This document shows, in pieces, positions 1 through 64,000 of a stretch of 64,000 nt of DNA. The notes under the pieces were generated by a model that was given only the letters and a program-made list of their open reading frames with translations, made no database searches and was not told the DNA's origin. Positions within the stretch are counted from its first letter, which is position 1. Each line of letters opens with the position of its first letter. The stretch comes from an uncultured Prevotellaceae bacterium (GTDB lineage Bacteria; Bacteroidota; Bacteroidia; Bacteroidales; Bacteroidaceae), in contig OMWH01000007.1 of NCBI GenBank assembly GCA_900314755.1, positions 1 to 64,000 on the forward strand. Direction: 5' to 3'. Both the position numbers and the translations under genes were made by a program.

Positions 1-124
1 ACTTCTTCTCTGTTTTATGTAATTACTGTCAAAGAACTCTTTCCTTGCAGACGGGTCTCCCCGAAAGCGGATGCAAAGGTACGACTATTTTCCGAAACAA
101 CAAATATTTTACCGATATTTTTTC

Positions 125-174
125 AAAAAACAGCAAAAAAATGTCGGGTCTTGATTTTTGTCAAGACCCGACAT
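125..174 (-). terminator. Rho-independent terminator of the OmpA-like gene
   Basis: A perfect 14-bp stem (141-154 with 161-174, arms ATGTCGGGTCTTGA and its complement) closes a 6-base loop. On the minus strand it is followed by a T-rich tract (140 down to 125). It lies 27 bases beyond the stop codon of the OmpA-like gene. Confidence 0.85.
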
Positions 175-200
175 GCCGTACACCTTATTATATTATATAC

Positions 201-1034
201 TTACTCCGCTGGAGCCTGACCAATCAGTTCCATAAACTCATCAAGTTTCGGAGTGATGATGATCTGGGTACGACGGTTACGCTGTTTGCCGACCTCACTG
301 GTATTAGGCTGCAAAGGATTGTACTCACCACGACCACCGGCAGTGAGACGCTTCGGGTCAACACCATAGTTATTCTGGAGAGCCTGTACTACAGAAGAGG
401 CGCGCAGACAAGAGAGGTCCCAGTTGTTACGGATATTCTCACGCTTGATGGGCACGTCGTCCGTATTACCCTCGATCAGCACGTCATAATCCTTATAGTC
501 CTTGATAATCTTGGCAATCTTCGACAAGGTCTCTGATGCGCGGTCATTAATCTCATAAGAGCCACTCTTGTAAAGCATGTTGTCAGCCAGTGAGATATAT
601 ACCACACCTTTCAGTACCTGAACGTCAACCTCCTTCAGTTCCTCCTTGGAGAGAGAGCGAGTGAGGTTGTTGGTAAGAACCATGTTCAGCGAGTCACTCT
701 TTGACTTCACCTCGACGAGATGGCGGATATACTTATTCGACTCGTTAATCTGATCAACCAGTTTTTCAATAGACACATTATTCTGACTGGCATTAGAAAG
801 ACTCTTGTCAAGAGCCACCTGCAAGGCATTGGTAGCCTTTTCCTGCTGTGCTAACTGCTGTTCCAGACTTGCCACACGTGATTTAGATGCAGCCAGCTGC
901 TCCTTGGTATCCGTATAGTTTGCCTGCAACGCCTTATTCTCTTCCTGACAAGCCACCAAATCCTTCTTTGACGCACAACTGCTAACCATGAATGCAGCAA
1001 CTGCTATCGTCATCATAAAAATTGTTTTCTTCAT
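201..1034 (-). CDS. OmpA-family peptidoglycan-binding lipoprotein
   Basis: 277 aa. The first 19 residues are a lipoprotein signal peptide ending in a lipobox (VSSC, Cys20), so the protein should be lipid-anchored. Residues about 28-110 are heptad-rich and probably coiled coil. Residues about 150-265 form an OmpA C-terminal domain, with the family's NTDD, NxxLSxxRA and GKQRNRR elements; in this family the domain binds diaminopimelate in peptidoglycan. The likely role is tethering the outer membrane to the wall. It stands alone between its own promoter (1072-1102) and a strong terminator. The family assignment is secure. Whether it has any role beyond envelope anchoring cannot be told from sequence. 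Confidence 0.9.
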   Translation of the reverse strand: MKKTIFMMTIAVAAFMVSSCASKKDLVACQEENKALQANYTDTKEQLAASKSRVASLEQQLAQQEKATNALQVALDKSLSNASQNNVSIEKLVDQINESNKYIRHLVEVKSKSDSLNMVLTNNLTRSLSKEELKEVDVQVLKGVVYISLADNMLYKSGSYEINDRASETLSKIAKIIKDYKDYDVLIEGNTDDVPIKRENIRNNWDLSCLRASSVVQALQNNYGVDPKRLTAGGRGEYNPLQPNTSEVGKQRNRRTQIIITPKLDEFMELIGQAPAE

Positions 1035-1071
1035 TTTAATTTTCTCTTTAAATTAAACAATATTCTTGGTG

Positions 1072-1102
1072 CAAAGATAATGAATTTAGCATCAATCGTC
1101 AA
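1072..1102 (-). promoter_or_regulatory. Promoter of the OmpA-like gene
   Basis: On the minus strand, TTG (1102-1100), a 20-base spacer and TATCTTTG (1079-1072). This fits the Bacteroidota -33/-7 consensus and leaves a leader of roughly 30 bases. Confidence 0.7.
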
Positions 1103-1186
1103 GAAGACGACTCCGATTTAGATTATTTTAAGTAACCTGATGAAATTTTAGTGATTATTTCGGTGCCTATAGCTTCAACTTTTGAA

Positions 1187-1296
1187 GGCGGCACCTTCGT
1201 CCCACGGAGGCGGCACCTTCGTCCCACGGAGCCCAGGGCTTCGACCCTCGGAGGCGGCACCTTCGCCCCTCGGAGCCCGGGGCTTCGCAAGAGCAT
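1187..1296. repeat. Array of five 22-bp units, GC-rich
   Basis: Five contiguous units of exactly 22 bp begin at 1187, 1209, 1231, 1253 and 1275. Units 1 and 2 are identical (GGCGGCACCTTCGTCCCACG followed by GA) and unit 4 differs from them at two positions. Units 3 and 5 form a second subtype (GCCCAGGGCTTCGACCCTCG and GCCCGGGGCTTCGCAAGAGC). Each unit contains short dyads such as GAAGG/CCTTC. The array is far richer in G+C than its AT-rich flanks. Two other arrays with the same period but different sequence lie at 21855-21941 and 38840-38994. Confidence 0.85.
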
Positions 1297-1336
1297 ACTC
1301 TGTGTTGAGTGAATCTTATGGGAAAATCGCCATTCC

Positions 1337-1432
1337 TTGTCACCCTTATCACCTCGTTGCCACACATAACACGCTGATTCTCAAGTAGTGTTGCAAGGTG
1401 GCAACGGTTGCAAGGATAAAAAACTTTATGTA
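1337..1432 (+). repeat. 96-bp foldable repeat element, solo copy A
   Basis: This 96-base block aligns end to end with 38486-38581 (minus strand) and 40898-40992 (plus strand). The shared left arm starts TTGTCACCCTT. The shared right arm is GTGGCAACGGTTGCAAGG in this copy and ends AAAAAACTTTATGTA in all three. Left GTTGCCAC can pair with right GTGGCAAC. It is followed by an alternating GC run (TGCGCGCGTGCGCG). Unlike the other two copies it has no VapE-like gene beside it, so it may be a remnant or a non-autonomous copy. Confidence 0.85.
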
Positions 1433-1528
1433 TGCGCGCGTGCGCGAGGAATTCTGAGACTCCTATCAAGCGGAATACGGCTGGCTGATATCGCCCAGGG
1501 TCTTTCCAACAAAAAAGGAGACCTTCGC

Positions 1529-1559
1529 TTGGATATTATAGAGAAAATGATTACCTTTG
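1529..1559 (+). promoter_or_regulatory. purL promoter
   Basis: TTG (1529-1531), a 20-base spacer and TACCTTTG (1552-1559), ending 33 bases before the purL start. No purine riboswitch-like structure was recognised in the short leader. Confidence 0.65.
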
Positions 1560-1592
1560 CATCCAAATTTAAATAAATAAGGTATAAAGAAT

Positions 1593-4500
1593 ATGATTCT
1601 CTTTTTCAAGACCGCCCAGAAGAGTGTGATTGCCACGCAGGCAGACCACTCGCTCAACCAAGATGAAGTGAAGGAACTATGTTGGCTCTATGGTGAAGCC
1701 GAGTTGCTCAATGACAAGACACTGACAGGGTACTACGTCGGTCCCCGCCGTGAGATGGTGACCCCCTGGTCGACCAATGCCGTTGAGATTACCCAGAACA
1801 TGGGACTGAAAGGTATCCAGCGTATCGAGGAGTATTTCCCCGTTGCCTCAGAGGATGCTGAGCACGACCCCATGCTACAGCGTATGTACAACGGGCTGGA
1901 TCAAGAGATTTTCACCATCAATATCCAGCCGGAGCCCATCAAGTATGTGGACAATCTGGAAGAGTATAACGAGCAGGAAGGACTCGCCCTCTCTCCTGAG
2001 GAGATAGAGTACCTCCATAAGATTGAGAAAGAGAACGGTCGTCCGTTGACAGACTCCGAGATTTTCGGTTTTGCCCAGATCAACTCCGAGCACTGCCGTC
2101 ATAAGATATTCGGTGGTACCTTCATCATTGACGGCAAGGAGATGGAGTCGAGTCTGTTTGCGATGATCAAGAAGACCACGCAGGAGAATCCCAACAAGAT
2201 TCTCTCTGCCTATAAAGATAATGTCGCCTTCGCACAAGGTCCTATTGTAGAGCAGTTTGCCCCAGCCGACCAGTCGACGAGCGACTATTTCCGTGTAAAG
2301 GACATCGAGAGTGTCATCTCGTTGAAGGCTGAGACCCACAACTTCCCCACCACGGTAGAGCCCTTCAATGGTGCCGCCACAGGAACAGGTGGTGAGATCC
2401 GTGACCGTATGGGTGGTGGTGTAGGTTCCTGGCCTATTGCCGGAACAGCCGTTTATATGACAGCGTATCCACGCATCGAAGATGAAGGACGTGACTGGGA
2501 GAATATCCTGCCTGTTCGTCAGTGGCTGTACCAGACTCCCGAGCAGATATTAATCAAGGCATCGAATGGTGCCTCCGACTTCGGTAATAAGTTCGGACAG
2601 CCGTTGATCTGCGGTTCTGTGCTCACCTTCGAGCACCAGGAGAAGAACGACACCAAGTACGCCTATGACAAAGTCATCATGCTTGCCGGAGGTGTCGGTT
2701 ACGGTACCAAGCGTGACTGTCTGAAGAAAGAACCCCAGAAGGGTAATAAGATTGTCGTCGTCGGTGGTGACAACTACCGCATCGGCCTGGGTGGCGGTAG
2801 TGTATCCTCCGTAGATACCGGCCGTTATAGCAACGGTATTGAGCTGAACGCTATCCAGCGTGCCAACCCAGAGATGCAGAAACGAGCCTATAACCTCGTC
2901 CGTGCCCTCTGTGAGGAAGACACCAACCCCGTTGTATCTATCCACGACCACGGCTCAGCCGGTCACTTGAACTGTCTCTCCGAATTGGTAGAGGAGTGCG
3001 GTGGTGAGATTGACATGACCAAGTTGCCTATCGGCGACAAGACCCTCTCCTCGAAAGAGATTATCGCCAACGAGAGTCAGGAGCGTATGGGCTTGCTCAT
3101 CGACGAGAAACATATCGAGCATGTCCAGAAGATTGCCGAGCGTGAGCGTGCCCCGATGTATGTCGTCGGTGAGACGACAGGTGATGCCCACTTCTCCTTC
3201 AAACAGGGTGACGGTGTGAAACCCTTCGACCTCGACGTGGCACAGATGTTCGGACACTCTCCCAAGACCATCATGCGCGACAATACCGTTGAGCGGAAAT
3301 ATGAAGATGTGGACTTAGGTAAACTGGAAAACATAGATAAACTGGTCAAGCGCGTCCTCCAGCTGGAGGCTGTCGCCTGCAAAGACTGGTTGACGAATAA
3401 GGTAGACCGCTCCGTGACCGGTAAGATAGCCCGTCAGCAATGTCAGGGTGAGATACAGTTGCCTCTGAGTGACTGTGGTGTTGTCGCCCTCGACTATCGT
3501 GGTCGCAAAGGTATTGCTACGGCAATCGGTCATGCTCCACAGGCAGGACTTGCCTCTCCTGAGGCAGGCAGTGTTCTCTCTGTTGCCGAGGCACTGACAA
3601 ACATTGTCTGGGCACCCCTTGCCGATGGCATGGACTCCCTCTCACTGTCCGCCAACTGGATGTGGCCCTGCCGCTCACAGGAAGGAGAGGATGCCCGTCT
3701 GTATACAGCCGTCAAGGCATTGAGTGATTTCTGCTGTGACCTGCACATCAACGTGCCGACAGGTAAGGACTCCCTCTCGCTGAGTCAGCAATATCCCAAT
3801 GGCGAGAAGATCATCTCTCCGGGTACTGTTATTGTCAGTGCCGGCGGTGAGGTCTCCGACATCCGCAAGGTAGTCAGTCCCGTCCTTGTCAACGACAAGC
3901 ATGCGTCACTCTATCACATCGACTTCTCGTTTGACGAGCAGCGCCTAGGTGGCTCCGCCTTTGCCCAGAGCTTGGGCAAGGTAGGCTCCGACGTGCCCAC
4001 CGTCAAGAATGCCGAATATTTCGCTGATGCGTTCATGGCTGTTCAGCAGATGATTGAGAAGGGCTGGATCATGGCAGGTCACGACATCTCCGCCGGTGGT
4101 CTGATCACCACCCTGTTGGAGATGTGCTTTGCCAACACCAAGGGCGGTATGCACATCAACCTCCATGACTTATGCAAAGACGGCAACATCGTGAAGACCC
4201 TCTTCGCAGAGAACCCCGGTGTCATCATTGAGGTCAGCGACGAGCATAAGTTTGAGTTCAAGGAGTTTATGGAAGAGCTCGGCGTGGGCTATGCCAAGAT
4301 CGGATATCCTGTAGAGGACAGCCGTACCATTGTGGTAAAGGCAGGTGACAAGGAGCATACCTTCGATATTGACGACCTTCGTGACACATGGTATAAGACT
4401 TCCTATCTGCTCGACCGCAAACAGAGTTTCAACGGTAAGGCAAAGGAACGTTATGAGAACTACAAGCAGCAACCTATTGAGATGAAGTTCAACAAAGACT

Positions 4501-5345
4501 TCACCGGTATGCTGAAACAATACGGCATCTCTGCCGACCGCCGTGAGTCAACAGGCATTAAGGCAGCCATCATCCGTGAGAAGGGAACCAATGGTGAGCG
4601 TGAGATGGCTTACTCCCTCTATCTTGCCGGTTTCGACGTGAAAGACGTGATGATGACCGACTTGATCAGTGGGCGTGAGACCTTGGAGGACATCAATATG
4701 ATTGTGTTCTGCGGTGGTTTCTCTAACTCCGACGTGCTTGGTTCCGCAAAGGGATGGGCAGGTGCTTTCCTGTATAACCCGAAGGCAAAAGAGGCACTTG
4801 ACAAGTTCTATGCCCGTGAGGACACCCTCTCTCTTGGTATCTGTAACGGATGCCAGCTGATGGTAGAACTGGGACTCTGCGAAAGTGAAGAGTTAAGAAT
4901 GAAGAATGAAGAATCTGCTACCGCCCGTGCTCGTATGCTCCATAATGACTCCCATAAGTTTGAGAGTGAGTTCATCAGTCTGACGATTCCCCAGAACAAC
5001 AGTGTGATGTTCGGTTCGCTGAGTGGTAACAAACTCGGTCTGTGGGTGGCACACGGAGAAGGAAAGTTCTCGTTGCCTGAGGCAGAGAGTGCGTATAACG
5101 TGATAGCAAAGTATAACTACCACGGCTATCCCGCCAACCCCAATGGTTCCGACTATGACGTAGCAGGTATCTGCTCAGCCGACGGTCGTCACCTTGCCAT
5201 GATGCCCCACTTGGAGCGTGCCATCTTCCCATGGCAGTGCGCCTGGTATCCACGTGACCGCCGCATGGAGGAAGTCACACCATGGATTGAGGCTTTCGTG
5301 AATGCGAGAAAGTGGGTAGAAGCGAAAGTGAAGAGTGAAAAGTGA
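1593..5345 (+). CDS. purL: Phosphoribosylformylglycinamidine synthase, single chain
   Basis: 1250 aa, the length of the large fused PurL. It catalyses ATP- and glutamine-dependent conversion of FGAR to FGAM in purine synthesis. The N-terminal and central parts carry FGAM-synthase elements (AQINSEHCRHKIFGG, SLKAETHNFPTTVEPF, GAATGTGGEIRDR). The C-terminal glutaminase domain has the nucleophile in LGICNGCQ (Cys1084) and the later His and Glu in PHLER. The start MILFFKT follows a good promoter. One oddity is a run of four 7-bp repeats (4884-4911) between the nucleophile and the MLHNDSHKFES segment, which adds charged residues in what is probably a surface loop. The stop codon overlaps the next start by four bases. 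Confidence 0.97.
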   Translation: MILFFKTAQKSVIATQADHSLNQDEVKELCWLYGEAELLNDKTLTGYYVGPRREMVTPWSTNAVEITQNMGLKGIQRIEEYFPVASEDAEHDPMLQRMYNGLDQEIFTINIQPEPIKYVDNLEEYNEQEGLALSPEEIEYLHKIEKENGRPLTDSEIFGFAQINSEHCRHKIFGGTFIIDGKEMESSLFAMIKKTTQENPNKILSAYKDNVAFAQGPIVEQFAPADQSTSDYFRVKDIESVISLKAETHNFPTTVEPFNGAATGTGGEIRDRMGGGVGSWPIAGTAVYMTAYPRIEDEGRDWENILPVRQWLYQTPEQILIKASNGASDFGNKFGQPLICGSVLTFEHQEKNDTKYAYDKVIMLAGGVGYGTKRDCLKKEPQKGNKIVVVGGDNYRIGLGGGSVSSVDTGRYSNGIELNAIQRANPEMQKRAYNLVRALCEEDTNPVVSIHDHGSAGHLNCLSELVEECGGEIDMTKLPIGDKTLSSKEIIANESQERMGLLIDEKHIEHVQKIAERERAPMYVVGETTGDAHFSFKQGDGVKPFDLDVAQMFGHSPKTIMRDNTVERKYEDVDLGKLENIDKLVKRVLQLEAVACKDWLTNKVDRSVTGKIARQQCQGEIQLPLSDCGVVALDYRGRKGIATAIGHAPQAGLASPEAGSVLSVAEALTNIVWAPLADGMDSLSLSANWMWPCRSQEGEDARLYTAVKALSDFCCDLHINVPTGKDSLSLSQQYPNGEKIISPGTVIVSAGGEVSDIRKVVSPVLVNDKHASLYHIDFSFDEQRLGGSAFAQSLGKVGSDVPTVKNAEYFADAFMAVQQMIEKGWIMAGHDISAGGLITTLLEMCFANTKGGMHINLHDLCKDGNIVKTLFAENPGVIIEVSDEHKFEFKEFMEELGVGYAKIGYPVEDSRTIVVKAGDKEHTFDIDDLRDTWYKTSYLLDRKQSFNGKAKERYENYKQQPIEMKFNKDFTGMLKQYGISADRRESTGIKAAIIREKGTNGEREMAYSLYLAGFDVKDVMMTDLISGRETLEDINMIVFCGGFSNSDVLGSAKGWAGAFLYNPKAKEALDKFYAREDTLSLGICNGCQLMVELGLCESEELRMKNEESATARARMLHNDSHKFESEFISLTIPQNNSVMFGSLSGNKLGLWVAHGEGKFSLPEAESAYNVIAKYNYHGYPANPNGSDYDVAGICSADGRHLAMMPHLERAIFPWQCAWYPRDRRMEEVTPWIEAFVNARKWVEAKVKSEK
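4884..4911 (+). repeat. Four heptamer repeats inside purL
   Basis: AGTGAAG, AGTTAAG, AATGAAG, AATGAAG in succession. The block encodes Ser/Glu/Lys/Asn-rich residues in the glutaminase domain, and the same heptamer style recurs at the end of the gene. Gain or loss of one unit would shift the frame. Confidence 0.8.
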
Positions 5346-5351
5346 AGAGTG
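5327..5351 (+). repeat. Heptamer repeat across the purL stop and chrA start
   Basis: AGTGAAG, AGTGAAA, AGTGAAG, AGTG. The block provides the last purL codons, the TGA stop and the GTG start of the next gene. Confidence 0.8.
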
Positions 5352-5896
5352 TTGTGAGTAATCTCTATTGGGAGTCGTTCCGCACGTTCTTTAAGATTGG
5401 CATGTTCACCCTCGGGGGTGGATATGCCATGATTCCATTGATAGAAGAGGAAGTCGTCAACCGCCACCAATGGGTGAGCAAGGACGAGATGCTCGACCTG
5501 ATAGCCATCGCCCAGAGTTGTCCTGGTGTGTTCGCTATCAATATCAGTATTTTCATTGGCTACAAGCTAAGGAAGACACAGGGAGCCATTGCCACTGCCT
5601 TAGGGACAGCACTTCCCTCTTTCCTGATTATCCTTGCCATCGCCATCTTCTTCCATCAGTTTGAGGACAACAAGGTGATTGCCGCCATGTTCAAAGGCAT
5701 ACGCCCTGCCGTGGTGGCACTAATAGCAGTACCCACCTTCAACCTGGGTCGCCGTGCCCAACTGAACTGGCTCACTATCTGGATCCCGATAGTGTCAGCA
5801 CTGCTGATATGGCTGATGGGTGTTTCGCCGATATGGATTATCATTCTTGCGGGAATAGGAGGGTATCTTTGGGGGAAAATGAGAAATGAGAAATGA
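5342..5896 (+). CDS. Chromate transporter, CHR domain, first half
   Basis: 184 aa, a short-chain CHR protein. The diagnostic FTLGGGYAMIPLIEEE segment near residue 22 and a later SCPGVFAINISIFIGY segment fit the chromate transporter family. Several hydrophobic helices follow. Family members export chromate, but many housekeeping copies have no proven substrate. It starts with GTG, overlaps the purL stop by four bases and is followed closely by a second CHR gene. Short CHR proteins usually work as a pair, one for each half of the full-length ChrA. An ordinary housekeeping role is as likely as metal resistance. Confidence 0.88.
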   Translation: MKSVVSNLYWESFRTFFKIGMFTLGGGYAMIPLIEEEVVNRHQWVSKDEMLDLIAIAQSCPGVFAINISIFIGYKLRKTQGAIATALGTALPSFLIILAIAIFFHQFEDNKVIAAMFKGIRPAVVALIAVPTFNLGRRAQLNWLTIWIPIVSALLIWLMGVSPIWIIILAGIGGYLWGKMRNEK

Positions 5897-5930
5897 AAGG
5901 AATGAGAAATGAAAATGAAGGAATGAAGAA
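5881..5930 (+). repeat. Short A/G-rich heptamer-type repeats between the chr genes
   Basis: GAGAAAT occurs twice in tandem at 5881-5894 and again downstream, mixed with GAATGA and AAATGA words up to the next start. The block covers the last codons and stop of the first CHR gene. Confidence 0.7.
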
Positions 5931-6506
5931 ATGATATTTCTGTATTTATTCATCACGTTTTTTGAGATTGGGCTGTTTGGCTTTGGTGGCGGTTATGGAA
6001 TGCTGTCGCTGATTCAGCATGAGACGGTGGAGCACTGGGGATGGCTTTCGAGCAGTGAGTTCACCGATATTGTCGCTATCTCGCAGATGACACCAGGACC
6101 TATCGGCATCAACTCCGCCACCTATTGTGGCTATACGGCAATCAAGAATGCAGGCTATGGAGTACCACTTGCCATCCTCGGTTCGGCAACGGCAACCTTT
6201 GCACTGGTATTGCCCTCGCTGATTCTGATGATACTGATCAGCAAGATGTTCATGAAATATATGAACTCCCGCCCCGTACAGTCTGTATTCAAAGGACTGC
6301 GACCAGCAGTCGTAGGACTCCTTGCCGCAGCCACCTTATTATTATGTACACGTGATAACTTCTCGTCTCCCTCCGAGAACCCCTGGCAGTTCTATATCAG
6401 TGTCGCACTGTTCCTTGCCACTGCTTTCGGTACTGGAGTCATGAAGATCAATCCCATCCGCATGATTTGCTACTGTGCCGTCGCGGGATTACTGTTATTC
6501 TACTAA
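5931..6506 (+). CDS. Chromate transporter, CHR domain, second half
   Basis: 191 aa. FGFGGGYGMLSLIQHE near the N-terminus and MTPGPIGINSATYCGY at about residue 45-60 repeat the pattern of the preceding gene. Both proteins therefore come from one CHR fold, and together they should form the two-component transporter. Hydrophobic segments run through the rest of the protein. The gene ends two bases before the stop of the convergent GH43 gene, so no separate terminator fits between them. Substrate is not certain from sequence. Confidence 0.88.
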   Translation: MIFLYLFITFFEIGLFGFGGGYGMLSLIQHETVEHWGWLSSSEFTDIVAISQMTPGPIGINSATYCGYTAIKNAGYGVPLAILGSATATFALVLPSLILMILISKMFMKYMNSRPVQSVFKGLRPAVVGLLAAATLLLCTRDNFSSPSENPWQFYISVALFLATAFGTGVMKINPIRMICYCAVAGLLLFY

Positions 6507-6508
6507 CA

Positions 6509-8617
6509 TCACTCTTCCCAACGGAACACGGCACCATTACGGCGTGCCGGATCTGCCCCTGCGAAGTCCATGGAATACGGACTCCCTGTTGTCGGACTCT
6601 TGCCGATATACTTATGTGTCCGCATGGACATCAGCATAAACTCGTGGTTGAGATAGTCCTGCCACATAAACACCTCCGCTTTCGACACGTCGGTTGTCAG
6701 TCGCACATCACCAGCCAGTCCATAACCGGCACAGAAGACATAACGTCCGTCCTCACACTGCAGGATGACCTGTCCCTTCCCTTTGTCTATCAAGCGGAAA
6801 TGCGTCTGAGAAGCAGATGCCGTACTATCAGCATCATACAACATACCATGCGTCAATGCCACCATCGGTTTTTTAGTTCCGAGGTTGATAATACGGAATG
6901 ACTTACCATAAGGGATATTCCCGCTTCTGTCAGCCTCCGGCTCCTCAACAGTGAAGTTATCAAACTCAGCGTAGCCGCCCTTCTTGTCCTTGCGATTGTA
7001 GGCGAAGAGCGCATGGCGTGAGCCTTGGAAGGTGATAAGCTGATACGACAAGGGCATCTCGCGCCCCAGCGGGCGATAATGCTCACCGTTCAGCGAGAAC
7101 TCATAGTGGACCTGGTCGTTGTCGAAGTCGCCTACCATACGAAGCCATACCTTCTGCAACGGTGCGTCGCAGGAGGCGATGCCCAGAGTGACGGTGTCGT
7201 TGGTAGCTTGCTCAAAGCAGCGTAGGAGCAAGCCATAGCGACCCTGCTCAACGCCGATCCAAGAGCAGGGCACGTTGATATTGCCCAGTCCGGCAACGTC
7301 ACCTTCCTTCATGCCCCCGACATACAGTTCGACAGTTGCAATACTCTTCGGACCGATGACTCGCTGGGTCAGCGTGTTGCGAGCCCACATCAGCTGCTCG
7401 GCAGGCATGGACTGCAAACGCAGTCTGCCGTTTGTCAGACTCCATTTCTTATCATCCGGGTTGTGGTTCCACTGCCAGATGCGGCCCAGCTGCTTGCCAT
7501 TGAAATCCTCATTTCTTTCATAGGGAGCCCTAGGGATACTAGAAGAACTAGGAACACTAGATTGACTAGGAATATTAGGTTTCAGCCATGTACGCGGAGC
7601 ACGACCGAGGTTACCCTCCAAGCCGAGCATAGGCCAACCATCCTTCCATGTGATGGGAGCAAGGGTGACCGTTCTGCCAATGCTATGGAAGTCCATCATC
7701 AACAGAGCCCACCACTGTCCACTCTGATCCTGCACGATACCACCCTGATGAATGTTCGTACATGCCGTAGCATCCTTGTCCACCTCAGGGATACCGAACT
7801 TTGTCCCATCCTGCCCGATACGATATTTCTCGCCATTAGGCACCTGTGTCAATGATGCGGCATGATAGCCGAAAGTCTCGTCAGCAGTAATGGTAATCGT
7901 CTCGTAAGGTCCCCAGATACTCTTGGCACGGGAGCACAGCGTACGTCCATTCGGCTTGTAATCAGTGGAGATCAGGTAATACATCCCATTGATCTTGTAC
8001 ATGTGATGACCTTCCCCCACGGCATTGCCCTCTGGTATAATGGTACGTTCCGTCTCCTCTATCGGGCCACTCATATCTGGTTTCAGCTCCGTACACTTCA
8101 CCTCCCCATAACCATGGATGGCGTAAATCTTACCATCATCATCGAACAGGACGCTCAGGTCGTAGATACGCCCCTGCATATTATGATGCTTCCAGGGTCC
8201 ACGAATATCCTTGGAAGTATAGCACTGCAGCCCCTTACCATTGACATTCGAGTAGACATAGAACTGTCCGTTGGCATAACGGATGCATGGAGCCCAGATG
8301 CCCTGTCCATAAATCTCCTGATGATTCTTCAACGAGAAAGCATCATCCCCGAAGTCAAAACGGTCGAAGCAGTAACTGATATTCTCCCAGTTCACCAAGT
8401 CCTTGGAATGAAGGATGACCAGTCCCGGCACCGTATGCATAGTGGTGCCGGCAAGATAGTAGTCATCCCCTACCCTTAGAATATCCGGGTCAGAGAACTC
8501 GTCATAGAACAAGGGATTAGTATATGTCCCATTCCCATTGTCCGCCGTCCAAGACTGCGAATAAGAGGTGAGAGGTAAGAGGTAAGAGGTAAGAAATAAT
8601 ATGAGAATACGTCGCAT
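6509..8617 (-). CDS. GH43 glycosidase with ConA-like and C-terminal accessory domains
   Basis: 702 aa, exported. The five-blade GH43 catalytic domain covers residues about 30-330. Likely catalytic residues are Asp43 (FSDPDIL), Asp153 (IYDLSVLF) and Glu202 (GEGHHMY). Residues about 365-560 look like the beta-xylosidase C-terminal ConA-like domain. Residues about 575-702 (FRIINLGTKKPMVAL, then repeated short beta elements) resemble a beta-trefoil or similar sugar-binding module. Activity is probably beta-xylosidase or alpha-L-arabinofuranosidase type; the locus context favours arabinose-containing side chains or oligosaccharides. It is the last gene of the arabinan locus. The signal peptide (residues 1-20) is encoded partly by a 7-bp tandem repeat (8564-8591). 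Confidence 0.85.
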   Translation of the reverse strand: MRRILILFLTSYLLPLTSYSQSWTADNGNGTYTNPLFYDEFSDPDILRVGDDYYLAGTTMHTVPGLVILHSKDLVNWENISYCFDRFDFGDDAFSLKNHQEIYGQGIWAPCIRYANGQFYVYSNVNGKGLQCYTSKDIRGPWKHHNMQGRIYDLSVLFDDDGKIYAIHGYGEVKCTELKPDMSGPIEETERTIIPEGNAVGEGHHMYKINGMYYLISTDYKPNGRTLCSRAKSIWGPYETITITADETFGYHAASLTQVPNGEKYRIGQDGTKFGIPEVDKDATACTNIHQGGIVQDQSGQWWALLMMDFHSIGRTVTLAPITWKDGWPMLGLEGNLGRAPRTWLKPNIPSQSSVPSSSSIPRAPYERNEDFNGKQLGRIWQWNHNPDDKKWSLTNGRLRLQSMPAEQLMWARNTLTQRVIGPKSIATVELYVGGMKEGDVAGLGNINVPCSWIGVEQGRYGLLLRCFEQATNDTVTLGIASCDAPLQKVWLRMVGDFDNDQVHYEFSLNGEHYRPLGREMPLSYQLITFQGSRHALFAYNRKDKKGGYAEFDNFTVEEPEADRSGNIPYGKSFRIINLGTKKPMVALTHGMLYDADSTASASQTHFRLIDKGKGQVILQCEDGRYVFCAGYGLAGDVRLTTDVSKAEVFMWQDYLNHEFMLMSMRTHKYIGKSPTTGSPYSMDFAGADPARRNGAVFRWEE
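8564..8591 (-). repeat. Four heptamers encoding a GH43 signal peptide
   Basis: On the plus strand AGAGGTG, AGAGGTA, AGAGGTA, AGAGGTA. Read on the minus strand these are the codons for the hydrophobic TSYLLPLTSY part of the signal peptide. A change of one 7-bp unit would shift the reading frame near the start of the enzyme. Confidence 0.85.
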
Positions 8618-8638
8618 AACTATGAACTATGAACTAAA
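8618..8638 (-). repeat. Heptamer repeat in the leader of the 702-aa GH43 gene
   Basis: AACTATG AACTATG AACTAAA (plus strand) fills most of the 23-base gap between the two GH43 genes, immediately before the start codon. Confidence 0.7.
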
Positions 8639-8640
8639 AA

Positions 8641-9654
8641 CTAAATCTCGGGCCATCCGTCAGCCGTCCAGTTTATCTTACGCTGTACCAAGATAGCGGC
8701 ACCTTGATGGGCAACGCTATAGCCATGACTGATATAGAAATCCTCACCATCCATGTGGTAGGCAGCACAGTGACCGACAGCCTCAAATGTCTTCTTATCG
8801 CCTGCAATCACAGGAGTACCACCTCCCTCTCGCATATCCGTACCGTTACGGTCTACATAGGGACCATCCACCGTCTTACTGCGTCCGACGACTACCCGAT
8901 AGGTACTCTTGCTACCCATGCAACAGTAGTCCCATGACACGAAGAGATAGTAATAACCGCCATGCTTCATGATGAACGGAGCCTCGATGGCATTCGTACC
9001 CGCATACTTACTGGTGGGATTCGCCATGCGGTTCTGATTCTTGGGAGAATAGCGGCGGGCAATAGTACGAGGCTTTTCCCCTTTTGCTATATGCATCGTC
9101 GTGTCCAGTCTTGCCAGTTGAATACCGTCCCAGAAAGAGCCCCATACCAGCCAAGGCTGATCCTTCTCATCTATCACGAAGTTAGGGTCTATCGCATTCC
9201 AGTTGTCACGCTTAGCACGAGAGGTCACGATACAACCCTCGTCCTTCCAGATAGGGAATGACAGTGACGGACTACTCAGTAGACCGATAGCAGAGCCGTT
9301 CTTACCAAACGTCGAGCAGCTATAGGCAAGCCACCACTTGTTATGCCAACGAATGACATCAGGAGCCCACACATGATGCGTAAAGCCCGGGACAGAATCA
9401 CCAGTCCACTGCGGCATCACCGTCATCACAGGCTGAAGCAACACCTTCCATGTCTTACGATCCTTGGAAGTCATCTGTTGAATTCCCAATCCCGTAGCAT
9501 ATATATAATAGGTACTGTCCTCGTATGCCATCACCGGGTCGTGCACCATCGGTGTCTCCGTCTCAAAAGCCTTCCGAGGTCCTTTGTGATGGGACTGAGA
9601 ATATAGTGTGGTGCTCACCAGGAGCACCACTACTATAGAGAGATAACGTTTCAT
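8641..9654 (-). CDS. GH43 endo-alpha-1,5-L-arabinanase-like enzyme
   Basis: 337 aa with an N-terminal signal peptide (cleavage expected near SQ, residues 19-20). It is a single GH43 propeller with the arabinanase arrangement: Asp39 (MVHDPVM), Asp157 (NAIDPNF) and Glu224 (AIEAPFI), plus HHVWAPDVI and VSWDYCCMG segments typical of endo-arabinanases of subfamilies 4 and 5. The expected reaction is internal cleavage of alpha-1,5-linked arabinan. It lies 16 bases after the larger GH43 gene on the same strand and is presumably co-transcribed with the SusC/SusD genes upstream. It may act in the periplasm, since no lipobox is visible. Confidence 0.88.
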   Translation of the reverse strand: MKRYLSIVVVLLVSTTLYSQSHHKGPRKAFETETPMVHDPVMAYEDSTYYIYATGLGIQQMTSKDRKTWKVLLQPVMTVMPQWTGDSVPGFTHHVWAPDVIRWHNKWWLAYSCSTFGKNGSAIGLLSSPSLSFPIWKDEGCIVTSRAKRDNWNAIDPNFVIDEKDQPWLVWGSFWDGIQLARLDTTMHIAKGEKPRTIARRYSPKNQNRMANPTSKYAGTNAIEAPFIMKHGGYYYLFVSWDYCCMGSKSTYRVVVGRSKTVDGPYVDRNGTDMREGGGTPVIAGDKKTFEAVGHCAAYHMDGEDFYISHGYSVAHQGAAILVQRKINWTADGWPEI

Positions 9655-9670
9655 TAGTCGGTAGGTTTAC

Positions 9671-11623
9671 TTACTCTGCAGGAACCTTGTAACCCCAGAT
9701 TGTAACACCTGTCTTACTGTCAAGAGCGGTGAAGCAAGGAACCTTAGTGTCTGTAGGCTCCAAAGTCTGAGGAACCATCACACCCTTGTAGTCAGAGCCA
9801 AGATTAATCGTGATATAAGAAGTACCAGTCTTGATAGACCATGTACCAGTAGCATCACCAGAGATTGTACCGTCAGCATTCATTGTAATGTCAACAGGAA
9901 CAGCATATTCTTTTGCAGCATGATCCAGTCCGTAACGGTGAGCAAGCAACTTATAGTTACCAGCGATATCAGCAGTGGCAACCTTCTGGGCAGCAGCGAT
10001 ACCAGCGCTCTTCACACCCTCACCAGTATACTCGAATGGAGCAGCGACCAACCAGCCCTCTTCGTTCTGATATACCTGGTGGACACGAACCTGGTGACCC
10101 TCACCCCAATCCTGGAAGCGAGTGTGGTATACCAAATAGGTACGTCCGTCCTCTGCGGCAATGATACTGTTGTGACCCTGTGCACGCTCGCCAGAAGCCT
10201 CGTTAGCACCACCTGTCAGCAGGTTGCCCCACTTAGAGTAAGCACCGAAGATATTCACACCACGGTTACCATCATTGGCTGCCGGACCAAAGTTCAGCTG
10301 ATAGCTGTCATAGAGTGCTGAAGAGCCCTTACTGTCAACGTATGGTCCGTCAGGATTCAGTGAGCGGAACACACGCATCTGATAACCACCGGCAGCCTCC
10401 AGACCACCATAGGTCATGAACAGGAAGTAGTATCCGCCGATATACTCGATATAGGAAGCCTCACCAGAGACGTATGCGCCACCGGCAATCTTCTTACCGA
10501 AGTAAGGATCAGAAGTAGCACTGAGCTCGTAGTCCACATCATAGTCACGCAGACCAGTCTCCTCGTCAAGCTGCAGCATGAAGATACCACCGCTCCATGA
10601 GCCGTAAGACATCAACAGGTTACCATCCTCGTCATAGAAGACACAGGGGTCAATGGCGTTAGGCCAGTGGTTACCATAGTTGTCTGTTGGAGCATAACGC
10701 TCAGGCAGAGAAGCCTGCTCACCCAATACAATCTCCAAGTCGGTAGACTTATAGGAGTCACCAGAGCGGAAACCACTCATCACGACAGGAGCCTGATAGC
10801 GGTAAGGACCAGTGATATTGTCGGCGGTCAGCATGATAATGCTTGAGTACCATCCGTCACCGTTGATGCTGAGGTACATACAGTATTTACCCAATTTCTT
10901 GTTATAGATCACATCAGGTGCCCACATCATACCGTCCACACTATAGCCCTCACTACCACGTGCAGACCATGCGAATGCATTGAAGTTGAGGTCATACTCT
11001 TTGCCACCCTTCGTCACCTTCGTCACCTCAGGAGTGGTAAACGCATCAGCATTAGCAGCATCTTTGCTGGTAGCTGTAGCCCAAGGAGCAGTAAATGCCT
11101 CCCATGACATCATGTTGTTACACTTGGCGGCAGCCCGGTGTGAACCGAAGATATAATACGTACTGGTCGCTTGATCCCAAACAATACTTGGGTCATGGAC
11201 ACTGACACGCTTCAATGCTGACGGACCCTCTGTCTGAGGATCATCCTCTACGGACTCTGTCGCTGTTGTCGTGAAAGACACCTCCTCAGAGTATTTCACA
11301 TCAGTGTTGGTTTTTGCAAAACCACGAACATAGTAGGTTGTACTCTTGGAAAGACCACCGATAGTCAGTACCATATCCTTACTGGTGGCAAGTACCTTAT
11401 CATCATCAAACGTAGGATTTGGCGATGTGGAATAACAGACACCACGATGGGTGATGTGCGAACCCGTAGCCGTCAAGGTGACAATGGCAGAGCTACCAGA
11501 AACAGAAGTCACCGCCGGAGTAGTAACCGTCAAGGGGTAATTCACCTCATTGACGTCGTTGCTACAGGCTGTTGCCATCATTCCGATGGCAAACAGCGCT
11601 AATAGTTTAGATATATATTTCAT
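9671..11623 (-). CDS. Surface GH43 arabinanase lipoprotein with FN3-like domain
   Basis: 650 aa from the chosen start, an ATG giving MKYISKLLALF. Two earlier in-frame ATGs exist, at 11635 and 11644. The signal peptide ends in a lipobox (MATAC), so the enzyme should be surface anchored. Residues about 30-120 form an FN3/Ig-like spacer. The GH43 domain follows, with SVHDPSIV (base Asp), NAIDPCVFYDEDGN (modulating Asp) and SGEASYIEY (acid Glu), and a C-terminal beta domain of the kind found in GH43 subfamily 4 arabinanases. The likely job is endo-cleavage of arabinan at the cell surface, feeding oligosaccharides to the SusCD pair. It is tightly linked to the glycan-binding protein gene upstream. 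Confidence 0.87.
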   Translation of the reverse strand: MKYISKLLALFAIGMMATACSNDVNEVNYPLTVTTPAVTSVSGSSAIVTLTATGSHITHRGVCYSTSPNPTFDDDKVLATSKDMVLTIGGLSKSTTYYVRGFAKTNTDVKYSEEVSFTTTATESVEDDPQTEGPSALKRVSVHDPSIVWDQATSTYYIFGSHRAAAKCNNMMSWEAFTAPWATATSKDAANADAFTTPEVTKVTKGGKEYDLNFNAFAWSARGSEGYSVDGMMWAPDVIYNKKLGKYCMYLSINGDGWYSSIIMLTADNITGPYRYQAPVVMSGFRSGDSYKSTDLEIVLGEQASLPERYAPTDNYGNHWPNAIDPCVFYDEDGNLLMSYGSWSGGIFMLQLDEETGLRDYDVDYELSATSDPYFGKKIAGGAYVSGEASYIEYIGGYYFLFMTYGGLEAAGGYQMRVFRSLNPDGPYVDSKGSSALYDSYQLNFGPAANDGNRGVNIFGAYSKWGNLLTGGANEASGERAQGHNSIIAAEDGRTYLVYHTRFQDWGEGHQVRVHQVYQNEEGWLVAAPFEYTGEGVKSAGIAAAQKVATADIAGNYKLLAHRYGLDHAAKEYAVPVDITMNADGTISGDATGTWSIKTGTSYITINLGSDYKGVMVPQTLEPTDTKVPCFTALDSKTGVTIWGYKVPAE

Positions 11624-11643
11624 AATACGATTCATTTTATACA

Positions 11644-13569
11644 TTATTCAAATACCAAGTGAGCCTTCTCCATACTCAAATTGTAATAAAGGTCATTGGG
11701 ATCTATGTTATTAAGACCTTTATAGTTCTGTGTATAAGTATTACCATCAGATGCAACCACAACAGCCTTGATATCAGCAGTACCATCACCATTATTAGTG
11801 ATATAAGTAGTCACTTTGGCACCATCCATGATACCTGCAAAATTACCCCAGTTGTAGTCACATGACTGACAGCCATCCCAGTAACTGCCACCTAAGCCCC
11901 AGTTGTCGGCACGTACGAAGCAGTACTCCGTACCATCACCTTTACAGAGCTGGATGATGAAGTTGTTCCAGTTGGCAGCACCGTCACCAGTGTTGATGAA
12001 ACGGTCCACGAATGTCTGACCAGCCTCAATCTTAATATTCGGAGTTGCGATAGCACGGAATCCACTAGTATTGTCTTCTGCACCAATTACATAATCAAAC
12101 TCAAGATGACCTTTCTCCATACTCAGGTTGAAACACATGTCATTAGCATCGATATTCTTAAGACCTGTGTACTTCTGGGTATATGTCTTACCATCAGAGC
12201 CTACAACAACAGCCTTAATATCAGCTGTTCCATCACCATTGTTAGTGATATAGGTTGTTACCTTGGCACCATTTAAGATTTCCTTAAAGTTGTTCCAGTT
12301 CCAATCACAAGACTGGCAACCATCCCAATAGCTTCCACCTAAGCCCCAGTTATCAGCACGTACGAAGCAGTACTCGGTACCATCGGCTTTACAGAGCTGG
12401 ATAATGAAGTTGTCCCAGTTATTAACACCATCAGTGTAGTTGGTGAAGTAGTTAACGTATGTCTGACCTGGAGCAACTTTGAAGTTCTCCGTTGCCTCTT
12501 CACGGAATCCACTGGTATTATCAGTCTTACCAATGCAGGTGAACAGTTTATCCACGACGTTAAATGAGGCGTGAGCAATAACTGGTTTGTCAGCACTTGC
12601 ACCTTTATAAGTCTTACCATAAGCAGCTACGAGAGTCTTTGTCCCAAGATCATCCATGCTAGGAATTACCTCAAATTGCAAATCCTCAGCTTTTACAACA
12701 ATAGGAGCTGGCAACTCTTCGAAAGTAACCTCTGCAGTCACACCTGCTATCAAAGTCTCCTGATCTGTTCCAAGCAGGACTTTTGAAGGAACACCTTTCA
12801 GCACCATAGACAACGGCTGCTTGTCCTCAGCAGAAGTACATCCACCAACAGGTTCGATATTGGTTGACAAGAATCCAACATATGAGCCCTCTACACCAAT
12901 ACGGAAAGCAAGGGGAACATCAGCACCAGTTGAAGGGAATGGAGTAGTCTGAGTATAAGTCTTCGTCAGCTTACCATTGGTCATCTTGATATAGAGACCA
13001 CCTTCCGCACGGTCAACGGTAAGTGTGATCTTACCATTCATATTCTGAACAGAGGCGTCAATATCATCACTACCTGATGAGTTTTGGAAATCACCACCTA
13101 CAAGGCTTCTGTTAATCTCATCCAAATTGGGATTTACTACTGATTCCGTATTCCACTCAGAGTTCTTGGTAGGGTCATTGTCATAACGGATTACACCATA
13201 CTCACCACCTACCTCACCTGTCTCGGCATTGACTGCATTAATAACAACATAGAAGTTCTTATAGTACTTGTTGTCAGGATTCACTGTCAGATTGAACTGA
13301 GCCTGCCACTTCGCTCCTGCAGGAACAATATAGGTTTTACCCAATGTGAAGAATGCTGCGGTAAATTCTGTGTTACCAATGTCATAAACATCCTCCATCT
13401 GACCTACCAACTCTTCTTCCTCAGACTCTTCACCTTCATCGCCTCCCATTTCTGAGAGCCAATCAGGAGCACCTACCTTGTAAAGATCACTGCCTTCACA
13501 ACTCGTCAGTGCAAATACACCCAGAGTTGCAAATAAGAAGACTGATGCTAATTTATTTAGATATTTCAT
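11644..13569 (-). CDS. Surface glycan-binding lipoprotein with duplicated C-terminal domain
   Basis: 641 aa. Lipobox LTSC puts the anchor at Cys24, followed by an acidic stretch (EEGEESEEEE-like) often seen in surface-exported Bacteroidota lipoproteins. Two N-terminal beta-rich domains of SusE/F type precede two tandem repeats of about 150 residues (344-495 and 496-641). Both repeats contain RADNWGLGGSYWDGCQSC, with Trp residues and a CxxC pair that could form the sugar-binding face and a disulfide. Its position right after SusD matches the SusE or SGBP slot of polysaccharide loci. The ligand is inferred to be arabinan from the adjacent enzymes. No catalytic motif is visible. Confidence 0.8.
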   Translation of the reverse strand: MKYLNKLASVFLFATLGVFALTSCEGSDLYKVGAPDWLSEMGGDEGEESEEEELVGQMEDVYDIGNTEFTAAFFTLGKTYIVPAGAKWQAQFNLTVNPDNKYYKNFYVVINAVNAETGEVGGEYGVIRYDNDPTKNSEWNTESVVNPNLDEINRSLVGGDFQNSSGSDDIDASVQNMNGKITLTVDRAEGGLYIKMTNGKLTKTYTQTTPFPSTGADVPLAFRIGVEGSYVGFLSTNIEPVGGCTSAEDKQPLSMVLKGVPSKVLLGTDQETLIAGVTAEVTFEELPAPIVVKAEDLQFEVIPSMDDLGTKTLVAAYGKTYKGASADKPVIAHASFNVVDKLFTCIGKTDNTSGFREEATENFKVAPGQTYVNYFTNYTDGVNNWDNFIIQLCKADGTEYCFVRADNWGLGGSYWDGCQSCDWNWNNFKEILNGAKVTTYITNNGDGTADIKAVVVGSDGKTYTQKYTGLKNIDANDMCFNLSMEKGHLEFDYVIGAEDNTSGFRAIATPNIKIEAGQTFVDRFINTGDGAANWNNFIIQLCKGDGTEYCFVRADNWGLGGSYWDGCQSCDYNWGNFAGIMDGAKVTTYITNNGDGTADIKAVVVASDGNTYTQNYKGLNNIDPNDLYYNLSMEKAHLVFE

Positions 13570-13590
13570 AATCTTATTTCTTTTATTCGT

Positions 13591-15384
13591 TTACTTTGTT
13601 AAATCTACAACAGGATGAATTGTCCAACCGTTCTTAGTGAAATAGGAAGAGTTGTCCACTGTCTCATTAGCAGAGTTACCTACAAGATTAGGGTTGTCGT
13701 TCAAAGTGGTCTGCCAAATAGGATAGTACTCATGACCATTGAGATAGGTTGCTGATGAGCATTCCACACCAGCGTCACCAAATTTAACAGCATCCTTCAC
13801 CGTTGACTTGTCGCCAGAGAGTTTATAAGCGGTATGCTGCTTCATCTGCTCCTTACGGTCATTGCTATAGAAGAATCCCCAACGCTGCAGGTCAAGACCA
13901 CGACCATACTCACAACCAAACTCCTTCGGACGCTCAACATTGGCAATCTGCTCGAAGAGCTTATCCTTAGAGTTGAAATCGGCAAGGGCAAGATCCTTTA
14001 GCTGAGCACGACGACGTACCTGGTTGATCCAGTCGATAGCACGCTGTGTAGGACCATTGACCTCGTTCTCACACTCAGCGGCACGGAGCAGTACGTCAGA
14101 ATAGCGCATCAGTCGGAGGTTGATACCACACTTCAGACCTACGACAACCGTGCTATAAAGACCGGTACGCATGTTGGTCCACTTTGCGATGGGCAGACCA
14201 CCATTGTTGTTATTGGTAACAACAGGAGCATCCGCTGTCATCGTTGACTGATAGCAGGTGTTACCCAAGACACCCAGTTCGTTCTTATAATCATCCCAGT
14301 CAGACTCATAGGTACCTATCGTCCAATAGAGTCGTGGGTCGAGACGTCCTTTAGTAGTCTTATCACCATCTACGAAGAGGTGATACAGCCAAGGAGCAGC
14401 AGAAAGGTCAGCCCATCCACCGAAGTCACCAGGACCGAAGTTACTCTCTACGGCATGTCCCTGAGAAGCATTCTTACTGATATTCACAGGTGTCCACTCA
14501 TCATCAGAACCCTGAGAACCGTAATCCAGGAACTGTACCTCGAAGAGGCTCTCGGCATTGTTCTCGTAAGCGCTACCCTCACGGAAGTTGTCACCGTAGT
14601 TCTCCATCAGTTTATACTCACCATACTCCTTGTTAATGATTTTCTCCAATACAGAGAGTGCGTCGCTGTACTTATGACGCTGCATCAAAGCACGGGCATA
14701 GAATCCTGCGGCAGCACCTTTGGTAGCACGACCCTTTGTCCACTCACCACCTTCTGTCTTAGCAGGGAGCAGTGACAATGCCTCAGCAAAGTCAGCCTCT
14801 ACCTGATCCATCACGCGGTCATACTGGTCGAATGCAGAAGCATCGCCCTCCTGCTTGTTAGAGGCATAAAGACCATCGAGTGAAGAATACTCACTATAGT
14901 CAAGAATCAGGGCTGGGTTCTGGTAATATCCTGCCAGATTATAATAGGCAAGACCACGGATAAAGAGTGCCTGACCCTTGAGGCGCTGCTTAACAGTCGA
15001 CAGGTTTTCCTCTGCATTACACTTAGTAATTACAAAGTTACAAATATTAATCACATAATACCAGTCACGCCATGACCAAAGTGCGTAGATCTCATCAGTG
15101 GTTGAGGGACTCAGTTTGTCTGCCAGATAGTAACCCCAACCCTGGGCGGAGTTCCAAACCTCATCACCACGTACAGCGTCAAGCGTATATCCTACACGAG
15201 CATAAGTACCCTCCATGCGGATGTGGTGATAGCAAGCAACCACAGCCTCTTCCAAATCTTCAACAGTATTGCCGAATGTACCTGTTGTAGGCTGGTTGGG
15301 GTTAGTCACCTCCAACTTGTCGCCACAGGAAGTCAGCGTACCGATGCCCAACATCAGGGCAAGAGAAATTTTATATAGTTTCAT
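13591..15384 (-). CDS. SusD/RagB-family glycan-binding lipoprotein (arabinan locus)
   Basis: 597 aa. Signal peptide with lipobox TLTSC (Cys20). The N-terminal SusD-like region (NPNQPTTGTFGNTVEDLEEAVVACY) is followed by TPR-like helices and a C-terminal RagB region (YPIWQTTLNDNPNL near the end). SusD proteins form the lid over the SusC pore and bind the oligosaccharide. The gene lies directly downstream of its SusC partner, 41 bases apart on the same strand, and upstream of the surface glycan-binding protein and GH43 enzymes. Arabinan or arabino-oligosaccharide specificity is inferred from context. Confidence 0.93.
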   Translation of the reverse strand: MKLYKISLALMLGIGTLTSCGDKLEVTNPNQPTTGTFGNTVEDLEEAVVACYHHIRMEGTYARVGYTLDAVRGDEVWNSAQGWGYYLADKLSPSTTDEIYALWSWRDWYYVINICNFVITKCNAEENLSTVKQRLKGQALFIRGLAYYNLAGYYQNPALILDYSEYSSLDGLYASNKQEGDASAFDQYDRVMDQVEADFAEALSLLPAKTEGGEWTKGRATKGAAAGFYARALMQRHKYSDALSVLEKIINKEYGEYKLMENYGDNFREGSAYENNAESLFEVQFLDYGSQGSDDEWTPVNISKNASQGHAVESNFGPGDFGGWADLSAAPWLYHLFVDGDKTTKGRLDPRLYWTIGTYESDWDDYKNELGVLGNTCYQSTMTADAPVVTNNNNGGLPIAKWTNMRTGLYSTVVVGLKCGINLRLMRYSDVLLRAAECENEVNGPTQRAIDWINQVRRRAQLKDLALADFNSKDKLFEQIANVERPKEFGCEYGRGLDLQRWGFFYSNDRKEQMKQHTAYKLSGDKSTVKDAVKFGDAGVECSSATYLNGHEYYPIWQTTLNDNPNLVGNSANETVDNSSYFTKNGWTIHPVVDLTK

Positions 15385-15425
15385 AACTTAACTTCAATTT
15401 TTCAGTTTTTAAATCTTTCAATTCT

Positions 15426-18400
15426 TTAGAACGAGAAGAGAACACCAGCCATAAAGCTACGTGCACTTGGATAAGAGCACCAGTTGAAACCAGGAGTAAA
15501 TGTACCACCTGCATAGTCTACATTGTATCCCTTATACTTTGTGAAAGTATGAAGGTTCTGTGCAGAAATGTATGCGCGGACACCTGAGACGACACCCTTA
15601 AACCACTTGTCAGGGAAGTTATAGCCTAACTCGATATTGGCAATCTTCCAGTAAGCAGCATTCTGGATCTTACGATCGCTGAAGTAGTCGTTCCATCCCT
15701 CACCATTAGCTGAGATATAAGTTCTTGGAGTATTTGAGATATAAGTCAGACCATCTGCTGAGTAACGGTTAGCCTCGAGCATAGAGACATCCTTATTAGA
15801 ATAACCGTAGCAGGAAGTCAGACCATTATAGATACCATCAGATACATGATAATTCAAGGCTCCGAAGGTAGAAATACTGAAATCGAAGTTCTTGTACTCT
15901 AAGTGAGCACTGATACCGAAGTTCACCTTTGGCAGACCACTGCCGAGAACGACACGGTCGTCAGCATTGATGACACCATCCTTGTTGACATCCTTATAGA
16001 GGCAGTCACCGATAGAAGCACCTGGCTGAGTAGCGTGGTCATCCAAGTCTGCCTGCGTACGGGCAATACCCTCGTAAACCCATCCATAGAACTGTCCAAC
16101 CTCCTGACCTACGAAGGTAGCATAGTCACCTGTGATATAGGACTCGGTACCGAAACCAAGAGAGGTCACCTTATTCTTCAGAGTACTCAAGTTTGCGGCA
16201 ACCTGCCATTTCAGAGCGTGGTCACGGTTACGATAGGTTGCAGAGAACTCGAAACCGCTGTTCTTCATAGCGGCAGCATTCATCGTCACACTGGTATTGG
16301 AAACACCGGCGTTAGCAGGAACGGGAACACCATAGAGCAGTTCTGTTGACTTATTCATATACCACTCAGCTGTGAACTCCAAGCGGTTGTTGAACATAGC
16401 GAGGTCGATACCGATATTCGTGGTCTTCTTTTTCTCCCATGCGATATTACTGTTCACGAACTCCTCGATAGAAGAACCTGTAACTACATTATTACCGAAG
16501 CTGTATGTCATGTAACCACGACGCATGGTAGCCTGATAAGCATATTCACCAATGTTCTCATTACCCAACTCACCATAGCTGGCACGGAGCTTGAACATAT
16601 TTACGATGTTGCGGTCGATGGGGAAGAACTTTTCCTTATCGAAACGCCAACCTACAGAGATAGAGGGGAACGTACCCCAACGGATATCCTTGGTCAGACG
16701 GGAGCTACCGTCACGACGGAGAATGAATGAGAGCAGGTACTTACCATCATAGTCATAGTTTAAACGACCGATGAGAGAAGTCAAGGCATGCTTGTACTCG
16801 TAAGAGCTGGCATCACGGGTGTCAGCATTCTGCAACTGCAGGAAGTACGGCTGTGGCAGGTTAACGCCCCATCCATGCAACTCGTCAGTATTTTCCTCCT
16901 CATAGGTGATACCACCCAAGAGATTGATATGGTGCAAGCCGAAAGTACCATCCCATGTCAAAGTGTTCTCCACCAAGAAGTCAGAATAGGTGCGCTTGTC
17001 CTTATTCAGACGCTCATTACTCTTATCCAGATATACACGGCGGCTCTGAATCCATGCGGCAATCCATGTCTTATCCTGTGCTACCGTCTTACTATAAGAG
17101 AGGTTAAGCTTGTAATTCAGCTTATGGTTCTTGGAGTCAAGACCAATCATCTTCAGAATGTCAACATCAGCAGAACCTGTACCAACAACACGGTCAACAA
17201 TCGTATTACGAGTCAGCAGGTTGTTCACCAGCAAGGGGTTAGATGCTGAGATATCACCATGCAGCTCATCATAATAAACACCATAGCCGTAAGCGTCGTA
17301 AGAGAAGTTCTTGGCTGAACTTACATGATCATCCAGATACCATGTGGACTCATCGTATGCCTTGATGGTTGGCTGCATCAGCAGTGTACCGCGCAGCACG
17401 TTGGTCACGTCACCATAAAGACCCTGTACATACTCATTGGCATTGGAAAGACCCATACCGTCCTGACTGGAGTGTGAGTAAACCAGACTGGTGCGGAAGT
17501 TGATGAACTTGGTCTCCATCGTGTTGTTCACACGAGCAGTGAAACGCTTGTAGTTTGGTCCTGCACCTTCCAAGGTACCTTTCTGCTGGAAAAAGTCAAG
17601 ACCCACATTATATGTATTATGTGCACCACCACCACTCAAGTTGATATTGTGGTTCTGACGGATACCAGTCTTGAACACCTCTTTGAACCAGTCAGTATTT
17701 GTTCCATCGACAAATTGATACTTACCAGTCTCATCATTCTTCACATATCCACCAGGAATGGGGATACCTGAGTTTGTACAAGCGGTAGCAAGATAATTAC
17801 TATACTGGTCAGCGTTCATCACGTCGTATGTGCCGCTGGAAATCCAGTCAACACCGAAGTAGCCTTTATAGTCTACCTTCAGAGGCTGTTCTTTCTTACC
17901 ACCCTTGGTTGTGATGATTACCACACCATTGGCGGCACGAGAACCGTAGATGGCACCTGCCGATGCGTCCTTCAACACCTGAATGGTCTCGATATCGTTA
18001 GGAGAGAAGTCACGGATAGTAGTACCCATGGGCACACCGTCAATCACGTACAAAGGTGCGGTACTTCCGAAAGAGCCAATACCACGGATACGTACTGCTG
18101 GGTCGGCACCTGGCTGACCATCAGAGGTGATCTGCACACCGGCGACCTTACCTTCCAGCATCGTGGAGATGTTAGAGTTAGAGACACGCTTCAACTCCTC
18201 CGCATTCACGATAGACACGGCACCGGTCAGGTCTGCCTTCTTCTGCGTACCATAACCAACGACTACCACCTGATCCAACACATGTGAATCGGCTTCCATC
18301 TGAATGGCATCAATTTGGGCACGTCCGCGGACGGCAACCTCGCGGTCTCTGTAACCCACATAACTGATTAAAAGAGTGGCATTCGATGCTGCGTCAATGA

Positions 18401-18614
18401 CAAAGTTACCGTCAATGTCGGTAACACTACCCGTCGTAGCACCTTTCACCCTAACTGTTGCACCAATGAGGGGTTCCCCATCCTGGTCGACAACCTGACC
18501 CTTGACCTTGATGGTCTGCTGAGTCACTGCCGCCTTTACGGACACAGGACAGACAGTAAGTCCACCTGCCAAACCGAAAGTCAGCATCAAAGAGAATAAT
18601 ACTTCTTTTCTCAT
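15426..18614 (-). CDS. SusC-family TonB-dependent outer-membrane transporter (arabinan locus)
   Basis: 1062 aa. Signal peptide to about residue 29, then the CarboxypepD_reg-like domain (KVKGQVVDQDGEPLIGATVRV, residues about 35-115). The plug domain starts near VVVVGYGTQKKADLTGA and contains the family's PLYVIDGVP and GSRAANGVVIITTKGG motifs. A 22-strand barrel ends in Phe. It imports oligosaccharides released at the surface, using TonB energy. It is the first gene of the locus and has an activator-type promoter with two direct repeats upstream. Its partner is the adjacent SusD. Confidence 0.95.
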   Translation of the reverse strand: MRKEVLFSLMLTFGLAGGLTVCPVSVKAAVTQQTIKVKGQVVDQDGEPLIGATVRVKGATTGSVTDIDGNFVIDAASNATLLISYVGYRDREVAVRGRAQIDAIQMEADSHVLDQVVVVGYGTQKKADLTGAVSIVNAEELKRVSNSNISTMLEGKVAGVQITSDGQPGADPAVRIRGIGSFGSTAPLYVIDGVPMGTTIRDFSPNDIETIQVLKDASAGAIYGSRAANGVVIITTKGGKKEQPLKVDYKGYFGVDWISSGTYDVMNADQYSNYLATACTNSGIPIPGGYVKNDETGKYQFVDGTNTDWFKEVFKTGIRQNHNINLSGGGAHNTYNVGLDFFQQKGTLEGAGPNYKRFTARVNNTMETKFINFRTSLVYSHSSQDGMGLSNANEYVQGLYGDVTNVLRGTLLMQPTIKAYDESTWYLDDHVSSAKNFSYDAYGYGVYYDELHGDISASNPLLVNNLLTRNTIVDRVVGTGSADVDILKMIGLDSKNHKLNYKLNLSYSKTVAQDKTWIAAWIQSRRVYLDKSNERLNKDKRTYSDFLVENTLTWDGTFGLHHINLLGGITYEEENTDELHGWGVNLPQPYFLQLQNADTRDASSYEYKHALTSLIGRLNYDYDGKYLLSFILRRDGSSRLTKDIRWGTFPSISVGWRFDKEKFFPIDRNIVNMFKLRASYGELGNENIGEYAYQATMRRGYMTYSFGNNVVTGSSIEEFVNSNIAWEKKKTTNIGIDLAMFNNRLEFTAEWYMNKSTELLYGVPVPANAGVSNTSVTMNAAAMKNSGFEFSATYRNRDHALKWQVAANLSTLKNKVTSLGFGTESYITGDYATFVGQEVGQFYGWVYEGIARTQADLDDHATQPGASIGDCLYKDVNKDGVINADDRVVLGSGLPKVNFGISAHLEYKNFDFSISTFGALNYHVSDGIYNGLTSCYGYSNKDVSMLEANRYSADGLTYISNTPRTYISANGEGWNDYFSDRKIQNAAYWKIANIELGYNFPDKWFKGVVSGVRAYISAQNLHTFTKYKGYNVDYAGGTFTPGFNWCSYPSARSFMAGVLFSF

Positions 18615-18665
18615 TTGTTCATTGTTTTTAGGTTAGAATATAATTATTAATCGCAAAATTTGCCA

Positions 18666-18673
18666 CAAAAGTA
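18666..18673 (-). promoter_or_regulatory. -7 element of the arabinan susC promoter
   Basis: TACTTTTG on the minus strand, about 50 bases before the SusC start. No TTG is present 19-20 bases upstream. That position is occupied by one of two direct repeats, as expected for an activator-dependent promoter. Confidence 0.65.
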
Positions 18674-18692
18674 GTAAAACCGCCCCTTGGGG

Positions 18693-18724
18693 AGGTGGAC
18701 AAATTAATAATAAAGGTGGACAAA
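18693..18724 (-). promoter_or_regulatory. Direct-repeat operator, probable AraC-regulator site
   Basis: Two identical 11-bp words, TTTGTCCACCT on the minus strand, lie at 18714-18724 and 18693-18703. They are spaced exactly 21 bp start to start, two helical turns. The proximal word overlaps the expected -33 position. AraC-family activators often bind such direct repeats next to the polymerase. The gene for a membrane AraC-type regulator starts 3.1 kb upstream on the same strand and ends 50 bp from this site. Confidence 0.65.
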
Positions 18725-18774
18725 ACGGTTTATTGGTGTAAAATAAACCCTTTTAGCGATTTTCATCCATTCCA

Positions 18775-21759
18775 TCAGTTGCTTTTCTCGTCATCGCCCA
18801 TATAAGTACTGGGGCTTGCTCCATAATGACGAGTAAAGCAGCGAGTGAAATATTTGGGGTCGTTATACCCCACTTTAAAGGCAATCTCTGCAATGTTACG
18901 TTCACCGGTATTCTCCAACAGGAGATTCTTGGCGATGGTCAGACGATAATTACGGATGAACTGCCCGACACTCACTCCCGCCTCAGCACTCATCCGTTTG
19001 CTGACAAGACTCTTGCTCATACCGATGGCATCTGCGAACTCAGTGATGCCAAACTCGCTCTTCATATAGTTTGCCTCCATAATCTCCATGGCACGATCCA
19101 TGAAGGGTTTGTTGGTTCGCTTCAGCTCATCCTTATCAGCTGCCACACTCTTCTGATAACTGACCTTCAGCTTTTGGTGGTTATCGAGAATATTCTTAAT
19201 ACGGGATTGTAATTGCCTGGGCTCCTCTGACTCCTGCAACACCTTACGGAGGGGGGTCAACAACTTCTCTGCCTCTTGCCGCTTCCACTCTCTCTCCTTA
19301 TAGCGGTAGAACCAAACAGCAAAGGCAATTAGAATCAAGAAGAGCAACAAGGTGAACCACCAACTCTTCCAGAAATAGGGGGCGACATGGACCTGCACGG
19401 AAATGGTATGCTCCTCCGCACTCTCCAGGTCTGAAATATATTTCACCTCAAAGGTATAATCACCGGGCTTCAGACTGGTATAGCGAACAGAATGCTCTCC
19501 GGGTTTCAGACTAATCCAGTCTTCCTCAAAGCCTTTCAGGCGATAACTATAATGACCGGATACCTCTCCTGCATAAGTCAATGCCGAAAAGTCGATACCG
19601 AACGACTTATTGGACTCGTGAAGATGGATGACCTTGACTTGTGAGATATCTTCCTCGATAAATTCACTGTTTTCCGGTGTCGCCACCTGGTTATCGACCA
19701 TCAGACGAGTGAAAGTGAGGTGGACAGGATAAACGGCATCCCTGTTTTCGTCCACCACCTCAATTAGTCCCTTCATACTCCCCAGGTAGATGGAGCCAGT
19801 AGGACTTTTGACAACAGAATTCCAATAGAACTGCTGACAGAGAAGTCCATCTTTCTCATTATAATTAATAAAGGTACGCGCGTGAGGGTCATAGATAGAG
19901 AGACCGTTGATGGTCGTTATCCATAACCTGCCCTGTACATCCTCTACCATGCTGCGCACGCTATTGTTCGCCAATCCGTCATCAGTAGTCAGCGCCTCAA
20001 AGGTCTCTTTACCTGTTTTCTTATCCACAACACGCCGATAGACACCATAACCGTTAGAGCCAAGCCACAGCGTACCGTCCTTGGTTTCACAGAAACAACA
20101 GATTTTATCAATGATCCGGGACTTTGGATGATCGAGCTTGGGAATAAGACTGCGGTACTTGAAATCACCTTTTCCATACTTGCCGGAACGTAGGTCTATG
20201 TCACGCAAACCAGTAATACAGCCCATCCACAGATGCGCATTCTTATCAACATAACCACCAATACATCCTCGCACGTTACGGTTCCCCTCAAACGGGTCAC
20301 TGATGACACCCGTCTTCAGGTCATAATAAAAGATGCCATCGTTGGAACCTATCCATAGGGCATCATTATACTTGTCATAGACCAGTGCCCCGATATAGTT
20401 GGTCACTGCCGTCATCTCCGCAGGAAAGTCAATATGCCGTAACACCTTGTCATTGAAGGATATCACGTTAAGACCGCCTCCCCATGTACCTATCCACAAC
20501 TGCCCGTGTCCGTCTGCCTCAAGGATAGAGACTGAATTGTGGGACAGTGATGAGTTCTGCATCGTCCAGTGCTCAAAGTCATTACTACCGACAGCCTTCC
20601 TGTTAAGTCCGCCTTCCACCGTACCGACCCATAACGTACCGTTGGGCTCCACATACAGGGAATTGACAGGACGTGGCGACAGACTGCCGGCACGGTCCGC
20701 CTCATGAACATATTCCCGTAATAGCAGCGGACGGGGGGAGAGCTTGACGACACCTGCCGTCTCGGTGCCTATCCATATCTGCCCGTCACGCACCATGATA
20801 CTATGCACGAAATCACTGGGCAACGGATAACTGGGACTGCTATTGTCCCAATGTGCAAAAGTATTTTGCTGCTCGGAAAGGATGTTAATACCACGCAAGG
20901 TACCTACCCAAAGCCGTCCGTCAGGTGCCTCTGCCAAGGAGGTGACGAAGTCATGGGACAACGAGCTCTCCTCACTGGTATGATGGAAAACCTGCAACGA
21001 CTGGGTATGAGGCTCATAAGCGAAGAGTCCCTGGTTGGTGGATATCCATACTTTGCTGCCACGCTTTAGCAGATCAGTCACATAGAGCCCCTTCACCTGA
21101 CTCATCGCAGCAGAGATGTCCTCACGAACCAGTTTGCCTTTGCGCTCTACCAAACGGTAAAGTCCACCATCAACAGAAGCCCATACTGTTCCGTTTTGGT
21201 CAATATCCCTGACACAGATGTCTGGTGTGTTGCCGACATAACGGCAACTTGCCACATGTCTGACATTTCCCTTCTCATCAAAGGTATAACGGAAAATAGT
21301 ATCACCAGCAACCTGCCAGATAGCTCCTTTCGCATCACAATACACATTCACGGACAAACGGTCGAGCAGCTTACTGATATCCCCCTCTCTCGTCTTGGGT
21401 ACCGTCTGCCCCATCGTCCGCATGTCAATGACATCCGTCCGCTCATCATAGGCTATCCACAGACGACGGAACGGATCCTCAGTGATACGCTTACAGAAAT
21501 TGCTGCTCAGCCGTTGGGGAGCGGCAAGACCGGTCGGCATAAAGGAGAAGCCGTCGTAGCGCACAGCACCACCGCCATAAGTGGATATCCACACGAAGCC
21601 GCGGCTGTCGACAAAAAACTGATTGACATTGTTATGGGGTAGCCCTGCTGCCAAGTCGAGCATGGTTACTTGATAATAGTCCGTCAACACCTCACGTGCC
21701 GACGAAGGACTTGCCAGAAAGACAAGCAACAGACAGACTAACCGCACCATTTGTCGCAT
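18775..21759 (-). CDS. Membrane-spanning AraC-type regulator with beta-propeller sensor, no kinase
   Basis: 994 aa. Signal peptide (1-21), then a long periplasmic sensor of two seven-bladed Reg_prop propellers (repeated IWIGT and LWIG-type blades, about 30-690) and a Y_Y_Y domain (about 700-790, HYSYRLKGFEEDW). One transmembrane helix follows (about 795-817, FTLLLFLILIAFAVWFY), then a linker of about 70 residues and an AraC HTH (about 890-988, ITEFADAIGMSKSLVSKRM and FKVGYNDPKYFTRCF). This is the hybrid two-component layout without histidine kinase, ATPase or receiver domains; the cytoplasmic part of 178 residues is too short for them. It probably senses an arabino-oligosaccharide and activates the adjacent SusC promoter while still in the membrane. 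Confidence 0.9.
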   Translation of the reverse strand: MRQMVRLVCLLLVFLASPSSAREVLTDYYQVTMLDLAAGLPHNNVNQFFVDSRGFVWISTYGGGAVRYDGFSFMPTGLAAPQRLSSNFCKRITEDPFRRLWIAYDERTDVIDMRTMGQTVPKTREGDISKLLDRLSVNVYCDAKGAIWQVAGDTIFRYTFDEKGNVRHVASCRYVGNTPDICVRDIDQNGTVWASVDGGLYRLVERKGKLVREDISAAMSQVKGLYVTDLLKRGSKVWISTNQGLFAYEPHTQSLQVFHHTSEESSLSHDFVTSLAEAPDGRLWVGTLRGINILSEQQNTFAHWDNSSPSYPLPSDFVHSIMVRDGQIWIGTETAGVVKLSPRPLLLREYVHEADRAGSLSPRPVNSLYVEPNGTLWVGTVEGGLNRKAVGSNDFEHWTMQNSSLSHNSVSILEADGHGQLWIGTWGGGLNVISFNDKVLRHIDFPAEMTAVTNYIGALVYDKYNDALWIGSNDGIFYYDLKTGVISDPFEGNRNVRGCIGGYVDKNAHLWMGCITGLRDIDLRSGKYGKGDFKYRSLIPKLDHPKSRIIDKICCFCETKDGTLWLGSNGYGVYRRVVDKKTGKETFEALTTDDGLANNSVRSMVEDVQGRLWITTINGLSIYDPHARTFINYNEKDGLLCQQFYWNSVVKSPTGSIYLGSMKGLIEVVDENRDAVYPVHLTFTRLMVDNQVATPENSEFIEEDISQVKVIHLHESNKSFGIDFSALTYAGEVSGHYSYRLKGFEEDWISLKPGEHSVRYTSLKPGDYTFEVKYISDLESAEEHTISVQVHVAPYFWKSWWFTLLLFLILIAFAVWFYRYKEREWKRQEAEKLLTPLRKVLQESEEPRQLQSRIKNILDNHQKLKVSYQKSVAADKDELKRTNKPFMDRAMEIMEANYMKSEFGITEFADAIGMSKSLVSKRMSAEAGVSVGQFIRNYRLTIAKNLLLENTGERNIAEIAFKVGYNDPKYFTRCFTRHYGASPSTYMGDDEKSN

Positions 21760-21767
21760 TACGAAAG

Positions 21768-21799
21768 CAAAGGTACAAAAAAATCAAGAGAAGAACAAA
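21768..21799 (-). promoter_or_regulatory. Promoter of the regulator gene, possibly leaderless
   Basis: TTTG (21799-21796), a 20-base spacer and TACCTTTG (21775-21768) on the minus strand. The -7 box ends only 8 bases before the first ATG (21759). The transcript should therefore start at or next to that ATG; a second ATG is at 21750. Confidence 0.65.
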
Positions 21800-21854
21800 A
21801 TTATACGGGAGTTTTCACATTATTTACCCCTACCTTCCCGCTTCGAAGGCAGGC

Positions 21855-21941
21855 AGTTCCCCAAAGTTACCCGCGGGGAAACTCATAGTTTCCATGGGGG
21901 GAAATGACAGTTTCCTCCGTGGGAACTACCACGAAACCCGT
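21855..21941. repeat. Degenerate 22-bp-period array
   Basis: Units of 22 bp begin at 21875 (GGGGAAACTCATAGTTTCCA), 21898 (GGGGAAATGACAGTTTCCTC) and 21920 (TGGGAACTACCACGAAACCC), with a degenerate unit before them (AGTTCCCCAAAGTTACCC). The better units hold a dyad GGAAAC/GTTTCC. The style matches the array at 38840-38994. Confidence 0.65.
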
Positions 21942-21950
21942 ACCTCCGTA

Positions 21951-21980
21951 AACGAAAAATGCGCCCCGGTGAGGGCGCAT
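21951..21980 (-). terminator. Terminator of the small beta-barrel gene
   Basis: An 8-bp GC-rich stem ATGCGCCC (21959-21966) pairs with GGGCGCAT (21973-21980). On the minus strand it is followed by TTTTTCG. It lies 36 bases after the stop of the gene at 22017-22616. Confidence 0.85.
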
Positions 21981-22016
21981 CCTAATTCTTTATTGATTAA
22001 CTGTTAACTCCTAAGA

Positions 22017-22616
22017 TTAGAGAGCGAACTTGTAACCCAGAGTGATTGAGAACAGACTAGTCTTGTTCTTCTCCATATTTTTAAGAGTCTTAGTCAAACC
22101 GATGTTGTAACGAGCGTCCAGCACGAAACTCTTGTACTCATAAGAAGCACCTACAGGTATAGAGAAGTTGAAACTCTGAACTTTAGTATCCCAACCAACT
22201 AAATCAAAGAAATCATTGGCGTTCATAGAATTTCCGTCATAAGAGAATTTCTTACGTACATTGAAACCGAACTGAGCACCAGCCTTAATAGCCAAGCCAG
22301 GAATTACGTAATACTGAGCCATGATGGGGATATTGATATAGTCAGTATTAAACTTCAGACTTTTACCATCAATTTTTTCGCTCTTAGAACCCTCCATAGA
22401 GTAGAAAATACCAGCAGTAACACCGAAATTCTCAGCTACGCCATACTCTGCCTCAACACCAGCAACCACACCAGCCTTAGCCTTGTTACCACTACCGGTC
22501 AGGTTAGCAATGTTGATACCGACCTTAGGCTGCAAGGTAATCTGACCAACCTCATTCTGTGCGTTTGCACTAACTGCTGCAATCATCATAGCAGCGATCA
22601 TCATTAATTTTTTCAT
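22017..22616 (-). CDS. Small outer-membrane beta-barrel protein (PorT-like)
   Basis: 199 aa. Cleavable signal peptide (MIAAVSANAQ, cleavage near residue 19). Alternating hydrophobic strands follow (LQPKVGINIANLTG, GVVAGVEAEYGVAENFGVTAGIFYSMEG), ending in a terminal strand SITLGYKFAL. This fits the outer-membrane beta-barrel families of about 200 aa common in Bacteroidota (OMP_b-brl or PorT type). The function is unknown; it has its own promoter and terminator and may not belong to the arabinan locus. Confidence 0.8.
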   Translation of the reverse strand: MKKLMMIAAMMIAAVSANAQNEVGQITLQPKVGINIANLTGSGNKAKAGVVAGVEAEYGVAENFGVTAGIFYSMEGSKSEKIDGKSLKFNTDYINIPIMAQYYVIPGLAIKAGAQFGFNVRKKFSYDGNSMNANDFFDLVGWDTKVQSFNFSIPVGASYEYKSFVLDARYNIGLTKTLKNMEKNKTSLFSITLGYKFAL

Positions 22617-22658
22617 AATCGTATTCTTTTTAGTGAATAATGTTTATTAACTCTGACG

Positions 22659-22688
22659 CAAAGATAATACAAATTTTTTAAATGGCAA
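22659..22688 (-). promoter_or_regulatory. Promoter of the beta-barrel gene
   Basis: TTG (22688-22686), a 19-base spacer and TATCTTTG (22666-22659), about 42 bases before the start. Confidence 0.65.
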
Positions 22689-22760
22689 TAAAATTTAGTT
22701 AAATTTTTCAAGAAAAGTTCATTTTCTCTTATTATTCACCACTTTTTGCCTGAATTTTAA

Positions 22761-24827
22761 CTAATAATCACCTAATGCCTTGATACTTCTCGGCATCCAG
22801 ACCTCCATCAGTCCAGGACCGCGGTGGTTCCATGCATAGTAGGGAATCATGGTGAGTGTAGCATCCTTGACAGTGGGATTACCCTGCACATCCTGCTCCA
22901 CGGCTTTTCCCTTTACCGAGATAGCCTTCACGGAGAAGTTCACATCACGCTTGCCGTTAATCTGCTGGTCGGAAACAGCAAACTGGGGCTGCTGGGGCAT
23001 CAGGAAGTTGAAAATGCTGAACCCTTGATTATCGGCACCCTCCGCACAATAGACCAGCGGACCACGCTCCACGGCAACCCTGCCCTCGTCAGCCTTCACC
23101 TTCTCATGAGCGGTAATGGTGCGGACGGGCATATCGAAATGGACGCTCACCACATCACCTTTCTTCCATGGGCGGCTGATGACGAGGTAGCCTTTCTCTA
23201 AATTTTCACTGACTGGCTGACCATTGACCTTCACACTATAACTTCCCTTCACGCCATCACTGAACTGGTACAGGTCACTGGGTACTGGTGTGCCATTCAC
23301 CCATTCGGGGATGCGTACCAACATATCGAATGCCTTCGCCTGGTTTTTCTTAACGGTGATGGTGATGTCACCATCCCATGGATAACTGGTCTGCTGCTCC
23401 AGCACCACGTCCTTACCTCCCACCTGCATGGTGGCGGTATTACCTGCAAACAGGTTGATGTATAGTTGACGGTCCTTCACGGCATACATATAACCAGGGA
23501 AAGAAGGAATGAAACGGCAGAGGTTAGAGGGACAGCAGGCACAGCCGAACCAAGGCTGACGCTCTACGGTATTATCGGCATTGAAGGCATACTTGCCGTC
23601 ACTCGACAAGGGATTAGGATAGAAGAAGCGTCCACCGTCCACCGACATACCGCTGATCACACCATTATATAAGGTACGCTCCAAGCAGTCGATATACTTT
23701 GCATCGCCATGCAACAGGAACATACGGTGGAACAGATACACCATCGAGATGGCGGCACACGTCTCGTTATACGATGTCAGGTTGGGCAACTCATAGTCAG
23801 CACCGAAAGCCTCTCCCTCATGGCGGGCTCCCACTCCACCGGTGATATAGTATTTCTTCGATACGATATTGTTATAGATGGCATCAATGGCTTTCAGGTA
23901 ATCCTTGTCACCTGTCAGGGCTGCCACGTCAGCCATACCGGCATACATATAACCGGCACGCACTGCATGTCCCCATGCCTCCGTCTGCTCAACGACGGGT
24001 TTGTCACTCTGAGAGTAGAGGTCACGACGACCCGTCTTGCCACGGTAGTCCAACAGGAACTTCGCCTCGTCGAGATATTTCTGCTCTCCTGTCAGCACAT
24101 ACAGGCGAGCCAGCGCCATCTCCGCTATCTGATGACCAGGTACCACACAAGCCTGTCCTGCCTTGGGTCCCACCTCACGGATGACACAGTCAGCATAACG
24201 CTTGGCGATATTCAGGAATTTTTCGCTCCCTGTCGCCTGATAGTGGGCACAGGCGGCATCCACCATATGACCGAGGTTATACAGCTCATGACTCAGGAAG
24301 TCCTCCACTTCCCAGCGTTTCTTTCCTGCCCAATGATGTGGATGCGCCGGGTTGATGGTACGGGCGGTATACAGGTAGCCGTCTGGTTCCTGGGCAGCAC
24401 CCACCACGTCCAGCACTGAGTCGATATAAGCCTTCAGTTTCTCGTCAGGATAGGTCTGCAGCACATAGCTCGCCCCCTCGATGGTCTTGTAGACATCCGT
24501 ATCGTCGAAGGAGAACCCCATGAACTTCGACACATCCCACTCCTTGGTCTGTAAGCCCGGATGGTTAGGATGCTGCAACGTATAGGCAGCCATCTCGAAG
24601 TTCTTATAACGGTGCTCACTCTCACATTTGGAGAAAGCGAGCGGTATCGTCACCTCACGAGCCGCCTTAATACGGTCGCCCCAGAAAGTATTAGGGGTTA
24701 CTTTTACTGCTGTAAACGGTACCTGTGTGATAGGATAGCCGTTACTACGAGTCACTGTCTTGGTTTTTGCCATACAGCTCCCCGCCACCATGACGGAAAG
24801 CATTGTTAAGGTAAGTAGCTTTTTCAT
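22761..24827 (-). CDS. GH127 beta-L-arabinofuranosidase
   Basis: 688 aa with a signal peptide (cleavage near SCMA, residue 20). The sequence is of the DUF1680/GH127 alpha-barrel type. The catalytic zinc-cysteine set seen in HypBA1 is present: Glu355 and Cys357 in SYNETCAAI, and Cys431-Cys432 in GCACCPSNLC. It should release beta-L-arabinofuranose, as on arabinan decorations or hydroxyproline-rich glycoproteins. It has its own promoter (24857-24887) and lies upstream of the arabinan locus on the same strand, which supports a role in arabinan breakdown. No fusion or truncation is seen. Confidence 0.93.
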   Translation of the reverse strand: MKKLLTLTMLSVMVAGSCMAKTKTVTRSNGYPITQVPFTAVKVTPNTFWGDRIKAAREVTIPLAFSKCESEHRYKNFEMAAYTLQHPNHPGLQTKEWDVSKFMGFSFDDTDVYKTIEGASYVLQTYPDEKLKAYIDSVLDVVGAAQEPDGYLYTARTINPAHPHHWAGKKRWEVEDFLSHELYNLGHMVDAACAHYQATGSEKFLNIAKRYADCVIREVGPKAGQACVVPGHQIAEMALARLYVLTGEQKYLDEAKFLLDYRGKTGRRDLYSQSDKPVVEQTEAWGHAVRAGYMYAGMADVAALTGDKDYLKAIDAIYNNIVSKKYYITGGVGARHEGEAFGADYELPNLTSYNETCAAISMVYLFHRMFLLHGDAKYIDCLERTLYNGVISGMSVDGGRFFYPNPLSSDGKYAFNADNTVERQPWFGCACCPSNLCRFIPSFPGYMYAVKDRQLYINLFAGNTATMQVGGKDVVLEQQTSYPWDGDITITVKKNQAKAFDMLVRIPEWVNGTPVPSDLYQFSDGVKGSYSVKVNGQPVSENLEKGYLVISRPWKKGDVVSVHFDMPVRTITAHEKVKADEGRVAVERGPLVYCAEGADNQGFSIFNFLMPQQPQFAVSDQQINGKRDVNFSVKAISVKGKAVEQDVQGNPTVKDATLTMIPYYAWNHRGPGLMEVWMPRSIKALGDY

Positions 24828-24856
24828 GATTAAGTGTTATTTTTACGTTTATGGGG

Positions 24857-24887
24857 CAAAGTTAAGCATTAATTTCTTAACCACAAA
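24857..24887 (-). promoter_or_regulatory. Promoter of the GH127 gene
   Basis: TTTG (24887-24884), a 19-base spacer and TAACTTTG (24864-24857) on the minus strand. The -33 element abuts the terminator of the preceding operon. Confidence 0.7.
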
Positions 24888-24889
24888 CA

Positions 24890-24921
24890 AATCGGGCAGG
24901 AATTTGAGTTCCTGCCCGATT
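24890..24921 (-). terminator. Terminator of the SusCD-1 operon
   Basis: A perfect 13-bp stem, AATCGGGCAGGAA (24890-24902) with TTCCTGCCCGATT (24909-24921), and a 6-base loop. The same stem recurs at 49474-49515 and 50934-50966. Confidence 0.85.
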
Positions 24922-24941
24922 ATTGTATATACAAGTGATGA

Positions 24942-26108
24942 TTATTTCTTCAAGAATTTATTCCTTACTTTCAGTGGAGCACTCCTACGAGATGCTGCAG
25001 CATCGGCAGGAACTTTCTCAAACTGGGGATAATACATAGTAAGCAGGGGACCAAGAAAATTTTCTTGGGTATACTCTTGCGCACTCATCGCTAAAAGATA
25101 CCATGTATTGATATCTCCTTCGTCAAGGGCTTCACCACCAAGTTCCATCATACCTTCGACAGCACCTCCAAATATTACAGTTCCATCGTCGTATGTTTCT
25201 TCCGCTAAAGTGATAGAACTGGTAGATGTACCACAATAACTAAAGAAATACTGAGGATAGCGGGTTAATAATTTATAACCATAGCTATCAAAAGCGAGAT
25301 AACAATAATATGGATCATACAAACCAACATACTGCTCATCCGCAATGGTCACCTCGTATGGAGGATTCGTTCCGTTCGTAAATTTCACAGGAATGGAGAA
25401 ATCTACTCCGCCGATGGTAAAATCGATGCTATTGTATTTGAAAGTTACAGGGATATAAGCCCATTGTGCAGATGTAGCAGACTTTGAATACAATAATTCA
25501 TAATCTCCAAGAATGTCTACACTGAAGTCAATCTGTGTGATTTGAATTTCTCCAGAAGTAACACCATAACTATAATTGACAGTTCCTGTACGCTTAGCAC
25601 CCGTCGTGTTCTCGCTAAGTGTGATAACTAAATTATCACCAACAATCTCTGCCTTTATCCAATCATCACTGGTTGTCAAATCCACTGTCATGTTTGTCTT
25701 CACTTCATACTCGAGTTTCTGAGCAGAATAATCAGTAGAAATAACTGATGGCGCCTTAGTAGCGAAAAGCGCACCATTCTGATGAACAGGGACATCAACC
25801 GTCCTAGTACCACTTGTAATGGTAACCAGTGCGTTTCTTGAGGCAATCTCGGCATAATCTGTCACACTGACATTGACGGTATTTCCCTGCACGCTAACTG
25901 TACACCAGTCCTCACTGGAGAAAGCAACAACAGACTGGTCGCTATTGACTACAATCTGACCTGTAGAAGCCTCAGGACCGAAAGTGGTTTCCGCTTGTAC
26001 AACCTCAAGAATATAATTGTCTGAGGTGGTATAATTATTGTCACTGCTGCACGCCGTAAAAACGATTACGGCGGCAAGCAGAGATATTAAACTAAATATT
26101 TTCTTCAT
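24942..26108 (-). CDS. BACON-domain surface lipoprotein
   Basis: 388 aa. Lipobox VFTAC (Cys20). Two BACON-like beta-sandwich repeats lie at about 38-112 and 118-196 (SSEDWCTVSVQGNTVNVSV and SDDWIKAEIVGDNLVITL share the W-plus-strands pattern, ending in VPVHQNG and IQITQID). The remaining C-terminal half is unrecognised. BACON domains occur in glycan-binding and protease-associated surface proteins. It is the last gene of the SusCD-1 operon, and the paralogous SusCD-2 operon has no equivalent. It probably acts as an accessory binding protein. Confidence 0.75.
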   Translation of the reverse strand: MKKIFSLISLLAAVIVFTACSSDNNYTTSDNYILEVVQAETTFGPEASTGQIVVNSDQSVVAFSSEDWCTVSVQGNTVNVSVTDYAEIASRNALVTITSGTRTVDVPVHQNGALFATKAPSVISTDYSAQKLEYEVKTNMTVDLTTSDDWIKAEIVGDNLVITLSENTTGAKRTGTVNYSYGVTSGEIQITQIDFSVDILGDYELLYSKSATSAQWAYIPVTFKYNSIDFTIGGVDFSIPVKFTNGTNPPYEVTIADEQYVGLYDPYYCYLAFDSYGYKLLTRYPQYFFSYCGTSTSSITLAEETYDDGTVIFGGAVEGMMELGGEALDEGDINTWYLLAMSAQEYTQENFLGPLLTMYYPQFEKVPADAAASRRSAPLKVRNKFLKK

Positions 26109-26122
26109 AATATCCTAATCTG

Positions 26123-27451
26123 TTATTGTTTAACTATTCGAGTCAGGTATCTCATCTGGTTAGAGTTAACACCGTTAAATCTCCAAGTCGTAAACTGTCC
26201 TGCACTAGCACCTGCAGCCGTTGTCGACCAGAGGATGAATGAGTCGGTGTTAAAGTCAGCATCATAGGCGTTGTTCGGCTTGAAATTGAATGTCAGGGTC
26301 TCTTCATTCACGTCTCTTACCAAGTTGACAGCAGCTGTCTCTGACCACGTCAGGTTACCACCACCAGCAAGGTCCCAACAACACAACCATACATTATTTC
26401 CATTATACTCACCAACTTTCTGAGAGTGGATCTCCAGATATCCTGTTGCAGCATTGAACTTCGCCTTGACTGTCGGGAAGTTATTACTCATACCGGTAAT
26501 CGTATAATTGGATCCATCACCGTCAGGTGTAAGCGTAATGGGGAATGAGACAGCGCCATTACGTACATACATCGTATATTCACCAGCGAAGTCGGCATAT
26601 TCTGTATAATCCTCTGGTAAGATAACCGGCAGGACTACATTAGCTCCCACAGCAGTCAGACTACGGTCTTCGTCATTATACACACACTCCTGGAAGGTCT
26701 GCCCGTTAATGGTAATAGGCTCTTGCAATTTCATACCATCCACTGTAGTGATGAATGGAACATTGTGCTCTACGAATTCTTTGTTCTCAGCATCCCATTC
26801 AACAGGAGCATCAACGTACTCAGAGAAATAGAAGACACCACCAGAAAGGTCTACAGCAACCTCGTCTGTGCCATTAACGATGGCAATAGGATGTGGAAGC
26901 ATGGCTATTTTCTCATACATAGTGGCAATCTTGCTGATATAGTCAGCAGGCTCTTCCTTCAGACGGATAAGCTCCAAAGGCTGACCGTAGCGTTTCCCCT
27001 TCAGCATAATGGTGTCCTGATTCTCACTGACACTCTTGAAAGTAAACTCATAGTCGCTCTCATAACCTGTCGGATAGCTGGATCCTAAAGGCTCTGAGTA
27101 CTGATGGAAAATCTCGGTATAGGTGTCAAAGGAAAGCAGGATCTCCGTCTCACCCTTCACCTGATACAACGATTTAGCCGCATCGGCATCAGGATACTCC
27201 TGACTAAGCATAGAAACGACACCATCCTGGAACTGGACAGTATAAACGATTCCACCCATATCACCATCATGTGACGGATAGAAATTCATCACCCATCCAC
27301 TCTCACTACTCTCCAGAAGTTCTGAGTAGTTCTCAACAGCAGTGTTAACTCGCTGTGCTGCCGACTCGTTGAAAAGGTCTTCCTCCTCATGCACACAAGA
27401 GACAACAGGGAGTGTCAATGCTGCCATTAAAATATATTTGAATATCTTCAT
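26123..27451 (-). CDS. DUF4302-family lipoprotein (operon 1)
   Basis: 442 aa. Lipobox PVVSC (Cys19). The N-terminal part (ESAAQRVNTAVENYSELLESSESGWVMNFYP) matches the DUF4302 pattern of a short helical segment followed by beta strands. It has a paralogue in the SusCD-2 operon at 48155-49447 with the same opening (ALRMQEALKNYKTILTTPANGWLMEYY). Function unknown; members of this family sit in SusCD operons with the metallopeptidase found next door. It lies 31 bases after that gene. Confidence 0.8.
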   Translation of the reverse strand: MKIFKYILMAALTLPVVSCVHEEEDLFNESAAQRVNTAVENYSELLESSESGWVMNFYPSHDGDMGGIVYTVQFQDGVVSMLSQEYPDADAAKSLYQVKGETEILLSFDTYTEIFHQYSEPLGSSYPTGYESDYEFTFKSVSENQDTIMLKGKRYGQPLELIRLKEEPADYISKIATMYEKIAMLPHPIAIVNGTDEVAVDLSGGVFYFSEYVDAPVEWDAENKEFVEHNVPFITTVDGMKLQEPITINGQTFQECVYNDEDRSLTAVGANVVLPVILPEDYTEYADFAGEYTMYVRNGAVSFPITLTPDGDGSNYTITGMSNNFPTVKAKFNAATGYLEIHSQKVGEYNGNNVWLCCWDLAGGGNLTWSETAAVNLVRDVNEETLTFNFKPNNAYDADFNTDSFILWSTTAAGASAGQFTTWRFNGVNSNQMRYLTRIVKQ

Positions 27452-27482
27452 TGTTTTACTCTATTTGTGGTTAAACTAATCA

Positions 27483-28379
27483 TTAAAGTTCAGCAATGGG
27501 AGTAAGGTCGAGTCTTCCGCTGACAACATCGTCCATACGACGGTTAACAGCATCACGAAGATCGTCCAGGTCGATGTTCCATGCAGATTCCATGTAGTCT
27601 CTGATCATCTCCAGCTTCTGACTGATGATAGGAGCACCTACAGCACCTGCCTCAGTGAGGAATCCCTGCCACTCTGCAGGAGTATGGCAGACATACATAG
27701 ACAACATATCAGCGTAGTCCTCACGGGGTTCATTCATAGAGTAGTTACGGATAAAGCCTTTCTGACGAGCTTCCGTGTCAGAATACAGATACCAGTCACC
27801 GGCAACATACTGTCCCTGGCTAATCCGCTCATAGTCCGTATCATAGTTCTTCGTCTGGTTGAGAATATGAGTAAACTCATGGTGCATCGTGCGGAAATAA
27901 TATGTATTGAGGAAATCACGATTAATCTGCAGACTGTTCACCAGGTTCAGAGTCACCTTCAAACCACCTTCTGCCGTACCGAGGATCATGGTACCATTAT
28001 CCTCATACAGGGCAGAACCGATAAAATGCAATATTTTAGGTACATAAGTACGTGTGAATTCGATACCAGCCACCTCGTCATAAGCCTCCAGCCAAGCGTA
28101 TTTCACAATCATGGCAAGTTTCTGGGAGTTGACGAAATCTGCCGGTGCGGCAGTATGCTCCAAGTCTGTCTCCATATCTTCCAGACGATACATCAGCCTA
28201 ATGTTATATGGATCCGTAAGATTGGTCTTTATCCATTTATCAAATTCATTCTGCCGGGCTTCAACGTCAGAGACATCGAAAATGCTTTCATCGCTAAGTT
28301 TATCTTCCGAGCAAGACGAAAGTGTAAACAGCATGGTGGCAAACCCTAATGCGAATATATACTTTTTCATCATTTTCAA
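27483..28379 (-). CDS. Putative zinc metallopeptidase lipoprotein (operon 1)
   Basis: 298 aa. Lipobox LSSC (Cys23). The zinc motif HExxH is HEFTH at residues 167-171, followed about 50 residues later by the acidic segment EPREDYADMLSMYV, a likely site for the third ligand. This is the pattern of the Bacteroidota SusD-associated putative zinc-binding metallopeptidases. It is probably displayed on the surface and may cleave a protein or glycoprotein substrate before SusCD uptake. Its paralogue at 47036-48142 is 70 residues longer. Confidence 0.83.
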   Translation of the reverse strand: MKMMKKYIFALGFATMLFTLSSCSEDKLSDESIFDVSDVEARQNEFDKWIKTNLTDPYNIRLMYRLEDMETDLEHTAAPADFVNSQKLAMIVKYAWLEAYDEVAGIEFTRTYVPKILHFIGSALYEDNGTMILGTAEGGLKVTLNLVNSLQINRDFLNTYYFRTMHHEFTHILNQTKNYDTDYERISQGQYVAGDWYLYSDTEARQKGFIRNYSMNEPREDYADMLSMYVCHTPAEWQGFLTEAGAVGAPIISQKLEMIRDYMESAWNIDLDDLRDAVNRRMDDVVSGRLDLTPIAEL

Positions 28380-28397
28380 ATTTTAGATTTCAATCTG

Positions 28398-29966
28398 TTA
28401 TCTTGGATTCTTCTCTATGCCAGCGTTGATAACCTGCTGCGGCAATTGGATGGCAAGGCGAGGATCACGCACGTCCATGCTGTCAATCTTCTCAATAATC
28501 TGAGAACCATTCACACAAACACGGTGCATTTTTAAACCAAAGCGTTTCACATCAAACAAACGGTTACCCTCATGCAGCGACAAGATACGGTGTGCTGCAA
28601 TGGTTGCTTGAAGCATACTCTCCTGATCACCGTCTGAAATCGCATAATCAACTTGGATCTTCTTCTTAGGTGTCGGAGCATCTACAGTATAGTAATTGAT
28701 GTTCTTATAGAAATCAACAATCTCACTGACAGACTTCTCTGTACCTGCGCTATAGAAGCGGGTTCCCCACAGGTTCAGGTCAGCAGCGGCTTTCTCCAGG
28801 TCGTTCTTCATCACATACGCCTCAGCACGATTGATCAAGACCTCATCAGAAGTGAGTGCCGGGTACATGATATGGGGGGTACCAATACCATTGACAGCGT
28901 CAGTATACTCGAAGTACTCTGCCATCTTAGCCATAATGATCTTAGGCATACCCGTATAACGAGGGATATTAAAGTAGAAATCACCTCTTGCACCCCATGG
29001 TGTCTCTGCACAACTCTGGTTGGCAGCGATATAAGTATCATGACAATACTTATAGGCTCTGTCATAAGGACCATAGCAGCGTGCCCAGATAGAATAGGTG
29101 GTGTAGATGAGCAGGTTGGCAGGATCGTCCGCACTGGTATATGCCATTGCACGTACCTGTCCGTTAATAGCTTTTGTACCCACGGTCGCCCAGTCACGCA
29201 AGATAGCCTCAGGACTAGAGGTAAGCACCTGGTTTGCATATCTGATAACCTTGTCGTAGTTGCTCAGGTCGGGCTGAACATAATAGAGGTAGAAACGAGT
29301 GGCAAAAGCCAATGCGGCTTTCTTCGTGAAATGATACTTTGGCACGGTGATGTGCTCGTCGTTCATGATAGGCAGTGCCTCCTGGATATCCTTGTCGATA
29401 GCCGCATAGGTCTCAGCAAGCGTACCACGAGTATAGGTATCCTTATAGGACTCCTGTGTTTTTGTGACATAAGGAATACCTAAGTCAGTGTTGGCATGCG
29501 TCTGCGTATAAGCCTGACAGAAGACACTGGCAAGTACCCAATGTGCATAGGCACGGCACATCAGGGCCTCACCTTTCTGTCCCATCAGCTGCTCTTTATT
29601 CTCAGCTTTCTCTATGCTCTCCAATGCGAGATTGGCAGCAGCAATAGCTGCGTAGCATTTCTCCCATAAGGCATAGGGACTGTCACCATCAGGATCAAAG
29701 TAAGTAATATCACGCCAAAGTGCAGCCTCATCCTCTATCTTATTATAGGTTGTATAGGTGGGGTTTGCTTCCTTTGCAATATTGTCGGAGTACATCTCTG
29801 TAATATAAGCATAGTGTGCCGTAGGATATGCAGATATAAGAATAGAGCTGATGTCCGAAGTCGTGGTAATCGTAGCACGGTTGTCTGGCATTTTGTCCAA
29901 ATAGTCACCACAGGAGGTAAGACCCAGACTGAGTGCGACGATACATAATCCGAAATATTTCTTCAT
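28398..29966 (-). CDS. SusD/RagB-family lipoprotein, SusD1
   Basis: 522 aa from the ATG giving MKKYFGLCIVALSLGLTSC (lipobox Cys19). An upstream in-frame TTG at 29978 is less likely. The opening CGDYLDKMPDNRATI and the TPR-rich body fit RagB/SusD, with the C-terminal segment RLFDVKRFGLKMHRV. It lies directly downstream of SusC1. The paralogue SusD2 (45372-46997) shares the same N-terminal design (YLDKLPDDRAEI). Substrate unknown; no glycosidase is in either operon, and the neighbouring peptidases suggest peptides or glycoproteins. Confidence 0.92.
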   Translation of the reverse strand: MKKYFGLCIVALSLGLTSCGDYLDKMPDNRATITTTSDISSILISAYPTAHYAYITEMYSDNIAKEANPTYTTYNKIEDEAALWRDITYFDPDGDSPYALWEKCYAAIAAANLALESIEKAENKEQLMGQKGEALMCRAYAHWVLASVFCQAYTQTHANTDLGIPYVTKTQESYKDTYTRGTLAETYAAIDKDIQEALPIMNDEHITVPKYHFTKKAALAFATRFYLYYVQPDLSNYDKVIRYANQVLTSSPEAILRDWATVGTKAINGQVRAMAYTSADDPANLLIYTTYSIWARCYGPYDRAYKYCHDTYIAANQSCAETPWGARGDFYFNIPRYTGMPKIIMAKMAEYFEYTDAVNGIGTPHIMYPALTSDEVLINRAEAYVMKNDLEKAAADLNLWGTRFYSAGTEKSVSEIVDFYKNINYYTVDAPTPKKKIQVDYAISDGDQESMLQATIAAHRILSLHEGNRLFDVKRFGLKMHRVCVNGSQIIEKIDSMDVRDPRLAIQLPQQVINAGIEKNPR

Positions 29967-30006
29967 ATTTGTATTCAATTCTTTAATTATAAAATTTCAT
30001 TTCTTC

Positions 30007-33000
30007 TTAGATACCCACTTTCAAGGTCAGTGTGAACTGCTTAGGCATAGGAGCGGCAACACCACCGGAACGGAAGAACTCAGGATCCTGACCGTTCAGT
30101 TTCTTGTCAGCATAAATCAGGAAGAGGTTCGTAGCCTGCAACTTCAAGGAGAGGTCGGTCAAATGCAGAGGAGCAATCCACTTCTTGGGGAAGTCATAGC
30201 TCAGTGAGATCTCCTTCATGCGGATGAAGTCACCCTTGGCAACACGTGCTGAAGAGTAGTTGTAAGCATTGTAGAGAGTCTTCATATAACGGTCATTGTT
30301 TGACTGACGCGCTGTGATGAGGACAGGGATATTCGTCACATTCTCGCCACCTGCTGAAATCCATCTGTTCTTGAACTCTTTGGGAAGAGCGTCAAGGTCA
30401 CTGTATGAATTAGAGAAGACAGGGTCAAGGCGTAACACGTTACCATAGCTGTAGGTGATAAATACATTCAGCTTGAAGCCTTTGTAAGAGAACACGTTAC
30501 CGAAAGATCCCGTATATACAGGGTCTGTAGGACCTTCATATACCAGATTGTCAAGATTCTGACTCTGGAAGTCAATGTTCTCACCACTGGAGGTAATATT
30601 ACCATCCTGGTCGGTGATGACAGGAAGACCGTCAGCGTTCAGACCATTGAACTTATAAGAGAAGAGGCCACGTACAGGATATCCCTCACGGGCAAATCCC
30701 ACACCTGCTACCAGGTCAATAACAGAGCTGGTGGCATCAAGGTCGGTTACCTCATTCTTCGCCTTAGAATAAATGAAGTTGGTAGTCCAGCTGAAATCCT
30801 TCGTCTGGATATTCTTGGTGGTCAGCGTCAACTCAAGACCGTGTGACTTCATGGTTGCGACATTCGCCATCTGAATAATCTGACCGCCACCACCAGGTGT
30901 CTGAGTCGGACCAATCAGGTCGTAGTTGTTACGCTTATACCAGTCAATAGCCAAATTGATGCGGTTGTTAAGGAAACCGAAGTCTGCACCGAGGTTGAAC
31001 TCGTGTTTCTTCTCATAGGTCAGATCAGAGTTTGCAGGGTTCAGTATTCTCAGTCCAGTCTCCTGAATATTGGCTGTAGGACGATACGTGTTGAACGACA
31101 TGATCTGTACCATGGCATTACTTACAGTTGAAGGACCTGGGTCACCAGTCAGTGAATAAGTAGCCTTCAAGGTTGCGTGGGTCAGCACGTTCTTGAAAGT
31201 ATTCTTAAACCAAGGCTCCTCATGGGCGTTCCATGCACCGGAGATGTTCCATGTAGGCAACCAGCGGGCACTGGAGGACTTACCCAGACGGTTAGAGCCA
31301 TCATAACGGAAAGTTCCGTTAATGGTATAGCGTCCCTTATAAGAATAAGTGGCGTTAGCGAAGAATGCAGCGGTACGAGAGTACGTATTGACCAGGGTGT
31401 AATAATCTGTACCACCCTCCTGCATCTTCTTGAAGTACATATAGTAGAAAGAAGGAATCTCTCCCATATTGTACTGCATGCCGACACCGTCAGAAGAAGT
31501 GCTGCGGCGGTCGATACCATTGGCTTCCACACCACCGAACAGGTTCAGGATGTGTGTGTCGTTGAACGACGTAGAATAGTTGGCGGTTGCACGGAAGTCA
31601 TAGGTAAGCATTTCGCTGTTACGCTTCAGGAAGAAACCACCACGTGGCAGAATTGACTGTGGTAAGTCATACTCATCATCAGGATTGTCATAAAGGAACG
31701 GGTTACGGTCACGGATGGTGGCATCACCCATTGCACGATATGCCTCTGCCTGGTTGGATGACTCTGTTACAGTATGCTCAATACTGTTGTGAGAATACTT
31801 GACGGCACCCAGCAAAGAGAGCTCAAGACCCTTAACCGGCTTGTATTTCAACTCACCCTGGAACTTCAGGTCTGTCACATCCAGATCCATATAGTTGTTA
31901 CTCAACTCATGCAGGATGTTGAAAGGAGCATAGTTACGGGTATAGAAGGTATTGGCATCCAACGTACGTGATGTATTCATAGAGTATGAATACGGGTTGA
32001 TATCGAAGTCACGTTTCACCTCACCGAATACAGGGTCAACACTCTGGCTCAAGGTACCGGGAGCCTTCTGCTTACGATATGATCCCATCGTCACCACACT
32101 CAGTGAGACCTTTGGTGAGATGTTGTAAGTCATGTTCATGTTCGCCGTGTAACGGTTCACCTTTGACTGCTTGTACCATCCTGGGTCAACCATGGCGGAA
32201 ACAGATCCATAGAACTGTACCTTATCCGTACCTGCTGATACACTTACGGAGTGGTTGTGCGAGATAGCGGTAGAGAACAACTGGTCGAACCAGTCGGTAT
32301 TACGATACTCAGCGTCCTTAAGATAAGCACTCTGTGCTTCCTTGGTATTGGCAAGGAGGAAGGTGCCTGTCTCAGGGTTGTAAGTGTTCATCAGCTGATA
32401 CATCTTACCATACACACCACTGTTAGAGGCACGGTAAGTATCAGAGAAGTTCAGCCAACCTTTTTGCTGCATCTCCTTATAAACACCCATCTGCTCCTGA
32501 GAGTTCATGATGTTAAACTCTCTGTAAGAGGGAATGAGACGCATAGAATATTCACCAGTATAACTGATCTTGCTATGACCAGCACGTCCCTTCTTGGTGG
32601 TAACGACAATCACACCAGCCATGGCACGGGCACCATAGATAGAGGTAGCACTACCGTCCTTCAGGATCTGGAATGACTCGATATCGTCGGAGTTCAAACC
32701 AGAGATCGCACTGGAGATCAAGGTCTCGGCATCACCAGAAGACAGGTCGTCGGCACTGACATCGGTCACATCCTCCATACGGACTCCATCAACCACCCAC
32801 AGGGGCTTGGAGTTACCATAGATAGAGGTGGCACCACGCACACGGATCTTTGGAGCTGTACCGAAGGTACCACTGACGTTCTGCACGCTGACACCGGCAG
32901 AACGACCTTCCAGTGAGCGGGAGATATCAGCCACACCATTGATGATAGCATCAGATGCACTCACTTTGTCTGATGCACCAGTAAACAGTCGCTTGTCCAC

Positions 33001-33300
33001 TTTCTGCATACCTGTGACAACCACTTCCTCAAGGGCTGCACTGGGTTGCAACGTGATGGTCATACCGTTCTTAGGAGTCACTGTCTGAGACTCCAGACCA
33101 ATATAGCTCACTACAATCTTCTTACCCGAGGGCACGTTGATCGTGAAGTGACCATCGGCATCCGTTACCGTACCTGCCTTCTGTCCCTGCACCAGGACGG
33201 TAGCACCGATGATGGGCTGGTTGTCCTCGCCAGAGATAACGGTACCAGTAACTTTTGTCTGGGCAAATGCCATTCCTAAACTGAGGAACAGACATGCCAT
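30007..33300 (-). CDS. SusC-family TonB-dependent transporter, SusC1 (currently promoter-linked)
   Basis: 1097 aa. CarboxypepD_reg-like domain (TKVTGTVISGEDNQPIIGATV), plug (LEEVVVTGMQKVDKRLFTGA, PLWVVDGVRMEDV, GARAMAGVIVVTTKKG) and barrel ending FTLTLKVGI. It starts at MACLFLSLGMAFAQ. An in-frame TAG inside the upstream inverted repeat rules out an earlier start. Compared with SusC2 and SusC3 (MEKRL...), the first codons are missing, so the signal peptide lacks its basic N-region. The ATG is 5 bases after the inverted repeat at 33305-33342, behind a strong promoter. It is closely similar to SusC2 along its whole length. Confidence 0.93.
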   Translation of the reverse strand: MACLFLSLGMAFAQTKVTGTVISGEDNQPIIGATVLVQGQKAGTVTDADGHFTINVPSGKKIVVSYIGLESQTVTPKNGMTITLQPSAALEEVVVTGMQKVDKRLFTGASDKVSASDAIINGVADISRSLEGRSAGVSVQNVSGTFGTAPKIRVRGATSIYGNSKPLWVVDGVRMEDVTDVSADDLSSGDAETLISSAISGLNSDDIESFQILKDGSATSIYGARAMAGVIVVTTKKGRAGHSKISYTGEYSMRLIPSYREFNIMNSQEQMGVYKEMQQKGWLNFSDTYRASNSGVYGKMYQLMNTYNPETGTFLLANTKEAQSAYLKDAEYRNTDWFDQLFSTAISHNHSVSVSAGTDKVQFYGSVSAMVDPGWYKQSKVNRYTANMNMTYNISPKVSLSVVTMGSYRKQKAPGTLSQSVDPVFGEVKRDFDINPYSYSMNTSRTLDANTFYTRNYAPFNILHELSNNYMDLDVTDLKFQGELKYKPVKGLELSLLGAVKYSHNSIEHTVTESSNQAEAYRAMGDATIRDRNPFLYDNPDDEYDLPQSILPRGGFFLKRNSEMLTYDFRATANYSTSFNDTHILNLFGGVEANGIDRRSTSSDGVGMQYNMGEIPSFYYMYFKKMQEGGTDYYTLVNTYSRTAAFFANATYSYKGRYTINGTFRYDGSNRLGKSSSARWLPTWNISGAWNAHEEPWFKNTFKNVLTHATLKATYSLTGDPGPSTVSNAMVQIMSFNTYRPTANIQETGLRILNPANSDLTYEKKHEFNLGADFGFLNNRINLAIDWYKRNNYDLIGPTQTPGGGGQIIQMANVATMKSHGLELTLTTKNIQTKDFSWTTNFIYSKAKNEVTDLDATSSVIDLVAGVGFAREGYPVRGLFSYKFNGLNADGLPVITDQDGNITSSGENIDFQSQNLDNLVYEGPTDPVYTGSFGNVFSYKGFKLNVFITYSYGNVLRLDPVFSNSYSDLDALPKEFKNRWISAGGENVTNIPVLITARQSNNDRYMKTLYNAYNYSSARVAKGDFIRMKEISLSYDFPKKWIAPLHLTDLSLKLQATNLFLIYADKKLNGQDPEFFRSGGVAAPMPKQFTLTLKVGI

Positions 33301-33304
33301 AAAC

Positions 33305-33342
33305 TTTTGTAGTATATGTATCTACACCTCCCCGCAAGAGGT
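33305..33342 (-). repeat. Left inverted repeat of the putative SusCD switch (IR-L)
   Basis: Read on the minus strand this matches 42014-42051 on the plus strand at 37 of 38 bases. It begins ACCTCTTGCGGGGAGGTGTA, differs at the next base (G here, C in IR-R) and continues ATACATATACTACAAAA. A small dyad ACCTC/GAGGT with a 7-base centre could be the recombinase core site. It lies between the SusC1 promoter and the SusC1 start. Confidence 0.9.
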
Positions 33343-33359
33343 CGGCACACAAGATTTTG

Positions 33360-33391
33360 CAAAATTACAACAATTATTCACAATCCGCAAA
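33360..33391 (-). promoter_or_regulatory. SusC1 promoter, inside the invertible segment
   Basis: TTTG (33391-33388), a 20-base spacer and TAATTTTG (33367-33360) on the minus strand. The surrounding bases (ATTGTGAATAATTGTTGTA) are almost identical to the SusC3 promoter at 38289-38320. Transcription should start near 33352 and run through IR-L into SusC1. No equivalent exists next to SusC2. Confidence 0.8.
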
Positions 33392-33499
33392 TAAATTTTA
33401 TAAAAACGTGTCATTTTAAGCCAAAATTTAACAATTCAGCCCCCTTTTCTTCCATTTTGGTGCATTTTTATGCCAAAAAGTTCCGAATTGATAAATAAA

Positions 33500-33532
33500 A
33501 ATCGGGATGTCCCGTCTTGGAGCATCCCGATT
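33500..33532 (-). terminator. Terminator of the SusCD-3 operon
   Basis: A 10-bp stem, AATCGGGATG (33500-33509) with CATCCCGATT (33523-33532). On the minus strand it is followed by TTTTATTTATC. It separates SusD3 from the SusC1 promoter. Confidence 0.8.
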
Positions 33533-33557
33533 CTTTATATATTAATAAGGTGTAGGA

Positions 33558-35045
33558 TTAGCGGGAACCACCTGCCCACCAAACATTCTCTGTGAAGATA
33601 TAGTTACCAGCCTCACTGCCTTTACCGAAGGCATCAGCAATGTTAGGATTCGACTGGACATCGCTCTCACCGTAAGGCAAGCGCAGCGGCCAGCGGTTTC
33701 CTGCACTGGAAGTGTTGTTGGGGTTCGTCAGTTCGACAGGATAGCCGCCATCGACATAGTTGCAACGACGGATGTCATTGTAAGTCTCAATCTGCTCATC
33801 ACGAGTCTGAGCGATATACTTCTGAATCAGGATCTCCTTCAATGGGTCTGCATCAAACAATGGCTGGATACCTGCGAGGTAGTCGGTAATCTCCTGTTCT
33901 GTGATGGCAGGAGTATATACGGCACCTGTCGCAGAGTAGTCCTCCATAGATGCGACAACACCCAGCTGGAACTCTGCAGAAGCATCCTGACCCAGGCGAG
34001 CCTTAGCCTCAGCGATGATGAAATACAGCTCAGACTTGCTGAACAAGTGCAGATAGGCAGCACCGTTGTCAAGCCACTGCGGAACATTGACCACCTCGGT
34101 AGCCATCGCCAACTCCTGATCACCAGGCTCAGCGACAACGTCACCTCCCCAGTAGTCGATGTTATAGATAGCCTCACGTGGGTCATCACGATCCAGCATC
34201 AGGTTATCAACAGTCGTGCAGGAACCATTATACTCACGGCTCCAGAAATAAGCAGACCAAGCGTTATCGGCAGTCACACCGTTGAACACATCAAGGGTAG
34301 CACCTGTGAAACCAGCGTCAAGAGCAGCCTCAGCCTCAGTGATCACCTCACTCAGCACGCTGCTGTTACGACCCATGGTGTGCAACAGGTAACGAGCCTT
34401 CAGGGCATGGGCAAAGCCAATCCACTGGTCAAGGTCACCCTTGAAGATGATATCCTGTGAACCGGCATTCTTCTCACCAGCCTCGAAGTTAGCGATAGCA
34501 GCATCCAATAGGTCAAAGATTGCCTTGTAGATATCCTCCTGCTTGTCAATCTTCGGAGCAGAGATATTCTGGAAGCACTCTGAGAAAGGAACATCTCCGT
34601 GCAGGTCAGTCAGCACGCCCCAGTTAAGGGCAGACAGTGTCTGTGCCATACCCAGCACATCAGCCTGTCCCTCGCTGACACCACCCTCGCCACACTTCTC
34701 GATAATCTGGTAGAGGTTGAAGAGGTTCAGATAGGTAGCGTTCCACTCGTTGTTGAAGGTCGCAGCTGCAGCAGTCTCACCAATGTTGCGGAGCTCAGCA
34801 TTCTTCAGCTGATTGTTACCTGTACCGAAAATCTGCTCCGTGTAACTTGACACATACCAGGCGTATGATCCGTTGACAACGGAATAAGCGGTGGCAACCT
34901 CAGCATCGGTAATCTGATATTTAGCATCCACAGCGGCAGCAGCCGGATGTGCCTTGTCTTCATTGATCCTGTCCATCATATCCTCCGAACAAGACATCAT
35001 CAGCAATGAAGTCAGTGATGCGGCAAATAAATATTTCATTTTCAT
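33558..35045 (-). CDS. SusD-like lipoprotein (SusD_2 type), SusD3
   Basis: 495 aa. Lipobox LMMSC (Cys19). The body (YTEQIFGTGNNQLKNAELRNI, LSALNWGVLTDLHGDVPFSE) fits the second SusD subfamily (SusD/RagB nutrient-binding lipoproteins), which differs from SusD1 and SusD2. It follows SusC3 by 24 bases and ends before a terminator. The pair lies wholly inside the segment between IR-L and IR-R, so inversion would carry it along with its own promoter intact. Substrate unknown. Confidence 0.88.
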   Translation of the reverse strand: MKMKYLFAASLTSLLMMSCSEDMMDRINEDKAHPAAAAVDAKYQITDAEVATAYSVVNGSYAWYVSSYTEQIFGTGNNQLKNAELRNIGETAAAATFNNEWNATYLNLFNLYQIIEKCGEGGVSEGQADVLGMAQTLSALNWGVLTDLHGDVPFSECFQNISAPKIDKQEDIYKAIFDLLDAAIANFEAGEKNAGSQDIIFKGDLDQWIGFAHALKARYLLHTMGRNSSVLSEVITEAEAALDAGFTGATLDVFNGVTADNAWSAYFWSREYNGSCTTVDNLMLDRDDPREAIYNIDYWGGDVVAEPGDQELAMATEVVNVPQWLDNGAAYLHLFSKSELYFIIAEAKARLGQDASAEFQLGVVASMEDYSATGAVYTPAITEQEITDYLAGIQPLFDADPLKEILIQKYIAQTRDEQIETYNDIRRCNYVDGGYPVELTNPNNTSSAGNRWPLRLPYGESDVQSNPNIADAFGKGSEAGNYIFTENVWWAGGSR

Positions 35046-35069
35046 ATTGCTATTCTTTCGTTAATGTGT

Positions 35070-38000
35070 TTAGAATGTGATCTTGAAACCACCACCGAAG
35101 CTGGAGGTGTTAGGAATAGAGAAGCGCTCGAAATAACCACTCATGTTACCGTTACCCTGAGAGCTCTCAGGATCGAGGTCCGGCATCTTAGCCCATACCA
35201 GTACGTTACGTGCGAACCCGAAGACAGAGATGTCGAAATTACCCAGACGGGGCAGCTGATAGCTCAGTGTCAGGTCGCGCATCTTGACATAGCTCATGTC
35301 GAAGATACCTGCCTCTGTGATTTCGTTATATGCCATATAGTACTCGGTCTTGTCCACCTCCTTGGTGTTCTTCTGTCCGGTAGCCTCGTCGATACCGTCG
35401 GCAACCATGGTGCCCTCACGGTAGTTGAGAGACTCCTTGGAAGCACCGAAGTAGTTCATCGTCAGGATAGTACCATTGTACATCTTACCACCCTTCTGCC
35501 AGTCGAAGGTAGCAGCGAGGGTCAGTCTCTTATAACGAGCCTTCAGGTTGAAGCCCATATTGAAGTCAGGAGTACACTCACCCAGGTTCTCACTACCGGC
35601 TGTAGGCTGAGGCAGACCGTCGGCAAGCAACAGTTGTCCGTCCTCTGTGCGCTTGAAGGCGACACCATAGATGTTAGGATAGGTACTGCCGGCCTGGGCA
35701 CGGACCTGTGGCTCTACGAAACCACCGAGCATGATGCTCTCCACACCCTCGGCGAGTTCCTTTACCTTACTCTTATAAGAGGTGAAGTTGATACCGAGGT
35801 TCACGTCGTAGTCTTTCTCCTGCAGGATAGCAGCGTTGACAGACAACTCATGAGCCCATGTCGTCATACGACCGGCATTGGTACGCAGATACTGGTAACC
35901 GGTAGAACCAGCGGTAGGTACGTCGAAAATCTGGTCTTTCACGTCCTGATAGCTGGCGGTATACTCGAAGCGCAGACGGTTGCTGAAGAAGTTCAGGTCA
36001 GCACCGAACTCCCAGTTGGTGGTGTTCTGTGGCTTCAGGTTCTCGTCAAACTTCACATAGTACGGAGTATAAGAGGTAGCTCCACCAATAGGATAGCTGA
36101 TAGGAGTATAGACATACATACCACTTCCATAAGTAGGTACATAGTAATAGTTATTATAGTACTGACCAGCCTGTCCTACCTGTGCGAACGAAGCACGCAA
36201 CTTACCATAAGAGAGGATCTTGTTGCCCTTCAGACCGGGAAGCTCTGTGAATATCCAGCCCAGTGATACGGAAGGATAGAAGAACGAGCGGTTGTTACGT
36301 GGCATGGTAGACACCTTATCGTTACGTCCTGTAACGATCAGGAACACCTGGTCTTTCCATGTCAGAGATGCCTGACCAAAGAAACCGATGGTACGCTCCT
36401 TGGCATGATAGCTCTCCCAGTAGTCCATGCTGGTGGCATTACGCATGATGGGCTGACCATACCACAGAAGTCCGGAAGCGTCATAGTCCCAGTGACGGCT
36501 GTTGTCGTGGTTGAACTCATTACCCAGCATGAAGCCGAAGTCCCACTCTCTGTCCTTACCCCACTGTGCCGTGAAGTTGATGGTGAACAGGTTATTGAAG
36601 ATGGTGCGCTTGACACCGAAGTCCTCTACCTCACCCTTGGTGTTATAGGCAGAACCCAGCTCAGCGATAGTCTCATTGCTGGTGGTATAGGTATCGATAC
36701 CAGCCTGCTCACGGAAGGTCAGCTTATAGTTGTCGCCCCAGTTCAGTTTCGGGCTGAACTCTAAATAGGCATTACCGAACACACGGTTGGTGTGCTGATA
36801 GAACTGGTCGTTGTCTGCCCACCAGTAAGGGTTGTTGAAGTTGGTGGAGCGGAACAGGATCTGACTGGTAGGCTCACCGGGAACATGGGTAGGTGTTCCT
36901 TTCAGGTTATACTCAGCAGGAGCGGAATATACCACGTTGATGACACCGTTGTTAGCACCAGGAGCGGAGTTGATGGACACAGAGCTGTAGTTTGCTGAGA
37001 AACCGGTCTTCCACTGGTCGTTAATCTCATAGTCAACAGCGCCACGAGCACCAGTACGCATCATTTTCGTGCTGGGGACGATACCCTGCTGATAGGTGTC
37101 ACTGATACTGAACGAGTAACCCAGTTTCTCCTTCTTCTGAGAGATGTTCAGGGTTGAGTTCTGTGTGAAACCAGTACGGAAGAAGTCACTTACGTTGTCA
37201 TAAGTCTGTGGGGTTACCCAACCGTCCAGACCTGCTTTCTCGTACTTAGGATTATAATACTGTCCGGGATGCCCCTGACTGTTTCCGCCATAGGTGGGAT
37301 CATCGGGCAATGAAGAGATCTTGGGACCCCAAGACATAGAGGAGTTGGGGTTATAAGTACCATAAGCCCCCTGTGCATACTCTTTCTGGTGCTCGTACTT
37401 GCGGCTGACCGTCTGGGCACTCAGGTCGGTAGAGAAGGTGATGACAGGCTTCTGGGTGTTCTTGCGACCACGCTTGGTGGTGATGACAACAACACCGTTA
37501 GAGGCACGGATACCATACAGGGCTGACGCTGCCTGACCCTTCAGGATGTTGATGGACTCAATATCCTCGGGGTTGATATCGATGCTACGGTTGGCAAAGT
37601 CAGAACCTGTTACTGAATTTAAGGTAGAGAAGTCCGGGTCAGAAGCGATAGGCATACCGTCCACCACATACAAAGGAGCATTGTTGCCGTCGAATGAACG
37701 GGCGCCACGGATCTGGATCTGGGTAGAGGCACCTGGGGTACCGGAAGAGGTACGGATGTCCACACCAGTCAGTTTACCTTGCAGGGCACTACCGATAGAG
37801 GAGGTACCCACTTTGTTCAGGTCGTCGGCACTCAACTCCTGAATGGCATAGCCGACGGACTTCTTCTGACGGGTAAGACCCATTGCCGTTACCACAATCT
37901 CGTCCAGATTAGTATCACCACTGCGCAATACGATACGCATGTTAGGACGTGCACTTATCTCCAGCGGCTCCATACCCACATAGGTGAAGCGAAGCTGTGA

Positions 38001-38204
38001 TTTTCCCGCAGGGACAGTCAGCGAGAACTGACCGTTAGAATCCGTTACGGTACCGATGTTTGTACCGACAACGAGAACAGAGGCACCGATAACGGGCTCG
38101 TTGTCCTCTTGGTAAACAACGGTTCCACTAACCTTAGTTTGTGCCAGTGCCATTCCCATACTTAGGAACAGGCAGGCAAAAAAAGTCATTAGCCTTTTTT
38201 CCAT
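35070..38204 (-). CDS. SusC-family TonB-dependent transporter, SusC3
   Basis: 1044 aa. Complete signal peptide (MEKRLMTFFACLFLSMGMALAQ), CarboxypepD_reg-like domain (TKVSGTVVYQEDNEPVIGASV), plug (LDEIVVTAMGLTRQKKSVGYA, PLYVVDGMPI, ASALYGIRASNGVVVITTKRG) and barrel ending GGGFKITF. Its N-terminus shows what an intact SusC of this group looks like and exposes the losses in SusC1 and SusC2. The rest of the protein is clearly more divergent. It has its own promoter at 38289-38320 and its partner is SusD3. Confidence 0.94.
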   Translation of the reverse strand: MEKRLMTFFACLFLSMGMALAQTKVSGTVVYQEDNEPVIGASVLVVGTNIGTVTDSNGQFSLTVPAGKSQLRFTYVGMEPLEISARPNMRIVLRSGDTNLDEIVVTAMGLTRQKKSVGYAIQELSADDLNKVGTSSIGSALQGKLTGVDIRTSSGTPGASTQIQIRGARSFDGNNAPLYVVDGMPIASDPDFSTLNSVTGSDFANRSIDINPEDIESINILKGQAASALYGIRASNGVVVITTKRGRKNTQKPVITFSTDLSAQTVSRKYEHQKEYAQGAYGTYNPNSSMSWGPKISSLPDDPTYGGNSQGHPGQYYNPKYEKAGLDGWVTPQTYDNVSDFFRTGFTQNSTLNISQKKEKLGYSFSISDTYQQGIVPSTKMMRTGARGAVDYEINDQWKTGFSANYSSVSINSAPGANNGVINVVYSAPAEYNLKGTPTHVPGEPTSQILFRSTNFNNPYWWADNDQFYQHTNRVFGNAYLEFSPKLNWGDNYKLTFREQAGIDTYTTSNETIAELGSAYNTKGEVEDFGVKRTIFNNLFTINFTAQWGKDREWDFGFMLGNEFNHDNSRHWDYDASGLLWYGQPIMRNATSMDYWESYHAKERTIGFFGQASLTWKDQVFLIVTGRNDKVSTMPRNNRSFFYPSVSLGWIFTELPGLKGNKILSYGKLRASFAQVGQAGQYYNNYYYVPTYGSGMYVYTPISYPIGGATSYTPYYVKFDENLKPQNTTNWEFGADLNFFSNRLRFEYTASYQDVKDQIFDVPTAGSTGYQYLRTNAGRMTTWAHELSVNAAILQEKDYDVNLGINFTSYKSKVKELAEGVESIMLGGFVEPQVRAQAGSTYPNIYGVAFKRTEDGQLLLADGLPQPTAGSENLGECTPDFNMGFNLKARYKRLTLAATFDWQKGGKMYNGTILTMNYFGASKESLNYREGTMVADGIDEATGQKNTKEVDKTEYYMAYNEITEAGIFDMSYVKMRDLTLSYQLPRLGNFDISVFGFARNVLVWAKMPDLDPESSQGNGNMSGYFERFSIPNTSSFGGGFKITF

Positions 38205-38288
38205 AAATACTATCAGTTTAATATAATAATTGAGTTGTATCTCTCTTTACCTTTCTCTAATATCAGCGAACATACCAGCTATGGGCTG

Positions 38289-38320
38289 CAAAAATACAAC
38301 AATTATTCACAATTCGCAAA
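38289..38320 (-). promoter_or_regulatory. SusC3 promoter
   Basis: TTTG (38320-38317), a 20-base spacer and TATTTTTG (38296-38289). The spacer is nearly identical to that of the SusC1 promoter. The leader is about 80 bases. Confidence 0.75.
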
Positions 38321-38485
38321 TAATTTTATTAAAAATTCTTCTAATGGTGCCGTTTTTTAACTTTTCCACCCCGCTTCTCGTACACTTTATTACAAAAAAA
38401 CGCAAAAAGTTTCCAAAGTGCAACTGCCATGACATTATGTTTTAATAGTAATATAATAATAATGTACGCGCGCGAAAGAAATCCC

Positions 38486-38581
38486 TACATAAAGTTTTTT
38501 ACCCTTGCAACCGTTGCCACCTTGCAACACGACCTGAAAATCAGACATTTAGATGTGGCAACGAAGTGGCAAGGGTGACAA
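38486..38581 (-). repeat. 96-bp foldable repeat element, copy B
   Basis: Same length as copy A and aligned without gaps on the minus strand. It keeps the pairing GTTGCCAC with GTGGCAAC and CCCTTGC with GCAAGGG. The outer side is flanked by a CGCGCGCG run (38468-38474), similar to the GC run next to copy A. It is oriented outward, away from the VapE-like gene. Confidence 0.88.
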
Positions 38582-38618
38582 CGTTTCGCATTTTTGTACA
38601 TTTTTAGGGGTGTTTTTC

Positions 38619-38649
38619 TTGCATTTCCACTTATTTTTTTGTATCTTTG
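38619..38649 (+). promoter_or_regulatory. Upstream promoter of the VapE-like gene (P1)
   Basis: TTG (38619-38621), a 20-base spacer and TATCTTTG (38642-38649). The start of the transcript would run into a small hairpin (CTTCGCCGAAG, 38651-38661) and then a second hairpin. Confidence 0.55.
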
Positions 38650-38674
38650 GCTTCGCCGAAGTTACTTAGCACTC

Positions 38675-38711
38675 GGGAATTAAAAAAAAGCTTGCTTTTT
38701 TTTGTATTCCG
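38675..38711 (+). terminator. Hairpin between the two VapE-like gene promoters, possible attenuator
   Basis: Arms GGAAT...AAAAAAAAGC and GCTTTTTTTT...ATTCC can pair around a TTGC-type loop, ending in an AT-rich stretch. It lies downstream of P1 and covers the -33 box of P2. It could end P1 transcripts, but the stem is mostly A-T. Confidence 0.4.
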
Positions 38712-38731
38712 CTCATTTTTTCGTAACTTTG
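38701..38731 (+). promoter_or_regulatory. Downstream promoter of the VapE-like gene (P2)
   Basis: TTTG (38701-38704), a 19-base spacer and TAACTTTG (38724-38731). The resulting leader would be about 310 bases and would contain the 22-bp array. Confidence 0.65.
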
Positions 38732-38839
38732 CAACTGATATTTCAAATCATATTATAAACCTATTATTGATTATTCAATCATGGTAGAGAACAAATTTAT
38801 TTTCAACGAAAACACAGGTATCTTTCTTAGGGTACCAGT

Positions 38840-38994
38840 GGGGAAACCGACGAAACATTTTGGGGAAGCCAATGGTTTCCTTACGGGGAATGATGGATTC
38901 CCATGGTGGGAATGATGGATTCCCATGGTGGGAATGATGGATTCCCATGGTGGGAACGATGGATTCCCATGGTGGGAACTGCATGTCCCAATAG
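38840..38994. repeat. 22-bp array in the leader of the VapE-like gene
   Basis: Units begin at 38840, 38862 (23 bp), 38885, 38907, 38929, 38951 and 38973. The central four are nearly identical (GGGAATGATGGATTCCCATG plus GT or GG), each with a dyad GGGAAT/ATTCCC. The outer units are degenerate. Because 22 is not a multiple of three, no repeat peptide is encoded. Confidence 0.88.
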
Positions 38995-39046
38995 AGCGGA
39001 ACATCCAAAAGCCATAACTTTTCACTAACATAACATACTATAGATT

Positions 39047-40894
39047 ATGAAACTAACATGTATCAAAACTGACAAGAAGAACAAACAACACGTAAACCTG
39101 CTACCCTTTGAGAACTTCATGGAACAGGTACTGGAAGACAATTATTTCGAGGATGTGGACGCACTGCGTACCTTCGTGCGGCATGCGGAGTCGTGGAGCA
39201 TCTTTGAGAGGATGCACCGACTTGCCGTCGTCTACCCTTCGGCAGTGATGAAAACAAACCAGGAGGGTAACCTCGTCGCCCGGCAGTTTAACGGACTTTT
39301 CACCCTGTCTGTCTCACCTGTCAAGGACGAGGAGGAGGCGGAAGTGCTGAAACGGATGACCGCCATCCTGCCCTGCACGATGCTCTCCCTGCTGGGAAGT
39401 AGTGGCAGGAGTCTGAAAGTCATCGTGAGAGCATGCCGCCCAGACGGTTCACTGCCCCAGACGGAGGAGGAGATGGAGTCGTTCTGCAAACAGGCATACC
39501 CTATCCTCTGCGGACTCTACGAGCCGTTGGTGACGATGGCGCAGACAGCGGACGCTTTGCAAGTGGCACCTGCCGTCCGGGGGGAGGGGCTTCCGCTATG
39601 GATGACGGGGTTCCGTATGACGGTAGACCAGCACCCGTACTACCATGCCGAGGCAACCCCCTTGCACATCCCCGACGGCATCTCGATGCAGGAGAAAGGG
39701 AAGTTGACACCCGATGACACACAGGCGAATGCCTCAGAAGCAGTCATCCAGAACACGAAAGACCTTATTTCCTTGCTGGACCGCCGCTATGCCTTCCGCA
39801 TGAACATGGTGATGGGCTACGTGGAATACCGTCTGAAGGAGAAATGGCACTACGGCTGGCGACCAGTCGACGAGCGGGTGCAGAACGGACTCGCCATGGA
39901 GGCACGGCTGGCGGGACTGAACGTATGGGACAAAGATGTCAGCCGTTACTTGCATTCTAACCTGGTACGAGCCTATAACCCTGTGGAGGAGTACCTCTGG
40001 GGACTGTGTCGCAAATGGGACGGACACGACTATATCGCCGACCTCGCCAGACGGGTACCTACCAGGAATCCGCATTGGGAGGAGTGGTTCCGCATCTGGT
40101 TCCTGGGGATGGTGGCACAATGGCTGGGAAGAAGCCGCCGCTATGGCAACTCCATCGTGCCCCTGCTCATCTCCAAACAGGGCTATAACAAGTCGACATT
40201 CTGCAAATCGCTGATTCCCACGGACATGCAGTGGGGGTATAACGACAGCCTCGTGCTCTCGGAACGCAAGTCGGTATTACAGGCGATGAGCCAGTTCCTG
40301 CTCATCAACCTCGACGAGTTCAACCAGATATCACCCAAGGTGCAGGAGGGCTTCCTGAAGAATCTCGTGCAACTCGCCTCTGTGAAGGTAAAACGTCCCT
40401 ACGGCAAACATGTCGAGGAGTTTCCACGCCTCGCCTCCTTCATCGCCACGGCAAATGTGACGGACATCCTCTCCGATCCTTCCGGAAGCCGCCGCTTCAT
40501 CGGTATCGAGTTGACAGGACCTATCGACATGTCACAACCCATCAACTACGACCAGCTCTATGCGCAGGCTGTCGCACTGATAGAACAGAACGAGCCCTAT
40601 TGGCTGAATGACCAGCAGACCCAGGAGGTCATGGAGTCAAACCGCCAGTTCAGGCGCAGCACCCCCGAGGAGATGTTCTTCGAGGAGTGCTTTATGATAC
40701 CGGAGCATGAGGGAGAGGGACAGTATATGACCACTGCCGCCATCTTCGCTGCCGTCAAGAAGAAAGGCGGCTCCGCCATACGCACCGGTAACATCCGCAT
40801 CTTCGGACAATTCCTCTCCAATATCGAGAATATCAAGCGCAGACGTACCCATTTTGGGACGGAATATCTCGTAGTTCCACATAAAAAACGCTAA
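39047..40894 (+). CDS. VapE/VirE-type P-loop ATPase with BT4734-like N-terminal domain
   Basis: 615 aa. The N-terminal 230 residues resemble the BT4734-like domain found in front of VapE domains in Bacteroidota. The C-terminal half is a VapE (virulence-associated protein E) P-loop domain of superfamily-3 helicase type. Walker A is SKQGYNKSTF (Lys382), Walker B is LINLDEF (Asp423, Glu424), a sensor segment is FIATANVTD, and an arginine-finger-like GSRRF lies near residue 487. VapE-like proteins are associated with mobile elements and replication initiation. The gene is flanked by outward-facing 95-96 bp repeats and lies beside a tyrosine recombinase. It may act on those repeats, or simply be a resident ATPase. 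No transposase signature is visible. Confidence 0.8.
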   Translation: MKLTCIKTDKKNKQHVNLLPFENFMEQVLEDNYFEDVDALRTFVRHAESWSIFERMHRLAVVYPSAVMKTNQEGNLVARQFNGLFTLSVSPVKDEEEAEVLKRMTAILPCTMLSLLGSSGRSLKVIVRACRPDGSLPQTEEEMESFCKQAYPILCGLYEPLVTMAQTADALQVAPAVRGEGLPLWMTGFRMTVDQHPYYHAEATPLHIPDGISMQEKGKLTPDDTQANASEAVIQNTKDLISLLDRRYAFRMNMVMGYVEYRLKEKWHYGWRPVDERVQNGLAMEARLAGLNVWDKDVSRYLHSNLVRAYNPVEEYLWGLCRKWDGHDYIADLARRVPTRNPHWEEWFRIWFLGMVAQWLGRSRRYGNSIVPLLISKQGYNKSTFCKSLIPTDMQWGYNDSLVLSERKSVLQAMSQFLLINLDEFNQISPKVQEGFLKNLVQLASVKVKRPYGKHVEEFPRLASFIATANVTDILSDPSGSRRFIGIELTGPIDMSQPINYDQLYAQAVALIEQNEPYWLNDQQTQEVMESNRQFRRSTPEEMFFEECFMIPEHEGEGQYMTTAAIFAAVKKKGGSAIRTGNIRIFGQFLSNIENIKRRRTHFGTEYLVVPHKKR

Positions 40895-40897
40895 TCG

Positions 40898-40992
40898 TTG
40901 TCACCCTTGTTACCTCGTTGTTACCGCAACTACTTGTTTTCCAAGTAGTTTTGCAAGGCGGCAACGGTAACAAGGGTAAAAAACTTTATGTA
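40898..40992 (+). repeat. 95-bp foldable repeat element, copy C
   Basis: It starts three bases after the stop codon of the VapE-like gene. Copy C folds best of the three: CCCTTGTTACC pairs with GGTAACAAGGG, CCGC with GCGG, and AACTACTTG with CAAGTAGTT. The outer stem differs from copy B on both arms (TTGTTACC with GGTAACAA here), which looks like compensatory change. It may also act as a terminator for the upstream gene. Confidence 0.88.
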
Positions 40993-40996
40993 GGGA

Positions 40997-41959
40997 TTAT
41001 AGCATCAGGCGATCAAGCAGTTCTTTGTTCGCCATGTCAATACGGTTGTCGTCAATCTCACGGATATAAGTCAGTGTCGTATTGGGGGAGGTATGTCCCA
41101 AAGCCCTGGAGATCACCGAGAGGTCGACATTGGCATGATAGGCGATGCTCGCCCAGGAGTGTCGTGCGACGTATGATGTCAGTCGGCGACCTAATCCCAT
41201 CATCTCTCCCAGTTTCCTCAGATGCCGGTTATAGCGGGAGCGGACTGACTCATACTCCTTTTCCCTGGCATCCCTGTCCGAAGCAGTCAGTATAGGGAAG
41301 ACATAGATGCTGTCCTCTCTGCTGTAGCGGTCGATGATCTGTTGCATAAGAGGCTCTATCCTTACACGAACCCGCTGTCCAGTCTTATGCCGGTCATACA
41401 CGATATAACCGCCTTTGCACTGTTGTTTCTGCAAGAAAGCCACATCCACGAAGGGCATCCCCAAGGCATAGAAACAGAAGAGGAAAATGTCACGGGAGAA
41501 AGCCAGAGGGGAGGAGGGAGGCAGCAGGATATGGCGCAACCGGGCAATATCATCGATAGCGATAGAGCGTTTGTCGGTACGCATCTTTCCAGTATAGATA
41601 TTGTCAAACAAATCCTGATGACGGCAAGACGGCTGCATCTGATAGAGTAAGGAGCGGATGGAGCGCATATAGCATGAGATGGTGTTCGGTGAGACATGTC
41701 GCTCCATCAGCCACTGTTGGAAACCCTCCAGCAGATGGGCATCGACAGCACTTATCACCACTTCTGTTCCGGCATAACGACCGAAGACACGTAAGGCTGT
41801 CTGGTAATTATTAATGGTACTCTTTGCCCGCAACCCAGTCAGTGACTGTACCAATTGAGTTGCCGAAGGAAAAAACTGAGGGCTCACGCAGCCCTTTTTC
41901 TTGTTCTGCTTGTCATTGTCATACAAGCGAAACTTCAGACTAATAGAAAACTTAAACAT
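40997..41959 (-). CDS. Bacteroides-type tyrosine recombinase, candidate SusCD invertase
   Basis: 320 aa from MFKFSISLKF, the chosen start. An upstream in-frame ATG at 42007 would overlap the promoter. N-terminal SAM-like core-binding domain about 25-120, then the catalytic domain. Visible catalytic residues are the beta-strand Lys in RHKTGQ, Arg in SYVARHSW, His in LGHTSPNTT and Tyr in LTYIREI. At the first catalytic Arg the protein has YALGM, so Arg I is not obvious; IntDOT of CTnDOT is a known case lacking this Arg. The gene starts 55 bases from IR-R and reads into the putative invertible segment. The stop codon lies in the terminal repeat of the VapE element. Confidence 0.88.
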   Translation of the reverse strand: MFKFSISLKFRLYDNDKQNKKKGCVSPQFFPSATQLVQSLTGLRAKSTINNYQTALRVFGRYAGTEVVISAVDAHLLEGFQQWLMERHVSPNTISCYMRSIRSLLYQMQPSCRHQDLFDNIYTGKMRTDKRSIAIDDIARLRHILLPPSSPLAFSRDIFLFCFYALGMPFVDVAFLQKQQCKGGYIVYDRHKTGQRVRVRIEPLMQQIIDRYSREDSIYVFPILTASDRDAREKEYESVRSRYNRHLRKLGEMMGLGRRLTSYVARHSWASIAYHANVDLSVISRALGHTSPNTTLTYIREIDDNRIDMANKELLDRLML

Positions 41960-41994
41960 CTCTCTTGTTGTTTTAAATGAAACGATTAATAAGG

Positions 41995-42002
41995 CAAAAA
42001 TA
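41995..42002 (-). promoter_or_regulatory. Probable recombinase promoter overlapping IR-R
   Basis: TATTTTTG (42002-41995 on the minus strand), about 35 bases before the recombinase start. There is no TTG at the expected -33 position, which falls in IR-R. Recombinase bound at the repeat could therefore repress its own gene. Confidence 0.5.
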
Positions 42003-42013
42003 ATCAATTATCC

Positions 42014-42051
42014 ACCTCTTGCGGGGAGGTGTACATACATATACTACAAAA
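42014..42051 (+). repeat. Right inverted repeat of the putative SusCD switch (IR-R)
   Basis: Partner of 33305-33342 with one mismatch in 38. The dyad CACCTC/GAGGTG (42013-42018, 42026-42031) has a 7-base centre TTGCGGG. It lies 50 bases before the SusC2 start and next to the recombinase promoter. No Bacteroidota promoter lies between this repeat and SusC2. Confidence 0.9.
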
Positions 42052-42101
42052 ATGAGATAGAATAATCATTAAATAGTTTAAATAATAACAAGAGAGTGTT
42101 T

Positions 42102-45100
42102 ATGGAAAAAAGACTAACGATGTTTATGGCATGTCTGTTCCTCAGTACTGTCTTAGTACAGGGACAGAAGGCAGGTACGGTAACGGATGCCGATGGTCAC
42201 TTCACAATCAGTGTACCCTCGGGTAAGATGATTGTAGTGAGTTATATTGGTCTGGAAACCCAGACGGTGACTCCAAAGAATGGAATGACCATTACTTTGT
42301 ATCCCAGTGCAGCCCTTGAAGAGGTGGTTGTAACAGGTATGCAGAAAATGGACAAGCGTCTGTTCACTGGTGCCACATCAAAGGTGGATGCGGAGAAGGC
42401 GAAACTGGATGGTGTTGCCGATATATCCCGTTCACTGGAAGGACGTGTAGCAGGTGTATCAGTACAGAACGTCAGTGGTACTTTCGGTACTGCTCCCAAG
42501 ATCCGTGTACGTGGTGCCACGTCAATCTATGGTTCATCTAAACCTTTGTGGGTTGTTGACGGAGTTATCATGGAGGATGTGACAGAGGTTGATGCCGATG
42601 CGCTGTCGTCTGGTGATGCAGAGACACTGATCTCCAGTGCTATCGCAGGTTTGAACTCTGACGATATCGAGTCGTTCCAGATTCTGAAAGACGGTAGTGC
42701 GACCTCTATCTATGGTGCCCGTGCCATGGCTGGTGTGATTGTCGTTACTACTAAAAAAGGAAAGCAGGGACAGACCCGCATCAACTATACCGGTGAGTAT
42801 ACCATGCGTCTGAAGCCCAGTTATTCCAATTTCAATATCATGAACTCACAGGAGCAGATGGGCATCTATCAGGAACTGGAGAACAACGGTCTGATATCAT
42901 TTGGTCGTACCTATCGTGCCACAAGCAGTGGTGTCTATGGTAAGATGTATCACTTGCTGAATACTTATGATCCTACTACAGGTACCTACGCCTTGGCAAA
43001 TACCCCTGAGGCAAGAAATGCTTATTTGAGGGAAGCAGAGATGCGTAATACGGACTGGTTTGATGAGTTGTTCTCAACTGCCATCATGCACAACCATTCT
43101 ATCTCTATGTCAACGGGTACTGACAAGGCTCAGTACTATACTTCTTTCAGTTACATGAACGACCCAGGATGGACGGAGGCATCAAAGGTAGAGCGATTCA
43201 CAACCAATATCAACGCCAACTTCAATATCTCAAAGAAGGTGACTATCAACATGATTGGTAATGCCAGTTACCGTAAGCAAAAGGCTCCTGGCACGACAAG
43301 CCAAAGCAGCAATGCGGTAACAGGTGCCACCAGTCGTGACTTTGACATCAACCCATATAGTTACGCTTTGAACAGTTCACGTACACTGGACCCCAATGCA
43401 TTCTATATACGCAACTATGCGCCATTTAACATCCATAATGAGTTGGCAAACAACTATATGGATCTGGATGTAGTAGACATGAAAATTCAGGCTGAATTGA
43501 AATACAAGCCCATCCGACAGGTGGAGTTAGCCGCTCTGGCATCTTACAAATACTCTGGAACCACTCAGGCACACCAGATTCGGGAGAACTCTAATCAGGC
43601 GATGTCATTCCGTGCCATGGACGATGCCACCATGCGTGATGCCAACCCATGGTTATACACAGACCCTGATGATGCCAACTCATTACCTATCAGTGTGCTG
43701 CCAAATGGTGGTTTCTACAACGAGACAAAGTATAAGATGAACAACTGGAGTCTCCGACTGACAGGAAGTTATAACGATGCCTTCAATAATGACATGCACA
43801 TCGTGAACTTTTTCGGTGGTATGGAGATTAACAATACTGATCGTAGCCGCAGTAGGTTTGACGGTGTAGGTATGCAGTATGCCATGGGTTACCTTCCCAA
43901 CTATGACTATCGCTACTTCAAGCAATCCAGTGAGCAGAATGCCGATTACTATGAACTGAGCAACAGTTATGGTCGTGAGGTATCGTTCTTCGGAACTGCT
44001 ACCTATTCTTATAAAGGACGCTATATTGTTAACGGAACTGTTCGTTATGAAGGCTCTAACCGTTTGGGAAAAGCCACCAGTGCTCGTTGGTTGCCTACAT
44101 GGAACGTATCTGGAGCATGGAATGCCCATGAGGAGCCTTGGTTCCAAAAGACTTTCAAGAATGTGCTGACCCACGCCACACTGAAAGCCTCATACTCTCT
44201 GACTGGTGACAAACCTGCTACCAACAACGCACAGGTTATCATTCAGAGTTACAACCCTTGGCGTCCGTTTACCAATGTCAAGGAGTCTGGACTGAGAATC
44301 TATGATTTTGCCAACCCAGATTTGACCTATGAGAAGAAGCATGAGTTCAACCTGGGTATTGACCTCGGTTTCCTGAATAACCGTATCAATGTACAGTTCG
44401 ACTGGTACAAGCGTAATAACTATGACCTCATTGGTCCACGTGTACTCAACGGTACTACAGGTACGCTTCGTGATTATGCCAATGTTGCCTCAATGCGTTC
44501 TCATGGCGAAGAGTTGAGCATTTCTACCAAGAATATTCTTACAAAAGATTTCCAATGGAGCACAGACTTCATTTTCGCCCATGTGAAAACCAAGGTAACA
44601 GATTTGGAAACTCATACGCGAGTCATCAGTATGATTAGCAATTCAGGCTTCACCATGCCAGGATATCCTTATCGTTCACTTTTCTCTATGGATTTCAAGG
44701 GGCTGAACGAGAATGGTGTCCCCACCTTTATCAACACGAATGGTGACCTGACCACCAGCGACCTTGACTTCCAGTCTTATGATACCGACTATTTGATTTA
44801 TGAAGGTCCAACAGATCCGACCGTTACAGGTTCACTGGGTAACACTTTCAAGTATAAAGGTTTCACGCTGAATATCTTTGCGACCTATTCGTATGGTAAT
44901 GTGATTCGCCTTGACCCGTCGTTTGCCGCTTCTTACTCTGACTTAGACGCCATGCCGAAAGAGTTTAAGAACCGCTGGACGATGGCTGGTGATGAGAAAT
45001 TCACAGATATCCCAGCAATTGCCGATTTGCGTATGTTGCAAAACGACTCACGTCTGGCATATGCTTATAATGCCTACAATAAGTCTTCTGCTCGTGTGGC

Positions 45101-45332
45101 AAAGGGTGACTTCATCCGCATGAAGGAGATTTCGCTGAGTTATGACTTCCCCAAGAAGTGGATTGCCGCTCTGAGTCTGAACAGTCTCTCTCTGAAACTT
45201 CAGGCAACTAACCTCTTCCTGATTTACTCCGACAAGAAATTAAATGGTCAGGATCCTGAGTTCTTCAACACGGGTGGTGTTGCCGTGCCTATGCCTAAGC
45301 AGTTCACCTTCACCCTCCGCGTAGGACTTTAA
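42102..45332 (+). CDS. SusC-family TonB-dependent transporter, SusC2 (currently without promoter)
   Basis: 1076 aa from the ATG giving MEKRLTMFMACLFLS; an in-frame GTG at 42096 is less likely. It is a close paralogue of SusC1 through plug (LEEVVVTGMQKMDKRLFTGA) and barrel (ending FTFTLRVGL). After LFLS it continues directly with TVLVQGQKAG. The 26 residues LGMAFAQ to PIIGA present in SusC1 are missing in frame, removing the usual cleavage site and the start of the CarboxypepD_reg-like domain. Cleavage after VQG might still be possible. No promoter is seen upstream in this orientation, so the gene is predicted silent until the IR segment inverts. Confidence 0.9.
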   Translation: MEKRLTMFMACLFLSTVLVQGQKAGTVTDADGHFTISVPSGKMIVVSYIGLETQTVTPKNGMTITLYPSAALEEVVVTGMQKMDKRLFTGATSKVDAEKAKLDGVADISRSLEGRVAGVSVQNVSGTFGTAPKIRVRGATSIYGSSKPLWVVDGVIMEDVTEVDADALSSGDAETLISSAIAGLNSDDIESFQILKDGSATSIYGARAMAGVIVVTTKKGKQGQTRINYTGEYTMRLKPSYSNFNIMNSQEQMGIYQELENNGLISFGRTYRATSSGVYGKMYHLLNTYDPTTGTYALANTPEARNAYLREAEMRNTDWFDELFSTAIMHNHSISMSTGTDKAQYYTSFSYMNDPGWTEASKVERFTTNINANFNISKKVTINMIGNASYRKQKAPGTTSQSSNAVTGATSRDFDINPYSYALNSSRTLDPNAFYIRNYAPFNIHNELANNYMDLDVVDMKIQAELKYKPIRQVELAALASYKYSGTTQAHQIRENSNQAMSFRAMDDATMRDANPWLYTDPDDANSLPISVLPNGGFYNETKYKMNNWSLRLTGSYNDAFNNDMHIVNFFGGMEINNTDRSRSRFDGVGMQYAMGYLPNYDYRYFKQSSEQNADYYELSNSYGREVSFFGTATYSYKGRYIVNGTVRYEGSNRLGKATSARWLPTWNVSGAWNAHEEPWFQKTFKNVLTHATLKASYSLTGDKPATNNAQVIIQSYNPWRPFTNVKESGLRIYDFANPDLTYEKKHEFNLGIDLGFLNNRINVQFDWYKRNNYDLIGPRVLNGTTGTLRDYANVASMRSHGEELSISTKNILTKDFQWSTDFIFAHVKTKVTDLETHTRVISMISNSGFTMPGYPYRSLFSMDFKGLNENGVPTFINTNGDLTTSDLDFQSYDTDYLIYEGPTDPTVTGSLGNTFKYKGFTLNIFATYSYGNVIRLDPSFAASYSDLDAMPKEFKNRWTMAGDEKFTDIPAIADLRMLQNDSRLAYAYNAYNKSSARVAKGDFIRMKEISLSYDFPKKWIAALSLNSLSLKLQATNLFLIYSDKKLNGQDPEFFNTGGVAVPMPKQFTFTLRVGL

Positions 45333-45371
45333 TAGAATAAAGGTAAAACAAGATAAAAGTAAATAATGATT

Positions 45372-46997
45372 ATGAAGAAATATATAGGACTTTCAATCAT
45401 TGCGCTAAGCATGGGACTTGCTTCCTGCAACGACTATCTGGACAAATTGCCCGATGACCGTGCAGAGATAGACACCGAGAAGAAGATTGCGCAATTCCTG
45501 GTATCCGCCTATCCTGACCGTTCTGCTGATTACGTCATGGAAATTGCCTCAGATAATGTACAGGACAATGGTGCCCAATATACGGCACAGGACTACCAGA
45601 CGTTTATCTATCGCTGGGAACCAGTACTTACCACCAGTTGGGAGAGTACCCAATGGATTTGGAATTATCACTACATGGCAGTTGCTGCTGCTAATCAGGC
45701 ACTGGCGAGCATCAGTGAACTGGGTAATCCTGAAAGTCTGAACGGATGCCGCGCCGAGGCTCTGTTGTGTCGTGCCTATGCCATCTTCCGTATGAGCAAC
45801 GTTTTCTGTATGGCATATGATCCCACAAAGGCAGATAAGTATCAAGGACTGCCCTATCCTACGACTCCTGGTGTGAGTGTGGATGAGCGTGGAACACTAC
45901 AAGAACTCTACGAGAAAATCAACGCAGACATAGAGGAGGCTCTGCCGTTATTGAATGATGCTCATCTGGTATCACCTAAGTATCACTTCAACAGTAAGGC
46001 CGCTTACGCTTTCGCTGCCCGTTTTAACCTATACTACCACAAGTACGACAAGGCAATCCAGTATGCCACTAATGCCATTGGAAGCAATCCCCTCGGTGTT
46101 TTGCGTAACTACGCACAGTATCTGAACTTGGCTGGTGTTGACGATGTGAATAATGCTTATGTATCAGCCTCAGAGCCAGCAAACTTCCTGATGATACCAG
46201 CAAATTCATTGGTTGGACGTGCTTTCTATTCTTCCAGTTGGCATCGTTATGCCACCCATATTGACCTATGGAGAAATGAATTGACACGTGCCGTTGGTAT
46301 GCCTTGGGGTGAGGGTTATGATAATAACACACTCTACCAAGCAAAACTTCTCTATGGCTATACGCAAGCCGCATATATGCCTTTCATGGTAGAGTTCTTT
46401 GCCGTGACCGACAAAGTAGCAAATACAGGTACACCTTATATTGTTGATGTTGTGTTTAAGTCTGACGAGACCCTGCTTGTCCGTGCAGAGGCTTATGCAC
46501 TGCAAAAGAACTACACAAAGGCACTTGAAGACATGAATTATTGGATTACGAGCCATTGTGAGGAATCTTGCGGAACGGCAAGGCGCCCGACATTAACAGA
46601 GGAGTCGGTCAACAATGCTATCAGCAAGATAGATTATACTCCTGAAATTGTCAATACGACCAAAGAGCGTACAGCGAAGAAACACTTACAACCACAAGGA
46701 TTCACCGTAGAAAGTGGTACACAGGAGAATATCATTCAGTTGATACTGCATATGCGCCGCATAGAGACATGGCAGCAAGGTCTACGCTTCCAGGATTTGA
46801 AGCGCTACGGTATCGCTTTCAGCCATAATGTCAGTGGTGGTGAGCCCATCGTATTCAAGGCAGGAGACTCACGTGGTGCCTTCCAGATTCCACAGGATGC
46901 CATCGAGGCTGGTATCGCCCCCAATGTCTATGAGGACGCAACGACTACCGATCAGGATCCTAATGAGATGCAGAATGCAAGGGAAGTTCTTCGCTAA
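45372..46997 (+). CDS. SusD/RagB-family lipoprotein, SusD2
   Basis: 541 aa from MKKYIGLSIIALSMGLASC (lipobox Cys19). Opening CNDYLDKLPDDRAEI and internal segments parallel SusD1 (LLCRAYAIFRMSNVFCMAY against LMCRAYAHWVLASVFCQAY). C-terminal region RFQDLKRYGIAFSHN. It follows SusC2 by 39 bases on the same strand. It is probably expressed only when SusC2 is. The region around residues 390-440 contains a longer loop than SusD1. Confidence 0.92.
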   Translation: MKKYIGLSIIALSMGLASCNDYLDKLPDDRAEIDTEKKIAQFLVSAYPDRSADYVMEIASDNVQDNGAQYTAQDYQTFIYRWEPVLTTSWESTQWIWNYHYMAVAAANQALASISELGNPESLNGCRAEALLCRAYAIFRMSNVFCMAYDPTKADKYQGLPYPTTPGVSVDERGTLQELYEKINADIEEALPLLNDAHLVSPKYHFNSKAAYAFAARFNLYYHKYDKAIQYATNAIGSNPLGVLRNYAQYLNLAGVDDVNNAYVSASEPANFLMIPANSLVGRAFYSSSWHRYATHIDLWRNELTRAVGMPWGEGYDNNTLYQAKLLYGYTQAAYMPFMVEFFAVTDKVANTGTPYIVDVVFKSDETLLVRAEAYALQKNYTKALEDMNYWITSHCEESCGTARRPTLTEESVNNAISKIDYTPEIVNTTKERTAKKHLQPQGFTVESGTQENIIQLILHMRRIETWQQGLRFQDLKRYGIAFSHNVSGGEPIVFKAGDSRGAFQIPQDAIEAGIAPNVYEDATTTDQDPNEMQNAREVLR

Positions 46998-47035
46998 TAG
47001 CAGTATTTAGTCATCTAATAAAAAAGAGAATAGTT

Positions 47036-48142
47036 ATGAAAAAAACAATATTATCACTACTGAGCATGTTGGCGCTGGCTGTCTTAGTGACATCATGCAG
47101 CAGCGACGATGTTTCCAGTGAGAGCATTTTCAAAACTGAGGAGCAGCCCAAGAATGAGTTTGATACATGGCTCTATAAAAATTTTACACTGCCTTATAAT
47201 ATCGAGTTCCGCTACCGCTACCAAGATAGCGAGACTGACAACTACTATAATGTCGTTCCTGCTGACCCGGAAAAGGCAAAGGCACTGGCCATTTTGGTCA
47301 AGGAATTATGGATTGGAGCCTACGAGTCCGTTTTTGGACCGGAGTTTATCAAACAATACGGACCTAAGGTGTATCAACTTTTGGGTTCCCCTGAGTTCAA
47401 CTCAAATGAGAGCATCGTTTTGGGATATGCTGAGAGTGGTGTAAAGATAACCTTGTTCCGTGTCAACGAGATAGATATAGACAACATCTATGTCAACACC
47501 ACGGATGCCTTCCGCGATCACTATGCACTACCCATGGACCTGAATCACTGGTTCTTCCACACGATGCACCATGAGTTCTGTCATATCCTAACTCAAACGA
47601 AAGATTATCCTACTGACTTCCGGGAAATATCTGCAGGTCATTATCACACCAGCGACTGGGTTAATGTTGACGATGCTGATGCGCCAAAGGAAGGTTTCGT
47701 AACAGGATATGCAAGTGGTGAGTATAACGAGGACTTCGCTGAGGTGTTCGCAACTTACGTCACTTCCACCGATGAGGTATGGAACCAGATACTGAATGCT
47801 TCGCGTATTGTGACAGGCTCAACGACAAAGCTTGACAAAGACGGTAATCCTGTTTACAAACTGGATGCCGACGGCAATAGGATTATCAAGGACTTCTTGT
47901 ATGACCAGGACGGCAACCGTCTTGTGCAGCTGATTGACGGCAAGTTGTATTATGCCTATGAGTATGAAGTGGAAACGATTGATACCTACGATGACACCTA
48001 TTATAATATTATTCTCCAGAAACTGGACATGGTCAGAGACTATATGAAGGATAGTTGGGGCATCAATCTTGATGATCTGCGTGATGAGGTTCTGCGTCGT
48101 ACAGAGAATGTGTATAATCTGGATTTGAAAAACCTTAAATAA
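47036..48142 (+). CDS. Putative zinc metallopeptidase lipoprotein (operon 2)
   Basis: 368 aa. Lipobox VTSC (Cys21). The zinc motif HEFCH lies in FFHTMHHEFCHILTQTKDY, followed by an acidic third-ligand region (EYNEDFAEVFATYV). It is the paralogue of the 298-aa protein of operon 1 but has an extra block near residues 260-310 with three related segments (KDGNPVYKL, ADGNRIIKD, QDGNRLVQL) that look like short YD- or MORN-type beta repeats. The C-terminal helix (LQKLDMVRDYMKDSWGINLDDLRDEV) is shared by both. It is probably surface exposed and acts upstream of SusCD uptake. Confidence 0.83.
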   Translation: MKKTILSLLSMLALAVLVTSCSSDDVSSESIFKTEEQPKNEFDTWLYKNFTLPYNIEFRYRYQDSETDNYYNVVPADPEKAKALAILVKELWIGAYESVFGPEFIKQYGPKVYQLLGSPEFNSNESIVLGYAESGVKITLFRVNEIDIDNIYVNTTDAFRDHYALPMDLNHWFFHTMHHEFCHILTQTKDYPTDFREISAGHYHTSDWVNVDDADAPKEGFVTGYASGEYNEDFAEVFATYVTSTDEVWNQILNASRIVTGSTTKLDKDGNPVYKLDADGNRIIKDFLYDQDGNRLVQLIDGKLYYAYEYEVETIDTYDDTYYNIILQKLDMVRDYMKDSWGINLDDLRDEVLRRTENVYNLDLKNLK

Positions 48143-48154
48143 CACTACAAGCGT

Positions 48155-49447
48155 ATGAAAAAGATATTAAATATTTTGATGATACTGGCTCTTACAGTAG
48201 TATATACATCTTGTAGCAACGAAGTTGACGATGTATTCGACAAGTCTTCCGCTCTACGTATGCAGGAAGCCCTGAAGAACTATAAGACTATCTTGACAAC
48301 TCCTGCTAATGGTTGGCTGATGGAATATTATGGCAATACCGACTACGGTGGCTACAACATGTTTGTCAAATTTAGCGATAACGACATGGTAGAGGTTGCC
48401 AATGAGGTATATGGAGCGGGAAAGACTGCTACCTCCCACTACAAATTGGAACAAAGCGGTGGTGTAATTCTTTCGTTTGACGAGTTTAACGAGGTCTTTC
48501 ATTTCTTCTCTGATCCCGACAACATATTAGAAATCGGTGACAAGGGTAAGGGCATGGAAGGTGACTTGGAGTTCCGCATTATATCTGCCACGGCTGACAG
48601 CATTGTGATGACAGGTAAGAAGCATGGTAGCAAGATTGTCATGACTCCAGTTAAAGCAGACACCGATTGGGATTCTTACCTTGCTAAAGTCAATCAGGCA
48701 GAGTCTGATATGGCTTTTGCTTCATATTTCTTCAATGTCGGTGACGAGGTCGCTGACGTCAGTGCCTCATATCACATGCTGACATTCACCTACACCACTG
48801 AGGATGGCGAATTGGTAACCGTTGACGTTCCCTACATCCTAAGACCTGATGGATATCATCTGTACGAGCCTGTCACTATACTTGGTAAGACTATTACCGA
48901 TTTCACCTATAAGGGCGGTGAGGATTATCTGTTCACCACCAATGATGCCGATGCCATCATGAAAGGCTATGTTATGCCACTGAGCGAGGCGTTCCTAACT
49001 GGTAACTGGTATATCAGTTATGCCAATATGTGTGATGCCATGAAGAGTTATTGGGACTTTGCTGCTCCTGGACATCTGGCAACAGAAGGTGAAACCATTG
49101 GTTATGCCTATTACTCAAGCGGTGATCTTTATGTAAGAAGCGGTAACTACTGGAGCGGATTCGACATGGCTCCTGAGGCTTTGTCCGATACTCAGATCAA
49201 ATTGACACTTACCGGTTGGGCTGGATCAAGTAAACAACAAGGTAATGCAAGTTACTACTGGAGTAGCCGGTCAGATGATGGCACTTACTATTTCCGCTAT
49301 TTCATCTATCCTCTTCCTGGTACTTATAACATGAAGGCAAACGATACTCGCAACCCAACGATGATTATGTTGACAGATGTTGACGATCCTACATATTACT
49401 ACGTTTTAACTAAGCAGGCATACCCTGCTACACAAGGAATGAAATAA
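48155..49447 (+). CDS. DUF4302-family lipoprotein (operon 2)
   Basis: 430 aa. Lipobox VYTSC (Cys20). The N-terminal region (SSALRMQEALKNYKTILTTPANGWLMEYY) and beta-rich body (GGVILSFDEFNEVFHFFSDP) match the operon-1 protein at 26123-27451 (EILLSFDTYTEIFHQYSEP). It lies 12 bases after the peptidase gene and is the last gene before a strong terminator. Function unknown; being paired with a peptidase and SusCD, it may bind or present the substrate. Confidence 0.8.
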   Translation: MKKILNILMILALTVVYTSCSNEVDDVFDKSSALRMQEALKNYKTILTTPANGWLMEYYGNTDYGGYNMFVKFSDNDMVEVANEVYGAGKTATSHYKLEQSGGVILSFDEFNEVFHFFSDPDNILEIGDKGKGMEGDLEFRIISATADSIVMTGKKHGSKIVMTPVKADTDWDSYLAKVNQAESDMAFASYFFNVGDEVADVSASYHMLTFTYTTEDGELVTVDVPYILRPDGYHLYEPVTILGKTITDFTYKGGEDYLFTTNDADAIMKGYVMPLSEAFLTGNWYISYANMCDAMKSYWDFAAPGHLATEGETIGYAYYSSGDLYVRSGNYWSGFDMAPEALSDTQIKLTLTGWAGSSKQQGNASYYWSSRSDDGTYYFRYFIYPLPGTYNMKANDTRNPTMIMLTDVDDPTYYYVLTKQAYPATQGMK

Positions 49448-49473
49448 TAGTAGGTTGTTTATTCCATATTCTT

Positions 49474-49515
49474 AGACAAATCGGGCAGGAACATAAATTC
49501 CTGCCCGATTTGTCT
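49474..49515 (+). terminator. Terminator of the SusCD-2 operon
   Basis: A perfect 18-bp stem, AGACAAATCGGGCAGGAA (49474-49491) with its complement (49498-49515), and a 6-base loop. The inner 13 bp are the same as in the terminators at 24890 and 50934. Confidence 0.85.
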
Positions 49516-49575
49516 ATGGAAGAGACAAGAACTGTTAAATAATTGTAATTCAACATCATTTCTGACAATATTATT

Positions 49576-49618
49576 AAGTATACTTTAAAATAATTCTGTA
49601 TTTTTGCGAAGTATACTT
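49576..49618 (+). promoter_or_regulatory. Promoter of the AAA ATPase gene framed by two 10-bp palindromes
   Basis: The perfect palindrome AAGTATACTT occurs at 49576-49585 and 49609-49618, 33 bp apart (about three helical turns). TATTTTTG lies between them at 49599-49606. The first copy covers the -33 region and the second the likely start site, so a dimeric regulator bound here would block or set transcription. Confidence 0.65.
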
Positions 49619-49630
49619 TCAGATATTGGT

Positions 49631-50908
49631 ATGGACAAGCAGATTATTAAGGTCATTATAGGTGAGAAACAACAAGAAATAAGTAGATTAAAACTACTCC
49701 AAAGAGCAGAGCCGTTTGACGAACATGCCAGTTATGTACTGACTGGTATTCGTCGTGCAGGAAAGTCATATACGCTCTATCAAGATATGCAGGCGAAACT
49801 AACCTCGGGGAAAGCGCAGGTAGAGGATTTCCTTTATATCAACTTTGAGGACGAGCGTATTGCCTCTATTCAAGCACCAGAACTGGGTCAGATATTAGAT
49901 GCCTATTGGGAGATGTACGAACAGGAAAAGCCTTATATATATCTTGACGAGATACAGAATGTGGAAGGATGGGAGAAATTTGCCAGGAGACTGACAGAGT
50001 CGAAACACCGCGTTATGATTACTGGCAGTAATGCCAAGATGCTGAGTAAGGAGGTCAGTTCTACACTTGGTGGCAGTTACATCCAACGAGATATCTATCC
50101 GTTCTCTTTCTCAGAATATCTGAGATATCATGGGGTGGAACTTAAGAAGAATTGGGAGTATCATCCTGAAACACGGCTGGTTGTGATTCGCCATTTCCAA
50201 GAGTATTTCTGTTATGGAGGATTCGCGGAGTCTTTCGGACAATCCAATAAACGGGAATGGCTGACATCACTATACCAAAAGATCGTCTTAGGTGATATCG
50301 TGGAGCGAAATAAGATTCGCAACCCTCGTGTACTCCGCCTGTTAGTACGCAAACTTGCAGATAGTGTAATGCAGGCAACAACCTTAAAACGCTTGGAGCA
50401 CATCATCAAGTCGGCAGGAGACAGTATCAGCCAGACGGTGCTGAAAGACTATCTGGGCTATTTGGAGGATGCCTATCTCACCTTCTCCATTCCCAATCTC
50501 ATATCCCCTCTCACAGAACAACAGACAATTGTCAAACGCTATTTCGCAGACAATGGTTTTCTTAATAATTTCCTGTTCAGTGGAGAGACAAAACTGCTGG
50601 AGAACATCGTAGCCGTCCATCTGCACCAACAATTTCATAATATACCAGAGGAAATGCGACTTTTTTATTATTATAAAGGTGTGGAAGTTGATTTCTGCAT
50701 TCCAGAGGCAGAACTTGCCGTCCAAGTGTCCTATAATATAGATGACTTGAGCACTTATGAGCGTGAAGTGAGGGGGCTTGTATCTTTCCTGAAGGTCTTT
50801 AAGAAATATCATGGTGTTATCGTCACGTGGGATACCGAGCGGCAAATCACAGAAGACGACATCACCATTGAAGTTGTACCTGTTTGGAAATGGCTATTGT
50901 CATCGTGA
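49631..50908 (+). CDS. AAA_14/DUF4143 ATPase
   Basis: 425 aa from MDKQIIKVIIGEKQQEI; the earlier in-frame ATG at 49604 would lie in the promoter. Walker A is TGIRRAGKSYTL and Walker B is YIYLDEIQN, followed by the sensor ITGSNAK. The C-terminal DUF4143 part ends with the nuclease-like signature YYYKGVEVDFCIPEAELAVQVS. These archaeal/bacterial ATPases are widespread in Bacteroidota, and their biological role is poorly known; an AAA-plus-nuclease role in DNA or RNA processing or defence has been suggested by domain content only. It stands alone between two copies of the same terminator hairpin. Confidence 0.88.
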   Translation: MDKQIIKVIIGEKQQEISRLKLLQRAEPFDEHASYVLTGIRRAGKSYTLYQDMQAKLTSGKAQVEDFLYINFEDERIASIQAPELGQILDAYWEMYEQEKPYIYLDEIQNVEGWEKFARRLTESKHRVMITGSNAKMLSKEVSSTLGGSYIQRDIYPFSFSEYLRYHGVELKKNWEYHPETRLVVIRHFQEYFCYGGFAESFGQSNKREWLTSLYQKIVLGDIVERNKIRNPRVLRLLVRKLADSVMQATTLKRLEHIIKSAGDSISQTVLKDYLGYLEDAYLTFSIPNLISPLTEQQTIVKRYFADNGFLNNFLFSGETKLLENIVAVHLHQQFHNIPEEMRLFYYYKGVEVDFCIPEAELAVQVSYNIDDLSTYEREVRGLVSFLKVFKKYHGVIVTWDTERQITEDDITIEVVPVWKWLLSS

Positions 50909-50933
50909 AATAACCATACCTTATTATATATAG

Positions 50934-50966
50934 AATCGGGCAGGAATCTGGAGTTCCTGCCCGATT
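50934..50966. terminator. Bidirectional terminator between convergent genes
   Basis: Stem AATCGGGCAGGAA (50934-50946) with TTCCTGCCCGATT (50954-50966), loop of 7 bases. It serves the AAA ATPase gene (plus) and the metalloprotease gene (minus). It is the third copy of this stem in the window. Confidence 0.8.
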
Positions 50967-50975
50967 TCTTATGAT

Positions 50976-52340
50976 TTATCTCTGAACGGTCGGCAATCTC
51001 TTAACCGGGACCTTGGGACACGGTTGCGGTTTGCCGAAACCAGTAGGCAGTGACCCGGCACGCATCCCTGTACCCGTGGTGTTGTAGTCGACGAGTTTCG
51101 GACCAGGTACCAAGGGGGAGTACTTCAGCACATGACGGGTACGGTTGAACTGCTGCTTGGTGAACTCCGTACAAGAAGTATACATATAGTCGAGGATGTT
51201 CTTTGCCACAAACGACTCATCCGTCTTACAATCGGTACGGGTGGCAAGCTCAGTGATTGTGAACGTCCTGTTCTTGTCCTTTGCAAGCTCTCTCGTGATA
51301 TAGTTCTGAATATAAGTGGAATAATTCTCATAGTCACTGATATTCGTATCATCACAGTAGTCATCGAGGTCGCATCCCTCTTCGGAGAAAGTATGGAACA
51401 ATCCTAAATAGTGTCCCAGCTCATGCGCCATGGTGGAGACGATATACAACGAATTCACGGACTTCTCGTCCTGCCATTCGTTGATATAGTTACTATTGAT
51501 GCACGCACCCCATGTCTGACTCAGATAGGCATAGTCTTTGACACGGTCTGACTCATTGAGTCCGTCCAGCGAATGTGCCGTGGTGACAAGAGGCAGTACG
51601 GTCAGTCCCAACGAGACCTTCTCCTCGTCATCCTGCTTGAAAGGGAACAGGAAGATGTTGATGTACTTCTTGAGATTCAGCTGATAGTCGGCATATTTCT
51701 CATACTTACTGTCAGTGCTGCCCAGGAAGCTATTGACATCCATCTCGTCGAAGTCCACCTGATGGCGGATGACACCGGGCTCGGAGAGAACCTCACCCTC
51801 TTTGTCATACTTCGCCATCTCGAAGACGATGTTCATCTTGTTGTCGGCATAGAGTTTGTTGACTGCCGTGATGATTTTCGACAGATGGCTCTGTGACGGG
51901 TTCTGTGTCTCACTCTTAGCATCCTTATAGAGCACATGGAAGACGACAGGCAGGTGATATACGTACTCGTCAACATCACCTGTGAAGGCTGGCTGGGAGA
52001 CATTAATAGTATGTGTCCTGCCACCTACCGTGACAGTCACCTTCCCAGAACGTGCCTTACCCGTGATATTAGGACTTACCCACAAGGGAATGGCAGCACT
52101 TTTGCCACTCTCCTTCATAGGATAGCACCAGTTCCGGCAGTCAGCGTCACAGGAGACTCTCCAGTTGGCACTACCTGTCAACCGGATCTCCTGCGAACGG
52201 ACATCAGTATTCCATGTGAACGACTCTTGCCCTGCCGCTACACTGATACCTGCATCTGCCGACGAAGAAGCGTCGTCTCCTCCGCAATTAACAAGGACAA
52301 GTGCCAGTCCTGTCAAGAGCAGGAATTTTCCCCATTTCAT
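50976..52340 (-). CDS. BACON-domain M43-like zinc metalloprotease lipoprotein
   Basis: 454 aa. Lipobox LVNC (Cys19). Residues about 35-115 form a BACON-like domain (TGSANWRVSCDADCRNWCYP, ending INVSQPAFTG). The catalytic part has the extended metzincin zinc motif HELGHYLGLFH and the later Met-turn segment LDYMYTSCTEF, the arrangement of pappalysin-like M43 proteases. It probably cleaves proteins at the cell surface. The C-terminus is Pro-rich and basic (KPQPCPKVPVKRLPTVQR). It is followed by a coiled-coil lipoprotein gene upstream on the same strand, only 3 bases away, so the two are probably co-expressed. Confidence 0.88.
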   Translation of the reverse strand: MKWGKFLLLTGLALVLVNCGGDDASSSADAGISVAAGQESFTWNTDVRSQEIRLTGSANWRVSCDADCRNWCYPMKESGKSAAIPLWVSPNITGKARSGKVTVTVGGRTHTINVSQPAFTGDVDEYVYHLPVVFHVLYKDAKSETQNPSQSHLSKIITAVNKLYADNKMNIVFEMAKYDKEGEVLSEPGVIRHQVDFDEMDVNSFLGSTDSKYEKYADYQLNLKKYINIFLFPFKQDDEEKVSLGLTVLPLVTTAHSLDGLNESDRVKDYAYLSQTWGACINSNYINEWQDEKSVNSLYIVSTMAHELGHYLGLFHTFSEEGCDLDDYCDDTNISDYENYSTYIQNYITRELAKDKNRTFTITELATRTDCKTDESFVAKNILDYMYTSCTEFTKQQFNRTRHVLKYSPLVPGPKLVDYNTTGTGMRAGSLPTGFGKPQPCPKVPVKRLPTVQR

Positions 52341-52343
52341 ATT

Positions 52344-53195
52344 TTAGCTGACCTGAATGACCAAATACTTACTGGTAGACCAGAAGAGCTGCGGGTTGGT
52401 GATGCGCAGCACATACTGCTTGTTGGCGTCACGCTCCAAGACATAGCTGGAAGCAGGATGAGCCGTCAACAGCTTGGCGGAGCGGGAATAGAGCTTGATC
52501 TCCTTGTCGACACGGATGTCTATCTTCGTGAAATAGTCACGGTTGAAGTTCGACTGCAGTACCTTACCGTTCTCGATGATGCGCTGCTCCTTCAGCTCAC
52601 TCTTGGTACCAAACACAAACCAAGCGGTATTAAGCTGTTTCTCCTGCGCTGAGATCTTCTCTGTCTTCTGCGAGATCTCTGCCTTCTGCTGAGAAGTCTC
52701 CACCGTCAGGTTAGCCACCTCAGAACCCAGTTCACCGAGACGGATGTCACGAGCCTGCAGGTCACGACGCAACTGGGCTATCTCCTGGTCTTTCTCCTCC
52801 ATCTGCTTCACGAGGTTCTCGATGGTCTTCCGCAACTCGTCACCTTTGACAGAGCTCTGGCGCAACTGACTCTTCAACTTATTGATCAACTCACGGTTGT
52901 GCTGCATCGTCTGCTGGATCTGTGCGATATTGTCACGGATACGCTCGGTGCGGTTGGCGCCCTCACCATCCTTGGCAAGTGTCACACGGTCCTGTGCGGC
53001 ATTGATGGCACGGAAACCCTCCTCAATCTCGTTGAAGGTACCCATCATGTCGTTAATCTCATTGTCTTTCTGCTGGATGATACGGTTCAGCGAGTCTGCC
53101 TGCTGTGCCATCATCAAATCCTCTGTTTTCGGTCCCTGCTGCTTGCAGGCTACCACTGCTACGGCACCAAGTGCCAAAATTAATAACTTTTTCAT
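52344..53195 (-). CDS. Coiled-coil lipoprotein, Cbp1-like
   Basis: 283 aa. Lipobox VVAC (Cys17). A long heptad-rich helix covers about 30-190 (DSLNRIIQQKDNEINDMMGTF to SQQKAEISQKTEKISAQEKQLN), followed by a small beta domain (AWFVFGTKSELKEQRII to FWSTSKYLVIQVS). The layout resembles the Bacteroidota family annotated as Cbp1 collagen-binding adhesins; I cannot confirm binding from sequence. It is anchored at the outer membrane or surface. It lies directly upstream of the metalloprotease gene and may share its transcript. Confidence 0.7.
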   Translation of the reverse strand: MKKLLILALGAVAVVACKQQGPKTEDLMMAQQADSLNRIIQQKDNEINDMMGTFNEIEEGFRAINAAQDRVTLAKDGEGANRTERIRDNIAQIQQTMQHNRELINKLKSQLRQSSVKGDELRKTIENLVKQMEEKDQEIAQLRRDLQARDIRLGELGSEVANLTVETSQQKAEISQKTEKISAQEKQLNTAWFVFGTKSELKEQRIIENGKVLQSNFNRDYFTKIDIRVDKEIKLYSRSAKLLTAHPASSYVLERDANKQYVLRITNPQLFWSTSKYLVIQVS

Positions 53196-53197
53196 AT

Positions 53198-53239
53198 CAT
53201 TTCTAATTTCTCATTACTCATTTCTCATTTCTCATTTCG
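53198..53239. repeat. Six heptamers at the rsmI 3' end
   Basis: CATTTCT, AATTTCT, CATTACT, CATTTCT, CATTTCT, CATTTCG in a row. The block spans the 29-base gap between rsmI and the next gene and encodes the last residues and stop of RsmI. Confidence 0.85.
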
Positions 53240-53902
53240 TCCTGCAAGGACGATCACGAACTCTCCTCGCGGTTCCTGCTCCGTGAAATGGGCTACCACC
53301 TCTTGCAGGGTGCCACGGACACTCTCCTCGTGTACCTTACTGATCTCCCGGCAGACACTCACCTGACGGTCGGGACCCATCACCTCGGCAAACTGCTGGA
53401 GGGTCTTCAGTACCCGGTAGGGCGACTCATAGAACACCATCGTACGCTCCTCGTCCGCCAGACTCTGTATCTTCGTCTGCCGCCCCTTCTTCTGAGGCAG
53501 GAAGCCTTCGAAACAGAAACGGTCGCAGGGCAGTCCACTGCTTACCAAAGCAGGTACGAAAGCGGTGGCACCGGGCAGTGTCTGCACCTCAATACCAGCA
53601 CGGACAGCCTCCCTTACCAGGAAGAACCCCGGGTCGGAGATACCTGGTGTTCCCGCATCACTGATCAGGGCTATGGTCTGACCTGCCCGCAGCCGCTCCA
53701 CGACAGCAGCACTGGTACCATGCTCATTGAACTTATGATGGGAAAGGAGATGCTGCTGAATCTGGAAATGCTTCAGCAGGATGCCCGATGTCCGTGTGTC
53801 CTCCGCCAACACAAGGTCGGCTTCCTTGAGGATACGGATGGCGCGAAGAGTCATATCTTCCATGTTTCCCACAGGAGTGGGTACAATATATAATATGCCC
53901 AT
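53225..53902 (-). CDS. rsmI: 16S rRNA (cytidine1402-2'-O)-methyltransferase
   Basis: 225 aa from MGILYIVPTPVGNMEDMT; a longer reading frame would start upstream of the promoter. Hallmarks of RsmI are PTPVGN, LAEDTRTSGILLKHF, SDAGTPGISDPG and the SAM-binding LPGATAFVPALVSSGLP. The enzyme methylates C1402 of 16S rRNA. The final residues (RNEK) and stop codon are encoded by heptamer repeats. It is divergently transcribed from the DUF4836 gene. The start codon lies 8 bases after a TATTTTTG box, so the mRNA may be leaderless. Confidence 0.95.
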   Translation of the reverse strand: MGILYIVPTPVGNMEDMTLRAIRILKEADLVLAEDTRTSGILLKHFQIQQHLLSHHKFNEHGTSAAVVERLRAGQTIALISDAGTPGISDPGFFLVREAVRAGIEVQTLPGATAFVPALVSSGLPCDRFCFEGFLPQKKGRQTKIQSLADEERTMVFYESPYRVLKTLQQFAEVMGPDRQVSVCREISKVHEESVRGTLQEVVAHFTEQEPRGEFVIVLAGRNEK

Positions 53903-53910
53903 GACGGCTG

Positions 53911-53918
53911 CAAAAATA
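53911..53918 (-). promoter_or_regulatory. -7 box of rsmI
   Basis: TATTTTTG on the minus strand, 8 bases before the rsmI ATG. No good -33 element was identified. Confidence 0.5.
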
Positions 53919-53961
53919 CAAAAAAATAATAACAAAAGTAGAACTATTAAGATTATTTTTA

Positions 53962-53969
53962 TATCTTTG
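53962..53969 (+). promoter_or_regulatory. -7 box of the DUF4836 gene
   Basis: TATCTTTG on the plus strand, about 40 bases before the start codon. The -33 region has no clear TTG. Confidence 0.5.
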
Positions 53970-54017
53970 CCACATGATTTGAAATTATATCAATCTTTTA
54001 ACCAAAACATGATGATT

Positions 54018-55427
54018 ATGAAACAGAGGAAAATTAATCTGATGTACCTGCTGCTGATTGCAGTATTCGTACTGAGTTCGTGTGCGAAATCTTCCAAGAA
54101 CGCCAAGTTCATTCCTGCCGACGCCGCCGTTGTCAGCCTCGACGTGAAGCAGATGTTCGAGAAGAGCAAGATGGGAGACAACGAGGAGGCAAAGAAGAAA
54201 TTGCTGGAGACCATGGAAGGCAATGCCAAGAGTCAGGAGGCTAAGGACCTGATCAAGAAAATCGTGGAAGACCCTGCCAAGGCTGGTGTTGATCTGCGTG
54301 AGCCTATCTACATCTTCGGAAACAGCGAAGGGAAGGTTGGTGTCATCGGCACCATCCTCGACAAGGATGACTTCGCCCAGTTGCTGAATGCCCTTGCTAA
54401 AGATGGGGGCTTTGAGGCTGTGAAGGAGAAAGACGGCATCCAGTATTGCACCGACGGCAACAAATACACCATTGCTTTCGACGATGCGACTTTCTACGGC
54501 TCTGAAAGTACTATCGACGATATCGTTGCCAAGTTCAAGAATGACGAGACCCAGAATACCATGGCGGAGAGTGAGGACTTCACGAAACTCACTACAGAAC
54601 AGGGGTATATCAAGGCACTCATCCCCATGGCTATCGCAGAGGGACAGTTCAGTGATATCAAGAAGAACCTGCCGGAGGGTGCTGACCTGAAAGACCTCAG
54701 CATCATCATGAACCTCACTTCCGACAAGGGTGTCGCTAAGCTCGGCATCGAGTGTCTTGCCAAGTCTGACGCTTGGAAGAAGTCTATCAAAGAGGGTAAT
54801 GACATGTTCGGAAAGGTAAACGGTGACTACCTTAAATATATAGAAAAAGGGGCATTCGCTTTCTTTGCCAACTTCGACGGCAAAAAACTCCTTGAGATGC
54901 TGGATAAGAAAGAAGCTTTCAAAAAAGCTGGTTTTGATGACCAGAAGAAGGATATGCTCAAGAAGGTGCTCGAATCCATTAACGGTGATTTCGCCCTCGG
55001 TATCGGTGAGTTCAAGGGTGGCATGCCCAATGCCGCTCTCTATATCAAGACCAAGGACCAGAGTTTTGTCGACCTTGTCAAGGAGAATGGCATGAAACCT
55101 GAGAAGGGAATGGACTTCGGATATAAAGATGGTGCCACCTATATCGCTGTTGGTGAGAGCACTGCCTTCACGGAGGCTAAGGAGACTTACCAGAACGCGA
55201 AGGGACGTCGTTTCTACGTAGCCTGCGACATCGACCTGATGGCTAATCTGGCTGGTATGGTCAACAATACGGCAAGCGAGGGTGCTAAAGCCGTTGGGGA
55301 GCATGTCAGCAGCGCTGAGCTGTACGACACCAGCGACACCCATGTTGAACTGGTTCTGAACATGAAGGACAAGGAGAAAGATCCATTGGAGTACTTCATG
55401 CAGCTGCTCATGAAACAATTCATGTAA
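54018..55427 (+). CDS. DUF4836-family lipoprotein
   Basis: 469 aa from MKQRKINLMYLLLIAVFVLSSC (lipobox Cys22). Two further ATGs just upstream (54009, 54012) are possible starts. The opening FIPADAAVVSLDVKQMFEKS and the pattern of long alternating alpha/beta segments (VGVIGTILDKDDFAQLLNAL, ALYIKTKDQSFVDLVKEN) match DUF4836. Function unknown. Lys/Asp/Glu-rich composition and an N-terminal anchor suggest a periplasmic or surface protein. It is followed after 11 bases by an FtsX-like permease gene and may be co-transcribed with it. Confidence 0.85.
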   Translation: MKQRKINLMYLLLIAVFVLSSCAKSSKNAKFIPADAAVVSLDVKQMFEKSKMGDNEEAKKKLLETMEGNAKSQEAKDLIKKIVEDPAKAGVDLREPIYIFGNSEGKVGVIGTILDKDDFAQLLNALAKDGGFEAVKEKDGIQYCTDGNKYTIAFDDATFYGSESTIDDIVAKFKNDETQNTMAESEDFTKLTTEQGYIKALIPMAIAEGQFSDIKKNLPEGADLKDLSIIMNLTSDKGVAKLGIECLAKSDAWKKSIKEGNDMFGKVNGDYLKYIEKGAFAFFANFDGKKLLEMLDKKEAFKKAGFDDQKKDMLKKVLESINGDFALGIGEFKGGMPNAALYIKTKDQSFVDLVKENGMKPEKGMDFGYKDGATYIAVGESTAFTEAKETYQNAKGRRFYVACDIDLMANLAGMVNNTASEGAKAVGEHVSSAELYDTSDTHVELVLNMKDKEKDPLEYFMQLLMKQFM

Positions 55428-55438
55428 TTCATTCATAC

Positions 55439-56647
55439 GTGAACAGATTGCTTTATCGGCTGTTAAGCCGACATCTTAACGCAGGACAGTTGGCGGGCTT
55501 CGTGCTCGCCAACCTCTGTGGTATGACCATCGTGCTTGCCGCTGTCCAGTTTGCCACCGACATCATCCCAATGTTCACCGGCAGTGACAGTTTCATGAAA
55601 CCGGGACAGATGGTGATGGCGAAGCATGTAAGCACTGTTCGCACCCTGACGGGCAAGGCACCGACGTTCACCCAAAAGGAGATTGCCGATGTGCGCCATC
55701 AGCCTTTTGTCAGTGACGTGGGTACTTTCACGCCCTCACTCTTCAGTGTCGTTGCCACCCTGGGCAGTCAGAAACTGGGGGTGGAGTTCTCCACGGAGAT
55801 GTTCTTCGAGGCGGTCCCCGATGCCTTTATGGATGTCGACACCTCCCGCTGGCATTGGAAAGAGGAAGACGAGGAAGTACCTATCGTACTGCCCCGTAAC
55901 TACCTGAACCTCTACAACTTCGGCTTTGCCAGCAGTCAGGGACTGCCTGCCCTCTCCGAAAGTCTGGTGTCCATGGTGAAGATCCGCTTTATCCTGCGCG
56001 GCTCTGCCGGTCGCAAGGAACTGACGGGACGGGTGGTGGCTTTCTCCAAGAAGCTCAATACCATCCTCGTACCACAAGCTTTTATGGACGAGATGAATAC
56101 CACGCTGTCACCGGAAAGGAAACCAGAGCCCTCCCGGCTGATAGTCACTGTCAGCACCCCTGCCGACGAGCGGATCGCAGAGTATCTTTCTAATCACAGC
56201 TATGAGACGGAGGCGGATGACGCTGAAGCGGCACGTACCGCCCACCTTCTGCGTATCATCATCAGCATCGTCCTCGTTGTAGGACTTATCATCAGTGCCC
56301 TGGCGTTCTATGTCCTCCTGCTCAGCATCTTCCTGCTGCTGCAGAAGAACACGGAGAAGATAGACACCCTGTTGCTCATCGGCTATTCCCCACAGGCAGT
56401 GGCACGCCCCTATCACCTGCTGACCATCAGCCTCAACACACTGGTACTCATCCTGTCTGTCATCATCGTATTACTGTTGCGAGGATACTACCTCCCTCTT
56501 TTCGGACAACTGTATCCCAGTTATAGTGCGGCAAGCCTCTCACCAGCCCTTCTGACAGGTGTGGCACTCTATCTGTTAGTGACACTACTCAACTATGTTG
56601 CCATCCGCCGGAAAGTGATGAGTGTATGGCATCTTCATGAGCACTAA
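55439..56647 (+). CDS. FtsX-like ABC transporter permease
   Basis: 402 aa, GTG start. One N-terminal membrane helix (about 17-40, AGFVLANLCGMTIVLAAVQFA), a large extracytoplasmic domain of about 220 residues, then three C-terminal helices (about 268-296, 325-345, 358-383). This is the MacB/FtsX (type VII) permease layout. Family members couple a cytoplasmic ATPase to work on the periplasmic side, but no ATPase gene lies next door, so a partner must be encoded elsewhere. It directly follows the DUF4836 gene. Confidence 0.8.
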   Translation: MNRLLYRLLSRHLNAGQLAGFVLANLCGMTIVLAAVQFATDIIPMFTGSDSFMKPGQMVMAKHVSTVRTLTGKAPTFTQKEIADVRHQPFVSDVGTFTPSLFSVVATLGSQKLGVEFSTEMFFEAVPDAFMDVDTSRWHWKEEDEEVPIVLPRNYLNLYNFGFASSQGLPALSESLVSMVKIRFILRGSAGRKELTGRVVAFSKKLNTILVPQAFMDEMNTTLSPERKPEPSRLIVTVSTPADERIAEYLSNHSYETEADDAEAARTAHLLRIIISIVLVVGLIISALAFYVLLLSIFLLLQKNTEKIDTLLLIGYSPQAVARPYHLLTISLNTLVLILSVIIVLLLRGYYLPLFGQLYPSYSAASLSPALLTGVALYLLVTLLNYVAIRRKVMSVWHLHEH

Positions 56648-56668
56648 GATAAAAAACATCCCGATAAA

Positions 56669-56700
56669 TTTGGCAGATTCATTTTTTATATGTAATTTTG
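56669..56700 (+). promoter_or_regulatory. Promoter of tRNA-Lys
   Basis: TTTG (56669-56672), a 20-base spacer and TAATTTTG (56693-56700), a full consensus match. A small hairpin GATTTCG/CGAAATC (56706-56720) lies between it and the tRNA. Confidence 0.75.
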
Positions 56701-56733
56701 CACCCGATTTCGACGAAATCGCATGAAAAGGTT

Positions 56734-56806
56734 GATCCGTTAGCTCAGTTGGTAGAGCACAACACTTTTAATGTTGGGGTCTTGGGTTCGAGCCCCAAAC
56801 GGATCA
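56734..56806 (+). tRNA. tRNA-Lys (TTT anticodon)
   Basis: 73 bases with a full cloverleaf: acceptor GATCCGT/ACGGATC, D arm GCTC...GAGC, anticodon stem CAACA/TGTTG with loop CTTTTAA (anticodon TTT), variable loop GGGTC, and T arm TTGGG/CCCAA with TTCGAGC. The CCA end is not encoded. Confidence 0.97.
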
Positions 56807-56810
56807 CACA

Positions 56811-56840
56811 AAGAGAGACCATTCCGGTCTCTCTTTTGTA
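56811..56840 (+). terminator. Terminator after tRNA-Lys
   Basis: Stem AAGAGAGACC (56811-56820) with GGTCTCTCTT (56826-56835), then TTGTATTT. It also lies just beyond the stop of the minus-strand gene at 56843. Confidence 0.85.
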
Positions 56841-56842
56841 TT

Positions 56843-57286
56843 TCACAAATAACGAACTATCTCTTCCAACCACTTCTGGTCAATCTCATCGAAAGTGTTG
56901 AGTTCTTTGCTGTCAATATCCAGGACGGCTTTGACTTTCCCTTCTGTATCAAAGACGGGAACGACAATCTCGGAACGGGAGAGACTACTGCAGGCGATAT
57001 GCCCAGGGAACTCCTCGACATCGGGAACAACAATGGTCTTTGCCTCTTTCCATGCCGTACCACAGACTCCCCGTCCGAAAGGGATATGCATACAGGCAAC
57101 ACTGCCTTGAAACGGTCCTAAGCGCAACTCGTCACCATGGACGATATAAAAACCAGTCCAAAAGAAGCCCATCGCCTCATGGATGGCGGCACTCACGTTC
57201 GCCATGACAGACACGCTGTCCGTCTCTCCCTCTATCAAGGACTTGACCTGAGCGGTCAATAACCGATATTTCTCTTCTTTCCTCAT
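56843..57286 (-). CDS. msrC: Free methionine-(R)-sulfoxide reductase, GAF domain
   Basis: 147 aa, a single GAF domain. The three family cysteines are present in VACMHIPFGRGVCG and GHIACSSLSRSEIVVP. The enzyme reduces free methionine-R-sulfoxide and protects the methionine pool from oxidation. The gene is divergent from metG, which fits a methionine theme but may be chance. The ATG at 57286 lies only 5 bases after a TACCTTTG box (57299-57292), suggesting a leaderless transcript. Confidence 0.9.
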   Translation of the reverse strand: MRKEEKYRLLTAQVKSLIEGETDSVSVMANVSAAIHEAMGFFWTGFYIVHGDELRLGPFQGSVACMHIPFGRGVCGTAWKEAKTIVVPDVEEFPGHIACSSLSRSEIVVPVFDTEGKVKAVLDIDSKELNTFDEIDQKWLEEIVRYL

Positions 57287-57291
57287 GGGTG

Positions 57292-57353
57292 CAAAGGTAA
57301 GAAAAAAAGTTCATAATTCATAGTTCATAGTTCATAATTATTTAGTAACTTTG
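57292..57353. promoter_or_regulatory. Divergent promoters of msrC and metG sharing a heptamer array
   Basis: TACCTTTG on the minus strand (57299-57292) and TAACTTTG on the plus strand (57346-57353). Both expected -33 regions fall in the repeat at 57309-57336, and no TTG is seen there. Changes in repeat number would move both upstream regions together. Confidence 0.55.
57309..57336. repeat. Four heptamers between msrC and metG
   Basis: GTTCATA, ATTCATA, GTTCATA, GTTCATA in tandem, between the two divergent -7 boxes. Confidence 0.85.
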
Positions 57354-57380
57354 CAGCCAAATTAAATCAATAAGGAAATA

Positions 57381-59447
57381 ATGGCAGAAAAGAAATTCAA
57401 GCGGACAACGGTGACCTCTGCATTGCCATACGCTAATGGCGGTGTGCATATCGGTCATCTGGCAGGTGTGTATGTACCAGCTGATATTTATGTAAGATAT
57501 CTGAGACTGAAGAAGGAGGACGTATTGTTTATCGGTGGCAGTGATGAGCATGGTGTGCCCATCACGGTGAGGGCACGCAAGGAGGGAATCACCCCACAGG
57601 ATGTGGTAGACCGCTACCATAAGATGATCAAGGACTCTTTCGAGGAGTTTGGCATCTCTTTCGATATCTATAGCCGCACCACCTCCGAGACCCATCATAA
57701 GTTTGCCGCCGAGTGGTTCCGCAAACTTTATGACGAGGGTAAGTTGGTAGAAGAGACGACGGCACAACTCTATGACGAGGAGGCAAAACAGTTCCTTGCC
57801 GACCGCTATGTGACAGGTGAGTGTCCCCATTGCCATAACGAGGGAGCCTATGGTGACCAGTGCGAGAAATGCGGACGTGACCTGAGTCCTACGGAACTGA
57901 TCAATCCCAAGTCGACCATCAGTGGCTCTACCCCTGTGCTGAAGGAGACAAAAAACTGGTATCTCCCCCTGAACGAGTATCAGGACTGGCTGAAACAGTG
58001 GATCTTAGAAGAGCATAAGGAATGGCGTCCGAATGTCTACGGACAGTGTAAGTCATGGCTCGACATGGACTTGCAGCCCCGTGCCATGACCCGTGACCTT
58101 GACTGGGGAATCCCCGTACCTATTGAGGGAGCTGACGGCAAGGTATTGTATGTATGGTTTGACGCACCTATCGGTTACGTCAGCAATACTAAGGAGCTCT
58201 GTGACCGCGAGCCGGAGAAATGGGGCCCTTGGCAGAAATGGTGGCAGGACGAGGACACCCGTCTGGTACATTTCATCGGCAAGGACAATATCGTGTTCCA
58301 CTGTATCATCTTCCCTGTGATGATGAAGGCACATGGCAAGTATATCATGCCGGATAACGTACCCGCCAACGAGTTCCTGAACTTGGAGAACGACAAGATC
58401 TCTACCTCCCGCAACTGGGCGGTATGGTTGCATGAATACCTCGTGGACATGCCCGGCAAACAGGATGTGCTGCGTTATGTGCTGACAGCCAATGCCCCAG
58501 AGACGAAAGACAACAATTTCACTTGGAAAGACTTCCAAGACCGTAATAACAACGAACTGGTAGCCGTTTACGGCAATTTCGTAAACCGTGCCCTGCAGCT
58601 CACCAAGAAATACTGGAACGGCATCGTGCCTGCCTGTGGCGAACTGCAGGATGTTGACCGTCAGGCACTGGAGGAGTTCAAGGACGTGAAACAGAAGGTA
58701 GAGGCACTGCTCGACCAGTTTAAGTTCCGTGATGCCCAGTTTGAGGCTATGAACCTTGCCCGTATCGGCAACCGTTATATCACCGAGTGTGAGCCATGGA
58801 AGGTATGGAAGACCGACCCCAAGCGCTGTGAGACCATCCTGTATATCTGCCTGCAGCTGACGGCAAACCTTGCCATCGCCTTCGAGCCCTTCCTGCCTTT
58901 CAGCAGCAAGAAGCTGCGTGAGATGCTGAACATGGAGAGTTTTGAGTGGAACCAGTTAGGCAGCACCGACTTGCTGAAAGCTGGTCATCAACTGGGTGAG
59001 CCCTCCCTGCTCTTCGAGAAGATCGAGGACGAGACCATCCAGAAACAACTCGACAAACTGGAGGCGACCAAGAAGGCTAACGAGGCTGCTACTTACCAAG
59101 CTGCCCCTGTCAAGGATACCGTCAGTTTCGAGGACTTTGAGAAGCTCGACATCCGTGTGGGACTTATCAAGGCTTGTGAGAAGGTGAAGAAGTCGAAGAA
59201 GCTCTTGCAGTTTACCATCGATGACGGCACCGGCACCGACCGTACCATCCTCAGTGGTATTGCCGCCTTCTATGACGACCCCTCCGTACTGGTAGGCAAG
59301 CGCATCCTCTTCGTGGCAAACTTCGAGCCTCGCAAGATGATGGGTATCGAGAGCCAGGGTATGATCCTCTCTGCCGTTGACTTTGACGAGAGTCTCAGTG
59401 TGGTGACCACGACGAAAGACGTGAAGCCAGGAAGTCAAGTAGGATAA
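57381..59447 (+). CDS. metG: Methionyl-tRNA synthetase
   Basis: 688 aa. Class I signatures: HIGH-type HIGH (residues 23-26) in [14 protein letters not shown], and KISTS in the KMSKS position. The zinc knuckle is [19 protein letters not shown]-terminal tRNA-binding (Trbp111-like) domain (about 580-688, [17 protein letters not shown] to [13 protein letters not shown]) makes it the long dimeric form. It charges tRNA-Met with methionine. It precedes the uracil permease gene by 18 bases. Confidence 0.97.
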
Positions 59448-59465
59448 AGAATAAGCAAAAAAAAC

Positions 59466-60815
59466 ATGATAACAAACACTCCCAAGGAAGGCATCACAGA
59501 TGCCAGACAATTAGGTATGCCTAAGTACACGATCTTAGGCATACAACACCTTTTCGCCATGTTTGGCGCCACCATCCTGGTTCCTGTACTCACAGGTCTC
59601 TCCGTGTCGACGACCCTACTGTTTGCCGGTATCGGAACCTTGGTTTTCCACTGCATCACCAAGTTGAAGGTACCCGCATTCCTAGGCTCCTCGTTCGCAT
59701 TCATCGGAGGCTATCTCTCTGTCAAGACACTGGGTGTCGAGCAAGGTATGACAGAGACTTTGGCATTGAGTTATGCGTGCATAGGTGTTTTCTTTGCCGG
59801 TATGTGCTATTTTATCATGGCTGGTTTGATCAAGACTTTCGGTATCGATAAGATAATACGCTACTTCCCACCAGTAGTGACAGGTCCTATGATCATTGCC
59901 ATCGGACTTGTCCTGTCGGGTAGTGCCATACACAACTGTACCACCAACTGGACACTGGCACTTGTTGCCATCCTGACTGTCATCATCACCAGTGTATGGG
60001 GCAAGGGCATCATTAAGATTATACCCATCCTCTTAGGTGTACTGGTCAGCTATGTCCTGGCTGCGGTAACTGGTGAAGTAGATTTCTCGGCACTACACGA
60101 AGCAGCATGGATTGGCTTGCCTGTCAACAGAGAACAGACAGCACTCGCCGTCTTCGACCACATGGACACGACCTTTCTTGTATCCACCATCATTGCCATC
60201 ATGCCCATAGCCATTGCAACCATTATGGAACATATTGGTGACATGTGTGCCATCTCCTCTACCGTAGGCAAGGACTTCCTGAAGGAACCCGGCCTGCACC
60301 GTACCTTGATGGGCGACGGTCTTGCCACCGCACTGGCATCTCTCTTCGGAGCCCCAGCCAATACGACATACGGAGAGAATACTGGTGTACTGAACCTCAC
60401 CAAGGTCTATGACCCTGCCGTCATCCGACTGGCAGCCATCTTGGCAATACTCCTGTCCTTCTGTCCTAAGTTCGCCTGCTTGATAGGTCTGATGCCTGCT
60501 GCCACCATTGGCGGTGTCAGTCTCATTCTCTATGGCATGATATCAGCTGTCGGTGTACGCAACCTGGTTGAGGAAGGCGTAGATTTCAGCTCATCACGTA
60601 ATGTGTTTGTGGCTGCCTTGATCCTGGTAATTGCCATTGGTGTGAAATATGGTGCTGAGGACAATGTAAACATCGGTCCCATCCACTTCTCCGGACTGGC
60701 ACTCTCTGCCCTCGTGGGTATCGTTCTCAACGCCTGTCTCCCTAATAAGCTCGGCATGAAGGTAAAGAGCTTCCATGGCAAGGATAAGCCCCAAGACAAC
60801 AGTCATGTAGGATAA
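59466..60815 (+). CDS. uraA: Uracil/xanthine permease (NCS2 family)
   Basis: 449 aa, about 12-14 hydrophobic helices. NCS2 signatures are present: LGIQHLFAMFGATILVP near residue 25, FLGSSFAFIGGY at about 75, and the substrate-binding FGAPANTTYGENTGVLNLTKV around residue 300. It should import uracil with protons across the inner membrane. It lies 18 bases after metG and 19 bases before the next gene, so the three are likely in one transcript. Xanthine or uracil specificity cannot be told with certainty. Confidence 0.9.
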   Translation: MITNTPKEGITDARQLGMPKYTILGIQHLFAMFGATILVPVLTGLSVSTTLLFAGIGTLVFHCITKLKVPAFLGSSFAFIGGYLSVKTLGVEQGMTETLALSYACIGVFFAGMCYFIMAGLIKTFGIDKIIRYFPPVVTGPMIIAIGLVLSGSAIHNCTTNWTLALVAILTVIITSVWGKGIIKIIPILLGVLVSYVLAAVTGEVDFSALHEAAWIGLPVNREQTALAVFDHMDTTFLVSTIIAIMPIAIATIMEHIGDMCAISSTVGKDFLKEPGLHRTLMGDGLATALASLFGAPANTTYGENTGVLNLTKVYDPAVIRLAAILAILLSFCPKFACLIGLMPAATIGGVSLILYGMISAVGVRNLVEEGVDFSSSRNVFVAALILVIAIGVKYGAEDNVNIGPIHFSGLALSALVGIVLNACLPNKLGMKVKSFHGKDKPQDNSHVG

Positions 60816-60834
60816 TCTTCTAAAACGGTAAGAC

Positions 60835-62655
60835 ATGCAGGCAATCATCTTAGCGGCTGGTATGGGTCGCAGACTCGGAGAATGGACAAAGAACCAAACG
60901 AAATGTATGGTTCCTGTGAATGGTGTGCGACTGATTGACCGTGTGCTGGGACAGTTGTCCAAACTCTCGCTCCAGCGTGTCATCATCGTTGTCGGCTATC
61001 AAGGGAAAGCCCTTCGTGACTATATCGGTCACCGTTATGACGACCTGTTGAAGATAGAATATGCAGAGAACCCCATCTACGACAAGACAAATAATATCTA
61101 TTCTTTGTCGTTGGTGAAGGAACAACTGCAGGAGGATGACACGTTGCTCATCGAGAGCGACCTCATCCTCAGCGACCGCCTCTTCAGCATGCTGATGGAG
61201 AACCCCTATCCCAACCTTGCCCTCGTCGCCAAATACGAGACATGGATGGACGGCACGATGGTGCGTATCGATGCCGACAACAACATCGTCAACTTCATCT
61301 CCAAAGATGCCTTCGACTATAACGATGCCGCCTCTTATTACAAGACTGTCAATATCTATAAGTTCAGTAAGCAGTTCCTGAAAGAGAAATACGTGCCTTT
61401 CCTCGATGCTTATACCAAGGCGGTAGGACTGAACGAATACTACGAGAATGTGTTGCGTATCATCTCACTGCTGAGCGGTCATGAGCTGAAGGCACTGCCC
61501 ATCGGTCATGAGAAATGGTACGAGATAGACGACAAACAAGACCTGGATATTGCCGAGGCTCTGTTTGCCGACGAGCAGGACGTGCTACGTAAATACTACG
61601 GTCGCTATGGTGGTTTCTGGCGTTTTCCCCAGATGCTCGACTACTGCTATCTGGTGAACCCCTATTTCCCCAGTCAGCGGATGAAAGACGAGCTGCGTGC
61701 CAATTTCGACACCCTGCTGACGGAGTATCCGTCGGGAATGAAGGTCAACACCCTCATTGCCAGCAAATGCTTTGGGGTCAGCGAACCCTATATCGTACCG
61801 GGTAATGGTGCCGCCGAACTGATCAAGATACTGATGGAGGAGTCGCAGGGTAAGATAGGCTTTGTACGTCCTACTTTTGAGGAGTATCCCAATCGCTACG
61901 ACAAAAGCCAGCAGGTGACCTTCGTGCCACAGAATGATGACTTCCGCTATACTGCCGATGACCTGATGGCGTTCTTTGCCGATAAGGACATCCGCCAGCT
62001 GATGGTCATCAACCCCGACAACCCCTCTGGTAACTTCATCCCCAAGAGTGACGTGCAGCGACTCGCCCTATGGTGTGAGGAGCGTGACATCCGTCTGGTC
62101 GTTGACGAGTCGTTTGTAGACTTCAGCCGCGACTATGCGACAAACTCCCTGCTCAACGACCATTTGCTGGAGTCCTATCCGCATATGGTTGTGATGAAGA
62201 GTATCTCCAAGAGCTATGGTGTTCCCGGACTCCGACTGGGTATCCTTGCCTCTGCTGACAAGGAACTCATTGCCCGTATCAAGAAAGAAGTGAGCATCTG
62301 GAACCTCAACTCGTTTGCGGAGTTCTTCATGCAGATCTACAACAAATACGAGAAAGACTACCAGCGTGCCTGTGCTAAATTCGTGGAAGAGCGCGAGTAT
62401 TTCGAGCAACAGCTCCGCACCATCCCTTTCCTCCGTGTGATGCCCACCGAGGCGAATTATTTCCTCTGTGAGGTATTGCCGCCCTATCGTGCCAGTGAGA
62501 TCGTGATACGGATGCTGAAGCAGCATAATATCCTGACCCGTGACTGCAGTGAGAAACCCGGACTCCCAGCCGGCAAGCAGTATATGCGCATCGCTGTACG
62601 TAACCATGAGGATAACCGCAGGCTGGTAGAGGGACTGAAACAAATTCACGCATGA
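60835..62655 (+). CDS. Fusion of LicC-like nucleotidyltransferase and CobD/HisC-like aminotransferase
   Basis: 606 aa. Residues 1-240 are a sugar-type nucleotidyltransferase (MQAIILAAGMGRRLGEWTKNQTKCMVPVNG, LLIESDLILSD) resembling phosphocholine or phosphonate cytidylyltransferases. Residues about 265-600 are a fold-type I PLP enzyme (VPGNGAAELIKIL, INPDNPSGNF, VVDESFVDF, and the Schiff-base Lys in SISKSYGVPGLRLG) closest in pattern to CobD/HisC. A fused cytidylyltransferase plus PLP enzyme could make and activate a small amino-alcohol phosphate or aminophosphonate for surface decoration. The gene overlaps the opine-dehydrogenase-like gene by four bases; a licD gene lies just beyond. The exact substrate is unknown. 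Confidence 0.78.
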   Translation: MQAIILAAGMGRRLGEWTKNQTKCMVPVNGVRLIDRVLGQLSKLSLQRVIIVVGYQGKALRDYIGHRYDDLLKIEYAENPIYDKTNNIYSLSLVKEQLQEDDTLLIESDLILSDRLFSMLMENPYPNLALVAKYETWMDGTMVRIDADNNIVNFISKDAFDYNDAASYYKTVNIYKFSKQFLKEKYVPFLDAYTKAVGLNEYYENVLRIISLLSGHELKALPIGHEKWYEIDDKQDLDIAEALFADEQDVLRKYYGRYGGFWRFPQMLDYCYLVNPYFPSQRMKDELRANFDTLLTEYPSGMKVNTLIASKCFGVSEPYIVPGNGAAELIKILMEESQGKIGFVRPTFEEYPNRYDKSQQVTFVPQNDDFRYTADDLMAFFADKDIRQLMVINPDNPSGNFIPKSDVQRLALWCEERDIRLVVDESFVDFSRDYATNSLLNDHLLESYPHMVVMKSISKSYGVPGLRLGILASADKELIARIKKEVSIWNLNSFAEFFMQIYNKYEKDYQRACAKFVEEREYFEQQLRTIPFLRVMPTEANYFLCEVLPPYRASEIVIRMLKQHNILTRDCSEKPGLPAGKQYMRIAVRNHEDNRRLVEGLKQIHA

Positions 62656-63659
62656 ATATCTGTATCTGTGGAGGGGGCAACCTCGGACATGTCATCACCG
62701 GATATCTTGCCAACAAAGGCTATGAGGTCAGTATGCTGACACGTCAGCCAACCTGTTGGAACCATACCCTTTATATCCATACCCCTGAGGGTAAGACACT
62801 CGAAGGCTCCATCCGGCAGTTCTCCGACTCCCCAGTCAACGTAATTCCGACTGCTGACATCGTTCTTCTTTGTCTGCCAGGCTACGGCATCGCCGATACA
62901 CTGCGAGCTATTCGTCCCTACCTGCAACCCCACACGGCAGTAGGCAGCGTGGTCAGCAGTACAGGGTTCTTCTTCGAGGCAATGAAGCTGCTCCCAGAGA
63001 CCACCCCACTATTTGGTTTCCAGCGTGTACCTTTTATTGCCCGTGTGGAGGAGTATGGCAAGTCCGCACACTTGTTAGGGTATAAATCCTCCTTGAGTGT
63101 AGCCATAGAGACCAGAAAATCCTCTCTAAACAAGGAGCGGTTAGGAGATTCTTTGAGCGAGATGTTCGACACACCCGTTCACCTGCTCGCCAACCATTAT
63201 GAGGTGAGTCTGACCAACAGCAACCCTTTGCTGCATACCTCACGACTGTATAGCATGTGGCACGACTGGCATGAAGGGATGACCTATCCCACCCAGAACC
63301 AGTTCTACAGTGACTGGACGGACGAGGCATCCCAACTGTTGATAGACATGGACGCTGAGTTCTTCCGTCTGCTCCACGTACTGCCTGTCACCCCTGGTGC
63401 CATCCCTTCCATCCTGGACTATTACGAGAGTACGGATGCTGCGTCACTGACGAAGAAACTACATTCCATCGAAGCCTTCAAGGGCATCCTCTCCCCCATG
63501 AAGAAAGTCGGAGACGGTTTCGTCCCCGACTTCCATAGCCGTTATTTCACAGAGGATTTTCCTTATGGACTCGCCATCATCCACCGCTTGATGCATGAGC
63601 ACCACATCCCATCCCCTTATATTAATAAGGTATACGACTGGGGCATGCACCTACTTTAA
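62652..63659 (+). CDS. NAD/NADP octopine/nopaline dehydrogenase-like protein
   Basis: 335 aa. N-terminal Rossmann fold with ICGGGNLGHVITGYLANKG (residues 4-22), then a helical domain with the family's late motif (YEVSLTNSNPLLHTSRLY), which matches the octopine/nopaline dehydrogenase C-terminal domain. Such enzymes reductively join an amino acid to a 2-oxo acid or act in reverse. The ATGA overlap with the upstream fusion gene indicates translational coupling and a shared pathway, perhaps making the amino compound that is then cytidylylated. The substrate is unknown. Confidence 0.83.
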   Translation: MNICICGGGNLGHVITGYLANKGYEVSMLTRQPTCWNHTLYIHTPEGKTLEGSIRQFSDSPVNVIPTADIVLLCLPGYGIADTLRAIRPYLQPHTAVGSVVSSTGFFFEAMKLLPETTPLFGFQRVPFIARVEEYGKSAHLLGYKSSLSVAIETRKSSLNKERLGDSLSEMFDTPVHLLANHYEVSLTNSNPLLHTSRLYSMWHDWHEGMTYPTQNQFYSDWTDEASQLLIDMDAEFFRLLHVLPVTPGAIPSILDYYESTDAASLTKKLHSIEAFKGILSPMKKVGDGFVPDFHSRYFTEDFPYGLAIIHRLMHEHHIPSPYINKVYDWGMHLL

Positions 63660-63685
63660 TTTTTCAATCCTTTAATCTTTCGATT

Positions 63686-64000
63686 CTAAATCACGTACGC
63701 CTCAAACTGATGGGTCGTCCGTTTCTCCTCGGGTGGCAGTTTCATATAGTCGCCATAGGTGCGGTGCAGATAGTCGTCGTAGCCTACCATCATCTTATAG
63801 GTACGGTCCTCAAACTTCACATCCATCATCTTTTTCATGTCGGCAGCAGGGAAACAACCTTTTGCTGTAGCAGGTCCTGCCTCCGTCATGTGACAAAGCG
63901 TCCCAGTGGGTTTATGACGGATAATCAAATGGTCTATCCAACGGTTCAGCATCCCTACAGTAATCGGCAGGTTACGATAGCACAGGTAGGCAAGGCGGGA
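63686..64000 (-). CDS. LicD-family phosphotransferase, C-terminal part (runs off the window)
   Basis: The last 104 codons are present. The reading frame stays open to the end of the window (SRLAYLCYRNLPITVGMLNR...), so the start lies beyond it. The C-terminal block FEDRTYKMMVGYDDYLHRTYGDYMKLP is the LicD signature tail (YDxYLxxxYGDYMxLPP). LicD enzymes transfer phosphocholine or related groups from CDP donors to surface glycans. Its convergent position beside a LicC-like cytidylyltransferase supports a role in the same surface modification. Confidence 0.85.
   Translation of the reverse strand, partial: SRLAYLCYRNLPITVGMLNRWIDHLIIRHKPTGTLCHMTEAGPATAKGCFPAADMKKMMDVKFEDRTYKMMVGYDDYLHRTYGDYMKLPPEEKRTTHQFEAYVI

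What the first reader, a model, noticed from the sequence alone, without database searches (positions are those of the whole stretch)
33305..42051. Either/or DNA-inversion switch between two paralogous SusCD operons
Seen: a 38-bp inverted repeat (37/38 identical) lies 5 bases upstream of SusC1 (minus) and about 50 bases upstream of SusC2 (plus). The SusC1 copy has a consensus promoter directly behind it, inside the intervening 8.7 kb. The SusC2 copy has none. A tyrosine recombinase gene begins 55 bases from the right repeat. Known: tyrosine recombinases invert promoters of SusC/SusD genes in Bacteroides. Inferred: inversion between the repeats would disconnect SusC1-SusD1-peptidase-DUF4302-BACON and connect SusC2-SusD2-peptidase-DUF4302, so one operon is always on and the other off. 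The invertible unit is unusually large and carries another SusCD pair, a VapE-like element and the recombinase itself.
Basis: partly seen in the sequence, partly recalled or inferred. Interest (0 to 1): 0.95.

Follow-up and report, generated by a model that had tools for sequence, protein, structure and literature searches.

The report
Either/or flip switch for nutrient importers
A Prevotella-group genome carries two divergent nutrient-uptake operons on either side of an 8.7-kb DNA segment that holds a recombinase gene and a predicted outward-facing promoter; the recombinase is predicted to flip the segment so that only one operon would be expressed at a time, and related genomes carry the same kind of segment with the predicted promoter next to either operon.

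Summary
In detail: inverted 38-bp copies (37/38) bound 8,671 bp carrying a tyrosine recombinase, a VapE-like gene, an inner SusC/SusD pair and one outward promoter match beside SusC1; none precedes SusC2. Relatives support the either/or model. Of 81 recombinase loci (window plus the best 80 of 510 relatives), 32 have divergent SusC genes on both sides; 25 of these 32 have a paired site ACCTC-N7-GAGGT (N8 in one). In the 24 with 17-bp sites the spacer is identical within each locus; 20 spacers differ among loci. An outward promoter match lies within 100 bp of exactly one site in 24 of 25, and inward at 0 of 50 ends. Orthologous operons are on the promoter side in one genome and the silent side in the other in 11 of 22 comparisons; L090/L099 share both operons, at opposite ends. 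Partner operons are also swapped beside conserved segments. Inversion within this strain, enzyme activity and expression are untested. It is a recurrent variant of known SusC/SusD inversion systems. SusC1 and SusC2 here have complementary 5' gaps, possibly a collapsed repeat.

The parts
33305..33342 (-). left inverted repeat; core site ACCTC-TTGCGGG-GAGGT at 33326-33342
42014..42051 (+). right inverted repeat; core site 42014-42030
33343..42013 (.). predicted invertible segment, 8,671 bp
33360..33391 (-). outward promoter match (TTTG-N20-TAATTTTG) now facing SusC1
30007..33300 (-). SusC1, operon predicted on in this orientation; start lacks the MEKRLTMF leader seen in relatives
28398..29978 (-). 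SusD1
27483..28379 (-). Peptidase_Mx1 protein of operon 1
26123..27451 (-). DUF4302/DUF4987 protein of operon 1
24942..26108 (-). BACON-domain protein of operon 1
42102..45332 (+). SusC2, operon predicted off in this orientation; 78-nt in-frame gap after the signal peptide relative to relatives
45366..46997 (+). SusD2
47036..48142 (+). Peptidase_Mx1 protein of operon 2
48155..49447 (+). DUF4302 protein of operon 2
40997..41959 (-). tyrosine recombinase (320 aa from ATG 41959), predicted invertase
39047..40894 (+). VapE-like protein with BT4734-like N domain, passenger
35070..38204 (-). SusC3, passenger inside the segment
33558..35045 (-). SusD3, passenger inside the segment
38289..38320 (-). 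SusC3's own promoter match, within a 49-bp direct repeat (90%) of the SusC1 promoter region
38701..38731 (+). promoter match upstream of the VapE-like gene

Best explanation
Two divergent SusC/SusD-peptidase operons flank a segment bounded by inverted copies of a 17-bp site, and the tyrosine recombinase encoded in the segment is predicted to invert it, which would connect the segment's one predicted outward end-promoter to one operon and disconnect the other. In the present orientation that promoter match points at SusC1 and SusC2 has none. Steps: (1) the recombinase binds the ACCTC/GAGGT arms and exchanges strands in the identical 7-bp spacers (inferred); (2) the segment inverts with the recombinase gene in it (inferred); (3) the site ends up in the 5' leader of whichever operon is on (follows from the sequence if the promoter is real). 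The SusC3/SusD3 pair and the VapE-like gene ride inside; SusC3 has its own promoter match with no site in between and would be on in both orientations. The same architecture recurs in many Prevotella-group genomes with interchangeable operons.
For: Own locus. Family: 32 of 81 loci (window plus 80 kept of 510 relatives) have SusC on both sides of the recombinase; 25 of 32 have a core pair; spacer identical within 24 of 24 pairs with 17-bp cores, 20 distinct spacers, mean 4.07 of 7 mismatches between loci, 0 of 10,000 permutations as good; shuffled null 0 of 2,500. Promoter match within 100 bp inside the sites: exactly one end in 24 of 25 (19 at the recombinase-end side, 5 at the recombinase-start side), 0 of 50 ends inward, 0 of 50 within 100 bp outside the sites toward the gene, shuffles 1.9% per end. 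Both orientations in nature: L090 vs L099 share both operons (SusC 90% and 89%; DNA 83-85% over about 4.5 kb) at opposite ends; L072 vs L076 share a 95.6% identical segment with the same spacer, and the SusC/SusD operon they share (88.5% over 4.5 kb) lies at opposite ends; the window's own pair of operons recurs in L065, L078 and L108, with the promoter match on the SusC2 side in L065 and on the SusC1 side in the window, L078 and L108; the operon with the SusC2 ortholog is on the promoter side in G036 (SusC2 97%) and on the silent side in the window and G094 (92%). Promoter state differs in 11 of 22 ortholog comparisons among 24 loci. First 90 residues of the two SusCs of one locus average 76% identity against 34% for the rest (24 pairs), versus 56% and 33% between loci (109 of 120 drawn pairs).
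Against: No contig with the other junction in the own assembly. All comparisons are between species representatives, so they show inversion over evolution, not switching in a population. In L090/L099 the segment (about 69% identical) is more diverged than the flanks (83-85%), so replacement as well as inversion may have occurred; in L072/L076 the other partner operon differs (31% SusC identity). Seven of 32 SusC-flanked loci lack the motif pair by my cut-offs; six of these have another inverted repeat between the SusC starts, L069 has none found. With 250-bp windows two loci (L077, L081) have a promoter match at both ends, so the side given to L077, and with it one of the 22 comparisons, is open. 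L123 had no match in the 100-bp window. Site pairs were chosen as the best match among candidates with up to two mismatches, which favours alike spacers. The 22 comparisons and 24 pairs are not phylogenetically independent. Promoter matches and catalytic residues were not tested. In this contig SusC1 lacks the usual start of the signal peptide and SusC2 a 26-codon stretch, which, if real, could impair both proteins.
Confidence: 0.88

Rival explanations
1. The inverted repeat is only a conserved 5' leader (regulatory or RNA element) shared by two divergent paralogous operons; nothing inverts.
For: The repeats lie in the 5' leaders of paralogous genes (80-86% alike over stretches of 439 and 246 nt) and the core could form a hairpin (read from the sequence).
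Against: A shared leader would be conserved among loci; instead the 7-bp spacer differs between loci and is identical within each locus. Paired SusCs that are on average only about 34% identical beyond the N terminus still share the site. Orthologous operons lie at opposite ends of the segment in different genomes. No Rfam family matches 30000-46000.
Confidence: 0.06
2. A relic: the switch existed in ancestors but is now locked in this strain, because the segment took in SusC3/SusD3 and VapE and the SusC 5' ends are damaged.
For: Largest segment of 25; both SusC 5' ends are abnormal relative to the four relatives aligned; a relative, G233, has a VapE-SusC3-SusD3 block (88/92/90%) on a contig without a core site, and no recombinase relative was found in that genome at E 1e-30.
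Against: Recombinase ORF intact and aligned over most of its length to relatives; both cores perfect and identical; promoter match intact. The two 5' gaps are complementary, each gene missing what the other keeps, as a collapsed inverted repeat in an assembly would look.
Confidence: 0.2
3. Homologous recombination between long similar 5' arms, not the recombinase, causes the inversions.
For: In many loci repeat arms of 100-300 bp run into the SusC genes and N-terminal parts are more alike within a locus than between loci.
Confidence: 0.07

Closest known systems
Bacteroides fragilis SusC/SusD shufflons inverted by Tsr0667 (Nakayama-Imaohji 2009, not held; seen only as passages in PMC4747536, and PMC11852207)
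   Same: A site-specific invertase changes which SusC/SusD genes are expressed.
   Different: Described there as shufflon-type multiple inversions at three clusters plus nine other regions by one master enzyme. Here only two sites in the genome, a local recombinase inside the segment, and whole operons chosen by one promoter.
Invertible regions in or near SusC/SusD genes of gut Bacteroidales (PMC10939037 passages; [quoted passage not shown]
   Same: SusC/SusD genes under DNA inversion; large invertible segments are known.
   Different: The passages seen do not describe a recombinase-carrying segment with a different complete operon at each end; Prevotella is not named in PMC10939037.
Salmonella Hin flagellar phase switch (review passages PMC11868660; the anatomy is recalled)
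   Same: Invertible segment carrying the recombinase gene and an outward promoter (recalled).
   Different: Hin is a serine recombinase; one end only drives an operon and the other locus is repressed in trans (recalled). Here a tyrosine recombinase and an operon at each end.
Campylobacter fetus sap S-layer promoter inversion (recalled; only a passing mention seen; search listing)
   Same: One promoter in an invertible segment between homologous surface-protein genes that share 5' ends (recalled).
   Different: Other phylum and gene family; here complete SusCD-peptidase operons.
Bacteroides capsule invertible promoters (Mpi; passages in PMC12632263 and PMC4747536)
   Same: Inverted repeats flank a promoter in Bacteroidales.
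   Different: Control of each capsule locus by one serine recombinase acting at 13 regions, not a choice between two operons.

Membership tests
Site-specific DNA inversion (phase-variation) locus | Inverted repeats with a defined core and identical crossover spacer | tested here: met
Site-specific DNA inversion (phase-variation) locus | Recombinase encoded nearby | tested here: met
   activity untested
Site-specific DNA inversion (phase-variation) locus | Promoter at one end only, facing out | tested here: met
   by consensus match in 24 of 25 loci, the window among them; promoter activity untested
Site-specific DNA inversion (phase-variation) locus | Both orientations exist | tested here: met
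   between species only: L090/L099, L072/L076, window/L065
Site-specific DNA inversion (phase-variation) locus | Both orientations within one strain | not testable with these tools
   no reads; no second-orientation contig in own assembly
Tsr0667-type SusC/SusD shufflon | More than two sites, several invertible cassettes | tested here: not met
   two copies in the genome at up to 3 mismatches; one weak further core hit at 2 mismatches on another contig
Tsr0667-type SusC/SusD shufflon | Controls SusC/SusD expression | tested here: inconclusive
   gene content met; expression untested
Tsr0667-type SusC/SusD shufflon | Same recognition sequence | not tested
   source paper not held
Hin-type switch | Serine recombinase | tested here: not met
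   tyrosine recombinase
Hin-type switch | Recombinase and outward promoter inside the invertible segment | tested here: met
   (promoter by consensus only)

The most novel reading that the evidence does not exclude
The locus is one member of a widespread modular platform of the Prevotella group: a recombinase-promoter unit with locus-private sites acts as a two-position selector into which whole SusCD operons are swapped through homogenised 5' arms, so that the repertoire of surface importers is renewed by both flipping and operon exchange, while the segment itself carries passengers such as a VapE-like replication gene, a captured constitutive SusCD pair or, in Segatella copri, a Septu-like defence pair.
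Probability: 0.5. Interest if true: 0.8.

Novelty: new variant of a known kind. Interest (0 to 1): 0.72.

Why it matters
SusCD importers are abundant surface proteins of Bacteroidetes that set diet range and are met by phages and immunity (general knowledge; immune side in PMC10939037 passages). A selector that allows one of two complete operons, with a private site per locus and exchangeable operons, would help explain how Prevotella renews its surface, and would matter for anyone reading importer content from a genome: at each such locus one of the two operons would be silent in any one cell. It gives an exact site, a predicted promoter and a cultured relative (Segatella copri) in which to test switching.

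Tried and rejected
Same 38-bp repeat in other genus members: 0 of 199 others at up to 3 mismatches, which at first looked like a lack of relatives; spacers and leaders differ by locus. A damaged catalytic motif in the recombinase (FYALGMPFVD, where I recalled TRGM as usual for the group) was considered and dropped, because close relatives share it. A local conserved RNA was considered: no Rfam match in 30000-46000. A close relative with the same locus intact was sought: G233 has the SusC1 operon (SusC1 96%), but its contig ends inside SusC1 and no recombinase relative was found there at E 1e-30; G148 contigs also end just upstream of the SusC starts. The tool's terminator scan found none behind SusD3; a long-loop hairpin read by eye at about 33500-33532 is a guess. 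SusC1/SusC2-type genes are common in the genus (248 of 398 genomes at E 1e-300); I did not test how many are linked to a recombinase. Literature: the listings of searches (terms SusC, SusD, inverted repeats, inversion, Prevotella, invertible, invertons, Segatella, shufflon, recombinase; in 23-25 'susc' also matched words such as susceptibility) and the passages read showed me no description of an either/or SusCD selector in Prevotella; the two key B. fragilis papers are not held, so absence from print is not established.
Full report
Observation. The two 38-bp arms at 33305-33342 and 42014-42051 are 97% complementary and 8,671 nt apart. They are the only copies in the own genome with up to 3 mismatches. 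The flanking genes are as described. The Bacteroidetes-type promoter matches (TTTG-N18-22-TAnnTTTG; consensus recalled) in the scanned region, about 31500-44500, are those of SusC1 (33360-33391, minus), SusC3 (38289-38320, minus) and the VapE-like gene (38701-38731, plus); none precedes SusC2. The host is placed in the Prevotella group because same-genus genomes hold contigs whose lengths match named Prevotella and Segatella contigs (for example G094:C51 and G041:C24); this is inference.

The site. Relatives of the recombinase occur in the same genus (28 of 200 genomes at E 1e-60 or better, the own genome included). Of the 27 other loci looked at with flanks, 12 show SusC matches on both sides by my count, and many have a motif ACCTC-N7-GAGGT in inverted repeats. 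A scan of one genome for each of 84,980 species found 510 relatives, of which the best 80 were kept. With the window these make 81 loci: 32 have SusC on both sides, 9 on one side and 40 on none by my criteria. Of the 32, 25 have a site pair (up to one arm mismatch per site, up to two between sites, best pair taken). The 24 pairs with 17-bp sites have identical spacers; 20 spacers are distinct; between loci the mean is 4.07 mismatches of 7, compared in locus orientation; none of 10,000 permutations did as well. Mononucleotide-shuffled sequence gave no pair in 2,500 trials. This is what a recombinase that needs spacer identity would leave, and not what a conserved leader would leave.

The promoter. 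Within 100 bp inside the sites an outward promoter match is found at exactly one end in 24 of 25 loci, at the recombinase-end side in 19 and the recombinase-start side in 5. None faces inward (0 of 50 ends) and none lies within 100 bp outside the sites facing the gene (0 of 50); shuffled ends give 1.9%. With 250-bp windows L123, the exception, has one too, and L077 and L081 have a second match at the other end.

Orientation. L090 (UBA3734) and L099 (RUG12193) share both flanking operons (SusC 90% and 89%, DNA 83-85% over about 4.5 kb) at opposite ends of the recombinase segment, with homology changing near the sites; the segment itself is only about 69% identical, so it was also replaced or evolved faster. 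L072 and L076 have a 95.6% identical segment with the same spacer, and the operon they share (88.5% over 4.5 kb) lies at opposite ends; their other operons are alike over the first 0.85 kb (about 75%) and differ beyond. The pair of operons seen in the window recurs around relatives of the recombinase in L065, L078 and L108: the promoter match is on the SusC2 side in L065 and on the SusC1 side in the window, L108 and L078 (L078 fell below my site cut-offs). The SusC2 ortholog (97% in G036, 92% in G094) is on the promoter side in G036 and on the silent side in the window and G094. In 22 ortholog comparisons at 75% or more among 24 loci, the promoter state differs in 11 and agrees in 11 (L077's side is open, which touches one comparison). 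These comparisons are not independent and are between species.

Exchange of operons. L083 and L085 share a segment (95.6% over 1.85 kb) and one operon at 98.7% over 4.5 kb, while the SusCs on the other side are 27% identical, alike in DNA only over the first 290 bp; L063 and L064 likewise (segment 91%, one operon 98%, the other SusCs 41%, about 730 bp). The first 90 residues of the two SusCs of one locus are on average 76% identical when the rest is 34% (24 pairs; 5 of 29 pairs with the rest at 45% or more were left out, and the window, L079 and L089 were not used), against 56% and 33% between loci (109 of 120 drawn pairs) (start codons were set roughly, as the first Met of the frame). The 5' arms therefore look homogenised within a locus and could serve as crossover points for whole operons; that step is inference.

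Passengers. The VapE-like gene sits tail to tail with the recombinase in the window and in L058, where it is 89% identical and the block is collinear with the window at about 80% over 3.2 kb. SusC3/SusD3 orthologs (73-74% and 63-65%) are flanking operons in L072 and L076, but lie inside the segment here. The promoter region behind SusC1 repeats the one before SusC3, and both match the single promoter end of L058. G233 carries VapE-SusC3-SusD3 (88/92/90%) on a contig without a core site. The simplest reading is that an operon once switched was captured inside the segment together with a second copy of the promoter end; this is inference. SusC3 would then be on in both orientations.

5' ends. 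Against the four relatives aligned (G036, G094 and two G148 genes), SusC1 here lacks the leader and the first codons (MEKRLTMF), and SusC2 lacks 78 nt after the signal peptide; each keeps what the other lacks. Two independent deletions or a collapsed inverted repeat in the assembly are possible; the complementarity favours the second.

Verdict. An either/or inversion switch is the best explanation (0.88). Switching in this strain, enzyme activity and expression are untested. It belongs with known site-specific inversion systems for SusC/SusD, but the anatomy (two sites, enclosed local tyrosine recombinase, one end-promoter, whole operons, private spacers, exchangeable partners) differs from the B. 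fragilis shufflon as described in the passages read.

Noticed in passing
33298-33342 and 42014-42230: Complementary 5' gaps: SusC1 lacks the leader and first codons that SusC2 keeps, SusC2 lacks the 78 nt that SusC1 keeps. Possibly a collapsed inverted repeat.
   Followed up: partly
38480-38597 and 40884-40998: The VapE-like gene is bracketed by inverted copies of a dispersed repeat of about 115 bp with 25 matches in the own genome, these two included; G233 has many too.
   Followed up: partly
38864-38995: Tandem array of 22-bp units GGGAATGATGGATTCCCATGGT upstream of the VapE-like gene.
   Followed up: no
38633-38735: Stretch upstream of the VapE-like gene that has matches at several places in each of the five other genomes searched.
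   Followed up: no
L066, L068, L086, L103, L105, L107, L109, L111, L113, L117, L118, L125: Related recombinases without flanking SusC have the same core (up to one arm mismatch) as a pair 130-259 bp apart next to the gene: likely small promoter invertons by the same site family. In Prevotella illustrans (L103) the next long frame is a BspA-type leucine-rich repeat protein.
   Followed up: partly
L123:9635-15549: Segatella copri iAQ1173: 5.9-kb segment with PtuA- and PtuB-like (Septu) genes inside; the two flanking SusCs are identical over about 95 N-terminal residues.
   Followed up: partly
49604-50908: AAA_14/DUF4143 protein next to the SusC2 operon matches PADLOC candidate PDC-S01.
   Followed up: no
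L231 (G233:C68): VapE-SusC3-SusD3 block on a contig without core sites in a near relative: fossil or source of the captured operon.
   Followed up: partly
18775-24827: Hybrid two-component regulator (Reg_prop, AraC-type HTH) and a GH127 beta-L-arabinofuranosidase beside the SusC1 operon.
   Followed up: no
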